From Clostridium algifaecis (GTDB lineage Bacteria > Bacillota > Clostridia > Clostridiales > Clostridiaceae), in the NCBI RefSeq assembly GCF_017874415.1, contig NZ_JAGGLM010000001.1:372001-436000 (forward strand): a DNA stretch of 64,000 nt, read 5' to 3'. A program made the position numbers and the translations under genes. Below, one piece after another: positions 1-64,000 of the stretch. The notes beneath the pieces are model-generated. The model worked only from the letters and a program-made list of their open reading frames with translations, ran no database searches and had not been told where the DNA came from. How positions within the stretch are numbered: position 1 is the stretch's first letter; each line of letters begins with the position of its first letter.

Positions 1-104
1 CAATTACCACAATCACAATTTATCGATGTTTTCTTTATAGATACTACAAAGCATAGATTTTTACCATGAACATAATTCAAAGCTTTGTCATCAATTTTTA
101 CCAT
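1..104 (-). CDS. Partial small Cys-containing protein (HesB-like or CC/Se-motif-like)
   Basis: The reading frame starts at an ATG (complement of 102-104) behind a GGAG ribosome binding site at 115-118 and runs off the left edge of the window. The 34 visible residues begin MVKIDDKALNYV and end with a CDCGN stretch. Short clostridial proteins of the HesB-like or CC/Se-motif (seleno)protein families begin in a similar way and carry a C-terminal cysteine or selenocysteine pair, but the diagnostic end is missing here. The family is therefore a guess, while the frame and start are well supported. It lies downstream of the NapH-like operon and has its own promoter of the type shared across this region (179-211). 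Confidence 0.5.
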   Translation of the reverse strand, partial: MVKIDDKALNYVHGKNLCFVVSIKKTSINCDCGN

Positions 105-178
105 AATATATCATCTCCAAATTAATTTTATAATACCAATATCAATAATAAAAAATTGTTGAAATAATATTTAATAAT

Positions 179-211
179 ATTTTATAAAATTAATGTGTAG
201 ATTTTATGAAG
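179..211 (-). promoter_or_regulatory. Shared-architecture promoter, site A (partial gene at 1-104)
   Basis: Read on the minus strand: CTTCAT, 5 bp (AAAAT), CTACAC, 10 bp, then TAAAAT as a -10 box. Hexamer spacing (11 bp) and distance to the -10 box match the other five sites in this region. It is the weakest of the six. Confidence 0.4.
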
Positions 212-245
212 AAAATGCCATCAGAAAAATATTTTCCGACAGCAT
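208..245 (-). terminator. Rho-independent terminator of the 4690-to-251 operon
   Basis: On the minus strand, arms 232-245 and 215-228 form a 14-bp stem with three G-U pairs and a 3-base loop, followed by a T-rich stretch. It lies just after the stop of the NapH-like gene. Its T tract overlaps promoter site A. Confidence 0.7.
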
Positions 246-250
246 CTAAA

Positions 251-1645
251 CTACATACGCATTGACATTGGAAGCATAAACAGTAGTATGTTTATAATAC
301 ATAGTATTACTATTAAAAAACCATATACTATTGAAGTCTTTAGAGATTTGCTATTTTTGCCACCGTAATTACTCTTGGCAAGTCTATATGCAGTGTATAT
401 TGAACCTATAGTTCCAAGAACAATTAAAATATATTGGAGAACTTGTATTGTTGGGGTATCTAATATTGCTGTTGAACCTTGCATATTTATTCCGAATAAT
501 CCCATAAAAGTATAAAAAATTGATTTGCCTTCTGCTAGCAGATGGAAAAGGTTATGGGCTATATGGGCAGATAGATCTAGTGGGATGATGGCATATCCAA
601 ATTTAGCAAAGTTTTGTTTAACAGAATCTCCATTAAATTTTTTAGCAATTAATCCTGTTGTAGTTAACATTATTATAGGAATTAACATTGCTATAATAAA
701 TGTTATAGTAAAGATTACATAGTAGCTTGTAGTTCCAGTTATATGTTCAAGCCAACTTAAGATACCATTCCATATATCAACCATGGTAATATTTTGTACA
801 AATACAATACCCATAATTACAATAGCAAGGAAAGATTCTTCAAGTTTTGGCTTGCGAATAAACCATAACTCTCTAGTAGGTACACGTTGTGATATTCTTA
901 TAGAGTCATTAGGACAATTCTTTACACAGTTTCCACAAAAATTACATTCTGCATTGGTTTCCATAGCCCTTGGAAACTCAAACATAGGACACCCAGCGGC
1001 TTTATCACTGCCTTTGTAACAGGCTAAGACCTTACATTTGGCACACTTTTCAGGAGTAGCTCTAAGTTCCATCATTCCTGTTCTAGTATAGTTACCAGAT
1101 AATCCACCTAAAAAGCATAAATATCTGCACCAAGTTCTACGTTCAAATATTGCACCAGAAAATACTACACCAGTAGTAATCAATAACAATAGTGTTCCAG
1201 AACCTCTAGGCGATTCAACAACTCCAAAAACGTGATCACTCCAAGTAATTGCAATAAACGTTGCATCAATAATCCAAATTCCATATTTTTTTAAAAACTT
1301 AGGAACTGGATGGTTATTTCCAACAAATTTTTGAACAACATCGTTAAGAAGTCCAAAAGGACATATAGCACACCAAAATCTACCTAATAGGAATAACATA
1401 ATTGGCAGTATAGGCCACCATAATACCCATGTACCGGCAGTACCAAAATTATCATGGGCTTCAGCTGGTCCAAAGAGTAGTTGATATACTATAAATGCAA
1501 AAACTATTGCTACTGGCCATTGAAAGATACCAGGATACCACTTGCTTTTAATAAAGCTTGCAAATTTTTTATTATTTAAAAGATTTCTATCATCTGATGA
1601 GGATGTTTTTTCTTCATAAACTAAAGGTTTCTTTTTTTCTGACAT
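251..1645 (-). CDS. NapH/NosR/CcoG-type 4Fe-4S membrane polyferredoxin
   Basis: This 464-residue integral membrane iron-sulfur protein probably takes electrons from a quinol or cytosolic donor and passes them across or along the membrane. After a polar N-terminus, membrane helices start near residue 40. The family motifs GRFWCAICPFG (near residue 88) and CRYLCFLGG (near 173) are present, the second with Phe where CPLG is usual. Two [4Fe-4S] sites follow, the clearest CNFCGNCVKNCP near 233, then three or more C-terminal helices. No heme-binding CXXCH is present. It is the last gene of a minus-strand operon, 18 bp after the FixH-like gene. Family relatives pass quinol electrons to periplasmic reductases (NapH, NosR) or reduce copper (CcoG). 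Which role applies here is unknown. Confidence 0.75.
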   Translation of the reverse strand: MSEKKKPLVYEEKTSSSDDRNLLNNKKFASFIKSKWYPGIFQWPVAIVFAFIVYQLLFGPAEAHDNFGTAGTWVLWWPILPIMLFLLGRFWCAICPFGLLNDVVQKFVGNNHPVPKFLKKYGIWIIDATFIAITWSDHVFGVVESPRGSGTLLLLITTGVVFSGAIFERRTWCRYLCFLGGLSGNYTRTGMMELRATPEKCAKCKVLACYKGSDKAAGCPMFEFPRAMETNAECNFCGNCVKNCPNDSIRISQRVPTRELWFIRKPKLEESFLAIVIMGIVFVQNITMVDIWNGILSWLEHITGTTSYYVIFTITFIIAMLIPIIMLTTTGLIAKKFNGDSVKQNFAKFGYAIIPLDLSAHIAHNLFHLLAEGKSIFYTFMGLFGINMQGSTAILDTPTIQVLQYILIVLGTIGSIYTAYRLAKSNYGGKNSKSLKTSIVYGFLIVILCIINILLFMLPMSMRM

Positions 1646-1663
1646 AAAATATTACCTCGCTTT

Positions 1664-2203
1664 TTATGCTTTTATAGTTTTTTTCTTCTTTTTCTTTGTA
1701 ATCCCAGCAATCACTATTATTAAAGTAATTACAACTAAGAAACCTCCAATAACAAACCAATTAGGGCCAGAACTTACTACGTCTACATTAAAATCAGCCA
1801 TTTTTTCTCCATTACTTGCCATAAAGTTTGTTTTAACTTTCCATTTGCCTTTATCACTAAATTTTACAGTTCCAACGTATTCGCCATCTTCATGACCCTT
1901 TTTAAATTGGATAGTTTCAGGCTTGGAGTCATTCATATTCATATCACCCATGCTGCCTTTATCCATTTCTACATATACTTTCACATCAGCATTATTTATT
2001 GGCTTGTTCTTATCATCAGATAGTTTCAGTGTTAACTCATTTTCGCCAGTTTTGGCCTTGTCTCCTGTTAGAATAAGAGCTGCTTTAACTCCATCAACTG
2101 TCTGTTCTATCTTTTTTCCAGTACCATCAGCAAGCACTGATGTAGATAAAGTTAGAACTAGGGTTGAAATAATTGATAGCCTTTTAATTAGTTTGTTTTT
2201 CAT
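1664..2203 (-). CDS. FixH/YtkA-like exported, membrane-anchored protein
   Basis: This 179-residue protein has an N-terminal signal sequence ending near ADG (residue 27), an extracellular beta-rich domain of the FixH/YtkA type, a single C-terminal membrane helix (about 150-170) and a Lys-rich cytoplasmic tail. The domain contains a Met-rich segment (GSMGDMNMND, near residue 87) that could bind copper. FixH-like proteins accompany CcoG/FixG-type iron-sulfur proteins in cytochrome oxidase assembly loci. Here the neighbour is a FixG/NapH-like protein but no oxidase is nearby. The assignment to FixH/YtkA rests on size, topology and domain pattern. The exact function is unknown. Confidence 0.6.
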   Translation of the reverse strand: MKNKLIKRLSIISTLVLTLSTSVLADGTGKKIEQTVDGVKAALILTGDKAKTGENELTLKLSDDKNKPINNADVKVYVEMDKGSMGDMNMNDSKPETIQFKKGHEDGEYVGTVKFSDKGKWKVKTNFMASNGEKMADFNVDVVSSGPNWFVIGGFLVVITLIIVIAGITKKKKKKTIKA

Positions 2204-2270
2204 TTTGAATGCCTTCTTTCTATTATTGGTTTAATATTTTTGTTTTTTGAAATTAGTAATGATAATAGAA

Positions 2271-2786
2271 TTATTTCATTATCCTTATATTAGAATTTTT
2301 ATTAAAAAGTTTACTTAACTTAGGCAAAATAAATCTATCAAGACCAAATACATAGGCATTTGCTCCAGCAGCAATAAGCAAAATAGCAACAGTATATAAG
2401 TTAGGGTTTATGCTAGTTGTACCAGCTAACATATAATTTAGATTCATAAATGCCCCGGCAAGTAGACCAACAATTGTTAGAGCACCAAGAATTAATGAGA
2501 CACCTACTAATAGTTCACCAAAGGCCACTAGATAGCTGAAAATTTTGGCATTAGGCAGAGCAACGCTTTGAATAAAGCTGGCATACCAACCTTGCACTAA
2601 AGGATGATCTCCTGTAGCCTTAGCTAGTGCTCCTTTTAGAAAGCCTGTTATTGCTATTCCAGCTTTGCTTCCAACCCAGGTAGGGTTGGATACTTTTTCA
2701 ATGGCCGCAGATATCCATTCATAACCAAGCCAGATTCTAAGTACTGTCCAAAGAATAGCAAATCTTTTATCACGGAAAAATTTCAT
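2271..2786 (-). CDS. DoxX-family membrane protein
   Basis: This 171-residue protein has about four hydrophobic segments and the DoxX/DoxD layout: an N-terminal RIWLGYEWISA helix, then FGELLVGVSLILGALT and an AGANAYVFGLDRF C-terminal part. DoxX proteins are small membrane proteins linked to quinone or thiol redox chemistry, such as DoxD of thiosulfate:quinone oxidoreductase. Their exact role in Firmicutes is not settled. The gene sits in the operon between the polyprenyl synthase and the FixH-like gene, which supports a membrane redox role. It starts 6 bp after the upstream gene behind AGGAGTG. Confidence 0.75.
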   Translation of the reverse strand: MKFFRDKRFAILWTVLRIWLGYEWISAAIEKVSNPTWVGSKAGIAITGFLKGALAKATGDHPLVQGWYASFIQSVALPNAKIFSYLVAFGELLVGVSLILGALTIVGLLAGAFMNLNYMLAGTTSINPNLYTVAILLIAAGANAYVFGLDRFILPKLSKLFNKNSNIRIMK

Positions 2787-2792
2787 TTTTAT

Positions 2793-3629
2793 TTACACTC
2801 CTATCTTTAATACATTCTTTACTTTAGGACTATAAAAATCTAAAATATAGTCAACTAACATAATTAAGCTTTGTTTGTATGCTGAGTCTTTCAAGTTTTC
2901 AATAGAAACTTTAGCATTATATGCAAATTGAAAAGCATCTTCAATAGTTACATTTTTCATTGCAACGGGATCTTCATCGATATAATCATCTAGTATTTGA
3001 TATGCCATACCGAGGTTTTTACCATATTTAGAAAGCATATTAGAGTTTTCTTCGGTAGCATCAGCTATGCTGGCACCAAGCCTGCAACAAGCACTCATAA
3101 AGGAGGCTGTTTTTCCTAGAATGATTTTAAAATAGGTTTCACGATCTGGTGAGGGATTGTTAGCATTTAATATTTCAGCTATAGACATTGATTCAGTAAC
3201 TGCTCCCATTACTTGCGAAAATTTTCTTGGTAAAGTATCTGAAAAAATAGTAAAGGCTCTTGAGTATAAGGTATCACCAGCAAGTACTGCTATTTTATTT
3301 CCAAAGGTCTTATTTAAGGTTTTTTGACCACGTCTTAGTAAGTCGCCATCTATGATATCATCATGAATTAGACTTGAACTGTGAATAAGCTCTAAACCCA
3401 GTCCTAACTGAATTAAGTTATGTTCTGCAGATGGAGTAAGCTCACTGCTAATAGAACCTGCAGATAAAAATGTTAATGTTGGTCTTAGACGTTTGCCTGG
3501 GATTGAAAAAAAGTAACTAAGTATATTTTCTTTTGTAGTTTCATCTAATTCTGCTGCAATGTTTTTTAATTCTAAGTCAAGTTGATTAAGTTCTTTTATT
3601 ATTAGGATTGAGATTTCATTGAAGCTCAT
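2793..3629 (-). CDS. hepT: Polyprenyl diphosphate synthase (heptaprenyl/octaprenyl type)
   Basis: This is a trans-type prenyl chain elongation enzyme of 278 residues, which condenses isopentenyl diphosphate units to make the side chain of an isoprenoid quinone or a related lipid. Seen directly are GKRLRPTL near residue 49, the first Asp-rich motif HDDIIDGD (near 89) and the second DDYIDED (near 214). It is somewhat shorter than usual HepT/IspB proteins (about 320). Position between a MenG-like methyltransferase and DoxX, with a MenA-like gene just upstream, argues for quinone tail synthesis. Chain length cannot be read from the sequence. Confidence 0.8.
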   Translation of the reverse strand: MSFNEISILIIKELNQLDLELKNIAAELDETTKENILSYFFSIPGKRLRPTLTFLSAGSISSELTPSAEHNLIQLGLGLELIHSSSLIHDDIIDGDLLRRGQKTLNKTFGNKIAVLAGDTLYSRAFTIFSDTLPRKFSQVMGAVTESMSIAEILNANNPSPDRETYFKIILGKTASFMSACCRLGASIADATEENSNMLSKYGKNLGMAYQILDDYIDEDPVAMKNVTIEDAFQFAYNAKVSIENLKDSAYKQSLIMLVDYILDFYSPKVKNVLKIGV

Positions 3630-3653
3630 TTTTTCACCACCTATATATTTTAA

Positions 3654-4370
3654 TTAAGAAAGTTGACATTTTTTTACTCCATAATGAATAGAAGCAATTC
3701 CACCGGTTAAAGATATATATCCAGTTCTTATAAAGCCAATATCATCAAATAAAAGCTTCAACTTTTTTTTGGGCATAAAGTTCTTGACAGAATCTTTAAG
3801 GTAAGAATATGCCATTTTATCTTTTGTGCCTATATATCCAATAGTGGGCAGGACAAAGGTTAAATATATTGAATGCAATTCTTTGAGAATGGGAAGCTCT
3901 GGATTAGATAACTCAAGACAAACTAGTTTTCCTCCAGGCTTTAAAATTCTGTATATTTCTGATAAAGCTAGGTTTTTATTCTTAATGTTTCTAAGACCAA
4001 AGGCAATTGTTACATAGTTAAAACTATTATCTTCAAAGGGCAACTGTAAAATATCACCTTTAATTAGTTTGTACTTATAATCTCCTATACTATGCTTAAG
4101 TCGCTTATAGCCAACATTAATCATTTCCTGATTGAAATCAAGTCCTGTAATTTCAGTATTTTTACCTATTTTTCTGCAGGCATAATCAATCATTTGACCA
4201 GTACCGCAGCATAAATCTAATACTTTGTCATTGATTTTTAAATCACATATTCGTATAGCTTTTTTTCTCCAGAGTTTGTCTATATTAAAAGTAAGAATTG
4301 AATTCAACTTATCATATTTTTCTGCGATAGAGGAAAAAATATTTTGAATATCTATGGCATTATTCACCAT
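3654..4370 (-). CDS. menG: Demethylmenaquinone methyltransferase (MenG/UbiE family)
   Basis: This class I SAM-dependent methyltransferase would add the final ring methyl group to a prenylated quinone. The SAM-binding motif LDLCCGTGQ lies near residue 55, followed by GLDFNQEM, the UbiE-type AFGLRNI segment near 127, and LKPGGKLVCLELS. The ATG at 4368-4370 is preferred because GAAGG sits about 10 bp upstream. An in-frame ATG at 4391 would add seven residues with a poorer ribosome binding site. It lies 8-29 bp after the Met-rich gene and 24 bp before the polyprenyl synthase, so the three are probably cotranscribed. UbiE-family enzymes can act on other substrates, so the quinone role is inferred from context. 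Confidence 0.78.
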   Translation of the reverse strand: MVNNAIDIQNIFSSIAEKYDKLNSILTFNIDKLWRKKAIRICDLKINDKVLDLCCGTGQMIDYACRKIGKNTEITGLDFNQEMINVGYKRLKHSIGDYKYKLIKGDILQLPFEDNSFNYVTIAFGLRNIKNKNLALSEIYRILKPGGKLVCLELSNPELPILKELHSIYLTFVLPTIGYIGTKDKMAYSYLKDSVKNFMPKKKLKLLFDDIGFIRTGYISLTGGIASIHYGVKKCQLS

Positions 4371-4399
4371 GTGCAGTATACCTTCTTTCATAATTAAAT

Positions 4400-4690
4400 C
4401 TATACGACTTCTTTACTGTTTGTATCGTTTTTTTTACTATCGCAGCAACTTCCTTTTTTATTGTTACCCATCATCATCATTGGCATCATAAAGATCATCA
4501 TTATTGGGCACAAAAAAGGTGTTATTCTCCAAATTACACTACCAGCACTAGGGCTTAGCTTTGTTATTATTGGTAATAGTGCTACGATAACTATAGGTAA
4601 TCCACAACAGATAACCATATGCAGCATATGCTTTAATGAATTATGCTTATGGGTTACTTGTTTTTCTTTGTTATTTCCATGACAATTCAT
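4400..4690 (-). CDS. Small Met- and Cys-rich membrane protein of unknown function
   Basis: This 96-residue protein has a His/Cys-containing N-terminus, a first membrane helix around CCGLPIVIVALLP, and a second that is strikingly Met-rich (MMIFMMPMMMMG). A short tail with CC follows. No family could be assigned. Clustered Met, Cys and His suggest soft-metal binding such as copper, which is inference. It is the first gene of the operon running to base 251 and lies directly behind promoter site B. GGAGG precedes its ATG. Confidence 0.6.
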   Translation of the reverse strand: MNCHGNNKEKQVTHKHNSLKHMLHMVICCGLPIVIVALLPIITKLSPSAGSVIWRITPFLCPIMMIFMMPMMMMGNNKKGSCCDSKKNDTNSKEVV

Positions 4691-4724
4691 ATATATCCCT
4701 CCAAATAATTTTTATTTTATTTGA

Positions 4725-4768
4725 ATTATACAGTTTACATATAAAGAAGTTATGAAGAAATTAAGAAG
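4725..4768 (-). promoter_or_regulatory. Shared-architecture promoter, site B (Met-rich/menG/hepT operon)
   Basis: On the minus strand the order is CTTCTT, 5 bp, CTTCAT, 5 bp, CTTTAT, 10 bp, TATAAT. This gives three direct-repeat hexamers at an 11-bp period, with no good -35 box other than the repeats. It is the strongest of the six sites sharing this layout and fits an OmpR/PhoB-type activator bound in place of the -35 element. Confidence 0.7.
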
Positions 4769-4777
4769 TTATAAAAA

Positions 4778-5398
4778 TTACATTAGGGGAAGTAAAACAA
4801 ATATTGTTAAATCCCAAATAGCATGAGAGATAATTACTGGAATGATGCTCTTCTCTTTTTTATAAAGCCATCCCCAGAATAATCCGCATACGAAAGCTGC
4901 TATAATTAGCATAAAGTTACCTGTAGCAATATGCACAGCTGCGTATAATAAAACTGAAAATAAATATCCTTTGTTCTCTCCAAATTGTTTACCTAAAGTA
5001 TTCTGTATAAAGCCTCTCCAGTACAGTTCTTCACCTGGACCAATTATAAAAAATAGCAACAATCCTATTAGCTTTAGGTTAGCATTTGATCTATTACTAT
5101 AAACTGATGAAATTTGAGAATTTTTAAATGGAAATAAATATCCTGATATAATATTTCCTGCATAAAATATCACGTATAAGGCTATTGCTGAGAGTACTCC
5201 AATTAAAATATGTCTCCATTTTATTTTTCCAAAGGAGAAGATATCTCTATTAGAGAAGTAGGCCATTAATATTAACAGTAATATTGATCCACTCATTTCT
5301 ACCCAAAAGTTAAAGGGTTTTATAACAAACATTAAGTACCATAGAATTGCTGCTGTAAATAATGTAAAAGTTAAATATTTATAGTTTTTATTGTTCAA
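4778..5398 (-). CDS. CPBP-family intramembrane metalloprotease
   Basis: This multi-span membrane protein of about 206 residues has the CPBP (Abi/CAAX-like) motifs: GPGEELYWRGFIQ near residue 120, HIATGNF near 156 and HAIWD near 192. These hold the Glu and His residues that coordinate the catalytic metal. The TTG at 5396-5398 is preferred because GGAGGT lies 7 bp upstream. The ATG at 5413 overlaps that ribosome binding site. It follows the menA-like gene closely and is probably cotranscribed with it. Family members process or modify prenylated or other membrane substrates, or serve in bacteriocin immunity. No substrate can be inferred. Confidence 0.75.
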   Translation of the reverse strand: MNNKNYKYLTFTLFTAAILWYLMFVIKPFNFWVEMSGSILLLILMAYFSNRDIFSFGKIKWRHILIGVLSAIALYVIFYAGNIISGYLFPFKNSQISSVYSNRSNANLKLIGLLLFFIIGPGEELYWRGFIQNTLGKQFGENKGYLFSVLLYAAVHIATGNFMLIIAAFVCGLFWGWLYKKEKSIIPVIISHAIWDLTIFVLLPLM

Positions 5399-5418
5399 GG
5401 GTAATACCTCCATTTATC

Positions 5419-6312
5419 TTATATATAAGAAAATATCATTGAAATAATAAGTATAATTCCAAAGTGTCCCTGTAGTTTTGCTGTTTCCTGATCAAGTGCA
5501 GCAAGTTCAGAATTAGATTCATTAGATATACGTAATTTATTGATATTTTTCAATGCTTTTGGCAATGTAACCAGGCAAAGCAAACTCCAAATAGGGGTAA
5601 TGCCGTAATATATCATAGCCAAAACGGAAATATAGGATAGAGAAATTAAAAAGTAGTAAATATAACATGAATTAGTTCTTCCAATTATTATAGATATAGT
5701 TTTTATTCCAGCTTTTTTATCATTAAAAATATCTCTAATGTCATTTGCGTGCAGGATTGCTGTAGTTAAAAGTCCAACAGGAATTGATAACAAAAGTACA
5801 CTGGTGCTAATTTTCTGAATTTGTACAAAATATCCACCGAGTGTCATTAGAGGTCCAAAAATTATAAATACTAAAGGGGCACCTAAGCCTCTATACTTTA
5901 GCATAAGTGGTTTACCTGTATAAAAATAACCACTTAAAGCCCCTATAGCACCAATAATTAGAATAAAGAATCCTTTTTGAAAAGATAAAAACAATCCGAG
6001 TATACATCCTGAGGCTAAGACTAAATGTCCTCCTTTAGACAGTTCTTCAGGAGTTAATAAATTTTCAAAGATAACACCACTAGAAGAGCCGGATTCTTTT
6101 GTATCAACTTTATTTGTAAAATCGTCATAGTCGTTAAGCATATTTACAGAAGCTTGTAAAAGTACGGCAGCCAGTAAGGAAAGCAGGTAGTATATAAACT
6201 GAAAATTTGATTCTTTTCCAGCGAATATAGCACCTATTGTAACTGGTATTATAGAGGCTGTTAAGGAAAAAGGCCTTGCAGCTCTTAACCATATTTCAAA
6301 TTTTTGTTTCAT
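5419..6312 (-). CDS. menA: UbiA/MenA-family prenyltransferase, copy 1
   Basis: This polytopic membrane enzyme of 297 residues would attach a polyprenyl chain to an aromatic acceptor such as 1,4-dihydroxy-2-naphthoate. The two Asp-rich motifs of the superfamily are present: NMLNDYDDFTNKVD near residue 58 and NDIRDIFNDKKAG near 190. Sequence style and length fit MenA better than UbiA or ChlG. It is the first gene on the minus strand from the divergent region shared with the two-component system, and promoter site C lies upstream. GAGGAGG precedes the ATG. The acceptor is inferred from the menG and hepT neighbours. No menFDHCEB genes are in the window. Confidence 0.75.
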   Translation of the reverse strand: MKQKFEIWLRAARPFSLTASIIPVTIGAIFAGKESNFQFIYYLLSLLAAVLLQASVNMLNDYDDFTNKVDTKESGSSSGVIFENLLTPEELSKGGHLVLASGCILGLFLSFQKGFFILIIGAIGALSGYFYTGKPLMLKYRGLGAPLVFIIFGPLMTLGGYFVQIQKISTSVLLLSIPVGLLTTAILHANDIRDIFNDKKAGIKTISIIIGRTNSCYIYYFLISLSYISVLAMIYYGITPIWSLLCLVTLPKALKNINKLRISNESNSELAALDQETAKLQGHFGIILIISMIFSYI

Positions 6313-6395
6313 TTCTTATCCTCCTCATATATTTGTTACTATTAATCCTACAGTGCTCTTAAAAAGAAGTGGATTTAAATTTTTGATTTATATAT

Positions 6396-6428
6396 ACTAT
6401 AGATTAATGATATGAAGATTTTATAAAG
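6396..6428 (-). promoter_or_regulatory. Shared-architecture promoter, site C (menA copy 1)
   Basis: On the minus strand: CTTTAT, 5 bp (AAAAT), CTTCAT, 10 bp, TATAGT. It is the same 33-bp layout as sites B, D, E and F and lies 84 bp upstream of the menA start. Confidence 0.65.
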
Positions 6429-6463
6429 GTTCTTATATGATAAATTTTGTATAAATGTATAAT

Positions 6464-6496
6464 CTACATACAATCTTTACAAAGTTCAGCTATTAT
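6464..6496 (+). promoter_or_regulatory. Shared-architecture promoter, site D (two-component operon)
   Basis: On the plus strand: CTACAT, 5 bp (ACAAT), CTTTAC, 10 bp, TATTAT. It lies 53 bp upstream of the response regulator start and suggests autoregulation. The hexamers are less perfect than those at sites B, C and E. Confidence 0.5.
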
Positions 6497-6549
6497 TAGA
6501 ATTAATATTAGGATTAGTTTTTTAAAAATGTAAATTTGAGGTGAATGGT

Positions 6550-7233
6550 ATGAATAAAATTTTAATAGTAGAAGATGAGGAAAAGGTATCTAATATTCAA
6601 AAAGCATATCTGGAAAGGGAAGGTTATGAAGTATATACCTCGACAACCGGGTTAAAAGGTTTAGAACTATTTGATTCAATTGAATTTAGTTTGGTAATAC
6701 TTGATTTGATGTTACCAGATATTCAGGGAGAAGAAATATGCAAAATTATAAGAGATAAATCTGATGTGCATATATTTATGGTTACTGCTAAATCTGCATT
6801 AGAAGATAGAATCGAGGGGCTTAATACAGGCGCAGATGAGTATTTAGTTAAGCCTTTTAGCCCAAGAGAACTTGTTGCTAGAGTTAATTCTCTATTTAGA
6901 AGGTTAGAGGCAAATAACAGTCCAGTCTTATCTTTAGATAATGGAAGCATCCAAATATATAAAGATAGTAGAATAGTAAAGGTTAAAGGACAAGAAGTAT
7001 CTCTTACACCTAATGAATTTAATATTTTATATGCTCTTGCAATAAATAAAGGAAAGGTTCTTACTAGAGAACAATTAATTGACAGGGTTTTTGGTATGGA
7101 TTTTGAAGGATTTGACAGGACAATAGATGTTCACATAAAAAATATAAGAAAAAAAATAGAGGAAGACAGCAAAAATCCCAAGTATATTTTGACAGTTACA
7201 AGGATGGGATATAAGTTTGGTGGTGAAAGTTGA
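6550..7233 (+). CDS. OmpR/PhoB-family response regulator
   Basis: This is a 227-residue two-domain DNA-binding regulator. The receiver domain carries the acidic pair EDEE, the phospho-acceptor Asp in LVILDLMLPD (near residue 52) and the conserved Lys in VKPFSPREL. The C-terminal winged helix includes LTPNEFNILYAL and FDRTIDVHIKNIRKKI. The ATG at 6550 is preferred over the in-frame GTG at 6541 because GAGGTG lies 6 bp upstream. It overlaps the kinase gene by one base. Regulators of this class bind direct repeats at about 11-bp period, exactly what is seen at six promoters in bases 179-12986. It is therefore the best candidate regulator of that set. Confidence 0.88.
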   Translation: MNKILIVEDEEKVSNIQKAYLEREGYEVYTSTTGLKGLELFDSIEFSLVILDLMLPDIQGEEICKIIRDKSDVHIFMVTAKSALEDRIEGLNTGADEYLVKPFSPRELVARVNSLFRRLEANNSPVLSLDNGSIQIYKDSRIVKVKGQEVSLTPNEFNILYALAINKGKVLTREQLIDRVFGMDFEGFDRTIDVHIKNIRKKIEEDSKNPKYILTVTRMGYKFGGES

Positions 7234-8600
7234 TGCATAGTATTAGGAGAAAGCTAAGTATTATAATTTTAGCTTGCTCTATATTAGCGGCACTTTTAAC
7301 TGCTATCTTTGTAAATATCACAATAAATAATAAATTTAATGAATATATGGTGAATAACCAAAATAAAAGAAATGATAGAATAGTACAGTATTTTCAGGAG
7401 CTTTATAAAAGAGACAAGAAATGGACAGCCGATTCGGGAAGTGAAATGAAGCATGAAGCATTTATGAGCAATTATTGTTTAACTCTTTTAGATTCAAATA
7501 AAAAGCTGGTTTGGATGATGGACCCCAATGATATTAAAGAAAAAGAGCATTTTAACACTTTAGACAGTAAAAAAGGAGTTTTTACCACAAATACTTTTTC
7601 AATTAAATATGATGGTAATGTTGTTGGATATGTACAGATAGGTCAATATTCTTCGGTATTATTATCTTCTGATGATGTTAATTTTAAGTTGTCCATTAAC
7701 AAAGGAATTATTGCAAGTATTTTTTTTAGTCTTCTTATTGTAATAATTATCAGCTTGTATATTTCAAAACAGTTTTCAGTACCAATTAGAGAAGTGTCAA
7801 ATGTGTCAGTAAAACTATCTAATGGAGAATATAGTTCTAGAACTGATGTAGAAACAGACATACTAGAGATTGAGAAACTTAAGAGTAGTATAAATATGTT
7901 GGGAGAAAAGCTTAATCATCAGGACTTATTAAGAAAAAGACTGGTATCTGATATATCTCATGAAATAAGAACTCCACTGAATATTCTTCAAAATAACCTA
8001 GAAGCTATGATTGATGGAATTATTCCAGTAAATTCAGAACAGTTAACTGGGTTAAATGATGAAGTTATTAGGTTCGGAAAACTTTTAAATAACCTGAATA
8101 CTTTAAAGAGATTTGAAGCAGAGACAATTTCTATTAATAAAGAGAAGGTTTTATTGGATGAATTGTTATCTGTATTATGTGATGATTTTTCAATTGCGTT
8201 GAAAGAGAAAAATATTGATCTGGTTTACAATATAAGACCAGACAAAGACTACAGTATAATTGGTGATTCAGATAAATTAAAACAGGTATTTATTAACCTT
8301 TTATCTAATGCAGTAAAATTTTCAAATTATGGAGGAAAAATTTGGATTAACTTAACTAGAGATAAAGAAAATATTATTGTCAGTATAAGAGACACTGGGA
8401 TTGGAATTAGCAGGGAGGATTTACCTTTTATATTTGAAAGACTTTATAGGGGAGACAAGAGTAGAAATAAAATTGAGGGAAGCGGAATAGGATTAACGAT
8501 AGTAAAGGATATTTTAACTCTACATTCAGCGTCTATTGCTGTTGAAAGCCGAGTAGGTAAAGGATCTGCATTTACTATACGATTTAGAGATATTGATTAA
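7233..8600 (+). CDS. Membrane sensor histidine kinase with HAMP domain
   Basis: This 455-residue kinase has a first membrane helix near residues 9-30, an extracytoplasmic sensor of about 120 residues, a second helix near 153-173, a HAMP linker, and a HisKA domain with the phosphorylated His in DISHEIRTPL (near 250). The ATPase domain has NLLSNAVKFS (N box), DTGIGI and GSGIGLTIV (G boxes). The ATG at 7233 overlaps the regulator's TGA. A TTG one codon earlier is possible. The sensor domain has no recognisable family and no cysteine pair or heme motif, so the signal is unknown. It presumably phosphorylates the upstream response regulator. Confidence 0.88.
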   Translation: MHSIRRKLSIIILACSILAALLTAIFVNITINNKFNEYMVNNQNKRNDRIVQYFQELYKRDKKWTADSGSEMKHEAFMSNYCLTLLDSNKKLVWMMDPNDIKEKEHFNTLDSKKGVFTTNTFSIKYDGNVVGYVQIGQYSSVLLSSDDVNFKLSINKGIIASIFFSLLIVIIISLYISKQFSVPIREVSNVSVKLSNGEYSSRTDVETDILEIEKLKSSINMLGEKLNHQDLLRKRLVSDISHEIRTPLNILQNNLEAMIDGIIPVNSEQLTGLNDEVIRFGKLLNNLNTLKRFEAETISINKEKVLLDELLSVLCDDFSIALKEKNIDLVYNIRPDKDYSIIGDSDKLKQVFINLLSNAVKFSNYGGKIWINLTRDKENIIVSIRDTGIGISREDLPFIFERLYRGDKSRNKIEGSGIGLTIVKDILTLHSASIAVESRVGKGSAFTIRFRDID

Positions 8601-8637
8601 TATTTACACATTAAAATAAATTTTTTAATTATTTAAT

Positions 8638-8670
8638 CTTCATCTTTTCTTCATATGAGACTTATATAAT
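8638..8670 (+). promoter_or_regulatory. Shared-architecture promoter, site E (fixABCX)
   Basis: On the plus strand: CTTCAT, 5 bp (CTTTT), CTTCAT, 10 bp, TATAAT. The two hexamers are identical and 11 bp apart, in the position of the -35 box. It lies about 70 bp upstream of the fixA start. Confidence 0.7.
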
Positions 8671-8740
8671 AGAGCACAAACAATGAAAGATAATTGCAAA
8701 TGATAATTTTAAATAAAAGATTGAAGGAGTTGTTGTATAC

Positions 8741-9550
8741 TTGCATATTTTAGTTTGTGTGAAACAAGTACCTGATACTACAGAAATTAAGATAGATCCA
8801 AAAACAAATACATTAGATAGATCAAGTGCACCTACAATTATTAATCCTTATGATGCACATGCAGTAGAGGAAGCTGTAAAAATTAAAAATAAGTTTGGAG
8901 GTAAGGTCTCTATAATTTCAATGGGACCACCACAAGCGGAAAAAGTTATTAAAAAGTGTATTGAAATGGGAGCTGATGAAGGATATCTTCTTTCAGATAG
9001 AGCCTTTGCTGGTTCTGATACCCTGGCTACAAGTTATATACTTGCAATGGGGATAAAAAAAATAATAGAGAAAGAGACTATTGACTTGTTGTTTTGTGGA
9101 AAGCAGGCTATAGATGGAGATACTGCTCAAGTTGGGCCAGGTATCGCATCTAGACTTGGAATAGCGCAGTTAACCTATGTAGAAAAAGTAAAGTCATTAG
9201 ATTTAGAAAGTAATACTATTATAGTACACAGAAAAATTGATAATGGCTACGAAGTTGTTGAATCAAAGCTTCCATGTTTGATTACAGTGGAAAAAGATAT
9301 AAACGATTTAAGTTATTCTCCATTACCAAGTATGATTAGAGCGGCTCGTTATAAATCAACAGTTTGGGGAATTAATGATTTTAAAGCAGATATGAGTCAG
9401 TTAGGACTTAAAGGTTCTCCAACTTCAGTTCGACGTATATTTCCCCCAGCAAAAAGGTCTGGAGGAAAATTATTAAAGGGCAATGTTGATGAAATGGTAA
9501 AACAGCTTACAGATAGCTTGAAAGAAGGGATAGTTAGATGGCAGTTATAA
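8741..9550 (+). CDS. fixA: FixA/EtfB electron transfer flavoprotein beta subunit
   Basis: This is the 269-residue beta subunit of an electron transfer flavoprotein. The N-terminus MHILVCVKQVPDT and NPYDAHAVEEAVKIK are diagnostic of the EtfB/FixA family, and CGKQAIDGDTAQVGP is the nucleotide-binding region. The TTG start follows AAGGAG by 11 bp and gives the family's usual N-terminus. It overlaps fixB by 13 bp. The four-gene order fixA-fixB-fixC-fixX identifies a Fix/EtfABCX complex, which couples NADH oxidation to reduction of ferredoxin and a quinone by flavin-based bifurcation in characterised members. Confidence 0.88.
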   Translation: MHILVCVKQVPDTTEIKIDPKTNTLDRSSAPTIINPYDAHAVEEAVKIKNKFGGKVSIISMGPPQAEKVIKKCIEMGADEGYLLSDRAFAGSDTLATSYILAMGIKKIIEKETIDLLFCGKQAIDGDTAQVGPGIASRLGIAQLTYVEKVKSLDLESNTIIVHRKIDNGYEVVESKLPCLITVEKDINDLSYSPLPSMIRAARYKSTVWGINDFKADMSQLGLKGSPTSVRRIFPPAKRSGGKLLKGNVDEMVKQLTDSLKEGIVRWQL

Positions 9551-10791
9551 TTTCAAATTCCTGTATTGGATGTGAATCATGTATCCCAAGTTGTCCATTC
9601 AATGCTTTAGAGATTAATGGAGAAAGTAAACTAGTAGTTAGTAAACAAAAGTGTATTGAATGTGGGAAATGTGTATCAGTATGTCCAATTTCTGCATTAA
9701 GTATTTTAAGCAGTAAAAAGAAACCTAATAATAGCCTACAGAATGACACTAAGGAAGATAACAAAGTTTCAAAGTTAGAAAAGCATACTGGAGATGTATG
9801 GGTTTTTGTAGAACAATTGGAAGGCGAATTAGCTTCTGTTACTCTTGAACTTATTGGTGCTGCAAGAAAGCTTGCTTCGAAATTAGGGGTAAAAGTATGT
9901 ACAGTTTTATTAGGTGATAAAGTTGAAACTATAATATCTGAGCTTTTTTCATATGGCGTAGATGTCATATATGTTATAGACGATGAAGTATTTCATTTCT
10001 ATAGAGCTGAAACTTATAGCAGAGCTTTCTGCTATTTAATAGATAAGTATAAACCGGAAATATTATTAATGGGAGCAACAACTACAGGTAGGGATTTAGC
10101 TGGTGCCGTTGCAACTGCAAAGAAAACTGGACTTACAGCAGATTGTACCGGGCTGGACATTGACTTAGATAAAAGAATACTACTTGCCAGTCGTCCGGCC
10201 TTTGGAGGAAATATAATGGCTACTATTGTATGTGAAAAATGTCGTCCTCAAATGGCTACTGTTCGACCAAGAGTTATGCAGATGCCAGAATCTAAGTTAA
10301 ATAAAACAGGCTCTGTAGTTAAAGAGATTTTTAAAATTGAAGAAAAATCTCTTAAAACTAAAGTTTTGGAAATTATTAAGGAACAGTCAGAAAATGCAAA
10401 ACTTGAGGATGCTAAAATTATAGTTTGCGGCGGGAGAGGTGTGCAAAATGAACAAGGATTTAAATTGCTGGAGGAACTAGCAAAAGTCATTGGAGGAGTA
10501 GTGGCAGGAAGTCGTGGTGCGGTAGAGAAGGGATTGGTAGATCATAAACGTCAAGTTGGGCAGACAGGTCAAACCGTATCTCCAAAGCTATACTTTGCTA
10601 TAGGAATTTCAGGTGCAATACAGCATACTGTTGGAATTCAGGGAGCAGAAACTATAGTTTGTATAAATATAGATCCTGAATGTGAAATGATGAAGTTGGC
10701 TACTTATGGAATACAGGGAGATGTTTTTGAAGTATTACCTAAATTAATTAATAGTTTCAAGGATTTATGTACAATTACGGAGGAGGTTTAA
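9538..10791 (+). CDS. fixB: FixB/EtfA alpha subunit with N-terminal 2x[4Fe-4S] ferredoxin domain
   Basis: The 417 residues split into a ferredoxin-like N-terminus, with motifs CIGCESCIPSCP near residue 8 and CIECGKCVSVCP near 41, and an EtfA body from about residue 80. The C-terminal FAD domain carries GSRGAVEKGLVD and GQTGQTVSPKLYFAIGISGAIQH. Many FixB proteins lack the ferredoxin extension. Similar extensions occur in the alpha subunits of the caffeyl-CoA reductase and lactate dehydrogenase ETFs of acetogens. The extra clusters could serve as an electron exit to ferredoxin. Translation is probably coupled to fixA. Confidence 0.87.
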   Translation: MAVIISNSCIGCESCIPSCPFNALEINGESKLVVSKQKCIECGKCVSVCPISALSILSSKKKPNNSLQNDTKEDNKVSKLEKHTGDVWVFVEQLEGELASVTLELIGAARKLASKLGVKVCTVLLGDKVETIISELFSYGVDVIYVIDDEVFHFYRAETYSRAFCYLIDKYKPEILLMGATTTGRDLAGAVATAKKTGLTADCTGLDIDLDKRILLASRPAFGGNIMATIVCEKCRPQMATVRPRVMQMPESKLNKTGSVVKEIFKIEEKSLKTKVLEIIKEQSENAKLEDAKIIVCGGRGVQNEQGFKLLEELAKVIGGVVAGSRGAVEKGLVDHKRQVGQTGQTVSPKLYFAIGISGAIQHTVGIQGAETIVCINIDPECEMMKLATYGIQGDVFEVLPKLINSFKDLCTITEEV

Positions 10792-10795
10792 AAGA

Positions 10796-12091
10796 TTGAC
10801 TGAAAAATTTGATGTTATTATTGTAGGTGCTGGCGTTTCAGGACTTGCAGCAGCATATGTAATGGCAAAAGAAGGTCTTAATGTTATTGTTATTGAAAAA
10901 GGTAAATACCCTGGTTCAAAAAATGTTATGGGTGGGGTATTATATCGTCATATGATGGATGAAATTATTCCAGAGTTCTGGAAGGAAGCACCTCTTGAAC
11001 GTCCTATTGTTGAGCAAAATTTTTGGCTGCTGGGTAAAGATTCTGTTGTAAAGACAGGGTATAGAGGAATGGAATGGTCCAAGCCTCCATATAATAATTT
11101 TACAGTTTTCAGAAGCAAGTTTGATCAATGGTTTTCAAAAAAATGTATAGAAGTTGGTGCTTTAATTATCAATGAAACTGTTGTAAAGGAATGTATTATA
11201 GAAAATAATAAAGTTGTTGGAGTTAGAACAGATAGACCAGAGGGAGATATTTATGCTGATGTAGTTGTTCTTGCTGATGGTGTTAACTCATTATTAGCTA
11301 AAAGTCTTGGATTTCATAAAGAATGGCGTAAGGATCAGGTAGCTCTTGCAGTTATGGAGGAATTAAAACTGCCTTCAGATAAAATTGAAGAAAGATTCAA
11401 TTTGGACAAAGGTATGGGAGCAACTATAGAAATGTTTGGCGATGGAACCTTAGGAATGGTAGGTACAGCATTTATCTATACCAATAAGGAACATATATCT
11501 ATTGGCTGCGGAGCTTTGCTTTCTGAGATGAGCAAGAGAAATGTTAAGCCTTATGAATTATTAGAATATATAAAACAGCACCCTGTTATAAAACCTTTAA
11601 TTGCAGGAAGTGAAGCAAATGAATATTATGCACATTTAATTCCAGAAGGAGGATATAATAGTATACCTAAATTAGTAGGAAATGGTGTTTTAGTGATTGG
11701 TGATGCAGCACAGTTTGTTAACGGTATTCATAGAGAAGGATCAAATTTAGGAATGACATCTGGACGTTTTGCTGCAAAGACTATTATACAGGCTAAGAAA
11801 TTAGGTAAATTCAATGAACAGACACTTTCACATTATCAAGAGCTGCTTAAAGAAAGTTATGTTATGAAAGATCTGAAAAAATATAAAAATGCATCTCAAA
11901 CCATGGAAAAAAATCCACAGTTTTTTAATCATTATATACCGGCAGCTAACAAGGTAATGAGTGAAATGTTTACTGTAGATGGAGTATCAAAAAGAAAAAA
12001 ACAAAAGTTAGCTATTAAACACATAATTGGTGGAAAATCTTTATTAAGTATGGGTATAGATGGGTTTAAAATATGGAGGGCGATGAAATAA
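10796..12091 (+). CDS. fixC: FixC, FAD-dependent ETF:quinone oxidoreductase-like subunit
   Basis: This 431-residue flavoprotein has an N-terminal Rossmann motif (VGAGVSGLAAAY) and a C-terminal FAD-contact motif beginning VIGDAAQFVNGIHREGSNLG. Length and motifs match FixC rather than the longer fused mitochondrial ETF-QO. Family members pass electrons from the ETF to a membrane quinone. A TTG start at 10796 lies about 9 bp after AGGAGG. The stop overlaps the fixX start (TAATG). This gene predicts that the cell has a quinone-like acceptor, consistent with the menA, menG and hepT genes nearby. Confidence 0.88.
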   Translation: MTEKFDVIIVGAGVSGLAAAYVMAKEGLNVIVIEKGKYPGSKNVMGGVLYRHMMDEIIPEFWKEAPLERPIVEQNFWLLGKDSVVKTGYRGMEWSKPPYNNFTVFRSKFDQWFSKKCIEVGALIINETVVKECIIENNKVVGVRTDRPEGDIYADVVVLADGVNSLLAKSLGFHKEWRKDQVALAVMEELKLPSDKIEERFNLDKGMGATIEMFGDGTLGMVGTAFIYTNKEHISIGCGALLSEMSKRNVKPYELLEYIKQHPVIKPLIAGSEANEYYAHLIPEGGYNSIPKLVGNGVLVIGDAAQFVNGIHREGSNLGMTSGRFAAKTIIQAKKLGKFNEQTLSHYQELLKESYVMKDLKKYKNASQTMEKNPQFFNHYIPAANKVMSEMFTVDGVSKRKKQKLAIKHIIGGKSLLSMGIDGFKIWRAMK

Positions 12092-12384
12092 TGGAAGATA
12101 CAAAAGTAAAAGTTAATATTGATGATAATCTATATTTAAATACTTATAATGCAGACACACTTCCTCATTTAACTATAAAGGATCAGAAGATATGTGATAA
12201 TTGTAAGGAAAAGATATGTACTTTTATTTGCCCAGCTCGTGTTTATGAATGCAAGGATGGACATGTTACTGTTTGTTATGAAGGTTGTCTTGAATGTGGA
12301 GCCTGTCGTATAATTTGTCCTTATAATAATATTGATTGGAACTTCCCAAGGGGAGGTTTTGGTATACAGTTTAGATTGGCATAG
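12091..12384 (+). CDS. fixX: FixX ferredoxin-like protein
   Basis: This 97-residue protein has the FixX pattern. A first cysteine group is CDNCKEKICTFICP, the second is CLECGACRIICP, and the C-terminal signature is FPRGGFGIQFRLA. It forms the iron-sulfur partner of FixC, joining the ETF flavins to the quinone site. The ATG at 12091 overlaps the fixC stop and has GGAGGG 10 bp upstream. An in-frame ATG at 12073 lacks a ribosome binding site. Confidence 0.9.
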   Translation: MEDTKVKVNIDDNLYLNTYNADTLPHLTIKDQKICDNCKEKICTFICPARVYECKDGHVTVCYEGCLECGACRIICPYNNIDWNFPRGGFGIQFRLA

Positions 12385-12474
12385 CAGAATTATAATATTA
12401 TACAAGTATATAAATGTATTCCTTTGCACATAATATTTTTTGTGTAAAACAAAAAATAAAGAAGGTGTTTTAAA

Positions 12475-12822
12475 ATGGGAGTTGCAACAATGGTATCAAA
12501 TAAATATCAGAAATGTATTGATGAATGTGATAGATGTGCACAAGCATGCTATGAATGCTTTGAGGCATGTATTAATGAACCTGATTTAAATGCAAGAAAA
12601 AGCTGTGTGAAAATATTAGTTGAATGTGCAAAAATGTGTGAAATGTCAGCAGGGCTTATGTCTATGAATGGACAATTTGTAAAAGAACATTGTAATATGT
12701 GTGCTACAATCTGTGATAAATGTGCACAAGAATGTTCGATGTTTAAAGATGAGCATTGCCAAAAATGTGCAAAAGAATGTCGTACATGCGCTGATGAATG
12801 TAGAAGAATGGCTTCAATGTAA
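12475..12822 (+). CDS. Cys-rich four-helix-bundle protein (cytosolic copper-storage-like, DUF326)
   Basis: This 115-residue protein contains 19 cysteines arranged as repeated CXXXC and CXXC pairs on predicted helices (for example CIDECDRCAQACYEC). The pattern is that of the four-helix-bundle copper-binding (Csp/DUF326) family. There is no signal peptide, so it resembles the cytosolic type. It lies 90 bp after fixX with no clear terminator between, so it may be read from the fix promoter, and a strong terminator follows. Cysteine-lined bundles of this family store many Cu(I) ions. Whether this one handles copper or another thiophilic metal is not shown. Confidence 0.72.
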   Translation: MGVATMVSNKYQKCIDECDRCAQACYECFEACINEPDLNARKSCVKILVECAKMCEMSAGLMSMNGQFVKEHCNMCATICDKCAQECSMFKDEHCQKCAKECRTCADECRRMASM

Positions 12823-12828
12823 CAGCTT

Positions 12829-12875
12829 ATAAAAAACAGTCAGTAACTTTGTTGGTTATTGACTGTTTTTTATAA
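12829..12875 (+). terminator. Rho-independent terminator after the Cys-rich bundle gene
   Basis: Arms 12829-12847 and 12855-12873 form a long stem with one mismatch around a short loop, ending in a T run. It closes the fix transcription unit. Confidence 0.85.
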
Positions 12876-12953
12876 ATGTGAATAAAACACTACTATATAA
12901 ATTAATCATATGGATAACCAATTAAGTTACTTTTTATTAATTTATGCAACTAC

Positions 12954-12986
12954 CTCCATAAAATCTACATAATAAATATATATAAT
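12954..12986 (+). promoter_or_regulatory. Shared-architecture promoter, site F (chemoreceptor operon)
   Basis: On the plus strand: CTCCAT, 5 bp (AAAAT), CTACAT, 10 bp, TATAAT. It has the same 33-bp layout as sites A-E and lies 55 bp upstream of the chemoreceptor start. Confidence 0.55.
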
Positions 12987-13041
12987 AAAAAATATGTATC
13001 AACATAAGTAAGTATTAATGTATGTGTATGGAGGAGTAAGA

Positions 13042-14754
13042 ATGAAGATATTTAATAATTTAAAAATTGCACCGAAACTTATAAGCTGCTTTTTATTGGT
13101 ATCAATTCTTATGGCAACGTTAGGTACTATAGGGATATTACAAATAAAAAAGATAAATACAAATTCAACTTCAATGTATAAAGATAATCTATTACATATA
13201 AGAAAAGTAGGGGCTTTAAAAGAAAATTTTCTGCAAATACATTCGGATCTAATATCTCTTTTAACTACAAAAGATTCATTAAAAAAGCAGCAAATAGAAA
13301 ATGAAATGGATAAGCTAACAGAAGAAGATATGACTATATCAAAAGATTTTAAAGATACTAATGCAACAGGCGATGAAAAAGAATTATTAACTCAATTTAA
13401 TAAAAATCATGATAGTTACATGATGGCACGAAAAAATTTTATGAAATTAATAAATTCAGATAAATATGATGAAGCTCAATTGAAACTTAATACAGTATTA
13501 GAAGCAAGACAAAAGACTTTTAACGTTATTAATGAACTTATAAATTTGAATTTAAAAGAGGCTCAAGATGCTAATGAATCTAATAATTCAATATACAAAT
13601 TAGCATTAAATACTATGATTTCTATTGTAATATTTGGTTTTATTATTGCTATACTGCTAGGAATACTAATATCAACATCTTTATCAAAAAGAATAAATAA
13701 AGTTTTTTTATTTGCAGATGCTTTAGAAAATGGAGATTTGACTAAAAGAATTGATATATGTGCAAATGATGAAGTTGGTAAACTCTCGGAAGCTTTAAAT
13801 AAGGCAGCCAAAAATACTCATAAATTAATATCTACAATAAGTTCAAGTTCTACTAACATGAGCAATTCTAGTGAAGATATATCTACAACTATAGAAGAAA
13901 TATCTGTAAAGATGTCCAATATTAACGAATCAACTAGGGAAATATCATCTGGAACAGAAAATTTAAGCGCGATTTCAGAAGAAGTAAATGCTTCAATTCA
14001 AGAGATAAGTTCAAATACAACAGAGCTTTCAAATAAAGCTAGTGATGGAGATAAAGCATCAAATGAGGTACAAGCTCGTGCAACTGAAATAAAGAACAAA
14101 GGACTAAAGGCTATTGATGCATCTCAAAATATATATAAAGAAAAACAAATTAATATAGTTAAGGCTATAGAAGATGGAAAAGTTGTTGAGAAAATTAAAG
14201 TTATGGCAGATTCCATAGCAAATATAGCTTCTCAAACTAATCTTTTAGCACTTAATGCTGCTATTGAATCGGCAAGAGCAGGAGAAATGGGAAAAGGATT
14301 TGCAGTAGTTGCAGATGAAATACGTAAACTTGCAGAACAGTCATCAAGTAATGTTTCAAGTATTCAAAATGTCATAAAACAGGTAAATGAAGCATTTAGT
14401 AACTTATCTAATAATACGCAAGATATACTGGCTTTTATTGATAATAATGTGAATCCAGATTATAAATTGTTTTTGGAAATATCAGAAAAATATGAGAAAG
14501 ATGCTGCTTTTATAAAAAATATGTCAGAGGAAATATCCAGTGGTACGTTACAAATAGTAAACTCTATAGAGCAGACTAGTTCAGCTATTGAAAATGTATC
14601 AACAACAGCTGAGCAATCTGCATCAAGTTCTGAAGGAATACTAAATAGTGTTAGTGAAACAAGTTATGCAATTGAAGAAGTATCTAAATCAGCTCAAAGG
14701 CAAGCAGAATTAGCTGAAGAATTGAATAGTTTAGTACAGAAGTTTAAAATATAA
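13042..14754 (+). CDS. Methyl-accepting chemotaxis protein
   Basis: This 570-residue chemoreceptor has a first membrane helix near residues 12-33, a four-helix-bundle type periplasmic sensor of about 150 residues, a second helix near 190-212, a HAMP domain, and a signalling coiled coil. The highly conserved hairpin tip is [18 protein letters not shown], followed by [18 protein letters not shown]. The ATG at 13042 is preferred because GGAGGAG lies upstream of it. An ATG at 13018 lacks a site. It is followed 39 bp later by a second MenA-like gene, and its promoter matches the quinone-module set, so it may steer the cell in response to the same redox or chemical signal. That link is inference. 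Confidence 0.85.
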
Positions 14755-14793
14755 ATTTTAACTAATATTTTTAAAGAAAACAGAGGTGAGAAA

Positions 14794-15693
14794 ATGAGCT
14801 TTCATACAATAATAAAGCTTATGGATATAAAAACTCTTGTTGCAGGAATTGTTCCTGTAGTTCTAGGTACGGTTTATTCAAGGTATGCTTTTGGAAAGTT
14901 TAATATTATTTATCTTATATTATTATTAATTTCTATGATATTGATTCAAAGTGCTACTAATATGATTAATGATTATTTTGATTTTAAAGGTGGAGCAGAT
15001 AACAAAGAAAAAGGAAATGAAAAGGCTCTGGTAAGTGGTGAGATTACTCCAAAACAAGTTTTAGGTATTATATTTGTATATCAATCTATAGCTTTTCTAA
15101 TTGGTATTTTTATAGCTAGCCAAACAAGTTATTATATTTTATTAATTGCAATTATTGGTGAGATTATTTCAATTTTATATGCTTGTGGACCTTTACCTAT
15201 TTCATATACTCCAATAGGCGAAATTATATCTGGAGTAACCATGGGAATAGGTATAACGACAACGGTTATTTATATTCATTCCGGAATATTTAATTTAAAT
15301 ACGGTGCTTATAGCAGTTCCTACTGCAATTTTTATTGGTACCATATTGCTATCTAATAATTTAAGCGATATGAAAGAAGATAGAAAAATTGGCAGAAAAA
15401 CACTACCAATACTGATAGGAATTAAGAATTCTGAGAAGCTATGGGTTTTTAATGTAATTATGTTGCTTGTATTAACAGTTATTTTAATAATGATAGGCAT
15501 TTATCCTATTGTTGTGTTAGTAAATGTTATTTTACTATTTCCTTATAAGTCAATTTCTAATTTTTTGTCCTATGATAAGAGTATTTTTACAAAAGGAAAA
15601 ACAATGGGGCTTATAGGTACGGTTGGATTAAAATATCACTTAGCTGTGATTGTTGGATTATTAATATCTATCATGTTCAAAATAGGATTATAA
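14794..15693 (+). CDS. UbiA/MenA-family prenyltransferase, copy 2
   Basis: This 299-residue polytopic membrane enzyme has the two UbiA-superfamily Asp motifs: NMINDYFDFKGGAD near residue 58 and NLSDMKEDRKIG near 190. It is clearly divergent from the copy at 5419-6312. It starts 39 bp after the chemoreceptor gene with GAGGTG upstream, so the two are probably cotranscribed. It may make a different prenylated product or act on a different head group than copy 1. The exact acceptor cannot be told from sequence. MenA is the closest type by length and motif spelling. Confidence 0.7.
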   Translation: MSFHTIIKLMDIKTLVAGIVPVVLGTVYSRYAFGKFNIIYLILLLISMILIQSATNMINDYFDFKGGADNKEKGNEKALVSGEITPKQVLGIIFVYQSIAFLIGIFIASQTSYYILLIAIIGEIISILYACGPLPISYTPIGEIISGVTMGIGITTTVIYIHSGIFNLNTVLIAVPTAIFIGTILLSNNLSDMKEDRKIGRKTLPILIGIKNSEKLWVFNVIMLLVLTVILIMIGIYPIVVLVNVILLFPYKSISNFLSYDKSIFTKGKTMGLIGTVGLKYHLAVIVGLLISIMFKIGL

Positions 15694-15732
15694 TTTAACA
15701 ATAAAATAAGAAAATTTTTTTGCTTTAACAGC

Positions 15733-15781
15733 TTTTATATAAATATGTGATATACTATTTTATATAAATATGATATACTAT
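15733..15781 (+). repeat. Imperfect tandem duplication upstream of the 99-aa gene
   Basis: Two adjacent copies of a 24-26 bp AT-rich unit beginning TTTTATATAAATATG occur here. They differ by a 2-bp insertion and each carries GATATACTAT-like sequence that could act as a -10 box. Confidence 0.6.
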
Positions 15782-15832
15782 GTATATAAGATACACGAAT
15801 TTTAAAATATTGTTAGTTTAGGAGGTAATATT

Positions 15833-16132
15833 GTGATCGCATTTAAAAAAATGTGGGATGATGTATGCTATACTTTATCAAATAATAAAATTGATGATAT
15901 TGATATAATAGAAAATTTTAATAATGGTTTTATAATAAAAGATGAATCCAATACACATTTTGTTACAAAACAGGATTTTGTTGACTTTTGGTGTAATATA
16001 GTGTGCCTTGATAAAGTTGATAAGGAAGATATTTTAAAATCCAAAAACTCGGGTAAGAAATATGTATACGAAATATTGAAAACTCTTCCTTACATAAAGG
16101 AGAATGGCGGCATTTTAAAATTATCAGAATAA
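15833..16132 (+). CDS. Hypothetical protein, 99 aa
   Basis: A GTG start follows AGGAGGT by about 6 bp. The protein is soluble, acidic and mixed-charge, with no signal peptide, membrane helix or recognised motif. Two Trp residues, in KKMWDDVCY and VDFWCNIVC, and its compact length suggest a small folded domain. It lies after the second prenyltransferase behind a tandem duplication and before a strong terminator, so it may be the last gene of the accessory region. No function is proposed. Confidence 0.6.
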   Translation: MIAFKKMWDDVCYTLSNNKIDDIDIIENFNNGFIIKDESNTHFVTKQDFVDFWCNIVCLDKVDKEDILKSKNSGKKYVYEILKTLPYIKENGGILKLSE

Positions 16133-16219
16133 CTTTACAAATTTTGATCCAAGTTTTTTATATATTATTTTATATTAAATAATCATAAAAAAATTTTAAT
16201 ATACTTTTATCAACGTATA

Positions 16220-16259
16220 GCAGCGGTGGAATTTATTCCACCGCTGTAAATTTTATTTT
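16220..16259 (+). terminator. Strong terminator ending the accessory region
   Basis: A perfect 11-bp GC-rich stem (16221-16231 with 16236-16246) has a 4-base loop and is followed by TAAATTTTATTTT. The remaining gap to 16425 holds an 11-bp inverted repeat (16329-16339 with 16354-16364) and AT-rich DNA without a visible gene. Confidence 0.85.
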
Positions 16260-16425
16260 AGACTTAATATAATGATAAAATTTAAAACTGCAATTTGGTA
16301 AATGTTTATATTAGCCCGCTCAGTCAGTTTACAAATATTTTATAATTACTTATAATATTTGTAAGACTTAAAATTATAATCTATAATAATATGATTTTTA
16401 AATTACAGAAAAAGAGGTAAATATT

Positions 16426-18537
16426 ATGGAGACTACTAAACTTAACAAGCAGGATGTAATATTTGCATTAGATATAGGTACCCGTACTGTAATAGGTACT
16501 GCTGGAGTTGTAAAAGATAAAAAATTTAATGTAATATCCGAACATTGCCTTGAACACAAAGAGAGGGCAATGATAGACGGGCAAATACATGATATAGAAC
16601 TTGTAGCAGGTACAGTGAATATTATAAAGGAAAAAATAGAGCAGGACTTAAATATGAAAATGGAAAATGTGGCTATAGCTGCAGCAGGTAGATTCCTGAG
16701 AACTGTAATTACCAAGGAAGATATGAAGATCGACTATGACAAGGAAATTGACAAAGATACTATAAGGAGTTTGGAGTTAACAGCAGTTAAAGCAGCGGAG
16801 AATAAGGTAAACAAAGAAACGAAAGGGAGGCTTTACTGCGTAGGCTACAGTGTAAAAAACTATTACTTGAATGGATATTTAATAGGAAATTTACTTTCTC
16901 AGAAGGGTGAAACAATATCGGCAGAGGTTATATCTACATTTTTACCGAGATCTGTAGTGGATAGTCTTTATTCTGTCATGAAAAAAGTTGGACTTCAAGT
17001 TATAAGCTTGACACTTGAGCCTATAGCTGCAATGGAAGCAGCTGTGCCTAAAAATTTGAGGCTGTTGAATCTATCTTTAGTTGATATAGGAGCAGGGACT
17101 TCGGATATTGCTATAAGCAGTAATGATACCATAAGTGCTTATGGTATGGTTCCAAAAGCTGGAGATGAGGTTACAGAGGTTATAGCACAAAATTATCTTG
17201 TAGAATTTAATACAGCAGAAAAAATAAAAAGGGAATGCAGCACAAACAATGAAATAAGTTATGTTGACGTACTTGGAATTGAAAACAAAATATCAGGTGA
17301 AGAGGTTATAAAGCTAGTAACTCCTACAGTGAAAAAAATAGCAGATGAAATAGCAGATAAAATGATAAGCTTAAATGGTGACAAATCTCCAAATGCAGTG
17401 TTTTTAGTTGGTGGAGGGGCACACACACCTAAAATTAAAGAATTTCTTTCAGAGGATTTGAATATTCCAGTCCAGAGGATAGCAATAAAGGGAAGAGATT
17501 CTGTAAAAGCCTGCAAGTGCATGGACGATTCTCTTGAAAGTACAGGAGTTACAGTTCTTGGAATTGCTCTTATGTCAATAAAAAGGCTTGGACATGATTT
17601 TATAGATATAATGCTGAATGGAGTTGTAATAAGTCTTTTCAATTCTCACAGGCACACTGTTATGGATGTAATGATGCAGGCAGGAATAAGTCCTAAAGTT
17701 TTGATAGGCAGAAATGGAAAAAATATCAGATTTACTTTAAATGGAATAAAAAGAGTGGCTTTTGGCACAATGGGTTGTAATGCAAAAATATCCGTAAATG
17801 GATTCAATAAAAGCATTGATGAAAAAGTAAAAGAAGGGGACAACATAGAACTTACTTATTCTGTAAATGGTAAAAATGCAGAACCAAAAGTAATAGATTA
17901 TGTTAATAAAGGATATTCTGTTAGCTTCTTCATAAATGATATAATAGACAATTTGGAACCAGTTGCATACATAAATGATAAAAAAGTTAAGATTGACTCT
18001 TATATAAAAGAAAATGATAAAGTTGATATAATATTTCCAAAGACACTTGGAGAATATAAAAAATATTTTGTGGATTTCAATGATGAATTTGTATACTATT
18101 TAGATGGAAAAGAATTGAATGACAAATATGTGATTAAAGAGGGAGACAGGATATATAGAATATCCAAAGAAAATGAAGAAAATGAAGAAAATGAAGAAAG
18201 TGATTCTTATAAAGAGGAGCCTAAAATAGAGGAAAAACCTATTGAATATACAGACACAAATCAAGAAAAAGAAAAAGTAGATAAAAAAGAAGAAATTAAA
18301 GAAATTAATATTGATAAAGCTATACTAAATAAAAATAATGAAATTACAGTAGTTGCAAATGGAAAGACTCTGGTTTTAAAAGGAAAGGATAATTATATAT
18401 TTGTAGATATATTCAATCATATAGAATTTGATCTGTCACATCCTAAAGGAAGCTTGTATCTTCATTTAAATGGAAAAGATGCAGGGTATTATGATAAACT
18501 TTCAGAAGGCGATGTAATTGAAATAGGGTGGAATTAA
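16426..18537 (+). CDS. FtsA-like actin-fold ATPase with long C-terminal extension
   Basis: This 703-residue protein belongs to the FtsA/PilM group of the actin-Hsp70 superfamily. The N-terminal half has phosphate-1 motif ALDIGTRTV (near residue 14), phosphate-2 LVDIGAGTSDIA (near 221) and the adenosine motif FLVGGGAHTP (near 325). The C-terminal half has no counterpart in classical FtsA (about 420 residues). It includes repeated beta-rich segments, an acidic low-complexity linker (ENEENEENEE, near 585) and a final domain. Clostridia carry such long FtsA-like proteins in addition to, or in place of, standard FtsA. No ftsZ is adjacent, so a divisome role is not certain. Confidence 0.75.
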   Translation: METTKLNKQDVIFALDIGTRTVIGTAGVVKDKKFNVISEHCLEHKERAMIDGQIHDIELVAGTVNIIKEKIEQDLNMKMENVAIAAAGRFLRTVITKEDMKIDYDKEIDKDTIRSLELTAVKAAENKVNKETKGRLYCVGYSVKNYYLNGYLIGNLLSQKGETISAEVISTFLPRSVVDSLYSVMKKVGLQVISLTLEPIAAMEAAVPKNLRLLNLSLVDIGAGTSDIAISSNDTISAYGMVPKAGDEVTEVIAQNYLVEFNTAEKIKRECSTNNEISYVDVLGIENKISGEEVIKLVTPTVKKIADEIADKMISLNGDKSPNAVFLVGGGAHTPKIKEFLSEDLNIPVQRIAIKGRDSVKACKCMDDSLESTGVTVLGIALMSIKRLGHDFIDIMLNGVVISLFNSHRHTVMDVMMQAGISPKVLIGRNGKNIRFTLNGIKRVAFGTMGCNAKISVNGFNKSIDEKVKEGDNIELTYSVNGKNAEPKVIDYVNKGYSVSFFINDIIDNLEPVAYINDKKVKIDSYIKENDKVDIIFPKTLGEYKKYFVDFNDEFVYYLDGKELNDKYVIKEGDRIYRISKENEENEENEESDSYKEEPKIEEKPIEYTDTNQEKEKVDKKEEIKEINIDKAILNKNNEITVVANGKTLVLKGKDNYIFVDIFNHIEFDLSHPKGSLYLHLNGKDAGYYDKLSEGDVIEIGWN

Positions 18538-18562
18538 AATATAAATTTTGGAGGTATTCTAA

Positions 18563-19735
18563 GTGGAATTAAACTTTTTGAAGAAAGCAAAAGATATGCA
18601 GGATGAACTTGTTGACATAAGGAGAGATATTCATATGCATCCGGAGCTTGATTATGATTTGAGCAGAACTCAGGAAAAAATAAAGAAATTTTTAAAGAAT
18701 GAAGGCATAGAATATGTTGAATCAGCAGGCAGTGGCATATGTGCTATAATAAGGGGAAATGGAGAAAAAACAATAGGACTCAGGGCAGACATGGATGCAC
18801 TTCCTATTCAGGATATGAAAAAATGTGATTATGCCTCTAAAGTCAAAGGAAAAATGCATGCTTGTGGGCATGATGCACATACAACTATACTTCTCGGTGC
18901 TGCCAAAATACTTAATAGTATAAAAGATCAATTAAAGGGAAATGTAAAATTATTCTTTGAACCTGCGGAGGAGACTACAGGTGGAGCTAAAGTTATGATA
19001 AAAGAAGGGGTGCTTGAAAATCCTCATGTAGATAGAGTTATAGGTCTCCATGTTGAAGAAGGCATTGAAACCGGAAAAATAGGAGTACGATATGGTGTAG
19101 TAAATGCAGCTTCTAATCCTTTTACTATAAAAATAAAGGGAATGGGTGCACATGGAGCAAGACCAAATACTGGAATAGATCCTGTTTTGATGAGCAGTTA
19201 TGTTATTGTTGCTCTTCAGGAAATAATAAGCAGAGAACTGCCTCCAACAGATGCCGGAGTACTTACAATAGGTTCAATTCACGGTGGAACTGCCCAAAAT
19301 ATAATACCTGATGAAGTTACAATATCTGGTATTATAAGAACAATGAAAACCGAACATAGGGAATATGTAAAAAAGAGATTGCGCGAGATAACAGAAGGAA
19401 TAGTAAAATCAATGAGAGGAAGTTGCACCATAGACATAGAGGAAAGTTATCCATGTCTATATAATGACGCTGCTGCAATTAAAGACGTAGTTTCTGCTGC
19501 TTCTTTAATCATAGAACAGAATAATATAATCACTTTGGAAAGTCCAAGTATGGGAGTTGAGAGCTTTGCATATTTTTCTATGGAAAGACCTTCCGCATTC
19601 TACTATTTAGGAAGCGGAAACAAAAGTAAAGGAACTGATCATCCAGCTCACGGAAACTTGTTTGATGTGGATGAGGATTGTATACCTATTGGTGTTGCGA
19701 TTCAATGTAAAGCAGTATATGATTTTTTGAAGTAA
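18563..19735 (+). CDS. M20-family amidohydrolase (N-acyl-amino-acid/hippurate hydrolase type)
   Basis: This is a 390-residue di-metal peptidase of the M20D group, which hydrolyses N-acyl amino acids or related amides. Metal-binding motifs are visible: RRDIHMHPEL near residue 20, GLRADMDALPI near 74, HACGHDAHT near 98, EPAEETTGGA near 133 and HPAHGN at the C-terminus. The GTG start follows TTGGAGG. It is 25 bp downstream of the FtsA-like gene and may be cotranscribed, and a terminator follows. The specific substrate is unknown. Confidence 0.85.
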   Translation: MELNFLKKAKDMQDELVDIRRDIHMHPELDYDLSRTQEKIKKFLKNEGIEYVESAGSGICAIIRGNGEKTIGLRADMDALPIQDMKKCDYASKVKGKMHACGHDAHTTILLGAAKILNSIKDQLKGNVKLFFEPAEETTGGAKVMIKEGVLENPHVDRVIGLHVEEGIETGKIGVRYGVVNAASNPFTIKIKGMGAHGARPNTGIDPVLMSSYVIVALQEIISRELPPTDAGVLTIGSIHGGTAQNIIPDEVTISGIIRTMKTEHREYVKKRLREITEGIVKSMRGSCTIDIEESYPCLYNDAAAIKDVVSAASLIIEQNNIITLESPSMGVESFAYFSMERPSAFYYLGSGNKSKGTDHPAHGNLFDVDEDCIPIGVAIQCKAVYDFLK

Positions 19736-19762
19736 GTCAATTCATAAAATATTGTTAAATGT

Positions 19763-19806
19763 AAAAGATATACTTAAAGTGCTATATTTAAGTATATCTT
19801 TTTTAT
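19763..19806 (+). terminator. Terminator after the M20 amidohydrolase
   Basis: Arms 19763-19778 and 19787-19802 make a 16-bp stem with an 8-base loop followed by T residues. Confidence 0.85.
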
Positions 19807-19980
19807 AATCTGATAAAATTATTGTAGAATAAATTAGATATTGGAGTAATATTTAGACTAAAGTGAAAAATAGTATAAAAGATATTTTATTATGTTGATT
19901 TAGGTTAGAATAGTATTATATAATTAATTGTTGAATTAAAATAAGAATAGATAAGGAGGTACTGCTGATACATATAAATT

Positions 19981-20007
19981 ATGAACGTTTATGGCGGCAG
20001 TGAATAG
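19981..20007 (+). other. Possible eight-codon leader ORF before the RluA gene
   Basis: ATG at 19981 opens a reading frame MNVYGGSE ending in TAG directly against the ATG of the pseudouridine synthase. The only good ribosome binding site, AAGGAGGT near 19953, is about 20 bp upstream of it, while the main gene has a weak site. It could be chance. Confidence 0.25.
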
Positions 20008-20967
20008 ATGAAAATTGAAATAGGGATAAATGAATCTGGACAGAGATTAGATAAATTTTTAAGAAAATGGTTAAAGGATGTTCCTTTAGGAGCAATATAC
20101 AAAGCTATAAGGAAGGGCGACATAAAAGTAAACGGAAAAAAGAAAAAAGAAAAATATTTCCTTGAAGAAGGGGATATTGTTGATGCATCATATATTGAGT
20201 CTAAAAGAGAAGTTTATGAGATTAAAGCTGTAGATAGTGGATTTTTAAAAAAAGTTTATGAAGATAAAAATATGATAATTGTAGAGAAATGGCCGGGAGT
20301 ACTTGTACATTCAGATAGCAAAAGTAAAGATCCTACTTTAACTGATTATGTTCTTTCCTATTTGTATGACAAGGGAGATTATGATCCTAAAGAATCTGTT
20401 ACATTTAAGCCTTCTCCATGTAACAGACTGGATAGAAATACTTCTGGAATGGTTATATACGGGAAAAATTATGAATCTTTAAAAATGCTAAATGAGATGA
20501 TAAGGGAAAGATACATAAGCAAATATTATGAAGCAATTGTAAAGGGAACCATAAAAGATGGCTTATATAAAGCTTATATACATAAGGATAATGCAGAAAA
20601 TTTATCTAATGTATTTGATAGACCGGGTAAAAATACCAAAGAGATATCTATGAAAGTAAAAAATATAAAATCCTGCGGTCTTTATTCTTTTGTGGAACTT
20701 GAATTAATTACGGGAAGAAGTCATCAACTCAGAGCACATTTGGCCCATATAGGTAATCCTATCATAGGAGATTTAAAATATGGAGAAGTAAAAACAAATA
20801 GCTTTTTTTATAATAAATATGGGCTTGATTATCAATATCTATATGCATATAAACTGCATTTTAAAAATTGTGATGAAGAACTTAGTTATATGGAAAATAA
20901 AACTATAACTGCATCATTGCCGCCTATATTTAAAAAGATAAAAAAGGATATTTTCGAAAAATTTTAG
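20008..20967 (+). CDS. RluA-family 23S rRNA pseudouridine synthase
   Basis: This 319-residue enzyme converts uridine to pseudouridine in RNA. An N-terminal S4 RNA-binding domain (GQRLDKFLRKWL to about residue 65) is followed by the RluA catalytic domain with the active-site Asp in NRLDRNTSGMVIY (near 144) and RSHQLRAHLAHIG near 240. The target site (RluC/RluD-type) cannot be assigned from sequence. The gene is followed 21 bp later by the flippase gene. Its start has a weak ribosome binding site and an eight-codon ORF abutting it. Confidence 0.85.
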   Translation: MKIEIGINESGQRLDKFLRKWLKDVPLGAIYKAIRKGDIKVNGKKKKEKYFLEEGDIVDASYIESKREVYEIKAVDSGFLKKVYEDKNMIIVEKWPGVLVHSDSKSKDPTLTDYVLSYLYDKGDYDPKESVTFKPSPCNRLDRNTSGMVIYGKNYESLKMLNEMIRERYISKYYEAIVKGTIKDGLYKAYIHKDNAENLSNVFDRPGKNTKEISMKVKNIKSCGLYSFVELELITGRSHQLRAHLAHIGNPIIGDLKYGEVKTNSFFYNKYGLDYQYLYAYKLHFKNCDEELSYMENKTITASLPPIFKKIKKDIFEKF

Positions 20968-20988
20968 CCTTTGATGGGGAGTTTTAGT

Positions 20989-22593
20989 ATGAATGAACAA
21001 TCAACAACTAAAGGTTTTGCTATACTTTCGGCAGCAGGAATGATTACAAAGGTTTTATCACTTTTATATATTCCATTTTTAATACATATAATTGGAGATG
21101 TTGGATATGGAGTATATGGTGCTTCTTATCAGATATATGCTTTTATATTTGTAATTGCTAATTCAGGTGTACCTGTTGCCATATCAAAACTTATATCTGA
21201 ATTAAATGCTGTAAAAAATTATAGGGATGCGGTGAGAAGCTTTAAAATAGCTAGATTTATGCTCGTTATGATAGGAATAGTTATGTCGATTATTCTAATT
21301 GCTTTTGCAGAGCCTATTGTAAGTGTAACACATTATAAAAAAGCTTACTTATCCATAGTGTGTCTGTCACCTGCTATTTTATTTACAGCTGTAGCATCAG
21401 CCTATAGAGGATATTTCCAGGGAAAGGGAAATATGACACCAACTGCTGTATCCCAGGTTATAGAACAGCTTTTGAACATTGTATTTTCACTTATATTTGC
21501 AGCATATCTTATGAGATACGGTGTGGAGACGGGATGCGCAGGAAGTACTATAGGTACTTCAATTGGTGCACTTGCATCTGCTTCGTTTCTGATGTTTTGT
21601 TATAGTAAAAGCAGCAGATTTATAGTAAAAAATAATTTTAATGAAAATATAAAGAGACTTAGCAGGAAACAGATTGTAAGGAAAATTATAAACTATGGTG
21701 TACCTATTACACTCTGTGTAGGAATGACTTATGCAGGAAATATAGTGGATGTAATGAATACCAAAGTAAGGCTTATGGCTGGCGGACTTACAGATGACAG
21801 TGCAACTATATTATATGGTTATCTTTCTAAATATCAGCAGCTTTTAAATGTGCCTATTGCGATTATTTCATCACTTTCCGCGGCAATACTGCCGGCGATA
21901 TCGGCGGCTGCAGCTATTAAAGATAAAACAAGGGTAAAAAACAGCATAAATTATTCTTTTAGGCTTTGTTTCTTGATAGCAGTTCCGTGTGCAGTAGGAC
22001 TTGCTATTTTAAGTGAACCTATATTTGATTTGTTAAAAATCAGAGGCGGCTCATATATAATGGCATGTGGTTCTTCGGTTCTTGTATTCATGTCTGTAAT
22101 GCAGATACAGACTACAATCTTGCAGAGTCTTGGAAAACTATATTCTGCTACTATTTATTCTGTTATAGGAATAGCGTGCAAAATAGTTGTAAATTATATT
22201 TTAATTGCCATACCTAGAATAAACATATTAGGAGCTGTGGCTGGAAGTATTGTAGGATACGCAATACCTATAATTTTAAATCATATTATGATTAAAAAAT
22301 CATTAGAAGTAAATGTAAATATGGTGACACATGCTATAAAGCCTTTAATTTCATCTATTGCAATGGGTATACTTGTGTTTACAGTATACTATGTACTAGA
22401 TACATTAATGGGTTTTATAAGTACTGGATATATTCCAAATGCTCTTTCCACTATTGCAGCAATATTAGTTGGAATTTTAACATATATATTTGTATTAGCT
22501 GTAATAGGAGGAATAACAAATAAGGATATGGAACGTATGCCTAAAAAAATAACAAAGCTCATACCAAATTTTATATTAAGCAGGATAAATTAA
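20989..22593 (+). CDS. MVF/MATE-like polysaccharide flippase (SpoVB-like)
   Basis: This 534-residue membrane protein has about 14 predicted helices and the oligosaccharide-flippase (MVF) family look. GVYGASYQIYAFI lies near the N-terminus, SAYRGYFQGKGNMTPTA near 140, and a GVPVAISKLIS segment is typical of SpoVB/YtgP/MurJ-like flippases. It would move lipid-linked glycan precursors across the membrane. The ATG at 20989 is preferred because GGGGAG lies 7 bp upstream. It runs convergent with a second flippase gene (spoVB) and shares a terminator with it. Confidence 0.8.
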   Translation: MNEQSTTKGFAILSAAGMITKVLSLLYIPFLIHIIGDVGYGVYGASYQIYAFIFVIANSGVPVAISKLISELNAVKNYRDAVRSFKIARFMLVMIGIVMSIILIAFAEPIVSVTHYKKAYLSIVCLSPAILFTAVASAYRGYFQGKGNMTPTAVSQVIEQLLNIVFSLIFAAYLMRYGVETGCAGSTIGTSIGALASASFLMFCYSKSSRFIVKNNFNENIKRLSRKQIVRKIINYGVPITLCVGMTYAGNIVDVMNTKVRLMAGGLTDDSATILYGYLSKYQQLLNVPIAIISSLSAAILPAISAAAAIKDKTRVKNSINYSFRLCFLIAVPCAVGLAILSEPIFDLLKIRGGSYIMACGSSVLVFMSVMQIQTTILQSLGKLYSATIYSVIGIACKIVVNYILIAIPRINILGAVAGSIVGYAIPIILNHIMIKKSLEVNVNMVTHAIKPLISSIAMGILVFTVYYVLDTLMGFISTGYIPNALSTIAAILVGILTYIFVLAVIGGITNKDMERMPKKITKLIPNFILSRIN

Positions 22594-22610
22594 TAATTAT
22601 TTATCTTCGG

Positions 22611-22652
22611 TAAAAAATAACTTCTAAAAAGGATTATAGAAGTTATTTTTTA
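22611..22652. terminator. Bidirectional terminator between the convergent flippase genes
   Basis: Arms 22611-22626 and 22637-22652 form a perfect stem bounded by A and T runs on both sides. It overlaps the last codon of the minus-strand spoVB gene. Confidence 0.85.
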
Positions 22653-23955
22653 TAAGCTCGTGCATATTTAAAATTAAACTTGTAAGGGATGTTATGATCA
22701 AGCTTATTGCGCATCCATATATATTTATAGAGGATATACCTGTTAATATGTATATTAGTATAAGTTCTTCTACAGATACTATAATGGAATTCCTGAGAAG
22801 TATATTTTGTTTACCTATGCCATTCAAAATTCCAAAAACTGAACTTGAAACAAAGCTTACAGGGGCACACAGTGAAGCAAATTTTATATATTTTCCTATA
22901 TCATTTCTGCTATAAAAAAGCTGTCCTAGATAGTCTGGAACTAATAAACACACTATCATTGTACCTATGCCTAAGAATATAGATACTTTTAAGACCTGTG
23001 ATATTCTATTTTCCATTCCAAAATAATCTTTTGAATTTAATTTTTCTGAGAGATCCGGAATTAAAACTATGGATATTGAATTAAGTATTGTTGTTGGAAA
23101 AAATACAATACTAAAAGCCATTGCTTTAAACCTGCCTATCATGGAAAGTGCCAGTGTATAGTCTATACCGCAGTGCAGCAATCTTCTTGGTATTATAAGT
23201 GCCGATACGGCTGATAAACCTGTAGATAAAAAACCATTCAAGCACAGTGGAAAAGATACAACCAAAATATTGAATAAAAGCTGAATATTATCAGGTTCAT
23301 AATTTAATTGAATTTTATACTTTCTTTTTTTTATCCTATATATGCTGTAGAGTGAAACTAGGCTTATAAGTTCTCCTAGAGTTAGTGTTATATAAGCTGC
23401 CGTTACAGTATTTTTTACACCCTTCAAGGCAAAAATACTTACTATACTGGTTATTATTATAATCCTCAGAAATTTTTCAAAAACATCTATAAGTGCCGGA
23501 ATTTTTACATCGGATGTTCCATAAAAATATCCTTTAAATATGCAAGAAAGTGATATAAAAAACATAGCAGGACATATAACCTGGATAGAATGTACTGACC
23601 TTATATCATCTATTATATTCATACCTATGTATTTTGAATTTACGAATACAAAACATATTATAATTAAAGAAAATATGGCATCGAATAATAGAGAAACTGA
23701 GATGGAACTGTCCAGGTTTGAAAAATCATCTTTTGAGAAATATATAGCCGATACTCTCGATATAGCAGTTACCATTCCGCCGCAAATCAAACAGATGAAA
23801 AGATCATATACAGGCATTATGAGATCATATAACCCCATGCCTTCTGCTCCTAGATATTTTGAAAGTAATATAGAGAATATAAAAGCAAATATACTTGTAA
23901 CCAGGTTTGAAAAAATTAAAATAAGTGAACTTTTTAAAAATCTGTCTCTTTTCAT
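22624..23955 (-). CDS. spoVB: Stage V sporulation protein B-like flippase
   Basis: This 443-residue polytopic protein of the MVF family has LGAEGMGLYDLIMPVYDL near the N-terminus and a CIFKGYFYGTSDVKIPALIDVFEKF-like segment near 130, both typical of SpoVB. SpoVB-type proteins are needed for spore cortex assembly and probably flip lipid II or a related precursor. The ATG at 23955 has GGAGT a few bases upstream. A start at 24024 would add 23 hydrophobic residues but lacks a ribosome binding site. The gene is divergent from the propeller gene at 24123. Confidence 0.8.
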   Translation of the reverse strand: MKRDRFLKSSLILIFSNLVTSIFAFIFSILLSKYLGAEGMGLYDLIMPVYDLFICLICGGMVTAISRVSAIYFSKDDFSNLDSSISVSLLFDAIFSLIIICFVFVNSKYIGMNIIDDIRSVHSIQVICPAMFFISLSCIFKGYFYGTSDVKIPALIDVFEKFLRIIIITSIVSIFALKGVKNTVTAAYITLTLGELISLVSLYSIYRIKKRKYKIQLNYEPDNIQLLFNILVVSFPLCLNGFLSTGLSAVSALIIPRRLLHCGIDYTLALSMIGRFKAMAFSIVFFPTTILNSISIVLIPDLSEKLNSKDYFGMENRISQVLKVSIFLGIGTMIVCLLVPDYLGQLFYSRNDIGKYIKFASLCAPVSFVSSSVFGILNGIGKQNILLRNSIIVSVEELILIYILTGISSINIYGCAISLIITSLTSLILNMHELIKNNFYNPF

Positions 23956-24122
23956 AATAACTCCTGTACAGGCAATTAAAGCCAAAATTAATATAGATTT
24001 ATTAATAAGTATGAAAAGAGACATAAATATATTCTTTTATAATTTAAAAATAATAATATTCATATACCAACTTATTTTTAAATATATATGTATCAAGAGT
24101 TAAAAAATTTAGGAGAGTATAT

Positions 24123-25436
24123 ATGGGAAAATTTTTGAAAATTTTATTTTGTTCAGTTGTAGTATTCATAGTTGCCTACAGTATTAGAATTTATTTTTAT
24201 AAAGGTGGAAATGTACCGGATTTAAAATTGGAAAATAAAAATTTAAATTATAGTGTAAGCTATAAAGGTTTGAAAGATGCTGTAGATTTTACTTCAGATA
24301 ATATTGGAAATTATTACATAGCATATCCTTCTAAAATTCAGGCAATAGAGAAAAACGGCAAAAGCTATAATTTAATTAAAAAGAGCAATTTTGATATAAA
24401 CAGCATAGATTATAAGGATGGTAAGCTTTATTACATATCTAAAGATAAAATATATTGTTATGATATAAAAAATAGAAGCAATAAGGAATTTGCATCTGGA
24501 ATTCCAAACTATGGAGATTATAATAAAAGTCTTATAAGAATAAATGGAAATAACATATATGTGTCGATTGGAGCTGCCACCAATTCAGGTGTAGTAGGAA
24601 AAGATAATGATTGGATAAAATCACAACCTTATGTATGCGATATAACTCCAAATGACATAACATTAAAGGGAATAAATTTTGGAAATAATAGAACAGGAGC
24701 ATTTCAAAGTTATGGAACAAAAAGTATTAAAGGCCAAATAGTACCAGAACATTTCCCGGGTAATTCATCGATTGTAGTTTATGACATAAATGGAAAACAA
24801 AGCAGCACTTTTGCCTGGGGCATAAGAAATGTTACGGGTATGGATTTTAATGAAAATAAGCTTGTATGTGCTATTGGAGGCATGGAAAATAGAGGATCAA
24901 GAGCTGTTATTGGCGACACAGATTATATATATGAAATAAAGAAGGGACTATGGTATGGATGGCCTGATTACAGCGGTGGAGATCCTGTTACATCTCCTAA
25001 ATTCAAGGGAAATAATAAATCTAAATTGGATTTCCTGCTTGAAAATCATCCAAGTATGAATCCACCGTCACCTATATATCAGCATACCAAAGTTTCAAGC
25101 CTGGGGGCTATCTGTGCGGATAATTCAGGAGATATAGATGAAAAAAACTGTATATTTTTTTATGATAAAATAGATAATTTACTATATAGTTTCAAGTATC
25201 CTAAAGTTCAGAGAGAACAAATTAAATTTGATAAAAACTCTAAAATAAAAAGCATTAAAATTTATAATAAGAGATTACTAATACTGGACAGCAGCAAAGG
25301 ATGCATATATAGTATAGTAAATAGAAAAAATATTAGTACCATTAAAAATTTAAGTCAGTATAATTATATCTATATATATCTTATTGTAGTAACTATTTTT
25401 GTTATTGTTTTGATTTTAAAAGTAAAAAGAGATTAA
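24123..25436 (+). CDS. Membrane-anchored glucose/sorbosone dehydrogenase-like beta-propeller protein
   Basis: This 437-residue protein has an N-terminal hydrophobic anchor (about residues 4-24), a propeller domain and a C-terminal membrane helix (about 408-430) followed by KVKRD. The segment FAWGIRNVTGMDF near 237 and WYGWPDYSGGDPV near 277 match the soluble glucose dehydrogenase (GSDH, PQQ-binding) propeller family. Whether PQQ is bound is doubtful, since no PQQ genes are seen. It is probably an extracytoplasmic propeller held at both ends. AGGAG precedes the ATG. Confidence 0.7.
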   Translation: MGKFLKILFCSVVVFIVAYSIRIYFYKGGNVPDLKLENKNLNYSVSYKGLKDAVDFTSDNIGNYYIAYPSKIQAIEKNGKSYNLIKKSNFDINSIDYKDGKLYYISKDKIYCYDIKNRSNKEFASGIPNYGDYNKSLIRINGNNIYVSIGAATNSGVVGKDNDWIKSQPYVCDITPNDITLKGINFGNNRTGAFQSYGTKSIKGQIVPEHFPGNSSIVVYDINGKQSSTFAWGIRNVTGMDFNENKLVCAIGGMENRGSRAVIGDTDYIYEIKKGLWYGWPDYSGGDPVTSPKFKGNNKSKLDFLLENHPSMNPPSPIYQHTKVSSLGAICADNSGDIDEKNCIFFYDKIDNLLYSFKYPKVQREQIKFDKNSKIKSIKIYNKRLLILDSSKGCIYSIVNRKNISTIKNLSQYNYIYIYLIVVTIFVIVLILKVKRD

Positions 25437-25468
25437 AATATGAGTTTTAAAAAGGAGATAGTTTTAAC

Positions 25469-26191
25469 ATGAGGGAAAAATTCGAAAGAACTTATGGAGG
25501 AGCGGTCAAAAAACTATTTTTTGCAGTAAATCCTCTTAAGAAGAAGATAATGAAGACTAATTGCACAGTGCATAAATTTATAATGATGCGATCAATTGAA
25601 ATATTAAAAAATGATGGATATGAAATTGAATCTGATTATTTTAGAGAGAATATATTTAATATGAATTCAGGAGTTAGCTGGGCGGATCAGGATTTTAAAA
25701 GCTCAAATCACTTTTATCATGTAATTAAAGGAAGGGGTCTTTATGGATTTTCAAATGCCCTTACGGAATGCAAAAAATATTATAATGAATCCATTGAGTT
25801 TGCAAAAGAAGATGATATGGATAAATCCTTATTTTATTTTGGTGCTGCATGTCACTTGATTCAGGATGTGACGGTACCGCAGCATGTAAACAACAGGCTG
25901 CTTAAAAGTCATAGAAAATTTGAACTCTGGATTATAGGAAGACTTCTGTCAGATTATTCTTTTATTGCTAGTGACAAGTTGGTGAGATATGATAAACTGG
26001 AAGATTATATAAAAAACAATGCAATAATGGCGAATAGTACTTATGTAAAAAATCTAGGGGTAAGGCCAATGGATGAAAGATATGAAAGAACAGCTTCTGC
26101 AATATTGAAAGAAGCACAGAGAACTACCGCCGGCTTTATGCTTGATTATTATTATGAAATAAAATCTCTTAAAAATTCTTCATTAAATTGA
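25469..26191 (+). CDS. Zinc-dependent phospholipase C-like protein without signal peptide
   Basis: This 240-residue protein has the zinc-ligand pattern of the alpha-toxin/PLC N-terminal domain: an early His (TVHKF, near residue 32), Asp in WADQD near 71, His in SNHFYH near 80, then HLIQDVTVPQH near 131 and HRKFELW near 149. Secreted clostridial PLCs begin their mature chain with a Trp that ligates zinc after signal cleavage. Here there is no signal peptide and no Trp in that position. It is either intracellular or spore-associated, or catalytically altered. It lies 32 bp after the propeller gene. Confidence 0.78.
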   Translation: MREKFERTYGGAVKKLFFAVNPLKKKIMKTNCTVHKFIMMRSIEILKNDGYEIESDYFRENIFNMNSGVSWADQDFKSSNHFYHVIKGRGLYGFSNALTECKKYYNESIEFAKEDDMDKSLFYFGAACHLIQDVTVPQHVNNRLLKSHRKFELWIIGRLLSDYSFIASDKLVRYDKLEDYIKNNAIMANSTYVKNLGVRPMDERYERTASAILKEAQRTTAGFMLDYYYEIKSLKNSSLN

Positions 26192-26271
26192 AGGATTTTT
26201 TTTATTTTTAGAGAACATCTTATATAATATATATTTACTTATTTTCTAATATATGGATTGGAGGATAGCTT

Positions 26272-26835
26272 ATGAGAAAGAAAGAAGTATTTATAAATAT
26301 GGAAAATGAAATATTCAGGGGAAATTTATTGGATATCGGTCTTGAAAATACAGGGATAGTATATAATATATATAAAGAATTCAACCATGGAATAAATATA
26401 GAATATATAAGTGGAGAAGAAGAAAAAGAGAGAATAAAAGAGGGTTATTATGATTTGTGTATTTTATTATTTTCATTTAACAAAATAAGATCCAGATTCA
26501 AGAAAAGAGCTATTATAGAACAAATACATAAATATTTAAATGATGATGGGATGCTTTATATATGGGATATAGATAAAAGGCCTGGTAGAATTTTTAATGG
26601 AGATATAAAAATATTAATTCCAGGCAAAAAATTGAAAGTGATAAAAATAAGAGATTTTAATATAACAGGTGATGATTCAAAAGAAAATACTGTTAATATT
26701 GTTAGCAAGTATTTTGATATGGAAGAATACAATTTTACAGAAGATATATATTATATAAAAGCCAGAAATAAGTGTAAAAAAGAGGAGTCAAAACAAGAAG
26801 AATTAAAAGAAGTCTCAATTACTGAAGATGTATAA
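26272..26835 (+). CDS. Methyltransferase-like protein of uncertain function
   Basis: The 187 residues show a class I methyltransferase-like outline. GNLLDIGLENTG near residue 17 resembles a degenerate SAM motif, YDLCILLFSF near 63 a strand-4 region, and YLNDDGMLYIWD near 92 a post-motif. The glycine-rich loop is poor, so enzymatic activity is uncertain. The C-terminal 25 residues are Lys/Glu-rich. GGAGG precedes the ATG. It lies between the phospholipase-like and radical SAM genes. No substrate can be proposed. Confidence 0.45.
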   Translation: MRKKEVFINMENEIFRGNLLDIGLENTGIVYNIYKEFNHGINIEYISGEEEKERIKEGYYDLCILLFSFNKIRSRFKKRAIIEQIHKYLNDDGMLYIWDIDKRPGRIFNGDIKILIPGKKLKVIKIRDFNITGDDSKENTVNIVSKYFDMEEYNFTEDIYYIKARNKCKKEESKQEELKEVSITEDV

Positions 26836-26950
26836 AGCGATCTTTTATAAATAAGGTATGGTAAAAATTTATAAAAAGTTTTATCATAAATATTGTGTAC
26901 AAATATTTAACTAGAATTAAAAATAATAATTATTAAAGGAGAAAAGATAA

Positions 26951-28663
26951 GTGAAGGTAATACTTTCAGCAATAAATGCAAAATTTATTCATAGTAATTT
27001 AGCTGTAAGATATTTGAGGGCTTTTACAGAAAAGCTTCAATATAATTGTATAATAAAAGAATTTTCAATAAATGACAGAAGAGAAAAGATGCTAGAGGAA
27101 ATAATGAAAGAAAGTCCCGATATAGTTGGCTTTTCATGTTATATATGGAACATAGATTATTGTACATCTTTAGCGAAACTTATAAAACTCATAAATCCTA
27201 AAATTAAAATAATTTATGGAGGACCTGAGGTATCATATGATTGCGTGAAATTTCTCGAAGAAAATAGCGGTGATTATGTCATATCTGGAGAAGGTGAGCT
27301 GCCTTATTACAAGCTTATAAATACGGAAATTGAATATAGAAAAAACAAAATATCATTAGATGACTATTTGTCAAGCTTAAAAAGTATAGGAGGACTCTGT
27401 TCAAAATACGAAAATAAAATTATGTTCAATGAAAATAGAGAGTCCATAGATATGAACAATATTGTTTTTCCATATTATGAAAATGATAACTTAGAAAATA
27501 AAATAGTATACTATGAATCGTCACGAGGATGTCCATTTTCTTGTAAATATTGTTTGTCTTCTATAACAAAGGGCGTAAAATTTTTAGATGAGAACAGGGT
27601 GAAGTCAGAACTAGATTTCCTAATAAATAAAGGCGCAAAGCTTATAAAATTTGTAGATAGAACTTTTAACTGCAATCCTGAATTTGCTATGGATATATGG
27701 AATTTTATAATAGAAAAGAATGTTGATGTAACATTTCATTTTGAAATTTCAGCTGATATTTTGACAGATGAAGAAATAAAGGTCTTGAATAGGGCACCAA
27801 AAGGTAGAATACAGCTTGAAGTTGGAGTGCAGACTACTAACTTTGAAATACTTAAGAATATAAACAGACATGTGAGTTTTGATGAAATAAAAGATAAAGT
27901 TAAGAAAGTGCAAAAATCTCATAATATAAACCAGCACCTGGATTTGATAGCAGGTCTTCCTGGAGAAGATTTTGAGTCTTTTAAGAATTCTTTTAATGAT
28001 GTGTATTCCATAAGACCGGAAAAGATACAGCTTGGGTTTTTAAAACTTTTAAAAGGTTCATCTATGAGATATGAAGCTAAAAAGTGGAATATGGTGTATT
28101 CACCATATCCACCATACGAAATATTAAAGACAGATTCAATTAGCTATCATGAAATAGTAATTCTAAAGAGAATTGATGAAGTTGTTGATAAATATTATAA
28201 TTCAGGCAAGTTCAACAATATATTAAAATATTTTTTAAGCAGATTCAATACCCATTTTGATTTTTATAATGAACTCGGAAACTTTTTTTATAATAAAGGA
28301 TATTTAAATAGAAATATATCTGCAATAGAATATTATAGGGTTTTTTTAGAATTTAATGAAGAGCTTTTAAAAGAGGATAATTTTGAACTAAAAGAAATAG
28401 TAAAATACGATTATCTTAAGTTTAACAAAAAAAGATGGCTTCCAGATTTCTTGATTAGAGAAAGAGTTAAAAGCGAAGAAAAAATTATAAAGGATAAAAT
28501 TAAATTAGGTGAAATAGATGTTTCCGGGAATTATCATATAGAAAAATTTTTTGTAGATATACAGAAGTTTAAGGATACTTCTGTTTTAGATAAAAAACGG
28601 GGATATATAGTATTTGATGGTAAAAGTGAAAGGGAGATAAACTTATTTAATATAAAGTTTTAA
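26951..28663 (+). CDS. B12-binding-domain radical SAM protein
   Basis: This 570-residue protein has an N-terminal cobalamin-binding-like Rossmann domain (through about residue 130, with VGFSCYIWN and IIYGGPEVS) and a radical SAM core carrying the cluster motif CPFSCKYC near residue 195. A C-terminal DUF4080-type domain follows. Such proteins often catalyse methyl transfers or unknown radical chemistry. Whether it binds B12 cannot be told. The GTG start follows AAAGGAG. It is followed by a strong terminator. Confidence 0.82.
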   Translation: MKVILSAINAKFIHSNLAVRYLRAFTEKLQYNCIIKEFSINDRREKMLEEIMKESPDIVGFSCYIWNIDYCTSLAKLIKLINPKIKIIYGGPEVSYDCVKFLEENSGDYVISGEGELPYYKLINTEIEYRKNKISLDDYLSSLKSIGGLCSKYENKIMFNENRESIDMNNIVFPYYENDNLENKIVYYESSRGCPFSCKYCLSSITKGVKFLDENRVKSELDFLINKGAKLIKFVDRTFNCNPEFAMDIWNFIIEKNVDVTFHFEISADILTDEEIKVLNRAPKGRIQLEVGVQTTNFEILKNINRHVSFDEIKDKVKKVQKSHNINQHLDLIAGLPGEDFESFKNSFNDVYSIRPEKIQLGFLKLLKGSSMRYEAKKWNMVYSPYPPYEILKTDSISYHEIVILKRIDEVVDKYYNSGKFNNILKYFLSRFNTHFDFYNELGNFFYNKGYLNRNISAIEYYRVFLEFNEELLKEDNFELKEIVKYDYLKFNKKRWLPDFLIRERVKSEEKIIKDKIKLGEIDVSGNYHIEKFFVDIQKFKDTSVLDKKRGYIVFDGKSEREINLFNIKF

Positions 28664-28680
28664 ATTGAAAATAAGCCTTT

Positions 28681-28728
28681 TAGGAGATGTATTAAAAAAA
28701 TTATTTTAATACATCTCCTATTTATTTT
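28681..28728 (+). terminator. Terminator after the radical SAM gene
   Basis: Arms 28681-28697 and 28704-28720 form a long stem containing GGAGATGTATT and its complement, then TTTATTTT. The AT-rich gap to 28860 probably holds the hydrogenase operon promoter. Confidence 0.85.
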
Positions 28729-28860
28729 AAGAAATTAATGAGTTGATTATTATATGAATATAGTTAAAAATTCTACTTATGCCATAAATATAGAATTATT
28801 TACCTGATTATAGTATTATTTATTTAAATTAAATTTATTTTATGGGAGTTGAGGATATTT

Positions 28861-29358
28861 ATGTTAACCACAGAGAAACGAAATCCTAAGCATGATGATT
28901 TATATGGACAGGATATAATTCAAAAATATCCTAAGGAACAAAGATATACTCTTGCTATTCTTCAAGATATACAGAGAAGGTACAAGTATATACCAAGAGA
29001 AGCTATGGAAAATTTAGCTAAGCATTTAGAAACACCTTTAAGTAGATTATATGGTATGGCCACATTTTATAAGGCACTTAGTCTTACTCCGAAAGGAGAA
29101 AATATAATAACAGTGTGTGATGGGACTGCCTGCCACGTTACTGGCTCCATGATTGTGATAGATGAACTTGAAAAGGCACTAGGAATTAAGCCTGGTGAAA
29201 CTACAGAAGACCATAAATTCTCAATAAATACAGTTAATTGTATAGGATGCTGTGCAATAGCTCCTGTTATGATGATAAATGATAAATATTATGGAAACTT
29301 AACACCTAAAAAAGTTGAAGAAATTCTTAATGGATATAGAGGTGAGCGAAATGAGTAA
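28861..29358 (+). CDS. hydC: NuoE-like [2Fe-2S] subunit of NADH-linked [FeFe] hydrogenase
   Basis: This 165-residue thioredoxin-fold ferredoxin has cysteines in CDGTACHVTGS (near residue 86) and NCIGCCAIAP (near 124), which bind the [2Fe-2S] cluster of NuoE/HydC subunits. The ATG at 28861 has GGGAG and GAGGA upstream. An in-frame TTG at 28849 is less likely. It overlaps the NuoF-like gene by 8 bp (ATGAGTAA), implying coupled translation. It begins a five-gene operon with NuoF-, NuoG- and HycB-like subunits and HydA. In bifurcating hydrogenases it completes the NADH site chain. Confidence 0.9.
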   Translation: MLTTEKRNPKHDDLYGQDIIQKYPKEQRYTLAILQDIQRRYKYIPREAMENLAKHLETPLSRLYGMATFYKALSLTPKGENIITVCDGTACHVTGSMIVIDELEKALGIKPGETTEDHKFSINTVNCIGCCAIAPVMMINDKYYGNLTPKKVEEILNGYRGERNE

Positions 29359-31150
29359 TAAAAGAATTGTAAACGTATGCTGCGGTACGGGTTGCCTGGC
29401 AAAAGGCAGTATGGAAGTTTATGAAGAATTAAAATCTCAAATAGCTAAATTAAATGTGTATGCTGAAGTAAATATTCAATTAAAAAGCACAGGTTGTGAT
29501 GGACTGTGTGAAAAAGGTCCTTTGCTAAAAATATATCCTGATAATATAGCATATTTTAAAGTTAAAGTAGATGATGTAGAAGAGGTAGTAAAAAAGACTT
29601 TGATAAAAGGTGAAATAATAGACAGGCTATTATATTTTGAAACTTCTACTAAAAAAAGACTTAGAAATCATAAGGAAAGTGAATTTTGCAAAAGACAGTA
29701 TAAAATTGCTCTTAGAAATGTAGGTGAAATAGATCCAACAAGCCTTGATGATTATATTGAAAGAGGAGGGTATAAGGCATTAAAAAAAGTAATAAGTAGT
29801 ATGAAACCTGAAGATGTACTTAAAGAAGTATCGGAATCAAAACTTAGAGGAAGAGGAGGAGCAGGATTTCCAACCGGGCGTAAGTGGAAAACTGCAGCAG
29901 ATATTGATACAAGCCCTATATATGTGGTTTGTAATGGTGATGAAGGAGATCCGGGAGCTTTTATGGATAGGAGCATAATGGAGGGTGATCCTAATAGCGT
30001 TATAGAAGGCATGATAATTTGTGCTTATTCAATAGGAGGTACAAATGGATTTGCATATATAAGAGATGAATATGGACTTGCTGTAGAAAATATGCAAAAG
30101 GCAATAGACAAGGCAAGAGAGGAAAATTTGCTAGGAAAAAATATATTAGGAAGTAATTTTTCATTTGATATACAGATAGTAAGAGGCGGTGGTGCATTTG
30201 TATGCGGCGAATCTACAGCACTTATGTCATCGATAGAAGGAAAAGTAGGAGAGCCTAGAGCTAAATATATACACACTACTGAAAAAGGACTTTGGGGACA
30301 TCCTACAGTTTTGAATAATGTAGAAACCTGGGCAAATATACCTATAATAATTGAAAAAGGTGGACAGTGGTATAGTTCTATAGGAACTATGAAGGATAGT
30401 AAAGGGACAAAGGTATTTTCATTGGTAGGAAAAGTTAAAAATACAGGGCTTGTAGAAGTACCAATGGGAACAACACTAAAGGAGATAATATATGATATAG
30501 GTGGCGGCGTATTAAATAACAGAGAGTTCAAGGCAGTTCAAATAGGTGGGCCTTCTGGAGGATGTCTACCAGGAGAGTGTTTGGATTTACCTGTAGATTA
30601 TGATACCTTGGTCAAAGCTGATTCTATGATGGGTTCAGGTGGTATGATCGTAATGGATGACAGAACCTGTATGGTAGATGTAACAAGATACTACTTGAGC
30701 TTTTTAGCTGAGGAATCCTGTGGAAAATGTGTACCTTGCAGAGAAGGAATAAAAAGAATGCTTGAAATACTCACTGATATATGTAATGGAGGCGGAAGAG
30801 AAGGGGATATAGAAGAACTTTTAGAAATAAGTTCAATGACAAGTAAGGCATCCCTCTACAGTCTTGGCAAAAGTGCACCAAATCCAGTAATTGCATCTAT
30901 CAGATATTTTAGAGATGAATTTGAAGAGCATATAATAAATAAAAGATGCAGGGCAGGAGTTTGTAAAAAGCTTACTACTTTTGTTATAGATAAAGAGAAA
31001 TGTATTGGATGCGATATGTGCAGAAAGAATTGTCCAGGTAATTGCATCACAGGAGAAATCAAAAAATCATATGAAATAGATGCTGATCAGTGTGTAAGAT
31101 GTGGAAATTGCATGAATATCTGTAGATTTAATGCTGTTAAAGTTCTATAG
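29351..31150 (+). CDS. hydB: NuoF-like NADH-binding subunit of [FeFe] hydrogenase
   Basis: This 599-residue flavoprotein has an N-terminal thioredoxin-like [2Fe-2S] domain (CCGTGCLAKG near residue 10, TGCDGLCEKG near 47), then the FMN/NADH domain with GRGGAGFPTGRKW near 164, an SLBB segment, and ESCGKCVPCREG near 456. The C-terminus adds two [4Fe-4S] motifs (CIGCDMCRKNCPGNC and CVRCGNCMNICRF). This domain order is that of HydB of NAD-dependent electron-bifurcating hydrogenases, where FMN lies at the NADH site. The ATG at 29351 follows GGTGAG. An in-frame ATG at 29315 would lie deep inside the preceding gene. Confidence 0.92.
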   Translation: MSNKRIVNVCCGTGCLAKGSMEVYEELKSQIAKLNVYAEVNIQLKSTGCDGLCEKGPLLKIYPDNIAYFKVKVDDVEEVVKKTLIKGEIIDRLLYFETSTKKRLRNHKESEFCKRQYKIALRNVGEIDPTSLDDYIERGGYKALKKVISSMKPEDVLKEVSESKLRGRGGAGFPTGRKWKTAADIDTSPIYVVCNGDEGDPGAFMDRSIMEGDPNSVIEGMIICAYSIGGTNGFAYIRDEYGLAVENMQKAIDKAREENLLGKNILGSNFSFDIQIVRGGGAFVCGESTALMSSIEGKVGEPRAKYIHTTEKGLWGHPTVLNNVETWANIPIIIEKGGQWYSSIGTMKDSKGTKVFSLVGKVKNTGLVEVPMGTTLKEIIYDIGGGVLNNREFKAVQIGGPSGGCLPGECLDLPVDYDTLVKADSMMGSGGMIVMDDRTCMVDVTRYYLSFLAEESCGKCVPCREGIKRMLEILTDICNGGGREGDIEELLEISSMTSKASLYSLGKSAPNPVIASIRYFRDEFEEHIINKRCRAGVCKKLTTFVIDKEKCIGCDMCRKNCPGNCITGEIKKSYEIDADQCVRCGNCMNICRFNAVKVL

Positions 31151-31165
31151 GAGGTGAATTTAAAT

Positions 31166-31921
31166 ATGAAAATTACAATAGATGGAAAAGTTTGTGAAGC
31201 TAAAAAAGGTGAATTTATATTACAAATAGCTAGAAGAAATAACATATATATGCCTACATTATGCCATAGTGATGCACTGCCGGGACTTGCTAGCTGTAGG
31301 CTTTGTGTAGTAGAGGTTATAGATAGAGGTCGTTCAAAAATTGTAACGGCCTGCATATTTCCTATAAGTAAAGAAGTAAAGGTTATAACTAATTCAGATG
31401 CTATAAAAAGAATGAGAAAAAATATACTTACTCTTCTTAAAATACAATGTCCTGAAAATAAAGAAATAGGTGAAATGGCTAAAGCTTTTGGAGTTGAAGA
31501 AAAAAGAGTAAAAAGATTTAAACTAGATCCAAAAGAAAATTGCATTCTATGTGGATTATGTGTGAAAGCTTGCAGCGAAATGGGTGTTGGAGCTATTTCA
31601 ACTATTAATAGAGGAATGTACAAAAAAGTTGATACTCCATATCATGAGCCTTCTTCAACTTGTATAGGATGTGCTTCATGTGCTAATGTATGTCCAACTA
31701 ATGCAATAAAAGTTATAGATAACAGTGGAGAAAGAGAAATATGGGGCAAAAAATTTAAAATGGTAAAATGCGATATGTGTGGAGAGTATTTTGCTACAGA
31801 AGAACATGTAAAATATGCTTATGACAAGATTGGAATAAATGAACCTAAAGAGCTTATTTGCAGTAGTTGTAAGAAAAAAATTGCAGCTAGTGACGTAAAA
31901 CATATGCTTGAAAATAGTTAG
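31166..31921 (+). CDS. NuoG-like iron-sulfur subunit with C-terminal Cys4 motif
   Basis: This 251-residue protein resembles the N-terminal part of NuoG/HydA. A plant-type [2Fe-2S] domain (CHSDALPGLASCRLC, near residue 33) and a His-Cys segment near 95 come first. Two [4Fe-4S] motifs follow (CILCGLCVKAC near 120, CIGCASCANVCP near 162). The molybdopterin domain of complex I is absent. The C-terminus adds CDMCGEY and CSSCKKK, a CXXC pair set that could bind zinc. AGGAGGTG precedes the ATG at 31166. In three-subunit hydrogenases this module is fused to HydA. Here it is a separate protein. Confidence 0.87.
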   Translation: MKITIDGKVCEAKKGEFILQIARRNNIYMPTLCHSDALPGLASCRLCVVEVIDRGRSKIVTACIFPISKEVKVITNSDAIKRMRKNILTLLKIQCPENKEIGEMAKAFGVEEKRVKRFKLDPKENCILCGLCVKACSEMGVGAISTINRGMYKKVDTPYHEPSSTCIGCASCANVCPTNAIKVIDNSGEREIWGKKFKMVKCDMCGEYFATEEHVKYAYDKIGINEPKELICSSCKKKIAASDVKHMLENS

Positions 31922-31966
31922 TTTAATATACTTACTAATTGAAGTAAGGAAAGGATGGTAAATTAA

Positions 31967-32467
31967 ATGAGTGTAGATTTTAATTCTTTTGTAGTAGCAG
32001 ATCCATCTAAATGTATAGGATGTAGAGCTTGCGAAATTGCTTGTGCTGCAGGTCATAGAGAAAATAATAACGGTAAAACTATTGGGACTATGAATAGAGT
32101 AGTAACTCCAAAATTGTTCATGGTAAAAGATGAAGGTATGGTTATGCCTATTCAATGCAGACATTGTGAAGATGCACCTTGCATAAGTGCATGCCCTGTT
32201 GATGCTATATTAAAAAGTGGTGAAAGTGTAATTATAAATGAAAATGCATGCATTGGATGCAAAACCTGTACGCTGGTATGTCCTGTAGGGGCTGTAGAGT
32301 TGCTGCCTAGAGTTGAAAGCAATATAATTACAGGACAAATTGAAACTAAGGTTAAGCTAGCTGCTTATAAATGTGATTTATGCAGTGAAAATGGCAAAGA
32401 ACCTGTATGCGTTAGAGAATGCCCAAAAGATGCTTTAAAATTAGTAAGGCCTAAAGAAAAAATTTAG
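31967..32467 (+). CDS. HycB/HydN-type four-cluster ferredoxin subunit
   Basis: This 166-residue polyferredoxin has four [4Fe-4S] cysteine groups: CIGCRACEIAC near residue 17, CRHCEDAPCISACP near 64, CIGCKTCTLVCP near 97 and CDLCSENGKEPVCVRECP near 136. HycB/HydN-type proteins shuttle electrons in hydrogenase or formate dehydrogenase complexes. Its place between the NuoG-like subunit and HydA suggests it links NADH-side clusters to the hydrogenase subunit or gives a ferredoxin docking site. It starts 45 bp after the previous gene with AAGGATGG upstream. Confidence 0.87.
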   Translation: MSVDFNSFVVADPSKCIGCRACEIACAAGHRENNNGKTIGTMNRVVTPKLFMVKDEGMVMPIQCRHCEDAPCISACPVDAILKSGESVIINENACIGCKTCTLVCPVGAVELLPRVESNIITGQIETKVKLAAYKCDLCSENGKEPVCVRECPKDALKLVRPKEKI

Positions 32468-32487
32468 TAAAGAAGGGAATGTTAAAT

Positions 32488-33864
32488 ATGGAATCTAGTA
32501 CTTCTATGATAAATATAGATGGAGAATTATGTACAGGATGTAGACGATGTGCGGAAGTGTGTCCTGTAGATGCAATAAAAGGAGAACAAAGTAAACCTCA
32601 AAAAATAGATACAGAAAAATGTGTTATGTGTGGACAATGCATTCAGATATGTAATGGATATAGATCTGTTTATGATAATATTCCTACTTCAATGAGTAAA
32701 GAAGCATTTGAAAGAGGGATGCTGGATGATATTGATGAACCTTTATTTGCAGCATATAACAAAGGACAAGTAAAAAAGGTCAAAGAGATATTAAAAAATA
32801 AGGATATATTTAAAATAGTACAATGTGCACCGGCTGTTAGAGTTGCTATAGGTGAAGACTTTGGACTGCCACTTGGAACTTTAAGCTTTGGAAAGATGGC
32901 AGCTGCACTTAGAAGATTAGGATTTGATAAGGTGTATGACACAAATCTTGGTGCTGATCTTACTATAATGGAAGAGGGAAGTGAATTAATAAATAGACTA
33001 ATGCAAGGTGGAGTTTTACCAATGTTTACTTCATGCTGTCCTGCATGGGTAAAGTATCTAGAACAGACATATCCAGAACTTTTACCAAACCTTTCAAGTT
33101 GCAAATCCCCTAATCAGATGGCTGGAGCTATTTTTAAAACTTATGGTGCAGATATAAATAAAATTAATCCTGATAAAATATATAATGTGTCTGTTATGCC
33201 ATGTACCTGTAAAGAGTTTGAAAGTGAAAGAGAAGAGATGCACGATAGTGGATATAGAGATGTAGATGCTGTTATAACTACAAGAGAACTGGCACAGCTA
33301 ATAAAAGATGCTGGAATAGATTTTACTACTATTTGTGAAGAAGAATTTGATACACCACTTGGAATGTACAGTGGGGCAGGTACTATATTTGGCTCAACAG
33401 GTGGAGTTATGGAAGCAGCTCTTAGAACAGGTTATGAATTGTATACAAAAAAACCTATTCCTAAAATAGATCTTACCATGGTAAGAGGCAAAGAAGGTTT
33501 TAGAACTGCAGAAGTTGATTTGGAAGATTTTAAGCTTAAAGTAGGAGTGGTTTCAGGATTAAAACATGTAAAAGAATTAATGGAGTCTATAAAAGAAGGT
33601 AAATGTGATATCCATTTTATAGAAGTTATGGCATGTCCTGAGGGATGTATAAGCGGAGGTGGACAGCCTAAAGTTATATTTGATTCTGATAGAGAGGAAG
33701 CATATAGTAACAGAAAGAAAGGATTATATAATCATGATGCTAATCTTACATGCAGAAAATCTCATGAAAATCCAGAAATAAAAAAATTATATAATGATTT
33801 TTTAGGAGAGCCGCTTGGAGCTAAATCTAATAAATTGTTGCATACAAAATATAAATCCAGCTAA
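32488..33864 (+). CDS. hydA: [FeFe] hydrogenase catalytic subunit
   Basis: This 458-residue catalytic subunit has two N-terminal [4Fe-4S] motifs (CTGCRRCAEVCP near residue 14, CVMCGQCIQIC near 48) and an H-cluster domain with the three signatures TSCCPAW (L1, near 181), MPCTCKEFE (L2, near 237) and EVMACPEGCISGGGQP (L3, near 378). It lacks the longer N-terminal ferredoxin domains of CpI-type enzymes, which are supplied by separate subunits here. L2 has Cys where Ala is common, and L3 has PEG rather than PGG or HGG. The ATG at 32488 has AGAAGGG at suitable distance. In such complexes hydrogen is made or used with NADH and ferredoxin together. Confidence 0.93.
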   Translation: MESSTSMINIDGELCTGCRRCAEVCPVDAIKGEQSKPQKIDTEKCVMCGQCIQICNGYRSVYDNIPTSMSKEAFERGMLDDIDEPLFAAYNKGQVKKVKEILKNKDIFKIVQCAPAVRVAIGEDFGLPLGTLSFGKMAAALRRLGFDKVYDTNLGADLTIMEEGSELINRLMQGGVLPMFTSCCPAWVKYLEQTYPELLPNLSSCKSPNQMAGAIFKTYGADINKINPDKIYNVSVMPCTCKEFESEREEMHDSGYRDVDAVITTRELAQLIKDAGIDFTTICEEEFDTPLGMYSGAGTIFGSTGGVMEAALRTGYELYTKKPIPKIDLTMVRGKEGFRTAEVDLEDFKLKVGVVSGLKHVKELMESIKEGKCDIHFIEVMACPEGCISGGGQPKVIFDSDREEAYSNRKKGLYNHDANLTCRKSHENPEIKKLYNDFLGEPLGAKSNKLLHTKYKSS

Positions 33865-33885
33865 TTAATGTTAAAAAGTAACTTT

Positions 33886-33933
33886 AAAATAATCCTCTAA
33901 TAGTTTAAATAACTTATAGAGGATTATTTTTTT
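33886..33933. terminator. Terminator after the hydrogenase operon
   Basis: Arms 33886-33899 and 33917-33930 form a 14-bp stem followed by a T run on the plus strand. It lies 7 bp from the convergent def gene and may serve both directions. Confidence 0.85.
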
Positions 33934-33939
33934 GAAAAT

Positions 33940-34413
33940 TTATTCTTCATCAAGTTTATACATTTTCTTAGCTTTTTCCATATATAATATACCATCCAGG
34001 TGATCTATTTCATGACAAAATGCTTTTGCAAGAAGACCGTCTGCATTGTATTTTATTTCTTCTCCATTTAAGTTCATTCCTGTTACAATAACTTTTTTAG
34101 GTCTTATTACGATGCCTTCATATCCAGGATAGCTTAGACAGCCTTCTGTGCTTTTTTCGTGTCCAATCTTTTTTATTATTTTAGGATTTATAAGAGTTAT
34201 TAATCCGGACTTATCTTCACTTAAATCTATTACTATAATTTTTTTAAGCACACCAATTTGTGGTGCAGCAAGACCTATTCCGCCGCTGTTTTTATATAAT
34301 GTATCTTTTAAATCCTGTGCAATATTTAAAATATCATTATCTATAGTTTCAACTCGTCTGCTAACTCTCTTAAGAATTTTATTTCCATATTTTAATACTT
34401 CCTTTACTGCCAA
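33940..34413 (-). CDS. def: Peptide deformylase
   Basis: This 157-residue metalloenzyme removes the N-formyl group from nascent proteins. All three motifs are present: GIGLAAPQIG near residue 42, EGCLSYPG near 89 and HEIDHLDG near 134. Cys and the two His ligate the metal. The TTG start lies 8 bp after GGAGG on the minus strand. It runs convergent with the hydrogenase operon. Its usual partner fmt is not next to it. Confidence 0.92.
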   Translation of the reverse strand: MAVKEVLKYGNKILKRVSRRVETIDNDILNIAQDLKDTLYKNSGGIGLAAPQIGVLKKIIVIDLSEDKSGLITLINPKIIKKIGHEKSTEGCLSYPGYEGIVIRPKKVIVTGMNLNGEEIKYNADGLLAKAFCHEIDHLDGILYMEKAKKMYKLDEE

Positions 34414-34574
34414 GTTATTACCTCCTCGTAGAAAAACATTTATATATTAATTATACAGATATTCAAAATAACAATCAATTATAAACCTAAAATTTGGAAA
34501 TAATTATATATATACATATGTAAAATAATATAGTATACTAATGTATATACACTAATTTCATGGAGGAAATACTA

Positions 34575-35069
34575 ATGAATAATATTAAAAAGTTAACTTA
34601 CTCAGGACTTTTAACAGCTCTTGCAATTATAATTCCTACAGCCTTTGGATTTTTAAAGATTCAATTGGGACCATTCAGTGCTACTCTTGCATCTCATGTT
34701 CCAATGTTTCTTTCCATGTTCCTTGGACCAGTGCCTGCAGTAATGGTTGGAATTGGCTCTGCACTTGGATTTTTAATTACCAGCCCGGCTGTAATTGCTG
34801 CGAGGGCATCAAGCCATATACTTGTAGGATTTTTTGGAGCTATTATGCTTAAAAGAGGAATTTCATTTAAAAAAGTTATTGTGCTTACTGCACCTGTACA
34901 TGCTGTACTTGAAGCTATATTTGTAATACCTTTTGGTTTTACTATGTTTAAGGTTCTTGTAGTAGTTGGAATAGGTACTTTAATTCACCACATGGTTGAC
35001 GGAATTATATCTTTAACTGTCTTGTCTATACTTTTTAGGACATTAAAAGTAAATTTGAGAAAAGCATAA
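34575..35069 (+). CDS. ECF transporter substrate-binding (S) component
   Basis: This 164-residue membrane protein has about six hydrophobic segments and an S-component look: an N-terminal LTYSGLLTALAIIIPT helix with small residues, which contacts the ECF T component, and FSATLASHVPMFLSMFLGP. Such proteins bind a vitamin or metal and share an energizing module encoded elsewhere. The substrate cannot be assigned with confidence. A niacin-type transporter is one possibility. The ATG at 34575 follows GGAGGA. A terminator lies downstream. Confidence 0.7.
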   Translation: MNNIKKLTYSGLLTALAIIIPTAFGFLKIQLGPFSATLASHVPMFLSMFLGPVPAVMVGIGSALGFLITSPAVIAARASSHILVGFFGAIMLKRGISFKKVIVLTAPVHAVLEAIFVIPFGFTMFKVLVVVGIGTLIHHMVDGIISLTVLSILFRTLKVNLRKA

Positions 35070-35075
35070 AATATG

Positions 35076-35130
35076 TAAAAATTGAGCAGTCTTTAGTACA
35101 CGTTATGTGTCGGACTGCTCAATTTTTATA
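35076..35130 (+). terminator. Terminator after the ECF S component gene
   Basis: Arms 35076-35091 and 35113-35128 form a 16-bp stem with a 21-base loop, followed by TTTATAAT. Confidence 0.8.
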
Positions 35131-35258
35131 ATCTGGTTATTTATTTTATAATAATTATTTGTAGATAGTTATTATTGACTATTTAAAATGTTAAAGATAT
35201 GTGTTAAAATAATATTCATATAATATAACTGTAAAATTATAATTAGGAGGTCTTTGAT

Positions 35259-36428
35259 ATGGATAGTGTGAAATTGAAAGATAATATATACTGGGTTGGT
35301 GTTCAGGATCCTGGACTTGAAACTTTTGATATTATAATGGATACTAAAGAAGGTACTACATATAATGCATATCTAATTGATGATGAAAAGGCAGCTGTAA
35401 TTGATACTGTTAAAAATGGATATTTTGATAAGTATATTTCAAATATAGAAAGTATTATAGGAAATAGAAAATTAGATTACATAATAGTTCAGCATACTGA
35501 ATTGGATCACAGCGGGTCTCTTAAACTTTTAATCGAAAAATACCCGGAGGCTACAGTGATTGGCTCAAGAGCAGCACTTATGTATCTTAAAGATATAGTA
35601 AATAAAGATTTCAAAAAAATGGTAGCACCTGAAGAGATTGATCTTGGAAAAACAAAACTTGAATTTATATCATCTCCTAACGTCCATTGGCCGGATACTA
35701 TGTTTACTTATATAAAAGATAAAAAAACATTGTTCACATGTGATTTTCTAGGATGTCATTATTGTCCTAAGAATGATACTATAACAGACAATTCACTGGA
35801 TTATGATGATGAAATGAAATACTATTTTGAAGCAATAATGGGACCTTTTAAAAAGTTTGTTTTAAAAGGACTAGATAGAATTAAAGATCTTGATTTTGAT
35901 ATGGTAGCTCCAAGTCATGGACCTGTTCATATAGATGATATTGATAAGTGTATTGAATTATACAAAGAATGGGCAACAGATACTAAAAAAGAGAAGAATG
36001 TTCAGATATTTTACATATCTGCTTATGGAAATACAGAAAAAGTTGCTGAATATTTATCAGATAAAATAAATAAAAAAGGAATAAAAGCAGAAGCACATGA
36101 AATAACTTCAATGGATATGGGTGAAATTGTTTCACTTGTAAATAGCGCTGATGGAATACTTGTAGGTTCACCTACCATTAATCAAGATGCAGTTAAACCG
36201 GCATGGGATATGTTATCGAGTATATGTTCTATACCAAATAGAGGAAAAGCAGCAGGTGCATTTGGCTCTTATGGCTGGAGCGGTGAAGGCGTACCTATGA
36301 TGACAGAAAGGTTAAAATCATTAAAATTTAAAGTAGTAGATGAAGGATTTAGGTTTAAATTTGTACCAAATGATGAAAAACTTCATAAAGCAGATGAGTT
36401 TTTAGATAAATTCCTAAGTTTATTATAA
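35259..36428 (+). CDS. fprA: A-type flavodiiron protein (oxygen/NO reductase)
   Basis: This 389-residue protein has an N-terminal metallo-beta-lactamase-like diiron domain and a C-terminal flavodoxin domain. Iron ligands are visible in HTELDHSG near residue 79, NVHWPDT near 146, TCDFLGCH near 163 and SHGPVH near 225. The flavodoxin domain begins near 255 ([16 protein letters not shown]). It reduces oxygen to water, or NO, with electrons from rubredoxin or a similar donor and protects anaerobes. The ATG follows AGGAGG. A terminator shared with the arginase gene lies downstream. Confidence 0.92.
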
Positions 36429-36461
36429 ATAAAAAGCAGATTCTTTATCTGCTTTTTATTT
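36427..36461. terminator. Bidirectional terminator between fprA and arginase
   Basis: Arms 36427-36440 and 36448-36461 form a stem flanked by A and T runs. It overlaps both gene ends. Confidence 0.8.
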
Positions 36462-37346
36462 ATAATGTTTAAACGCATCTGATATCAAGTCAATACATAA
36501 ATCTGAAGTCATATCGTTTTTATCTAAAACAGGATTCAATTCAACTATATCCATGGATCTTATAAGCTTTGTTTCCATAAAATATTTTAGACAATTTTTT
36601 ATATCAAGTACGTTAACTCCTTTTGATACTGGTGTTCCTGTTCCTGGAACAAACTTGGGGTCAAGTACGTCTATGTCAAAACTTAAGTGTACATTTTTTA
36701 TGTTGTTAAGTTTGAGCTTTGAATGTATATCTTCCAATATCTTTTTAATTCCTAAGTGTTTTATATCTTCTGTAGAATAAACATTTATATCCAGTGATTT
36801 TATAAGATCTTTTTCACCTGGATCGAGTGATCTTGCTCCTAATATAAAAACATTTTTAGCCTCAATTTTTGGTCCATTATAATATGTATTTACAAGATCT
36901 TCATTTCCAATGCCCATAGCAGCTGCAAGCGGCATACCATGTATATTTCCTGTAGGTGAAGTTTTGTCGGTATTTATATCTCCATGAGCATCTATCCATA
37001 TTACAGCTAAATTTTTATTGAATTTGCTTGCACCACTTATGCTTCCAAGACCTAAAGAATGATCTCCTCCAAGCACAAGAGGAAAATTTCCAGCACATAA
37101 ATTGCTATATACGTCATTTGCCAAATTGTTATTTACACGAATTATTGATTTTAAGTATTTTATATGGCTAGTATCCTTATATTTGTGTATATCATCTATA
37201 TAGATATTTCCACAATCATATACAGTATGGCCTTGATCTTCCAATATTTTTAATATATTTTTTTCTCTGAATTTTTTAGGACCAAGTTCTACTCCTTTTA
37301 TTCCAGAGCCTAGAAATATAGGTACTCCAATTATACTTATGTTCAT
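36456..37346 (-). CDS. rocF: Arginase (ureohydrolase family)
   Basis: This 296-residue manganese enzyme of the ureohydrolase family has metal motifs GGDHSLGLGS near residue 94, WIDAHGDINT near 117 and SFDIDVLDP near 222. Arginase splits arginine into ornithine and urea. Agmatinase or formiminoglutamase cannot be strictly excluded, but NIHGMPLAAAMG and CLKYF favour arginase. GGAGGT precedes the ATG on the minus strand. There are no arginine-catabolic partners next to it, so it probably acts alone. Confidence 0.85.
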   Translation of the reverse strand: MNISIIGVPIFLGSGIKGVELGPKKFREKNILKILEDQGHTVYDCGNIYIDDIHKYKDTSHIKYLKSIIRVNNNLANDVYSNLCAGNFPLVLGGDHSLGLGSISGASKFNKNLAVIWIDAHGDINTDKTSPTGNIHGMPLAAAMGIGNEDLVNTYYNGPKIEAKNVFILGARSLDPGEKDLIKSLDINVYSTEDIKHLGIKKILEDIHSKLKLNNIKNVHLSFDIDVLDPKFVPGTGTPVSKGVNVLDIKNCLKYFMETKLIRSMDIVELNPVLDKNDMTSDLCIDLISDAFKHYK

Positions 37347-37509
37347 TTGATTTACCTCCAGTCCAGTTTATAAAAATGTCTAATTTAATTATGTTTCAAC
37401 ATAAAACATTATATACGTATAGAAAATAAAAATCATATTTATTTTTGTAAGCATATTAATGTTAAAATATTATCAAATATAAGGAAAAAATGTATACGAA
37501 TTCGTAAAT

Positions 37510-37686
37510 TTAATATAAATGTTTAGTTTTAATTTCGTTCATCTGGTATTCTAAAATAAGTTTGTCCAATTCCTCGCTGTATTTAACTACTTTTTCGTCT
37601 GTTAAGTTATTGTTTTTCATGGCTTTATATAAGTTTTCTCTTGATTGTATTATATTAATTTCTAAAGTTTTCAGATTAATATTCAT
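37510..37686 (-). CDS. Spo0E-family aspartyl-phosphate phosphatase-like protein
   Basis: This is a 58-residue frame below many gene-finder cut-offs. Its ATG (37684-37686) is preceded by GAGGT about 8 bp upstream. The sequence forms two predicted helices and contains YSEELDKLI, matching the SXXLD signature of Spo0E-like proteins that dephosphorylate Spo0A~P or related response regulators. N-terminal LKTLEINIIQSRENLY also fits. It probably affects entry into sporulation. The signature and size make the family call fairly secure. The target is inferred. Confidence 0.78.
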   Translation of the reverse strand: MNINLKTLEINIIQSRENLYKAMKNNNLTDEKVVKYSEELDKLILEYQMNEIKTKHLY

Positions 37687-37802
37687 AACATATACCTCTA
37701 TAATATTTATTTGCTACATTTATTTTAGCAGATATTAATGAATTAAACATATATTTTATAAGCCAATAATATACATATTATTACATAAATGAACATAACT
37801 TA

Positions 37803-37845
37803 TGTAGATAATATGTGGATTATCCTGTGGAGAAAATGTGGAAAA
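37803..37845 (+). repeat. Four DnaA-box-like 9-mers at helical spacing
   Basis: TGTAGATAA (37803), TGTGGATTA (37814), TGTGGAGAA (37826) and TGTGGAAAA (37837) each differ by one base from TGTGGATAA, the complement of the DnaA box TTATCCACA. They are in the same orientation at 11, 12 and 11 bp spacing. The 343-bp gap around them (37687-38029) shows no other gene. Confidence 0.5.
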
Positions 37846-38029
37846 CATAAAAATCTGTCTTTATATACTGATATGAAAGACATGGAAAAAATTTCAAAAT
37901 TAAAATATTGTCTAAAACTTTTTGGTATAAATTATTTATAGAAAATAATTTCGAAATTGCTGGAAGTAGATTTGTGATTTTTGTGCTATAATAAATATCA
38001 TATTAATTGTATTTCGGGAGGAAGAGCTT

Positions 38030-38212
38030 TTGAGCATAGATGAGGTAGTAAAGAGAATAAATTTTTTATATTCTAAAAGTAAAACTTTAGGACTTACGGA
38101 AAATGAAAAGGTTGAACAGAAAAAATTGAGGAAAAGATATATAGATAATATAAAGAAAAATTTTAGAGCTCAACTTGATAATATGGTAGAAAAACCTAAT
38201 AATGAGATGTAA
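38030..38212 (+). CDS. DUF896-family small protein
   Basis: This 60-residue protein of the DUF896 (YnzC-like) family has IDEVVKRINFLYSKSKTLGLTENEKVEQKKLRKRYID, the usual helical-hairpin signature, and ends in ENQ/NNEM-like polar sequence. Its role is not well known. A TTG start lies behind GGGAGGA. It directly precedes hprK (21 bp) and is probably cotranscribed with it. Confidence 0.87.
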   Translation: MSIDEVVKRINFLYSKSKTLGLTENEKVEQKKLRKRYIDNIKKNFRAQLDNMVEKPNNEM

Positions 38213-38233
38213 GTTGTAATTAGGGGGAAAATT

Positions 38234-39181
38234 ATGAAAGTAACAGTTAAGGATATAATAAAAGATTTAAAATTAGAAGTTTTAAATGAAGGTAAACGAT
38301 TGAATGAAATAAGTGTAAGTGATATAAATAGACCTGGACTTCAATTTAGTGGATTTTATAATTATTTTGCAAATAAAAGAGTACAGGTTGTAGGTAAAGC
38401 TGAGTGGAGCTTTTTGGATGCTATGCAGCCTGATTTAAGAGAAAAAAGGCTTAAAAAATATTTCGAATTTGAAAATCCATGTACTATAATAACAAGAAAT
38501 TTACCTCCACACAAAGAGTTGTTGAAAAATGCAATTGAATATGATAGGTGGTTACTTAGAACCCACAGCGTATCTACAAGATTCGTAAATAAACTTATGA
38601 ATTATCTTGATTATAAATTAGCTCCAGAAACCAGGCTTCATGGTGTATTATTAGATGTATACGGTGTTGGCATACTTATAACTGGTGAGAGCGGCATAGG
38701 AAAGAGTGAAACTGCACTTGAACTTATAAAAAGAGGCCATAGACTTGTAGCAGATGATGCAGTTGATATAAAAGAAATTGAAGGAGAACTTCATGGTACA
38801 TCACCATTTATAACATCTGGAATGCTTGAAGTCAGAGGAATGGGAATAATAGATATTCCAGCACTATATGGTCTTAGTTCTATTTTGAAAAGTAAGAAAA
38901 TTAATTTAGTTATATATATAGAACAGTGGAAGGAAGGAGAAAATTATGATAGGCTCGGTATAGATAAAAGTTATGTAAATATATTGGATGTGCCTATACG
39001 AAAAATAATTTTACCAATAAGACCTGGAAGAAATTTAGCTGTTATAATAGAGGCGGCAGCAGCAAACTATAGATACAGTCTCACTACGAATGTTACACCC
39101 GTAGATGTGATAAGTGAGAGGATAAGGGAAGTAGAAAAAATGAAAAATAGTAAAAAAAAAATGCAATTAGAAAAAATGTAA
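38234..39181 (+). CDS. hprK: HPr kinase/phosphorylase
   Basis: This 315-residue enzyme phosphorylates Ser46 of HPr and so controls carbon catabolite repression in Gram-positive bacteria. The P-loop GESGIGKSETAL lies near residue 155, the K3-type HRLVADDAVD near 176 and the family-specific signature EVRGMGIIDI near 202. The last residues (REVEKMKNSKKKMQLEKM) run through an A10 tract, and the following 5-formyltetrahydrofolate cyclo-ligase frame lies in the -1 frame beyond it. The stop is at 39181. Confidence 0.93.
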   Translation: MKVTVKDIIKDLKLEVLNEGKRLNEISVSDINRPGLQFSGFYNYFANKRVQVVGKAEWSFLDAMQPDLREKRLKKYFEFENPCTIITRNLPPHKELLKNAIEYDRWLLRTHSVSTRFVNKLMNYLDYKLAPETRLHGVLLDVYGVGILITGESGIGKSETALELIKRGHRLVADDAVDIKEIEGELHGTSPFITSGMLEVRGMGIIDIPALYGLSSILKSKKINLVIYIEQWKEGENYDRLGIDKSYVNILDVPIRKIILPIRPGRNLAVIIEAAAANYRYSLTTNVTPVDVISERIREVEKMKNSKKKMQLEKM

Positions 39182-39696
39182 TTTCACTTAGAGATAATTT
39201 AGATATAGAAAAACGAAAGGTATTTGATGATATAATATTTAACAAGGTCATAAATAGCTTAGAATATAAAAAAGCTAAATGCATATTTGTATTTGTAAGT
39301 TATAAAAGTGAGGTAGATACACATAGAATCATAAAGAATGCATTATATGACGGCAAAATAGTATGTACTCCAAAAGTTATATCAAAAAAATCAGGTATGA
39401 TAGCTGTAGAAATAAAAAAATTTAGTGAACTTGTACCTGGTGCCTATAATATACTTGAACCTGAAAGTACAGAATTTAAAGTGGATGAAAAATCCATAGA
39501 TTTGTCGTATATTCCTGGAGTTGCATTTGATAGCTCAGGTGGTAGAATTGGCTATGGAGGAGGATATTATGATAGATTCCTGCAGAAATTAGAAAAAAAT
39601 TCTAAAAAAATTGCATTATGTTATGATTTTCAAGTGTTGGATACTGTACCTACAGAAACACATGATATTATGATAGATAGTATAATTACAAATTAA
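39154..39696 (+). CDS. 5-formyltetrahydrofolate cyclo-ligase, start hidden behind an A10 tract
   Basis: The open frame from 39154 to 39696 encodes the whole family: N-terminal NAIRKNVISLRDNL, SYKSEVDTHRII near residue 70, IDLSYIPGVAFD near 125 and GGRIGYGGGYYDRFL near 142. It converts 5-formyl- to 5,10-methenyl-tetrahydrofolate. The only ATG in this frame is at 39397, which would delete the N-terminal half. Upstream an in-frame TAA lies at 39151. An ATG at 39140 in the hprK frame, behind AAGGGAAG, would give a typical start if one -1 slip occurred in the ten A bases at 39152-39161. Programmed slippage, an ATT start (39166), or a sequencing indel are the options. Listed coordinates are the open frame, not a proven start. 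Confidence 0.72.
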   Translation, partial: KKNAIRKNVISLRDNLDIEKRKVFDDIIFNKVINSLEYKKAKCIFVFVSYKSEVDTHRIIKNALYDGKIVCTPKVISKKSGMIAVEIKKFSELVPGAYNILEPESTEFKVDEKSIDLSYIPGVAFDSSGGRIGYGGGYYDRFLQKLEKNSKKIALCYDFQVLDTVPTETHDIMIDSIITN

Positions 39697-39704
39697 ATTT
39701 AAAA

Positions 39705-39751
39705 TAAAAAGCAAGCAGATTTACTCAAGGACAAATTTGCTTGCTTTTTTG
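39705..39751 (+). terminator. Terminator after the cyclo-ligase gene
   Basis: Arms around GCAAGCAGATTT (39711-39722) and AAATTTGCTTGC (39733-39744), one G-U pair, extended by A and T runs, form a strong stem followed by TTTTTT. Confidence 0.85.
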
Positions 39752-39822
39752 TTTTCAAGAACAATAATGCTTAATTACTTTAAAATGACAAAAATTAAAA
39801 TTAGAGGACTGATATTGAATTT

Positions 39823-39851
39823 TTGACATAATAAGTATATAATTATATATG
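39823..39851 (+). promoter_or_regulatory. SigA-type promoter of hppA
   Basis: TTGACA at 39823-39828, a 17-bp spacer and TATATA at 39846-39851. It lies 41 bp upstream of the hppA start. Confidence 0.65.
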
Positions 39852-39891
39852 AGAAATTATATTTTATGCCAATCTTAAGGAGGTCTTGTTA

Positions 39892-42027
39892 ATGAGTTCC
39901 TATTTAGTTCTTATTTTCTGCTCCATAATTATTGCTGTAGGTGCAATACTTTTCCTTGTCAAATTTATATTTTCTCAAGAAAAAGGTACTAAAGATATGC
40001 AGAATATATCTAGTGCAATTAAAGAAGGTGCCATGGCGTTTATAAAAAGACAGTATAAAACGATATTTTCTTTGGCACTTATAACTGTTGTAATTATTAT
40101 TGCTGCAAATTATTTTGGCAATCTATCTAAAGGGTCTGGTACAGCGTCTAAATATGCATGGCATATTGGAATTGCTTTTGTGACTGGTGCTTTGTGTTCT
40201 GGTATTTCTGGATATATAGGAATGTATATGGCAGTTAACTCTAATATACGTGCTGCTGCTGGTGCTAAAAAAGGTTTAAATTCTGCTTTAACCATAGCAC
40301 TTAGAGGTGGTGCTGTTACAGGACTAGCTGTTACGTCACTTTCACTTTTAGGTGTAACTGCATTATTTTTAATTTATGGTGGAATGTCAAATAGTGCTGT
40401 ATTAATAAAAGAAGCTCCGTCATTATTAGTTGGTTTCGGATTTGGTGCATCCTTTGTAGCTCTCTTTGCACAGCTTGGTGGTGGTATTTATACAAAGGCT
40501 GCTGATGTTGGTGCTGATTTGGTTGGAAAGGTTGAAGCTGGAATACCGGAGGATGATCCGAGAAATCCAGCAGTTATAGCTGATTTAGTTGGTGATAATG
40601 TTGGCGATTGTGCAGGAAGAGGTGCAGATCTTTTTGAATCAACTGCGGCAGAGAATATAGGAGCTATGATACTTGGAGTTGCTCTATATCCTGTTTTCGG
40701 ATGGAAAGGAATTTTATTTCCACTGGTAACAGGAGCTGTAGGCATTATATCTTCTATAGTTGGAATATTCTTTGTTAAGGCTGATGATAAAACAGACAAC
40801 CCAATGAGTGCACTTTATAGAGGTTATATAGTTACTACTATATTGAATTTGGTATTTTTATTTTTAATTATAAAATCTATGTTTTCAGGTACTTTACCTG
40901 GTGGAGGAAATATAAATTATTTATATTTGTATTTATGTGCTTTCTGTGGTATAGCTTTAAGTTACGCATTTGTATTAATTACAGATTATTATACATCATA
41001 TAAATACAGACCTGTTAAATCTATTGCTGAAGCTTCAAAAACAGGAGCTGCAACAAATATAATTACAGGTATATCTGTAGGTATGGAATCTACAGCACTT
41101 CCTGTCTTAGCTGTTTCTGCAGTAATATTTGCATCTTATAAATTTGGAGAATTTGCACTTCCTAATATATCAAATGGTGGATTTTATGGTATTGCTATTG
41201 CTACTATAGGAATGCTTTCTAGTTGTGCATATATACTTTCAATGGATACCTTTGGACCTATTACAGACAATGCAGGTGGTATTGTGGAAATGTCTGGAGC
41301 CCCAGAAGACATAAGACTTGTAACAGATAAATTGGATGCCTGTGGTAATACAACTAAAGCTTTAACAAAAGGTTATGCAGTAGGGTCTGCAGCACTTGCT
41401 ACCTTCCTTTTATTCTTTGCATATCTGGAGCAGGTAAAAACAATACTCGGTAAACCTTTAGATTCTTTATTTGCTGTAGATATAGGCAAAAGTCAAGTAT
41501 TTATAGGTGCTTTTATAGGAGCGATGGTTGTTTTTATTTTTTCATCAGCAGCTATACGTTCAGTTGGAAAAGCCGCCCAGTATGTTATTGTAGAAGTTAG
41601 AAGACAATTTAAAGAAATATCGGGTATAATGGAGGGGACTGCCAAACCTGATTATGCAAATTGTGTTGATATAGTTACAAAGGGAGCTTTAAAGCAAATG
41701 ATATTACCGGGAATAATACCTATATGTGCTCCTATTCTAGTAGGCGTACTTCTTGGAAAAGAGGCTGCAGCAGGTTTCTTAATGGTATGTACTATAACAG
41801 GAGTTGTAATGGCATTATTCTTGAACAACGGTGGTGGTGCCTGGGACAATGCTAAAAAGTTTATAGAACTTGGCAATCTTGGTGGAAAGAAGTCAGAAAC
41901 CCACAAAGGTGCTGTTGTTGGTGATACAGTAGGTGATCCATTTAAAGATACAGCAGGACCATCCATACACGTTTTAATAAAGCTTATAAGTACGTTGACG
42001 CTTGTATTTGTTTCTTTATTTAGCTAA
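39892..42027 (+). CDS. hppA: Membrane proton-translocating pyrophosphatase
   Basis: This 711-residue membrane pump with about 16 helices couples pyrophosphate hydrolysis to ion export. Catalytic motifs are seen in DVGADLVGKVE, DDPRNPAVIADLVGDNVGD and near the end in GDTVGDPFKDTAGPS. The segment DACGNTTKALTKG carries Lys at the position where K+-dependent enzymes have Ala, so this is the K+-independent type, which in known cases pumps protons. The ATG at 39892 follows AAGGAGGT. In anaerobes it recovers energy from pyrophosphate made by biosynthesis. Confidence 0.93.
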   Translation: MSSYLVLIFCSIIIAVGAILFLVKFIFSQEKGTKDMQNISSAIKEGAMAFIKRQYKTIFSLALITVVIIIAANYFGNLSKGSGTASKYAWHIGIAFVTGALCSGISGYIGMYMAVNSNIRAAAGAKKGLNSALTIALRGGAVTGLAVTSLSLLGVTALFLIYGGMSNSAVLIKEAPSLLVGFGFGASFVALFAQLGGGIYTKAADVGADLVGKVEAGIPEDDPRNPAVIADLVGDNVGDCAGRGADLFESTAAENIGAMILGVALYPVFGWKGILFPLVTGAVGIISSIVGIFFVKADDKTDNPMSALYRGYIVTTILNLVFLFLIIKSMFSGTLPGGGNINYLYLYLCAFCGIALSYAFVLITDYYTSYKYRPVKSIAEASKTGAATNIITGISVGMESTALPVLAVSAVIFASYKFGEFALPNISNGGFYGIAIATIGMLSSCAYILSMDTFGPITDNAGGIVEMSGAPEDIRLVTDKLDACGNTTKALTKGYAVGSAALATFLLFFAYLEQVKTILGKPLDSLFAVDIGKSQVFIGAFIGAMVVFIFSSAAIRSVGKAAQYVIVEVRRQFKEISGIMEGTAKPDYANCVDIVTKGALKQMILPGIIPICAPILVGVLLGKEAAAGFLMVCTITGVVMALFLNNGGGAWDNAKKFIELGNLGGKKSETHKGAVVGDTVGDPFKDTAGPSIHVLIKLISTLTLVFVSLFS

Positions 42028-42052
42028 TCGATTTTCAAAATAAAGTTTTAAT

Positions 42053-42090
42053 ATAAAAAACAGCAGTTAAAATTTACTGCTGTTTTTTAT
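42053..42090 (+). terminator. Terminator after hppA
   Basis: Arms 42053-42069 and 42074-42090 (ACAGCAGT with ACTGCTGT, extended by A and T runs) form a strong stem and T tract. Confidence 0.88.
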
Positions 42091-42194
42091 ATTGTGAATT
42101 TTTAGCTATAATGTGGACTAATAACTATAATTTTTGCACAAAATAATAATCGCAATTAATTTTATTTGTTACAAGCTGTATTGGTGGTGCTTTT

Positions 42195-43133
42195 ATGAAA
42201 ATACTGGACATAAATGATAATCTAACAAATATTACCTATAAATTAGAACTAAAAGATGATTATTACTGGATAATTTTAGATGTAAGCGAAATCGAAAATT
42301 TGAATAAATTCATAGATATTGATAACGAAAGTATAGAGGATTGTAAAAGTTTTTCTGCAAATTCTAAAATAAGTTTTTTCAATGACTATATTTTTATAAT
42401 CTTTAATATACTAAATTTTTCGGATAAAATAGTTGTATCTACAGAATTAAATGTTTTTTTGAGCAAGAAAATAATAATCACTGTATACAGGGACAATATG
42501 GATATCATAAATGAATTGATAGATGATATTAAAGGATCGAAGAATTGCTTTATATTAAGAGATAAATCACGATCTGATATATTATTATATTACATATTGG
42601 ACAGAATAATAGTAAGAAATTATGATATTATATCTAAGCTTGAAGCTGAGGCAGATAAAATTGAAATAAACATTCTGAAAAATCCTAAAAAAGAGCAATT
42701 AAACAGTCTTATAACTTTAAGGAGACAGGTTTACAAAGTGAGAAAATACTTGAATCCACTGAGATATATAGGTGACAGTCTTTGCTTGAATGATAATCTG
42801 ATAATAGAAAAGGATAGTTTGGGATACTTCATGAGCTTAAACAAAAAAATAGAAAAATTGATGCTTTCCCTTGAAAGTTTGGTTCAAGATCTTGGCTTGG
42901 TTAGAGAAGCTTTTGAATCTGAGATATCAAATAAAACCAATGAACTCATGAAGGTTTTCACTGTAATTACAAGTATATTTATGCCGTTAAATCTTATAGC
43001 GAGTATGTATGGAATGAATTTAAAAGGTATACCACTTATGGAAATAGAAAATGGATGCCATTATATTACCATAATTATGATATTAATAGCGGTATCTCTT
43101 GTATTCATATTTAGAAAAAACAAGTGGATATAG
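42195..43133 (+). CDS. corA: CorA-family divalent cation channel
   Basis: This 312-residue magnesium or cobalt channel has a long soluble N-terminal domain with coiled-coil segments, and two C-terminal membrane helices (about 245-265 and 283-303). The pore signature YGMNL lies near residue 268 between them, and the C-terminus ends in RKNKWI as in many CorA proteins. Cation specificity cannot be read. GGTGGTG precedes the ATG. Confidence 0.88.
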   Translation: MKILDINDNLTNITYKLELKDDYYWIILDVSEIENLNKFIDIDNESIEDCKSFSANSKISFFNDYIFIIFNILNFSDKIVVSTELNVFLSKKIIITVYRDNMDIINELIDDIKGSKNCFILRDKSRSDILLYYILDRIIVRNYDIISKLEAEADKIEINILKNPKKEQLNSLITLRRQVYKVRKYLNPLRYIGDSLCLNDNLIIEKDSLGYFMSLNKKIEKLMLSLESLVQDLGLVREAFESEISNKTNELMKVFTVITSIFMPLNLIASMYGMNLKGIPLMEIENGCHYITIIMILIAVSLVFIFRKNKWI

Positions 43134-43219
43134 TATACTTTTGTGATAAAATATAGTTATTAATTGTACTCATATAGTGATGTATTAAATATAAATTATT
43201 ATAGTTAGGGGAGATAGAT

Positions 43220-44620
43220 ATGGCAAAAGACTTACAAAAAAAATATGAATATGCATGGGATAAGTATTCAAAAAATGATTTAAAAGAAGTTTTTAAAGTG
43301 TCTGATGAATATGAAAAATTCATGTCAAAGTGTAAAACTGAAAGGGAATGTACAGCGGAATTTATAAAAAGAGCCAGAGCAAATGGATATGAAGATTTAA
43401 ATGATATTATAAAAAGTAAGTCGAAATTAAATCCAGGAGATAAGGTTTATGCCAACAATAAAGATAAAACTGTTGCACTGTTTGTAATTGGATCAAGTGA
43501 CATAGAGCAAGGCATGAGGATATTAGGTGCACATATAGACTCACCAAGACTTGATTTAAAACAGAATCCTCTTTATGAAGATACTGATTTAGCTTTATTT
43601 GAGACTCACTATTATGGCGGGATCAAGAAATATCAGTGGGTAACTCTTCCACTTTCAATTCATGGGGTAGTAGTTAAAAAAGATGGAACAAAAGTAAACA
43701 TAGTAATTGGAGAAGAGGATGATGATCCTGTAGTAGGTGTTTCAGATCTTTTAATTCATCTTGCAAATGACCAAATGGGCAAAAAAGGAAATAAGGTTAT
43801 TGAAGGTGAAGATTTAAACATATTAGTTGGAAGTATACCTGTAAAGGATAAAGAAATTAAAACAAGGGTAAAACAAAATATACTTGAAATATTAAATAAA
43901 AAATATGGTATTTGTGAAGAAGATTTTGTATCCGCAGAACTTGAGGTAGTCCCAGCAGGCAAAGCTAGAGATTATGGAATTGATAGAAGTATGGTAATGG
44001 CATATGGACATGATGATAAAATATGTGCATATACTTCTTTTGATGCCATGATGAAAGTAAAAAATCCTGATAAGACTTGTGTAACTCTTTTAGTTGATAA
44101 AGAGGAAATAGGAAGTGTTGGTGCTACTGGAATGCAATCAAGGTTTTTTGAAAATACTGTAGCTGAAATAATAGATTTAACTGGGGATTATAGTGATTTA
44201 AAATTAAGGCGTGCCCTTACAAATTCAAAAATGCTGTCATCTGATGTAAGTGCTGCCTTTGATCCAAATTATCCATCTGTAATGGAAAAAAATAATTCAG
44301 CTTATTTTGGAAAGGGCATAGTATTTAACAAATATACTGGTGCCAGAGGAAAGTCAGGTTGTAATGATGCAAATCCAGAATTTATAGCAGAAATAAGAAA
44401 GATTATGGATGGCAACAATATATCCTGGCAGGCTTCAGAGCTTGGGAAAGTAGATCAGGGAGGTGGAGGAACTATAGCCTATATACTTGCAGAGTATAAT
44501 ATGCAGGTTATAGACTGCGGAATAGCACTTCATAATATGCACGCTCCATGGGAAGTTGCAAGCAAGGCAGATATATATGAAGCTGTTAAAGGATACAGCG
44601 CATTTTTAAATGAAATATAG
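43220..44620 (+). CDS. M18-family aminopeptidase
   Basis: This 466-residue zinc aminopeptidase of the M18 family has metal motifs GAHIDSPRLDL near residue 97, LVDKEEIGSVGATGMQSR near 294 and DVSAAFDPNYPSVM near 347. A histidine-containing C-terminus (GIALHNMHAPWE) completes the site. M18 enzymes remove N-terminal residues, preferring acidic or neutral ones. AGGGGAG precedes the ATG. It is monocistronic with its own terminator. Confidence 0.9.
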   Translation: MAKDLQKKYEYAWDKYSKNDLKEVFKVSDEYEKFMSKCKTERECTAEFIKRARANGYEDLNDIIKSKSKLNPGDKVYANNKDKTVALFVIGSSDIEQGMRILGAHIDSPRLDLKQNPLYEDTDLALFETHYYGGIKKYQWVTLPLSIHGVVVKKDGTKVNIVIGEEDDDPVVGVSDLLIHLANDQMGKKGNKVIEGEDLNILVGSIPVKDKEIKTRVKQNILEILNKKYGICEEDFVSAELEVVPAGKARDYGIDRSMVMAYGHDDKICAYTSFDAMMKVKNPDKTCVTLLVDKEEIGSVGATGMQSRFFENTVAEIIDLTGDYSDLKLRRALTNSKMLSSDVSAAFDPNYPSVMEKNNSAYFGKGIVFNKYTGARGKSGCNDANPEFIAEIRKIMDGNNISWQASELGKVDQGGGGTIAYILAEYNMQVIDCGIALHNMHAPWEVASKADIYEAVKGYSAFLNEI

Positions 44621-44649
44621 TAAATAATAAATAGCAACAGAATTATATG

Positions 44650-44686
44650 ACTAAGGCTTAGTATGAAAATAAGCCTTAGTTTGTCT
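44650..44686. terminator. Terminator between the aminopeptidase and PHP genes
   Basis: Arms 44650-44660 and 44670-44680 form an 11-bp stem (ACTAAGGCTTA with its complement). T residues follow on the plus strand. Confidence 0.8.
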
Positions 44687-44688
44687 AT

Positions 44689-45531
44689 TTAGTTTATGGA
44701 ATTTAATTTATTTAAAAATATGCTTATTTCTTTTTCTTCTAAGTATACTTCACCTGGAAGAGAGGCATGTCTTGAATCATTGACATTTACACTGTGAAAA
44801 TCAGATCCTGCGGATATTACTTTACTGTATTCATTTGCATAATTTATAAATTTTGTTGTGTCATTATCTGAATTGGCAGGATAAATAGCCTCTATGCCGT
44901 CAAAAGGGAGCTTAATAAGTTCCTCAATATTTTTTATCTTTACGAGTACAGGATGTGCTAGTACAACCATGGCTGACATGGATTTTAATATTTTTATACC
45001 TTCCTCCGTTTCAATTTTTTTATTCGGAACATAGGCAGGGCTGGATTCACCTATAAATTTTGAAAATATATAGTCAAAACTATAGTCATAACCTGCATCT
45101 ATAATGGCTTTAGCTATGTGGGGTCTTGCAATTATTCCCTTGGATTTTTTTAATACATCATCATAGTTTAATTTTATATTAAAAAATTTATACAAATTAT
45201 CTATTATTTTTTTAGCCCTAAGTGTTCTGTAATCAGTCATCTCCTTTAGAAAGACTTTAAATCTGTCATTTATATATTCTGAATTTTTAAAATAGCCTAA
45301 AATGTGAACACTTTTACCTTTATATAGAGTAGAAAGTTCTATGCCGGGTATTACTTCAATTCCAATTTTAATTCCCTCAGAAATTGCTTCATTTAAACCT
45401 GATATTGTGTCATGATCTGTAAGTGCTAAAATATCTATGCCTTGTTCATTTGCAAGATTAATCAGATTTTTAGGAGAGAGTTCTCCGTCAGAAGCTGTAG
45501 AATGCATATGGAAATCTCCTTTTTTGTACAA
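44689..45531 (-). CDS. PHP-domain metal-dependent phosphoesterase
   Basis: This protein of about 280 residues has PHP-domain metal motifs: DFHMHSTASDG near the N-terminus, LALTDHDTISG near residue 37, GIELS near 65, RPHIAKA near 152 and SAGSDFHS near 250. Relatives act on nucleoside 3',5'-bisphosphates or RNA oligonucleotides (YciV/TrpH-like). The TTG at 45531 is preferred because GGTGAT lies 6 bp upstream. An ATG at 45570 has no ribosome binding site. The substrate is inferred from family only. Confidence 0.82.
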   Translation of the reverse strand: MYKKGDFHMHSTASDGELSPKNLINLANEQGIDILALTDHDTISGLNEAISEGIKIGIEVIPGIELSTLYKGKSVHILGYFKNSEYINDRFKVFLKEMTDYRTLRAKKIIDNLYKFFNIKLNYDDVLKKSKGIIARPHIAKAIIDAGYDYSFDYIFSKFIGESSPAYVPNKKIETEEGIKILKSMSAMVVLAHPVLVKIKNIEELIKLPFDGIEAIYPANSDNDTTKFINYANEYSKVISAGSDFHSVNVNDSRHASLPGEVYLEEKEISIFLNKLNSIN

Positions 45532-45767
45532 TAAAATCACCAGCTTATTTAAAATATTTGATGTAACCATTATACTATTTTAAATTAAGCATTCAAATTT
45601 TTATTTTATATTCTTTCTAAAATTAAGTTAAATTTCTAATTGTGATATAAACTAGAGTATTTTCATTTAATTTTATAGATTAATAAATGAAAAATGGAAC
45701 AAACTTATAGTACAGGATGAAAAAATATCATAAACAATAAAAAATAAAATTTTAGGAGGGATTTCTT

Positions 45768-45968
45768 ATGGCATACAGCAATGGAAATAAAGTTTTAGTA
45801 CCTCAAGCTAAAGAAGCTTTGAATAAATTTAAAATGGAATCTGCAAAAGAGGTAGGAGTAAACTTGAAAAATGGTTATAATGGAGATCTTACTGCAAGAG
45901 AAGCTGGATCAGTAGGTGGAAATATGGTTAAAAAAATGATTGAAGCCTATGAACAGGGAATAAAGTAA
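45768..45968 (+). CDS. Alpha/beta-type small acid-soluble spore protein
   Basis: The 66 residues match alpha/beta-type SASPs: KEALNKFKMESAKEVGV with the GerP/GPR cleavage-region Glu, and GNMVKKMIEAYE at the C-terminus, with GSVGG between. SASPs coat and protect spore DNA. AGGAGGG precedes the ATG. This gene is strong evidence that the organism makes endospores. Confidence 0.92.
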   Translation: MAYSNGNKVLVPQAKEALNKFKMESAKEVGVNLKNGYNGDLTAREAGSVGGNMVKKMIEAYEQGIK

Positions 45969-45984
45969 TAAAATAAATTAAAAT

Positions 45985-46027
45985 GAGAGACTGAGTAAAA
46001 TTATATTTATTCGGTCTCTTGTTATAT
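45985..46027 (+). terminator. Terminator after the SASP gene
   Basis: Arms 45986-46000 and 46006-46020 (AGAGACTGAGTAAAA with a mostly paired complement) form a stem followed by TGTTAT. Confidence 0.75.
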
Positions 46028-46128
46028 TTAATATTTTGTTTTCATAAATATTTTTTTCGATTTAGGTAAAAATAAAAATATTGCATGGAATTTATGATTA
46101 TAACTATATTGTATAAGGAGTGATTACT

Positions 46129-46482
46129 GTGGATAATAAAAAAGATAGGCATTCTATAACAGGATATATATTAAAACTAGTATTTACTGTAATTATACTA
46201 GCCATAACATCTTTTGTAACGCCTGGTTTCTCTATAGCAGGCTTATGGTCATATATTATAGCTGCAGTTGCCATAAGTGTTATTGATTATATAGTAGAAA
46301 GATTTATGGGCGTAGATGCCAGTCCTTTTGGAAAAGGCTTAAAGGGATTCATAATTGCAGCTGTAATATTATATTTAACACAGTTTATAGTTCCAAACAT
46401 GAGAGTGACTGTACTAGGTTCAATTATAGCTGCACTTGTAATTGGAGTCCTGGATGCATTTATGCCGGGCTCTGTTATGTAA
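46129..46482 (+). CDS. Phage holin family 4-like membrane protein
   Basis: This 117-residue protein has four hydrophobic segments and the motif FVTPGFSIAGLWSYIIAA, typical of the 'phage holin family/membrane protein' group common outside phages. There is no phage gene nearby, so a phage origin is not implied. The GTG at 46129 lies 9 bp after AAGGAG. An upstream GTG at 46120 overlaps that site. A terminator follows. Confidence 0.7.
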   Translation: MDNKKDRHSITGYILKLVFTVIILAITSFVTPGFSIAGLWSYIIAAVAISVIDYIVERFMGVDASPFGKGLKGFIIAAVILYLTQFIVPNMRVTVLGSIIAALVIGVLDAFMPGSVM

Positions 46483-46500
46483 AATATTTTTATTATAAAT

Positions 46501-46542
46501 TAAAGCGGTATTCATATGGATACCGCTTTAATTTATATTTAA
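46501..46542 (+). terminator. Terminator after the holin-like gene
   Basis: Arms 46501-46511 and 46520-46530 form a perfect 11-bp stem followed by AATTTATATTT. Confidence 0.8.
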
Positions 46543-46634
46543 ATATAACTTTTAAGAAATATTATATGTGATATAATTTATAATATAAATAGCAAATTGA
46601 AAAATAATATATTTTAATTATAAGGAGCAGTGAA

Positions 46635-47093
46635 ATGTTTGAATGGAATGATAAATATAGTTGTGGAATAAAAAAAATAGATGACGAGCATAAAAGATTG
46701 TTTGAAATAGGGCGTGAGATATATAATTTAGTTAAAGACGTAAATGAGATGGCATATATTGATCAAATTTTAGATGCTATTGATGAACTTAAAGACTATA
46801 CTGTATATCACTTTGAAGATGAAGAGAGAATAATGTTAATGTACGAGTATCCTGGATATAAAGAACAAAAATTAGTACATGATAAATTTATAGATAAAAT
46901 TGAGAATCTGGATACTGATGAGATAGAAAAAAATCCTCAGGAGGAAGTTATAAAACTTCTGGACTTTGTTTACAACTGGATAAGTGAACATATTTTAGGC
47001 ATGGATTTTAAAATAAAGGATTATGTTAATAATTTAAAATTATCAACATTACTAAAGCATTCTAATAAATTTGTGGAAGATGAAAAAAAGTGA
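46635..47093 (+). CDS. Bacteriohemerythrin
   Basis: This 152-residue protein has the diiron ligand set of hemerythrin: IDDEHKRL near residue 20, VYHFEDEE near 60, KLVHDKF near 79, and HILGMDF near 125. It reversibly binds oxygen and may deliver, store or sense it. It overlaps the MutS-like gene downstream by 4 bp (GTGA), which implies coupled translation. The linkage to a membrane MutS-like ATPase is unusual. Confidence 0.92.
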   Translation: MFEWNDKYSCGIKKIDDEHKRLFEIGREIYNLVKDVNEMAYIDQILDAIDELKDYTVYHFEDEERIMLMYEYPGYKEQKLVHDKFIDKIENLDTDEIEKNPQEEVIKLLDFVYNWISEHILGMDFKIKDYVNNLKLSTLLKHSNKFVEDEKK

Positions 47094-48934
47094 AAGATAT
47101 AAAAGATATATATTCTAGAAGAAAATATCATTATAAGTCTCTTTTGGAGAAACAAAAAAATACTGCTAAGTTAATAAGCAGATTGAGATTTGTTATTTTT
47201 ATTTTGGGAGCGATTATTACTATATTTTTATATACAAGAAGTTATATTTATTTAAGTGCAAGTTCATTTTTGGTATTTCTAATAATTTTTATAATTGCAG
47301 TTAAGAAACATGAAAGATTAAATAAGAATTATAAATTTACAGAGGAACTTTATAATATAAACAGAACTTGCTGCGAAAGGTTAGATGGAAACTGGCAGAA
47401 ATTTAAAGAATGCGGCAAGAAATTTATAAATGAGAATCATAGATTCAGTCATGATTTAGATGTATTCGGAAAAGGTTCAATATTTCAGTGGATTAATACT
47501 GCTGAAACTAATGCGGGAAAGAATAGGTTAAGTGAAGTATTATCCAATTCTCCAGATAAAAAAGATATTATATTAAAAAGACAAAAAGCTGTAGCTGAAT
47601 TACAAAATAATATTAAATTCAGGCAGAGACTTCAGGCAGAGGCTTATTTTGCAAAAGAGAACGAAAATGGACATGAAATTTCAAATTTGATTGATATTTT
47701 AAATTTTAAAAATAGCAGTATATACAGTAATAAGTTTATAATAATGTTATTTAAGATACTTCCAATTCTTATAATAGCTTCAATATTTTTTAGCTTATAT
47801 ACGACATTAGTTTTTCACATATCTAAAATGTATATTGCATATATAAGTGTTCTGTTTTCTATAGGATTATTATTTATTGATTCTAAAAAGCGGGATTATT
47901 CTCTTAGTATGGTATATAAGCTTAAGGATAGTATAAAAGCTTATAATAATATAATTAGCTTAATTTATAATACAAACTTTAAATCAGAACATTTAAAAGA
48001 TTTAAAAGCTGTATTTGAAAATAAAAGTAATATAAAATCTAAGTGCAAAGAATTTAAAGCCATAAATGATTTATTAAAAATAGCGGATAATATTTCAGAG
48101 AGAAGAAACATGGTGTACATAGTACTTAATATACTTTTTTTATGGGATTATCAATGTATGTTTGCCTTTGAAAAATGGAAAAATGAAAATGAAAAATCAA
48201 TAGGTGCATGGATAGACACAGTAGGAGAATTTGAAATGCTTTCAAGTATTGCTATTATAGGATTTGATCATCCTGATTTTGTAGTGCCTGATATTTTGGA
48301 TGCTCAGCTTACAATAAAAGCAAGAAATATGGCACATCCACTAATTAAGGGTAAGGCCGTGGCCAATGATCTTGATATAGAAAATGGATCAAAAGTATTG
48401 CTGATTACAGGATCAAATATGTCAGGAAAAAGTACATTTTTGAGAACGGCAGGTGTAAATTTAATACTTGCGTATGCAGGAGCACCAGTATATGCAGATT
48501 ATTTTAAATGTTCTATAATGAATATATATACTTGCATGAGAATAAGCGACAACCTTGAAAAAAACATATCTTCTTTTTATGGAGAAATTTTGAGAATAAA
48601 ATATATTGTGGAAGCTGCAAAAAATGGCGAAAATATATTTTTCTTATTAGATGAAATATTTAAGGGAACGAATTCTATGGATAGACATACTGGAGCTAAA
48701 ATACTTATAAATGAGTTAATAGGTTTTAATACCTGCGGCATGGTGTCAACTCATGATTTGGAATTGTGTGATATAGAAAATGAAAGCGGTGGAAAAATAA
48801 AAAATTATCATTTTAAAGAGTACTATAAGGATAATAAAATATGCTTTGATTACAAGCTAAATAGAGGTGTATCGAAAACTAGAAATGCTTTATATCTTAT
48901 GAAGATGGCAGGAATTGATACTCCCAATAACTAG
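47090..48934 (+). CDS. MutS-like ATPase with N-terminal membrane helices
   Basis: The 614 residues include two hydrophobic helices near 32-50 and 54-74, a further pair near 210-260, and a C-terminal MutS-type ATPase domain. Walker A is ITGSNMSGKSTFLRT (near 443), and the Walker B region is FFLLDEIFKGTN (near 521). The N-terminal mismatch-recognition domain of MutS is absent, so canonical mismatch repair is unlikely. Proteins of this membrane MutS-like group are known but uncharacterised. Translation starts at GTG inside the hemerythrin stop. Confidence 0.82.
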   Translation: MKDIKDIYSRRKYHYKSLLEKQKNTAKLISRLRFVIFILGAIITIFLYTRSYIYLSASSFLVFLIIFIIAVKKHERLNKNYKFTEELYNINRTCCERLDGNWQKFKECGKKFINENHRFSHDLDVFGKGSIFQWINTAETNAGKNRLSEVLSNSPDKKDIILKRQKAVAELQNNIKFRQRLQAEAYFAKENENGHEISNLIDILNFKNSSIYSNKFIIMLFKILPILIIASIFFSLYTTLVFHISKMYIAYISVLFSIGLLFIDSKKRDYSLSMVYKLKDSIKAYNNIISLIYNTNFKSEHLKDLKAVFENKSNIKSKCKEFKAINDLLKIADNISERRNMVYIVLNILFLWDYQCMFAFEKWKNENEKSIGAWIDTVGEFEMLSSIAIIGFDHPDFVVPDILDAQLTIKARNMAHPLIKGKAVANDLDIENGSKVLLITGSNMSGKSTFLRTAGVNLILAYAGAPVYADYFKCSIMNIYTCMRISDNLEKNISSFYGEILRIKYIVEAAKNGENIFFLLDEIFKGTNSMDRHTGAKILINELIGFNTCGMVSTHDLELCDIENESGGKIKNYHFKEYYKDNKICFDYKLNRGVSKTRNALYLMKMAGIDTPNN

Positions 48935-49035
48935 TATATTGTTGTAAAGTAGAGAATAATAGTATTTAATATAGTTTAGCGGTGAATATGGTGGACAATA
49001 TTATGTAATAGATTGTAGACTGCGAACAAATTATA

Positions 49036-49064
49036 TTGACTAATCTTTAAATAAGGTTCATAAT
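49036..49064 (+). promoter_or_regulatory. SigA-type promoter of the lysine riboswitch/lysP unit
   Basis: TTGACT at 49036-49041, a 17-bp spacer, CATAAT at 49059-49064. The transcript would start just before the riboswitch. Confidence 0.6.
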
Positions 49065-49079
49065 GTATCTATAAGTGAA

Positions 49080-49255
49080 TAACTAGGGTAGAGGTGCAAT
49101 ATTTATTATTAGGATGAATGAGATAAGCACGATGAGTTCATTTGAAAGGGAATTTTGCCGAAACGTGTAGTAAATGCTTTGATACTGCATAGTTGGTTTT
49201 ATGTAGAATATATGTAAAACTGTCACAATATTTTGTGGAGAGCTATCATCTATTA
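49080..49255 (+). ncRNA. Lysine riboswitch (L-box)
   Basis: The leader carries the lysine aptamer core: GGGTAGAGGTGCAA near 49085, GAAAGGGAATTTTGCCGAAA near 49143 and CTGTCAC near 49219 in the right order. A terminator (49283-49316) follows and the gene downstream is a lysine-type permease. When lysine is bound the terminator forms. Confidence 0.88.
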
Positions 49256-49282
49256 TAAGGTAAATTTAATTATGTGTACTTT

Positions 49283-49316
49283 ATATGCCATGAGTAGTGC
49301 TCGTGGTATTTTTTTT
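49283..49316 (+). terminator. Riboswitch-controlled terminator before lysP
   Basis: Arms 49285-49294 and 49300-49309 (ATGCCATGAG with CTCGTGGTAT, containing G-U pairs) form a stem followed by eight or more T residues. Confidence 0.88.
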
Positions 49317-49367
49317 ATCTTAGTTTTCATTTATCGGAAAAATTGAGACCGATAAGGAGGAATAAAA

Positions 49368-50828
49368 TTGCAAAATACTTTTAATGAAGAAGACAAAAAT
49401 TTAGGACAATCAGGTGAATTAAAAAGAGGACTTAAAGCCAGACATTTAAATATGATTGCCCTTGGAGGAGCTATTGGCACTGGAATTTTTCTGGCTCTTG
49501 GTGATACTATCAAACAGGCAGGACCAGGTGGAGCAATAGCAGCATATGTTCTTATAGGAATAATGGTATATTTTTTAATGACAAGTTTGGGAGAAATGGC
49601 AACATTCATGCCTGATTCAGGTTCTTTCAGTGTTTATGCTACTAAGTTTGTAGATCCAGCGCTTGGCTTTGCACTAGGATGGAATTACTGGTATAACTGG
49701 GCAATTACAGTAGCGGCAGAAATGGTGGCAGGATCACTTATAATGAAATTCTGGTTTCCAAGTACGCCTCCAGTTATATGGAGTGTAGTATTTTTGGCTC
49801 TTATAGTTATACTGAATTTATTATCTGCAAAGTCTTATGGAGAATCAGAATTCTGGTTTGCGGGAATAAAGGTAGTTACGGTTATTGTATTTTTGTTTGT
49901 AGGAGTCTGCATGATATTTGGAATATTTAATGGTAATGCAGTAGGATTTAAAAACTTTACCGTTGGAGAGGCACCTTTTGTAGGTGGATTTAAATCCATA
50001 TTTTTAGTATTCTTAATTGCGGGATTTTCTTTTCAGGGTACAGAGCTCATAGGAGTTGCTGCTGGAGAGAGTGAAAATCCAGAAAAAAATATACCTAAGG
50101 CTATAAATACTATATTTTGGAGGATAATAATATTTTATATTGGCACTATATTTGTAGTAGGAGCCTTAATTCCTTATACAAAAGCAGGAGTAGATACCAG
50201 CGTTTTTACTATGATATTCCAAAAAGCAGGAATAGCAGGAGCAGCATCACTTATGAATGCAGTTATACTTACATCTGTGCTTTCATGCGGCAACTCTGGA
50301 CTTTATGCTTCTACAAGAATGTTATATGCATTAGCTGAAGAAGGACAGGCACCAAAATTTCTTAAAAAGGTTAATTCAAGAGGAGTACCTATAAATGCCC
50401 TTATAATTACAACACTTGTAGCATCACTTTGTTTTTTGACCGGCTTATATGCACAAAGTTCAGTTTATGTATGGTTGGTAGCGGCTTCAGGACTTGCTGG
50501 ATTTATAGCATGGCTTGGTATTGCAATATGCCACTATAGATTTAGAAAAGCATATGTAGCTCAGAAAAAGGATTTATCAGCTCTTAAATATAAAGCTAAA
50601 TTATTTCCAGTAGGGCCTATAATTGCATTTATATTATGTACAATTGTAGTTCTTGGACAGGGAATTACGTATTTTCAGGGAAGTAAAATAGATTGGGCAG
50701 GAGTAACATCTTCATATATAGGTCTTCCTTTATTTTTACTACTTTTTGTAATATATAAAAAAGTGTATCATACTAAAATAGTAAAATTAAAAGATGTAAA
50801 TTTAAGTGAAGGTGAAAATATAAAATAA
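49368..50828 (+). CDS. lysP: Lysine-specific amino acid permease
   Basis: This 486-residue APC-family transporter with about 12 membrane helices has the family N-terminal consensus RHLNMIALGGAIGTGIFLALG and the SFQGTELIGVAAGES segment. Lysine specificity is inferred from the lysine riboswitch upstream and the LysP-like sequence. The TTG start follows AAGGAGG. Uptake is expected to be high when lysine is scarce. Confidence 0.9.
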   Translation: MQNTFNEEDKNLGQSGELKRGLKARHLNMIALGGAIGTGIFLALGDTIKQAGPGGAIAAYVLIGIMVYFLMTSLGEMATFMPDSGSFSVYATKFVDPALGFALGWNYWYNWAITVAAEMVAGSLIMKFWFPSTPPVIWSVVFLALIVILNLLSAKSYGESEFWFAGIKVVTVIVFLFVGVCMIFGIFNGNAVGFKNFTVGEAPFVGGFKSIFLVFLIAGFSFQGTELIGVAAGESENPEKNIPKAINTIFWRIIIFYIGTIFVVGALIPYTKAGVDTSVFTMIFQKAGIAGAASLMNAVILTSVLSCGNSGLYASTRMLYALAEEGQAPKFLKKVNSRGVPINALIITTLVASLCFLTGLYAQSSVYVWLVAASGLAGFIAWLGIAICHYRFRKAYVAQKKDLSALKYKAKLFPVGPIIAFILCTIVVLGQGITYFQGSKIDWAGVTSSYIGLPLFLLLFVIYKKVYHTKIVKLKDVNLSEGENIK

Positions 50829-50843
50829 AAAGTTTACTTTATA

Positions 50844-50873
50844 TTGACAATAACCTTATTCTAATAATATAAT
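50844..50873 (+). promoter_or_regulatory. SigA-type promoter of the argS T-box unit
   Basis: TTGACA at 50844-50849, an 18-bp spacer and TATAAT at 50868-50873. The T-box leader begins about 20 bp later. Confidence 0.7.
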
Positions 50874-50892
50874 TAGATATATTTATATCCTA

Positions 50893-51128
50893 TGAAGAGA
50901 AAAATATTTTTAAGGCGAGCTTTACAGAGAGTGGGAATGGTGGAAGCCTGCAGCTTTATTGAGAATAAGAGAGACTTTGAGGTATTTATTAAAATATTTA
51001 GGCTTTTGCTATATAAAAGATAAATCGTTAACTGCGTTAAAGTTAAAAGTGGATAGATTATCTATCAATTAGAGTGGTACCGCGAAAAAAGACTCGTCTC
51101 TTAAAATAAAGGAGATTAGTCTTTTTTA
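50893..51128 (+). ncRNA. T-box riboswitch (arginine-type) before argS
   Basis: The leader contains the conserved T-box AGAGTGGTACCGCG at 51071-51084 and a stem I start with AGAGAGTGGGAATGG near 50924. AGA, near 50969, is a plausible arginine specifier. A terminator with arms beginning AAAAAAGACT at 51085 and ending AGTCTTTTTT ends the leader. Uncharged tRNA-Arg would favour the antiterminator and read-through into argS. Confidence 0.88.
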
Positions 51129-51154
51129 TTTATTAGAAGAAAGGAAAATTTGTA

Positions 51155-52846
51155 ATGAATTATAAAAAATTAGTAGCAGAAAAAATAAAAGAAAATGTAG
51201 ATTTAGAATTGGACGTTATAGAAAGAATTATCGAAATACCTCCAAAACCTGAAATGGGAGATTATTCATTTCCATGTTTTCAACTGGCAAAAGTATTAAG
51301 AAAAGCTCCAAATGTAATTGCAGTTGAACTGAAAAACAAGATAGATACAGAATGCTTTAGCAAAATAGAAAACTTAGGACCATATTTAAATTTTTTTGTG
51401 GATAGGGATATATTTACTAAGGATATTATAAACAAAATACTTGTTGAAAAAGATAACTATGGAAAATCTCCTGAGAGAGCAAATAAGAATATAGTTATAG
51501 AATTTTCTTCACCTAATATTGCAAAACCATTTCATGTAGGACATCTTTTTAGTACAGCTATAGGTAATTCATTGTACAAAATGATGGATTTTCAAGGATA
51601 TAATTGTACCAGAATAAACCATTTAGGAGACTGGGGTACTCAATTCGGGAAACTCATATCTGCATATAAAAGATGGTGCAATGAAGATGAACTTTTAAAG
51701 GATCCTATAAAAGAACTTTTGAGGATATATGTTAAATTTCATGAAGAGGCAGAGAAAAATCCATCACTTGAAGATGAGGGAAGAATGTATTTTAAAAAAT
51801 TGGAGGATGGAGAAGAAGAAGAAGTTAAGCTCTGGAAGAAATTCAAAAAATTAAGCCTTGAAAAATTCAGTAAAGTTTATGATGAATTGGGAGTTGAATT
51901 TGATTCATATGCAGGAGAAAGCTTTTATACAGATAAGATGGATAGTGTAGTTGATGAAATTGATAAATGTGGATTACTTAAGGAAAGTAATGGTGCAAAA
52001 GTTGTAATGCTGGATAAATATAATATGCCTCCATGTATAATAAAAAAATCTGATGGAGCCACTATATATGCTACTCGTGATCTGGCAGCGGCTGTATACA
52101 GGAAAAAAACTTATGATTTTGATAAATGTATATATGTAGTTGGAATGGATCAGTCTCTACACTTTAGACAGGTATTTACTACATTGAAGCTTATGGGCAA
52201 TACCTGGGCAAATTCATGCATACATGTTGGATTTGGGCTTGTTAAATTCGCTAATAAAAAACTTTCTACAAGAAAGGGAGATGTTATATTTTTAGAGGAT
52301 CTGCTTGATAAATCCATAAATAGAACTCTCCAGATAATTCAAGATAAAAATCCAGATCTTGAAGATAAGGAAAGCGTAGCTAAAAAGATAGGAATAGGCG
52401 CAGTAATATTTACATACTTAAAAAATAACAGGGAAAAAGATATAATATTTGACTGGGATGAAATGCTTAGTTTCGATGGGGAAACAGGGCCATATGTACA
52501 ATATAGTTATGCAAGAGGAAAGAGCATACTTAGAAAAGCTGGAGAATCAATTGAAGATTGCGGGTATTATGGTATTAATTCAGAAGAAGAGTTCGAACTT
52601 GTAAAAACTCTGTCAAGGTTTAATTCTCAAATAGTAAATGCTATAGATAAATTAGAACCATTTATAGTTACAAGATATTCAATAGATGTTGCGAAAGCGT
52701 TTAACAAATTTTATAATTCTTGTAGTATACTAAATACAGAAGATGAAAAAATAAAAAATTTCAGGCTGAGACTTGTAGAAGCTTCCTGCCAGGTAATAAA
52801 AAATGCATTGAATTTACTTGGAATACAGGTAGTAGATAGGATGTAA
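51155..52846 (+). CDS. argS: Arginyl-tRNA synthetase
   Basis: This 563-residue class I aminoacyl-tRNA synthetase has the HIGH motif as HVGH in [11 protein letters not shown] (near residue 126), the KMSKS-like STRKG near 371, and the C-terminal DALR anticodon-binding domain. It charges tRNA-Arg. Expression is probably set by the T-box upstream. The ATG at 51155 has AGAAAGGA nearby. Confidence 0.95.
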
Positions 52847-52875
52847 CCTTAAATTTTATTTTGTTGGAGGCACAG

Positions 52876-53673
52876 ATGTTTGTTAAAGAATACAATGAAA
52901 CATTAAATGTTCCTGAAAGTGTATATAGTAATTACAAGATGAAAGATGTAGCTTATTTTGATATAGAGACTACAGGATTTGATAAAGTTAATGACAGCAT
53001 AATACTTATATCTTTTGGCAACTTTATAAGTTATAATAAGTTCTATGTAAAACAGTATTTTTCAGAAAATCTTGAGGATGAGAGTGAAGTATTGATTAAT
53101 TTTGCAAGGGATATTGAAAAATATAATGCATGGTGTTCATATAATGGAATTGCATTTGACGAGCCATTCATATGCGAGAGAATGTCAGAATCAGGTATAA
53201 GTTTTAATTCACCTAAACATCACATAGATTTATATAGATTAGTTAGACCATATTATAAACAACTTGGAATGAAGAGATGCAATCTAAAAACTGTGGAAAA
53301 ATATATAGGAATAGAAAGAAAAGATCAAATAGATGGGGGGATGAGTGTAGACTTATATAAAGAATTTTTAAATACAGAAGATGAAAATATAAAACATACT
53401 ATAATGCTTCATAACTATGAAGATGTATTGAATTTGCCTAAAATACATGAATTTATATATAAAGTTCAAAATAATGATTCACTTGTTAGGGAGGACTCAA
53501 TTACACAAAAACAATTAAAATTTTTGACAAGCCTTCTAAACAGGAATCATATTAAATTAAATTTTGAAATAGGAAAAATATCAAAAAAATCTGCATCTAA
53601 AAGTATAGATTATATACTTAAAGGTGGAAAAAGCGTAGAAAAAATAGAATCTATTGCAAGTAACAGTTATTAA
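52876..53673 (+). CDS. YprB-like ribonuclease H-fold exonuclease domain protein
   Basis: This 265-residue protein has a DEDD-type exonuclease core: YFDIETTGF near residue 30, YNGIAFDEPF near 95, and HNYEDVLNLPKI near 180. It resembles the RNase H-like (YprB) family and may trim RNA or DNA 3' ends. The ATG at 52876 lies behind TTGGAGG. It begins 29 bp after argS and is probably cotranscribed. A second protein with the same fold outline lies at 59277. Confidence 0.78.
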   Translation: MFVKEYNETLNVPESVYSNYKMKDVAYFDIETTGFDKVNDSIILISFGNFISYNKFYVKQYFSENLEDESEVLINFARDIEKYNAWCSYNGIAFDEPFICERMSESGISFNSPKHHIDLYRLVRPYYKQLGMKRCNLKTVEKYIGIERKDQIDGGMSVDLYKEFLNTEDENIKHTIMLHNYEDVLNLPKIHEFIYKVQNNDSLVREDSITQKQLKFLTSLLNRNHIKLNFEIGKISKKSASKSIDYILKGGKSVEKIESIASNSY

Positions 53674-53701
53674 AAAGTATTTTTTAGAAAGGGGTATGGG
53701 T

Positions 53702-54079
53702 ATGATTAAGGATATAATGCGTTCTGATATAGTAAAACTTAAATCAGACGATATACTTAGCAAGGCACTAAAAATAATGTACGAACACAATGTAAATGGA
53801 GCTCCTGTAATTGACTCAAATGGGAAATTAATTGGGATGATAGTTAAAGCAGATATATATAGGTTCTTAATGGAAGAAGGTCACTTTGATACGTGTCCTA
53901 TAGATTGGGTAATGACAAAAGATGTAATAACTGCAAATAAAGATGAGGAAATAATTGATGCCGCAAAGAGACTTAGAGAAAACAACATAATAGCTATACC
54001 GGTTGTAGATGATAACGAAATTGTAGAAGGAATTGTATCCATTGAAGATATAATTGATTATGCAATAAAAAAATTCTAA
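53702..54079 (+). CDS. CBS-pair domain protein
   Basis: This 125-residue protein is a tandem CBS pair, DIMRSDIVKLKSDD at the start and VMTKDVITANKDE near residue 70, each followed by GAPVIDSNGKLIGMI or AIPVVDDNEIVEGIV. CBS pairs bind adenosine nucleotides and sense energy state. The ATG at 53702 has AAAGGGG 7 bp upstream. It follows the YprB-like gene by 28 bp. A terminator follows. Confidence 0.87.
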   Translation: MIKDIMRSDIVKLKSDDILSKALKIMYEHNVNGAPVIDSNGKLIGMIVKADIYRFLMEEGHFDTCPIDWVMTKDVITANKDEEIIDAAKRLRENNIIAIPVVDDNEIVEGIVSIEDIIDYAIKKF

Positions 54080-54084
54080 TGTTT

Positions 54085-54129
54085 CAAATATAAAAAATCC
54101 AGTACATATTACTGGATTTTTTATATTTG
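54085..54129 (+). terminator. Terminator after the CBS gene
   Basis: Arms 54085-54104 and 54110-54129 form a long perfect stem containing ATCCAGTA and its complement, with T runs. It also lies close to the 3' end of the minus-strand feo operon. Confidence 0.85.
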
Positions 54130-54139
54130 CATTCTTATA

Positions 54140-54295
54140 TTAATTTTTATGATTTTGTTTGCTAGCACAACTATGATTCATAGTACATGAACTGCAGCTG
54201 CAGCAGTTTTTACCTTTAAACTTGTTTTTTATATTATTTACTAATATATATATGGCAATTATAGCTATAATTAAACCTATTAATATTTCAACCAT
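54140..54295 (-). CDS. FeoB-associated Cys-rich membrane protein
   Basis: This is a 51-residue frame just downstream of feoB and below common length cut-offs. It has one N-terminal membrane helix (residues 3-20), a basic stretch and a Cys-rich tail (CCSCSSC, then HSC). The pattern matches the small FeoB-associated Cys-rich proteins (FeoB_associated, Pfam) that follow feoB in Firmicutes, possibly binding iron. The start has AAGGA upstream. The stop is 54140-54142. Confidence 0.8.
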   Translation of the reverse strand: MVEILIGLIIAIIAIYILVNNIKNKFKGKNCCSCSSCTMNHSCASKQNHKN

Positions 54296-54311
54296 TTATA
54301 TGCACCATCCT

Positions 54312-56075
54312 TTAAAATATAATAGAACCTACTTTAAATACAATAAAAGAAAGTATCCATGCAAATACAATTTGATATGTTACAGAAAATGCAGCCATCT
54401 TACTGCCATACTCTTTTTTCATAGCTGATATTGAAGAAACACATGGAGTATAAAAAAGAACAAATACTAAAAATGAGTAGGCTGAAATAGGTGAAAAATG
54501 CATTGGTAAAATTGTTTGCAAATTATTTCCGTATACTATTCCCATGGTTCCAATTACAATTTCTTTTGCCATTATTCCTGCTATGAGTGATACTGAATTT
54601 TGCCATGATCCATATGCCATAGGTGAAAATATTGGACTTAAAAATTTACCTATGTAGGATAAAATACTTTTATCCATAGAAACCATTCCACTTGTATTGA
54701 AATTAGATAAAAACCATATTAAAACCGACATGGAAAATATTATAGTTCCAGCTTTTTTAAGAAATCCCTTGGCTTTTTCCCAGGTATGAATAATTAGATT
54801 TTTAAATTCGGGAATATTATATTTTGGAAGTTCAATTATAAATGGCTCTTCATCTTTTTTAAATATTGTATTTTTGAATAGTATCCCAAGTATAAAAGCA
54901 AAAGCTATACCGAGCAGATATAATGAAAAAACTACTTCTGTCTGGTATCCAACAAAGAAGGCCGATGCAAATAATGCATATATTGGCAGCTTGGCATTAC
55001 ACGACATAAAAGGAACAAGGAGAGCTGTAAGTTTCCTATCTTTTTCACTCTCTAAAGTTCTCGATGACATAATTGCAGGCACTGAACATCCAAAACCGAC
55101 TATGAGTGGAATAAATGCTTTTCCTGAGAGACCCATTTTCCTCATAAGCTTGTCCATTATAAGTGCACCTCTTGACATATAACCGCTGTCTTCTAAAAAT
55201 GATATGCCTAAAAAAAGACAAAATATAATTGGAAAGAATACAATTACAGATCCTACACCTGCAAGTATACCATCGATTAAAAGTGAACTGAACCATGGAC
55301 TGGATGATGAGAGTAAAGTTTTTAAATAGGGAGTAAGGCTATTTGACAGGTAGTTACTAAATACATCTGCAATTGGCTGGCCGACCCAGCTGAAAGTGAT
55401 TTTAAAAATTAAGAAGAGTGCAATTAAAAATATTGGATAAGCTAAAAATCTATTGAGTACAATTTTATCTATTTTCTCAGTATATGAAATAAATTTATCT
55501 TTTGTAACTGTAGTGCATTTTTTCAGTATATCATTTATAAAAGAATATGTTTCCTTTTCCGTTTTAAATTCAAAAGTATTAACTGCTTTGGAAATATTTT
55601 TGAATTTCTGTTTTACAAGTAAATCTTTGAGTATGTCTATACCTTTTTTCTTGGTAGCTATTATAGGAACTACTGTGACACCTAATTCAGTTCCTAATTT
55701 TTCACAATCAATATTTATTCCATTTGAAATAGCCACATCCATCATGTTTAAAACTAAAATTATAGGTTTGCTAAATTGTTTGAGTTGTGTGGTAAGGTAT
55801 AAGTTTCTATTTAAATTGGATGCATCTACTATGTTTATTATGACATCAGCATTACCATCAATTAAAAAATTTTTGGAAACTTTTTCTTCATTTGAATATG
55901 TGTCCATGGCATATATGCCTGGCAAATCTACAATTTTTATATTTTCAAAATAACCTTCTTTTTTTTCTACTGTTACTCCAGCCCAATTACCTACATATTG
56001 ATTTGAACCAGTTAAACTATTAAATAAAGAAGTTTTTCCAACATTAGGATTACCTAGTAAAGCGGCTGTAATCAT
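54312..56075 (-). CDS. feoB: Ferrous iron transporter FeoB
   Basis: This 587-residue membrane protein has an N-terminal GTPase domain with G1 GNPNVGKTS, G3 DLPG near residue 50 and G4 NMMD near 108, then about eight membrane helices with the gate motifs GFGCSVPAIMSSRTL near 345 and CNAKLPIYA near 366. It is shorter than the E. coli protein but in the range of compact clostridial FeoB. It imports Fe2+. The gene is 35 bp after feoA, and the promoter region has a Fur box. Confidence 0.92.
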   Translation of the reverse strand: MITAALLGNPNVGKTSLFNSLTGSNQYVGNWAGVTVEKKEGYFENIKIVDLPGIYAMDTYSNEEKVSKNFLIDGNADVIINIVDASNLNRNLYLTTQLKQFSKPIILVLNMMDVAISNGINIDCEKLGTELGVTVVPIIATKKKGIDILKDLLVKQKFKNISKAVNTFEFKTEKETYSFINDILKKCTTVTKDKFISYTEKIDKIVLNRFLAYPIFLIALFLIFKITFSWVGQPIADVFSNYLSNSLTPYLKTLLSSSSPWFSSLLIDGILAGVGSVIVFFPIIFCLFLGISFLEDSGYMSRGALIMDKLMRKMGLSGKAFIPLIVGFGCSVPAIMSSRTLESEKDRKLTALLVPFMSCNAKLPIYALFASAFFVGYQTEVVFSLYLLGIAFAFILGILFKNTIFKKDEEPFIIELPKYNIPEFKNLIIHTWEKAKGFLKKAGTIIFSMSVLIWFLSNFNTSGMVSMDKSILSYIGKFLSPIFSPMAYGSWQNSVSLIAGIMAKEIVIGTMGIVYGNNLQTILPMHFSPISAYSFLVFVLFYTPCVSSISAMKKEYGSKMAAFSVTYQIVFAWILSFIVFKVGSIIF

Positions 56076-56110
56076 ATATTCCCTCCAAACATTTTATGAT
56101 TTTATAATAA

Positions 56111-56332
56111 TTAGTTTAAAATTGCTATATTTTCAGCATCTTTCTTACGTATAGCAAGATCAAAACCTCTGAAATTTATAACAAGTGGATCACCAAAGGG
56201 AGCGAAGGTTTTTAACATTACTTCAGTGCCTTCAATACACCCTAGAGCAAGAAGTCTTTTGACCAATTTTTTATCTCCGCTTATATTTTTTATAAAAGCC
56301 TTTTGTCCAGGTTTTAAATCACAAATACTCAA
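56111..56332 (-). CDS. feoA: FeoA-domain protein
   Basis: This 73-residue SH3-like protein with DLKPGQKAFIKNISG and GCIEGTEVMLKTFAPFGDPL is a typical FeoA. It supports FeoB in iron uptake. A TTG start lies behind GAGGTG on the minus strand. It is first in the feoAB operon. Confidence 0.9.
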   Translation of the reverse strand: MSICDLKPGQKAFIKNISGDKKLVKRLLALGCIEGTEVMLKTFAPFGDPLVINFRGFDLAIRKKDAENIAILN

Positions 56333-56354
56333 TTAGATCACCTCACTATCAATT

Positions 56355-56413
56355 TATAATGAAATCCATTATCAATTCAATTACATAGTATCATCTTTAT
56401 ATTGCACTGTCAA
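56355..56413 (-). promoter_or_regulatory. feoAB promoter with Fur box
   Basis: On the minus strand TTGACA (56408-56413), a 17-bp spacer and TACTAT (56385-56390) form a good SigA-type promoter. A 19-bp near-palindrome at 56355-56373, GATAATG then 5 bp then CATTATA, matches the Fur consensus in both arms. It lies downstream of the -10 box, where a repressor would block transcription. Confidence 0.75.
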
Positions 56414-56457
56414 TATTAACTTTTATTTTCAATTAAAATTTATTATCATTTATGCTA

Positions 56458-56486
56458 TTGACAGAGTAAATTTAAATTGATATAAT
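56458..56486 (+). promoter_or_regulatory. Consensus SigA promoter of metNI
   Basis: TTGACA at 56458-56463, a 17-bp spacer and TATAAT at 56481-56486. The SAM riboswitch begins about 25 bp downstream. Confidence 0.88.
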
Positions 56487-56510
56487 TAAAAACATTAATT
56501 GAATATAAAT

Positions 56511-56619
56511 CTTGAACTTATCAAGAGAGGTGGAGGGACAGGCCCTTTGAAACCCGGCAACCAGTATTTTTTATAGTACAATGGTGCTAATTCCTGCAGC
56601 GAAAGCTGAAAGATGAGAT
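56511..56619 (+). ncRNA. SAM-I riboswitch (S-box) before metNI
   Basis: The core elements occur in order: CTTATCAAGAGAGGTGGAGG, then GGCCCTTTGAAACCCGGCAA, CCAG, GGTGCTAATTCC and GATGAGA. This pattern is specific to the SAM-I aptamer. A terminator at 56633-56660 follows and metNI is downstream. SAM binding would end transcription. Confidence 0.95.
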
Positions 56620-56632
56620 AATATTTTGTAAT

Positions 56633-56660
56633 TGAATCTGAGGTTTTCCTCGGATTTTTG
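56633..56660 (+). terminator. SAM-riboswitch terminator
   Basis: AATCTGAGG (56635-56643) pairs with CCTCGGATT (56648-56656), followed by a T run. Confidence 0.85.
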
Positions 56661-56696
56661 TGCTTTTTGGACAAAACATATTAGGAGGGTTAGTAA

Positions 56697-57653
56697 TTGA
56701 TAGATATCAATAATGTAGGAAAAATTTTTGGAAGTAAGCACGTATTGAAAAATATAAACCTTCATATAAAAGAAGGCGAAATATTTGGAATTGTAGGTCA
56801 CAGTGGAGCTGGAAAATCTACGCTTCTTAGATGTTTAAATGGACTTGAAACTTATGATAGTGGAAGCATAAAAATAATGGACAAGGAAGTTAAAGATTTA
56901 AAAGGGAAGGAAATAAGAGTATTTAGAAAAAATTTAGGAATGATATTTCAAAATTTCAATTTACTAAACAGAAAAAATGTATATGATAATATAGCACTTC
57001 CACTTGAGGTTTGGGGAATTGAAAAGAATAAAATAAAGAAAAGGGTTGAAGAACTGTTAAACTTAGTTGGACTTTTAGATAAATCAGAAAGTATGCCGAA
57101 AGAATTAAGCGGTGGACAAAAACAGAGAGTGGCTATTGCAAGGGCACTTGCCCTAAATCCAAATATACTTTTATGTGATGAAGCTACATCAGCTTTAGAT
57201 CCTAATACAACCAAATCCATACTTGAACTTTTGAAAAAGATAAATAGTGAATTTAAAATAACTATAATTGTAGTAACACATCAGATGGAAGTAATAAAGG
57301 ATATATGCAACAAGGTAGCCATTATCGATGATGGTAAAATAAAAGATGTAGGAAATGTTGAAGAAGTATTTTTAAAACCTGGAAAGAATCTCAAAAAATT
57401 ATTGGGAAATGAAAGCTTGCTGCCGGATGAAGGCAAAAACATAAGAGTATTTTTCCCTAAAGATATAAGCCAGAGTAATTTGATAACTTCAATGGCAATA
57501 GATTTAAATATAAAATTTTCTATAGTATGGGGAAAGCTTGAAAGGTTTAGAAATGATGTTTTAGGAAATTTAGTTATAAACGTAGATGAAAAAGATATGG
57601 ATGCAATATGCAAGTATCTTTCTTCAAGAAATGTTACATGGGAGGTAGAATAG
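56697..57653 (+). CDS. metN: Methionine ABC transporter ATP-binding protein
   Basis: This 318-residue ABC ATPase has Walker A GHSGAGKST near residue 38, signature LSGGQKQRVA near 139 and Walker B LLCDEATSALD near 160. A C-terminal NIL domain (from about 250) binds methionine and inhibits transport when the cell is replete. The TTG start follows AGGAGGG. The stop abuts the MetI start. The SAM-I riboswitch upstream confirms methionine regulation. Confidence 0.92.
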   Translation: MIDINNVGKIFGSKHVLKNINLHIKEGEIFGIVGHSGAGKSTLLRCLNGLETYDSGSIKIMDKEVKDLKGKEIRVFRKNLGMIFQNFNLLNRKNVYDNIALPLEVWGIEKNKIKKRVEELLNLVGLLDKSESMPKELSGGQKQRVAIARALALNPNILLCDEATSALDPNTTKSILELLKKINSEFKITIIVVTHQMEVIKDICNKVAIIDDGKIKDVGNVEEVFLKPGKNLKKLLGNESLLPDEGKNIRVFFPKDISQSNLITSMAIDLNIKFSIVWGKLERFRNDVLGNLVINVDEKDMDAICKYLSSRNVTWEVE

Positions 57654-58310
57654 ATGGGATTTAGCGAAACATTTCAGGAAATATTGCTGCCAGCTATAGG
57701 GCAAACGCTTTATATGGTTATAATTTCTACAGTATTGGCAGTAATTATAGGATTTATACCGGCCATATTATTGATAGTAACGCAGGATAATGGACTCAGG
57801 CCAAATAAAATAGTTTATAAAGTACTTGATATAATAGTAAATTTATTAAGATCGTTTCCTTTTATAATACTCATGATAGCAATTTTCCCTATTACGAGGA
57901 TTATAGTTGGAAAAACAATAGGTACTACAGCTGCAATAGTCCCAATTACAATAGCGGCAGCACCTTTTGCAGCAAGGGTAATTGAATCTTCACTTAAAGA
58001 AGTTGATCCTGGAATAATAGAGGCGGCAAAATCTTTTGGAGCTAGCAATACACAGATAATATTTAAAGTTATGATCAAGGAGGCACTTCCATCTATAGTA
58101 CTTGGAATTACACTTACAGTTATAAGTGTGGTAGGTTGTTCTGCAATGGCAGGTACCGTAGGCGGCGGCGGACTTGGTGATGTAGCTGTAAAATATGGAT
58201 ATTACAGATTTGAAACTGATGTAATGGTATATACAGTAGTAATACTTATAATATTTGTTCAACTTCTTCAGACTATTGGAAATCTTATATATAAGAAACT
58301 TAATAAGTAA
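57654..58310 (+). CDS. metI: Methionine ABC transporter permease
   Basis: This 218-residue permease has about five to six helices and the EAA loop ESSLKEVDPGIIEAAKSFGAS near residue 110. It is the membrane partner of MetN. The start codon directly follows the metN stop. The usual third gene, metQ (lipoprotein binding protein), does not follow. The next gene is a HAD hydrolase behind a terminator. Confidence 0.92.
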   Translation: MGFSETFQEILLPAIGQTLYMVIISTVLAVIIGFIPAILLIVTQDNGLRPNKIVYKVLDIIVNLLRSFPFIILMIAIFPITRIIVGKTIGTTAAIVPITIAAAPFAARVIESSLKEVDPGIIEAAKSFGASNTQIIFKVMIKEALPSIVLGITLTVISVVGCSAMAGTVGGGGLGDVAVKYGYYRFETDVMVYTVVILIIFVQLLQTIGNLIYKKLNK

Positions 58311-58333
58311 ATACTTTTAGATAAGGAAATATT

Positions 58334-58382
58334 GAATACCTGTTAGCGTTAGATTTATCGCTGGCAGGTATTTATTTTAAAT
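58334..58382 (+). terminator. Terminator after metI
   Basis: AATACCTGTTAGCG (58335-58348) and CGCTGGCAGGTATT (58359-58372) form a stem with small mismatches, then TTATTTT. Confidence 0.8.
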
Positions 58383-58474
58383 AAATATTTTTTAGTGGCA
58401 TTTTTGCAGTATTTAGAATAAACTGTTATATTAATATAGTATAAATATTAATATAAAAAAGGAGGAAGCTTATT

Positions 58475-59200
58475 ATGAATAAAGCAGCTTTTTTTGATAT
58501 AGATGGAACTTTATATAGGGAAGGATTAATAACGGAAGTATTTAAGAAACTTGTAAAATATGAAGTCATACCAACTGATAGATGGTATAAAGAAGTAAAA
58601 CCAAGGTATGAAAAATGGGATAAACGTCAGGGCAATTACGATGATTATTTACTAAAAATGGCAGACATTTATGTAGAAGCTATAAAAGGACTTCATAAAT
58701 CCCAAATAGAGTTTATAGCTAAAAATGTTATATCACAAAAAGGTGATAGAGTTTATACTTACACGAGAGACAGAATAAAGTGGCATAAGAAAAATGGTTA
58801 TAAAGTAATTACCATATCTGGAAGCCCTATAGAATTGGTAAGGGAAATGTCAAAAAAACATGGCTTTGACGATTATATTGGAGCAAAATATATTATAGAT
58901 AAAAATGATAAATATACAGGCGAAGTTATTCCTATGTGGGATAGTCAGAGTAAAAAAAAGGCTATAGAAGATCTAGTTAAGAAATATGATATAGATCTGG
59001 AAAAAAGCTACAGCTATGGAGATACAGCCGGAGACTTTGATATGTTAAGTTTAGTTGGAAATCCTGTCTGTGTTAATCCTACAAGAGAGCTTGTAAAGGA
59101 AATAATGGAAAATAATTTTATTAAAAATAAAGTTAGGATAGTAGTTGAAAGAAAGGATATGATATATAATTTAAATGCTGAGTGTATAGATATAATTTAA
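58475..59200 (+). CDS. HAD-IB family hydrolase
   Basis: This 241-residue phosphatase of the HAD-IB (SerB-like) group has motif I FFDIDGTLY near residue 7, motif II ISGSP near 111, and motif IV YGDTAGDFDML near 185. A small alpha-helical cap is inserted after motif I. Substrates of relatives include phosphoserine and lipid phosphates. None can be assigned here. AGGAGG precedes the ATG. Confidence 0.85.
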   Translation: MNKAAFFDIDGTLYREGLITEVFKKLVKYEVIPTDRWYKEVKPRYEKWDKRQGNYDDYLLKMADIYVEAIKGLHKSQIEFIAKNVISQKGDRVYTYTRDRIKWHKKNGYKVITISGSPIELVREMSKKHGFDDYIGAKYIIDKNDKYTGEVIPMWDSQSKKKAIEDLVKKYDIDLEKSYSYGDTAGDFDMLSLVGNPVCVNPTRELVKEIMENNFIKNKVRIVVERKDMIYNLNAECIDII

Positions 59201-59276
59201 AATTAGCGATATTTTTAGTATAATTAGATTAACTATATTAACTATGCAGTACAAGTTTTAGAAAAGAAGTGGTAAA

Positions 59277-59924
59277 GTGATAGAAAGACACAATAGTATA
59301 TGTGTTAGTAGGCCCAAATTTGAAGAAATCTTAAAAGTGAATGGAAATATATTTGACTTTAAAGATGCTTTATTTTTTGATTTAGAGCATTATATATATA
59401 GGAAACCTATATGCATAGGCGTGTTTGGATGCTGTATTTATAATTGCAATAAAGGTGAGCTGGAAGTAACACAATATATGATAGAAAATAAAGACGATTC
59501 AAATTTAATACTCAAATTTGCAGAAGATTATTTTATAAACATGTGGAATAGAGGGAAAAGATACATTGTAACATTTTCCGGGAATAATGATTTTACTGTA
59601 ATAAATTATCTTTTTAAAAAGTATGATTTAAAATTCGATATTCTGGAGCATTTCTTCCACATTGATTTGCAAAAGCAATATGAAAAAGAAAATAATACTT
59701 CTATAGGTTTAAAAAATTTAGAAAAAGAATTTGATATTATACGGGAAAGTGAGGTTATAAGTGGATCAAATTTAGCTAAAACTTTTAGCAAAATAATGAA
59801 AGATAGTAAATATATAAATAGAATGCCTAAAGATAAAATAAAAAAGATACTTTTATATAATGAACAGGATGTAGTAAGCTTGTTTTATATGTGTGCAAAA
59901 TGGAAAAGTGTTTTTTTTAATTAG
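59277..59924 (+). CDS. RNase H-fold (YprB-like) exonuclease-like protein
   Basis: This 215-residue protein has the outline of a DEDD exonuclease: FFDLEHYIY near residue 30, FSGNNDFTVI near 97, HIDLQ near 124 and NEQDVVSLFYM near 198. It resembles the YprB-like protein at 52876 in order of motifs but is shorter. Activity is not certain. The GTG start has AAAGAAGTGG upstream. It is followed 20 bp later by the GntR regulator. Confidence 0.6.
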   Translation: MIERHNSICVSRPKFEEILKVNGNIFDFKDALFFDLEHYIYRKPICIGVFGCCIYNCNKGELEVTQYMIENKDDSNLILKFAEDYFINMWNRGKRYIVTFSGNNDFTVINYLFKKYDLKFDILEHFFHIDLQKQYEKENNTSIGLKNLEKEFDIIRESEVISGSNLAKTFSKIMKDSKYINRMPKDKIKKILLYNEQDVVSLFYMCAKWKSVFFN

Positions 59925-59944
59925 TTTAGAAAAGGAGAATTTTT

Positions 59945-60646
59945 ATGATTTTTAGTCCAATAAAAAGTACAAAGGTTTATGAACAAGTAATAGAACAAAT
60001 AAAGAATATGATTGTTGATGGAACATTAAAGAGAGGTGACAGGCTTCCATCTGAAAGAGAATTGGTTGAAAACTTAGAAGTAAGCAGAACATCTGTAAGA
60101 GAAGCTATAAGAGCACTTCAAATTATGGGGTTGATAGAATGCAAGCAGGGTGAAGGAAATTTTATAAAAGAAAATTTTGAAAATACATTATTAGAGCCAA
60201 TTTCAATAATGTTTATGCTGCAGCAAAGTGATCCTGAACAAATATTAGATGTCAGGAAAATAATAGAAACAGAAACTGCAGCGCTTGCAGCTGAAAGAAT
60301 AACTGAAGAACAGCTTGATGAGTTGAAAAAGTTAACTGAATCTTTTCAAGTATGCAGAAATGAAAATGAAAATGTAAAATTTGATAAACAATTTCATTAT
60401 AAAATTGCAAAAGCATCAGCAAATTTGCTAATAGTCAATATATTAAATGCAATGTCTTCACTTATGGATTCATTCCTAGAAGATGCCAGAAAAAAGATAC
60501 TTATAGATAAGGAAAATGTTATGGTACTTGCAAATCAGCATAAGCTTATTTATGAATCTATTAGAGATGGAAATGGAGCTAAAGCTTCAGAAGAAATGAG
60601 GAAACACCTGGAATTCACAAATGAATATATAAGAAGGAATGTATAA
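59945..60646 (+). CDS. lldR: GntR/FadR-family lactate regulator (LldR-like)
   Basis: This 233-residue regulator has an N-terminal winged helix (GDRLPSERELVENLEVSRTSVREAIRAL, residues about 30-60) and a C-terminal FCD domain with helical metal-binding His residues (HYKIAKASAN near 152). FadR-type GntR proteins bind TNGTNNNACNA sites. Two such sites lie before the lactate permease. The LldR name is inferred from the neighbours lctP and larA. Confidence 0.82.
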   Translation: MIFSPIKSTKVYEQVIEQIKNMIVDGTLKRGDRLPSERELVENLEVSRTSVREAIRALQIMGLIECKQGEGNFIKENFENTLLEPISIMFMLQQSDPEQILDVRKIIETETAALAAERITEEQLDELKKLTESFQVCRNENENVKFDKQFHYKIAKASANLLIVNILNAMSSLMDSFLEDARKKILIDKENVMVLANQHKLIYESIRDGNGAKASEEMRKHLEFTNEYIRRNV

Positions 60647-60662
60647 CATAGTTAAAAATATG

Positions 60663-60720
60663 TCATTTATTTTTACAATATATAGTAGACACTTAATATA
60701 TATTGTAAAAAAATAAATGA
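60663..60720 (+). terminator. Long AT-rich inverted repeat after the GntR gene
   Basis: TCATTTATTTTTACAATATA (from 60663) pairs with its near-complement ending at 60720, with a small bulge. The stem is almost free of G and C, so termination strength is uncertain. The rest of the gap (60721-60900) shows no gene. Confidence 0.5.
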
Positions 60721-60900
60721 ATTTATATCAATTGAAATATTAAAACATCTATAATGCCTATTAAACAATACTTTAAGATGATTATGGATTATCAATTGAA
60801 AAAATTGTTATAATGATGCTTCTGAATTAAAATATATTTGTGTTATTTTTGTAACTATTGTAGAAATTTAAAAAGATATGTGTTATTATAATGCTAAGGA

Positions 60901-60940
60901 AATTGGTAATACCATCATACCAATTTAGTGAATTGGTATG
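60901..60940 (+). promoter_or_regulatory. Candidate GntR operator cluster O1
   Basis: TTGGTAATACCAT at 60903-60915 matches the FadR-type TNGTNNNACNA pattern. A perfect 10-bp inverted repeat, CATACCAATT with AATTGGTATG, follows at 60916-60940. The cluster lies 300 bp upstream of the permease. Confidence 0.6.
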
Positions 60941-61194
60941 ATCAAATAAAATTTCTTCCCATAAAAGAAAGATATGATATAATATAATAGTAGAATAAAT
61001 GATAGTTAAGTTATTAACAATGTTTTAAAGTTTTAGTACAAAATTAAAATTATATGAAAAAAATTATGTAGTAAAAAGGTATGTAAACGTTATTAATAAG
61101 ACAAACTGTAGATTTGTGGTCAATGAAAACGATGTTAATTTAATAACAATTGTATCAATTTTAACAAAAATGTGCTAAACTTTAAATAAAGTTA

Positions 61195-61207
61195 TTGGTA
61201 CTACCAT
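61195..61207 (+). promoter_or_regulatory. Candidate GntR operator O2 before the lactate permease
   Basis: TTGGTACTACCAT is a near-perfect palindrome of the FadR-type pattern and lies 40 bp upstream of the permease start, likely over the transcription start. Confidence 0.65.
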
Positions 61208-61247
61208 AGTACCATGACACTATTATATTAGCTTGGGGGGAAAAGGA

Positions 61248-62789
61248 ATGTTATTTTTAAAATTTTTATTAGCTATGTTACCAATTATTTGGCTTATAGT
61301 CGCATTGGGTAAATTAAAAATGCCGGGCCATAAAGCGTGTTCTATTGCACTTGTTATTACAATAATTTTAGCTGTTGGTTTCTGGAAATTAAATGTTGTT
61401 TATACTGCATCAGCGGTATTGGAAGGACTATTAAACGCCTTGTGGCCAATTTGTTTGGTTATTGTTGCAGCTTTGTTTACGTATAATTTGACTTTACGTA
61501 CAGGGGCCATGGAATCAATAAAAAAAATGTTGGCTGGAGTTTCTATTGATAAAAGAGTTTTAGTATTACTTATTGGATGGGGATTCGGTAACTTCATGGA
61601 AGGAATGGCAGGTTTTGGTACAGCAGTTGCTATTCCGGCATCTATGCTCGCTGGTGTTGGATTAAACCCATTTTCAGCAGTTGTAGCTTGTTTAGTTGCT
61701 AATAGTACACCAACTGCATTTGGATCAGTTGGAATACCACTTGTAACACTTTCATCAGTAACCGGAGTTACATCTCATGTATTAGCAGCAAATACAGTAA
61801 TGATTGAAGTAATTATTACTTTTATAAGCCCATTTCTTATGGTATGCATTGTAGGTGGTGGAATAAAGGCATTAAAAGGAGCACTTCCTATTACGTTAAT
61901 TTCAGCATTATCATTTGTATTACCTTGGTATGTTACAGCAGTAGTAGTTGGAGCAGAATTGCCAAATATAGTAGGTTCTATTTGCTGTATGGCATGTACA
62001 GTTATTGCAGCAAAAATATTTAATAAAAAACCTGCAGATGAGTATTGTATTGGAGCTAAAGATAAAAAAGAAGGAGAAGAAAGTTTATCCTTCGGTAAGG
62101 CAGTACAAGCATGGAGTCCATTTATTTTAATATTCATTTTTTTATTAATTACATCAACTTTATGTCCAGCAATTAATCATTTAATTGCAAAATACAAAAC
62201 CGTTGCTGTTGTATATGCTGGCAAAGGCGGAGGTAAATTGACTTTTAGTTGGGTAAATACACCAGGTGTTATCATTTTTGTTGCTGCAATTATTGGTGGC
62301 ATTATTCAACATGCAAAAGCATCAACGATGTTAGATGTATTGCTTGATACATTAAAAGCAAACTGGAAAGCAATGGCTACAATTTGTGCTGTTATGGCAG
62401 TAGCAAAGGTAATGGGCTATAGTGGAATGATTGCAGATATTGCAGGCCTTTTAGTTGTAGCTACAGGAAGAGCATATCCAGCGATTTCCCCATTAATTGG
62501 AGCTATTGGAGCATTTGTTACAGGCTCAGGTACATCAACCAGTGTTTTATTCGGAGGATTACAAGCAAAAACAGCTACAAGTCTTGGACTTTCTGCATCA
62601 TGGATGGGAGCAGCAAATGTTCTTGGAGCAGGTATTGGAAAGATGATCTGCCCTCAAAGTATTGCAATTGGTGTAACTGCAGTTAATAAATCTGGTTCGG
62701 AAAGTAAGATTTTAGGAAGTGTGTTTAAATATTTCCTACTTTATGTAATTCTTGGTGGTATCATATGTTTTGTAGGAACATTAATATAA
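61248..62789 (+). CDS. lctP: L-lactate permease (LctP family)
   Basis: This 513-residue LctP-family transporter has about 12 helices, with the family segments EGMAGFGTAVAIPA near residue 122, LVANSTPTAFGSVGIP near 150 and GTSTSVLFGGLQ near 430. It imports lactate with protons. The ATG at 61248 has GGGGGG upstream. It is next to larA and the GntR gene, so it is likely lactate-induced. No lactate dehydrogenase is in the window. It may lie beyond the right edge. Confidence 0.93.
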   Translation: MLFLKFLLAMLPIIWLIVALGKLKMPGHKACSIALVITIILAVGFWKLNVVYTASAVLEGLLNALWPICLVIVAALFTYNLTLRTGAMESIKKMLAGVSIDKRVLVLLIGWGFGNFMEGMAGFGTAVAIPASMLAGVGLNPFSAVVACLVANSTPTAFGSVGIPLVTLSSVTGVTSHVLAANTVMIEVIITFISPFLMVCIVGGGIKALKGALPITLISALSFVLPWYVTAVVVGAELPNIVGSICCMACTVIAAKIFNKKPADEYCIGAKDKKEGEESLSFGKAVQAWSPFILIFIFLLITSTLCPAINHLIAKYKTVAVVYAGKGGGKLTFSWVNTPGVIIFVAAIIGGIIQHAKASTMLDVLLDTLKANWKAMATICAVMAVAKVMGYSGMIADIAGLLVVATGRAYPAISPLIGAIGAFVTGSGTSTSVLFGGLQAKTATSLGLSASWMGAANVLGAGIGKMICPQSIAIGVTAVNKSGSESKILGSVFKYFLLYVILGGIICFVGTLI

Positions 62790-62885
62790 TAGGTACTAAC
62801 AAAAAATTGGATTTAATTGGATTTATATAATCAAATTTATAAATTAAAATAATTATATATTTTTAATAATTGGGAGGCCTTAATT

Positions 62886-64000
62886 ATGGCAAAAATAAAG
62901 TTACCATATAATAAAAAGTTACTTGAAGTTGAAATTGAAGATAAAAATCTTGCTGCAGTACTTGAATCCAAGGCAGCAAATTATAAGACGGATCTTACGG
63001 AAGCTGAAATAGTTGAAAAAGCACTTGACAATCCTATTGGATCACCTAAGCTTGAGGAACTTGTTAAAGGAAAGAAAAATATGGTCATAATAAGCAGCGA
63101 CCATACAAGACCTGTTCCAAGTAAGATTATAATGCCAATACTTTTAAAGAGAATAAGAAAAGTAAATCCTAACATAGATATAAAAATTTTAATTGCCACA
63201 GGATTTCATAGACTTACAACAAAGGAAGAGCTAATAGCTAAATTCGGTGAGGAAATAGTTAAAAATGAAAAAATCGTAATTCACGATTCACGTGATGACA
63301 GCAGCCTTGTAAAAATAGGAACCCTTCCATCAGGTGGAGAACTTATAATTAATAAATTGGCTGCCAATGCAGAACTTTTAATTGCAGAGGGATTTATAGA
63401 ATCACATTTCTTTGCTGGATTTTCAGGTGGAAGGAAGAGTATACTTCCAGGTATAGCTTCTGCAAAAACTGTTATGGCAAATCATTGTGCAGAATTTATA
63501 GCAAGTCCATTTGCTAGAACAGGAAAACTTGAAAATAATCCAATTCATAAGGATATGCTATATGCAGCAGAAAAAGCAAAACTGGCATTTATAATAAACG
63601 TTGTCATAGACGGAGATAAAAAAATAATAAATGCTTTTGCAGGTCATAGCAAATTGGCACATGAGGATGGATGTAAGTTTGTATTGAATTTATCTAAAGT
63701 TAATAAAGTTGATGCAGATATTGCAATTTCAACTAATGGTGGATATCCTCTAGATCAGAATATATATCAGTCAGTTAAAGGAATGACAGCAGGTGAGGCA
63801 ACATGTAGAGATGGTGGAGTAATAATAATGGTAGCTGCCTGCAATGATGGTCATGGTGGAGAAGGATTTTATAATAATTTAGCTAATGTAAAATCTCCTA
63901 AAGAATTTTTAGATAAAGTTTCAAAGGTTCCTAGAAATAAAACTGTACCTGATCAATGGGAATCACAGATACTTGCAAGAATACTTGACAAGCATACTGT
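62886..64000 (+). CDS. larA: Nickel-dependent lactate racemase (3' end outside the window)
   Basis: The 371 visible residues match LarA. Seen are SSDHTRPVP near 70, TGFHRLT with the catalytic His (near 105), and ESHFFAGFSGGRKS with a further His and the Lys that attaches the nickel-pincer cofactor (about 175-185), then NHCAEF near 200. It interconverts D- and L-lactate. GGGAGG precedes the ATG at 62886. The frame is open at the end of the window. Cofactor genes larB, larC, larE are not in view. Confidence 0.92.
   Translation, partial: MAKIKLPYNKKLLEVEIEDKNLAAVLESKAANYKTDLTEAEIVEKALDNPIGSPKLEELVKGKKNMVIISSDHTRPVPSKIIMPILLKRIRKVNPNIDIKILIATGFHRLTTKEELIAKFGEEIVKNEKIVIHDSRDDSSLVKIGTLPSGGELIINKLAANAELLIAEGFIESHFFAGFSGGRKSILPGIASAKTVMANHCAEFIASPFARTGKLENNPIHKDMLYAAEKAKLAFIINVVIDGDKKIINAFAGHSKLAHEDGCKFVLNLSKVNKVDADIAISTNGGYPLDQNIYQSVKGMTAGEATCRDGGVIIMVAACNDGHGGEGFYNNLANVKSPKEFLDKVSKVPRNKTVPDQWESQILARILDKHT

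Follow-up and report, generated by a model that had tools for sequence, protein, structure and literature searches.

Within 13 kb of the genome of Clostridium algifaecis, six promoters appear to be built to a single plan, which raises the questions of whether the likeness is real, which regulator would read it and to what signal that regulator would respond. The window analysed here is a stretch of 64 kb, in which a first-pass annotation had described six sites with the order hexamer, 5 bp, hexamer, 10 bp and -10 box, the hexamers resembling CTTCAT, and had proposed the response regulator encoded at 6550 as their binder. On re-reading, all six sites have this layout with a -10-like hexamer and identical spacing (Table 1), and they depart from CTTCAT-N5-CTTCAT-N10-TATAAT at 3 (A), 1 (B), 2 (C), 4 (D), 0 (E) and 2 (F) positions. 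The hexamer description holds, although the half-sites are better given as 8-mers, TCTTCATA, in an 11-bp register, so that the motif reads TCTTCATA-N3-TCTWCATA-N9-TATAAT. The third repeat reported at site B is present, at 13.9 bits, but poorly conserved in relatives. From the -10 box to the start codon there are 74 (A), 34 (B), 83 (C), 53 (D), 70 (E) and 31 (F) bases.

Table 1. Sites and genes of the proposed regulon in the 64-kb window.
Feature	Position	Strand	Description	Bits	Rank
Site A	179..211	-	CTTCAT-N5-CTACAC-N10-TAAAAT; ahead of Cys-motif gene	33.9	1
Site B	4725..4768	-	CTTCAT-N5-CTTTAT-N10-TATAAT, with weak third upstream repeat	32.6	3
Site C	6396..6428	-	CTTTAT-N5-CTTCAT-N10-TATAGT; ahead of menA	27.6	5
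Site D	6464..6496	+	CTACAT-N5-CTTTAC-N10-TATTAT; ahead of two-component genes	21.8	6
Site E	8638..8670	+	CTTCAT-N5-CTTCAT-N10-TATAAT; ahead of fixABCX	32.9	2
Site F	12954..12986	+	CTCCAT-N5-CTACAT-N10-TATAAT; ahead of chemoreceptor/UbiA genes	29.2	4
Cys-motif gene	1..104	-	N-terminal part of 102-aa protein, CDCGNC Cys motif; remainder outside window (L002:9796-10104)		
Gene row behind B	251..4690	-	Met/His/Cys-rich 96-aa protein, MenG, polyprenyl synthase, DoxD/DoxX, YtkA-like, NapH-like Fer4_5 membrane protein		
CPBP/Rce1-like protease gene	4778-5413	-	Rce1-like PF02517		
menA	5419-6312	-	MenA TIGR00751, cut-off 102.15	123.7	
Response regulator gene	6550..7233	+	OmpR family, proposed binder of the six sites; Response_reg + Trans_reg_C; recognition helix DRTIDVHIKNIRKKIE		
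Sensor histidine kinase gene	7230..8600	+	HisKA + HATPase_c		
fixABCX-like genes	8741-12384	+	ETF; ETF + ETF_alpha + Fer4; FAD oxidoreductase; Fer4_ETF_QO		
DUF326 gene	12475-12822	+	Cys-rich, Csp-like; weak Csp1 match, cut-off 100	29.2	
Chemoreceptor gene	13018-14754	+	4HB_MCP_1, MCPsignal		
Second prenyltransferase gene	14794-15693	+	UbiA family, PF01040		

The shared layout is real and lies far above chance. When the window was scored with a weight matrix built solely from other genomes, its top six matches were exactly the six reported sites (33.9 to 21.8 bits); the next-best match, overlapping site B, reached 13.9 bits, and the best among 30 simulated windows 16.2 bits. With up to three mismatches to the CTTCAT consensus the window holds five matches, all of them reported sites, against a mean of 0.54 in 100 shuffles that never gave five. 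Across the whole genome, eight matches were found at up to two mismatches, comprising four reported sites, one intergenic site on contig C7 and three within ORFs. At three mismatches the genome scan is at noise level (45 matches against 37 in the reversed control), and sites A and D therefore rest on the independent matrix. The pattern initially suggested for a genome scan, CTWCAT-N5-CTWCAT-N10-TANNNT, proved too strict, with just two matches, at site E and on C7 (reversed control, one), while a degenerate pattern fitting all six bore out the local enrichment with seven matches in 2.96 Mb, six of them these sites (control, one). The seventh, absent from the earlier account, adjoins a DUF6803 membrane gene on its upstream side, on another contig.

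Conservation was assessed in 46 loci from other clostridia, chosen by the kinase sensor and not by the motif. The consensus, with up to two mismatches and 5/10 spacing, gave 76 matches in 34 of the 46, and six permuted controls gave 0-7. Each of 24 other spacings gave 0-5 matches, except for 17 at 5/8, ten of which share their start with a 5/10 match. The half-site spacing peaks sharply at 5 bp, the 11-bp register, with 1, 4, 1 and 2 matches at 3, 4, 6 and 7 bp and the same -10 spacing. Sites of at least 20 bits number 133 in 44 of the 46 loci, five of them within ORFs, and none occurred in any of five Markov shuffles; the matrix was trained on the same 46 loci, training matches accounting for all but 57 of the 133. 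Such sites are present in 33 of 35 kinase-orthologue genomes, and in the other two (loci L102 and L106) none lies within the flanks examined. Among 13 genomes of the genus, the pattern fitting all six gave 67 matches against six for the control, with no match in G004, which lacks a kinase match at E<=1e-40, nor in G009 and G012, whose kinase matches are only 34% and 32% identical. In relatives, sites C, D and E are conserved, as is the site A block within otherwise diverged promoters of orthologues.

Upstream of the -10 box, 73 of 75 sites, and all six in the window, have no TTGACA-like hexamer (up to two mismatches, spacing 15-19). Together with the conserved spacing and the rarity of the motif genome-wide, this supports the original suggestion that the 11-bp direct repeat stands in for a -35 box in the manner of OmpR/PhoB-type activators, and its use as a PhoB-like activator site by the regulator at 6550 is a well-supported prediction. 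The candidacy of that regulator gains from a site directly before its own gene in 17 of 43 loci holding it, and from association of the motif with a single type of recognition helix. Regulators with the helix DRxxDxxxKNxRxKIE have the motif alongside in 16 of 16 four-kb loci, a count not fully independent because some of those genomes also gave training sites; those with PGDSRTVDVH[IV]KRLREKL have it in none of six. A regulator was recovered from all but three of the 25 short loci in this comparison. Motif sites are also present in four longer stretches, partly inside the regulon, where the regulator has another helix (L053, L054) or one not matched by the search pattern (L061, L062).

We consider it highly probable that each of the six sites serves as the operator of an activator-dependent promoter and that together they make up one regulon under the 6550 response regulator and the 7230 kinase. 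Two regulator monomers would bind head to tail on two TCTTCATA half-sites 11 bp apart, the repeat taking up the position at which a -35 box would normally be contacted by RNA polymerase, as at PhoB-activated promoters. An inducing signal would lead to phosphorylation, dimer binding and recruitment of sigma-A polymerase; we infer both binding and activation by this regulator. Site D, before the two-component genes, would provide autoregulation. From sites B, C and D, joint expression would cover the regulator itself, the genes from the Met/His/Cys-rich protein through MenG, polyprenyl synthase, DoxD and YtkA to NapH, which presumably form one operon, and menA; elsewhere it would extend to fixABCX, the chemoreceptor/UbiA genes, the Cys-motif protein and the DUF6803 membrane protein. 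Membrane redox and metal-handling genes would very probably be switched on together by one sensor-controlled regulator.

The products of these genes are only partly classified. The gene behind site A, earlier described as partial, is complete in the genome (C1:371796-372104, minus strand) and merely cut by the window edge; its 102-aa product has no match in Pfam or NCBIfam, and the motif lies directly ahead of its orthologues in two of the three kinase-sensor loci holding the gene. MenG exceeds the NCBIfam cut-offs of NF001244 and TIGR01934; the polyprenyl synthase meets no equivalog cut-off among the 16 families listed, and the NapH-like protein falls below the NapH cut-offs.

Two targets recur most often in other clostridia, a membrane protein of HMA/DsbD/cupredoxin type and the regulator itself, which suggests a copper-type signal; copper or another thiophilic metal is most likely what the system senses. 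Genes best matching the HMA-DsbD_2-cupredoxin protein occur in 25 loci of other genomes and have a site directly upstream in 22. In G003 a site is followed some 1 kb downstream, after a YHS gene and a SHOCT gene, by a Cu-type P-ATPase gene. These metal-handling targets go beyond what the first-pass annotation had seen. In the window's genome the only metal-type genes under the operator are those for the Met/His/Cys-rich protein and the DUF326 protein. The metal reading is uncertain because the two best copper-ATPase homologues of this genome have no 12-bit site within the 10 and 6 kb examined, and because peptidoglycan-hydrolase-like proteins (PcsB-like, NlpC/P60-like) are among the targets elsewhere.

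Those hydrolases favour a different signal, envelope or membrane-redox stress, sensed by a BaeS/WalK-like envelope kinase with the quinone genes as main output. In NCBIfam the kinase matches BaeS best, though below the cut-off (BaeS_SmeS, 214.4 bits against 500), and WalK too falls short (199.9 against 725); WalK and BaeS domains are among its many weak fold matches. A model of the sensor has only common PAS/Cache-type matches. We regard this as a plausible but less favoured reading, since HMA-DsbD_2-cupredoxin proteins form the target family met most often, sites lie directly upstream of metal-sensitive-repressor (CsoR-like) genes in two of six loci and of HMA-only genes in two of three, and H75, M79, C83 and M97 of the sensor are invariant across nine aligned sequences.

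The regulator's identity invites a similar comparison. The operator may be real and yet serve a set of paralogous regulators within one subfamily, or belong mainly to another of them, the promoters integrating more than one signal. In G002, G003, G006 and G011 the motif adjoins regulators of 49-53% identity that have a helix of the same KN type, and several related regulators may share the motif because in G002, G003 and G011 the kinase beside it is only 32-33% identical and the regulator 49-50%. A glycosyltransferase-like/two-component gene row on C7 also has a weak site of 18.9 bits, with orthologous sites of 30.4 (G008) and 23.7 (G006). We nevertheless find such sharing rather unlikely, as six of the seven genome matches of the degenerate pattern cluster round this one two-component pair, its own promoter included. 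Chance, in an AT-rich genome rich in CTTCAT-like words, is a negligible explanation: the three-mismatch genome count near its control would suit it, but it is refuted by the independent matrix, and the spacing spectrum and the conservation in other genomes also speak against it.

Returning to the preferred regulon under the 6550 regulator, its quinone and Fix genes bear on a question from acetogens. In C. ljungdahlii and C. magnum the function of the Fix-like complex has been called unexplained, since both are taken to be quinone-free (PMC8578096). The window's genome has genes for MenA, MenG and polyprenyl synthase, with no MenD, MenB or MqnC above cut-off, and the same motif precedes menA, fixABCX and a polyprenyl synthase gene or its operon here as well as in C. 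magnum and species of the C. ljungdahlii type. We tentatively propose, as a doubtful joint reading for C. ljungdahlii-type clostridia, that a copper-type two-component system turns on an otherwise silent quinone-dependent redox module of the membrane. In it, MenA and MenG would prenylate and methylate a naphthoquinone precursor obtained from neighbours, a bifurcating Fix complex would reduce quinone, and a NapH/CcoG-like protein would serve as oxidoreductase for quinol or copper. If true, the Fix-like complex of these acetogens would gain its missing quinone and a trigger. As the complex would be under the same switch as menA, menG and polyprenyl synthase, an open question of acetogen energy metabolism becomes directly testable. 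The analysis also supplies a sharp operator, a candidate regulator and an expected target list for a regulon in most of the kinase-bearing genomes examined.

Among known systems, the PHO box has the half-site CTGTCAT, whereas that here is TCTTCATA; common to both is an 11-nt direct repeat over the -35 position. The regulator falls below the PhoB cut-off (TIGR02154, 183.2 bits against 296.2), and no phosphate genes were recognised among the target families or window genes, many targets being judged by sequence alone. In Escherichia coli, two 11-nt direct-repeat units over the -35 region accommodate an OmpR-family dimer head to tail (PMC4415409, PMC3348028). RR_1586 of Clostridioides difficile is likewise a clostridial OmpR-family regulator; it binds directly repeated 11-nt units, and comparative genomics was used to look for its targets. 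It differs in its consensus (DRTTAAGNWWW) and its sporulation and germination targets, and reporter assays showed it to repress two promoters (PMC6222199). CusRS/CopRS-type systems resemble ours in metal-handling targets, here in the loci of other genomes, and in a Met/His/Cys-bearing sensor; unlike CusRS, CzcRS and SilRS, the present regulator and kinase fall below the heavy-metal family cut-offs (TIGR01387, 167.9 against 279.2; TIGR01386, 152.1 against 292.55), the output includes quinone and Fix genes, and no RND efflux gene stands out among the targets. The ccoGHIS (fixGHIS) genes share a NapH-like membrane protein of the Fer4 type next to a YtkA-like one, to which relatives add HMA and DsbD_2 proteins, and CcoG has been described as a cupric reductase (PMC7558416).

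Re-reading of the window bore out the coordinates and layout that the first-pass annotation had claimed for six sites (A–F, see table), and its observation that they share one layout is confirmed by an independent weight matrix, which ranks exactly these six first. A kinase sensor alignment (A1), made without any promoter information, was used to retrieve 46 loci of other genomes, comprising 847,569 bases from 35 genomes as counted from record titles. The window's consensus, allowing up to two mismatches at the 5/10 spacing, has 76 matches across 34 of these loci; the other 24 spacings yielded 0–5 matches each, except for 17 at 5/8 (10 of which start where a 5/10 match starts), and six permuted controls yielded 0–7. 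The matrix was made from 75 distinct sites of these loci, some of them from the window's genus and none apparently from its own genome. After the six sites, the next-ranked positions in the 64-kb window score 13.9 bits (the third repeat of site B) and 11.4, and the best score in 30 simulated windows was 16.2 bits. At 20 bits or more there are 133 sites in 44 of the 46 loci, a partly circular count in which 57 are not among the training matches; five of the 133 fall inside ORFs, and five Markov shuffles of the loci contain none. Two genomes (loci L102 and L106) have a kinase orthologue, yet no site of 20 bits in the fetched flanks; the system may have decayed or been rewired there.

Sites and associated features (window positions unless a contig is named; G000, the window's own genome; C7, its contig; L001, L040 and L041, fetched loci; G006, C. 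ljungdahlii ERI-2 record)
Feature	Position	Strand	Bits	Remarks
Site A	179-211	-	33.9	before Cys-motif gene
Site B	4725-4768	-	32.6	before Met/His/Cys-rich, MenG, polyprenyl synthase, NapH-like row
Site C	6396-6428	-	27.6	before menA
Site D	6464-6496	+	21.8	before two-component genes
Site E	8638-8670	+	32.9	before fixABCX
Site F	12954-12986	+	29.2	before chemoreceptor/UbiA
Seventh site	G000:C7:4913-4945 (L001:4913-4945)	-	35.5	before 161-aa DUF6803 membrane protein
Weak eighth candidate	G000:C7:16094-16126 (L001)		18.9	before glycosyltransferase-like gene, then two-component pair
DUF326 Cys-rich protein	12475-12822			directly 3' of fixX; Csp1-like, below cut-off
MenA, MenG, polyprenyl synthase, second UbiA	2793-6312, 14794-15693			without MenD, MenB, MqnC above cut-off
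Most of cluster, two copies	G006 C1:424001-444000 (L040), C2:70001-90000 (L041)

Within the window, CTTCAT-N5-CTTCAT-N10-TATAAT with up to three mismatches matches five times, always at one of the six sites, whereas 100 shuffles average 0.54 matches. Across all 2,964,918 bases of the genome (53 contigs) there are eight matches at up to two mismatches, namely four of the six sites, one intergenic match on C7 and three within ORFs; the three-mismatch level was left unused because its 45 matches are close to the 37 of a reversed control. The degenerate pattern CTHYATNNNWTCTWYAYA-N9-TANNNT, fitted to the six sites and hence circular for them, has seven matches in this genome, these six and the C7 site. 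DUF6803 orthologues stand behind a site in eight further genus genomes (G002, G003, G005, G006, G007, G008, G010 and G011), and orthologues of the weak eighth candidate score 30.4 bits in G008 and 23.7 in G006. Over 13 genus genomes the degenerate pattern has 67 matches versus 6 in the control, and the plain consensus with up to two mismatches 103 versus 21; a few of the 67 look spurious, among them CTATATATATTCTTTACA, which recurs in five genomes. G004, G009 and G012 have no match to the degenerate pattern; no kinase match reaches E<=1e-40 in G004, and the top kinase matches of G009 and G012 are 34% and 32% identical. When orthologous promoters are aligned the motif forms a conserved block, most clearly at site A, where the flanks have diverged.

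Sequence comparison supports the reading of the sites as OmpR/PhoB-type operators, with the response regulator at 6550 as candidate. Its gene lies directly 3' of site D, and a site directly precedes the regulator gene in 17 of the 43 kinase-sensor loci that hold one. Helices were compared in 25 four-kb loci at a site threshold of 18 bits, some of these genomes having also given matrix training sites: DRxxDxxxKNxRxKIE occurs in 16, all with a site of at least 18 bits (lowest 21.0), PGDSRTVDVH[IV]KRLREKL in six, none with such a site, and in three no regulator was recovered. Motif sites are also present in four longer loci: L053 and L054, with another helix, and L061 and L062, in which the search pattern used matched no helix. 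Since the regulators adjoining the motif in G002, G003 and G011 are only 49–50% identical, the helix association supports a regulator subfamily, not one single protein.

The commonest direct target among the 46 loci is an HMA-DsbD_2-cupredoxin protein, assigned by BLAST to one representative (gene in 25 loci, site in 22), followed by the regulator itself (43, 17 with a site), a Met/His/Cys-rich protein (13, 11), PcsB-like proteins (9, 8), and polyprenyl synthase and DUF6803 (7 each, all with a site); CsoR-like, YHS/Cys-rich and small HMA proteins are less common. H75, M79, C83 and M97 of the sensor are unchanged across nine aligned sensors. We infer, leaning slightly that way, a copper-type inducing signal; the two best copper-ATPase homologues of the window's genome have no site in the 10 and 6 kb fetched around them.

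In the window's genome, in C. magnum and in relatives of the C. ljungdahlii type, sites are followed directly by menA, by fixABCX and by the polyprenyl synthase gene or the row it belongs to. MenA and MenG score above curated cut-offs; none of the 13 genus genomes has MenD or MqnC over cut-off (reached in 7 and 2, respectively, of 14 well-known control genomes), nor does the window's genome, the sole one tested for MenB, have a MenB above its cut-off. Therefore either a precursor would need to be taken up, these genes serving its salvage, or they would make another prenylated compound. Four species, C. ljungdahlii, C. autoethanogenum, C. coskatii and C. magnum, are listed in passages of PMC8578096 as quinone-free carriers of a 'Fix-like complex'; its function, according to these passages, 'cannot be as described in quinone-containing organisms'. 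Co-regulation with menA, menG and polyprenyl synthase genes offers a way out of this puzzle. The DUF326 protein is possibly a metal store behind the fix genes. CcoG is described as a cupric reductase in a passage of PMC7558416, and one may speculate that the NapH-like protein, encoded further along the polyprenyl synthase row, is another. NapH-like identity to the window's protein is 96% for one G006 copy and 85% for G005, which hints at horizontal transfer.

No description of this regulon was found in the literature searched; the mechanism itself is of a known kind. The -10 box lies 31–83 bases from the start codon in the six window sites. Of the 75 matrix sites, 73 offer no -35 candidate with fewer than three mismatches, and the same holds for each of the six in the window; random AT-rich DNA offers one within two mismatches in about 27% of cases. 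The -35 box is missing, and the repeat therefore occupies its position, a feature common to the six sites and to PhoB promoters, for which a repeat in place of the -35 box is likewise described in passages of PMC3348028 and PMC4415409.
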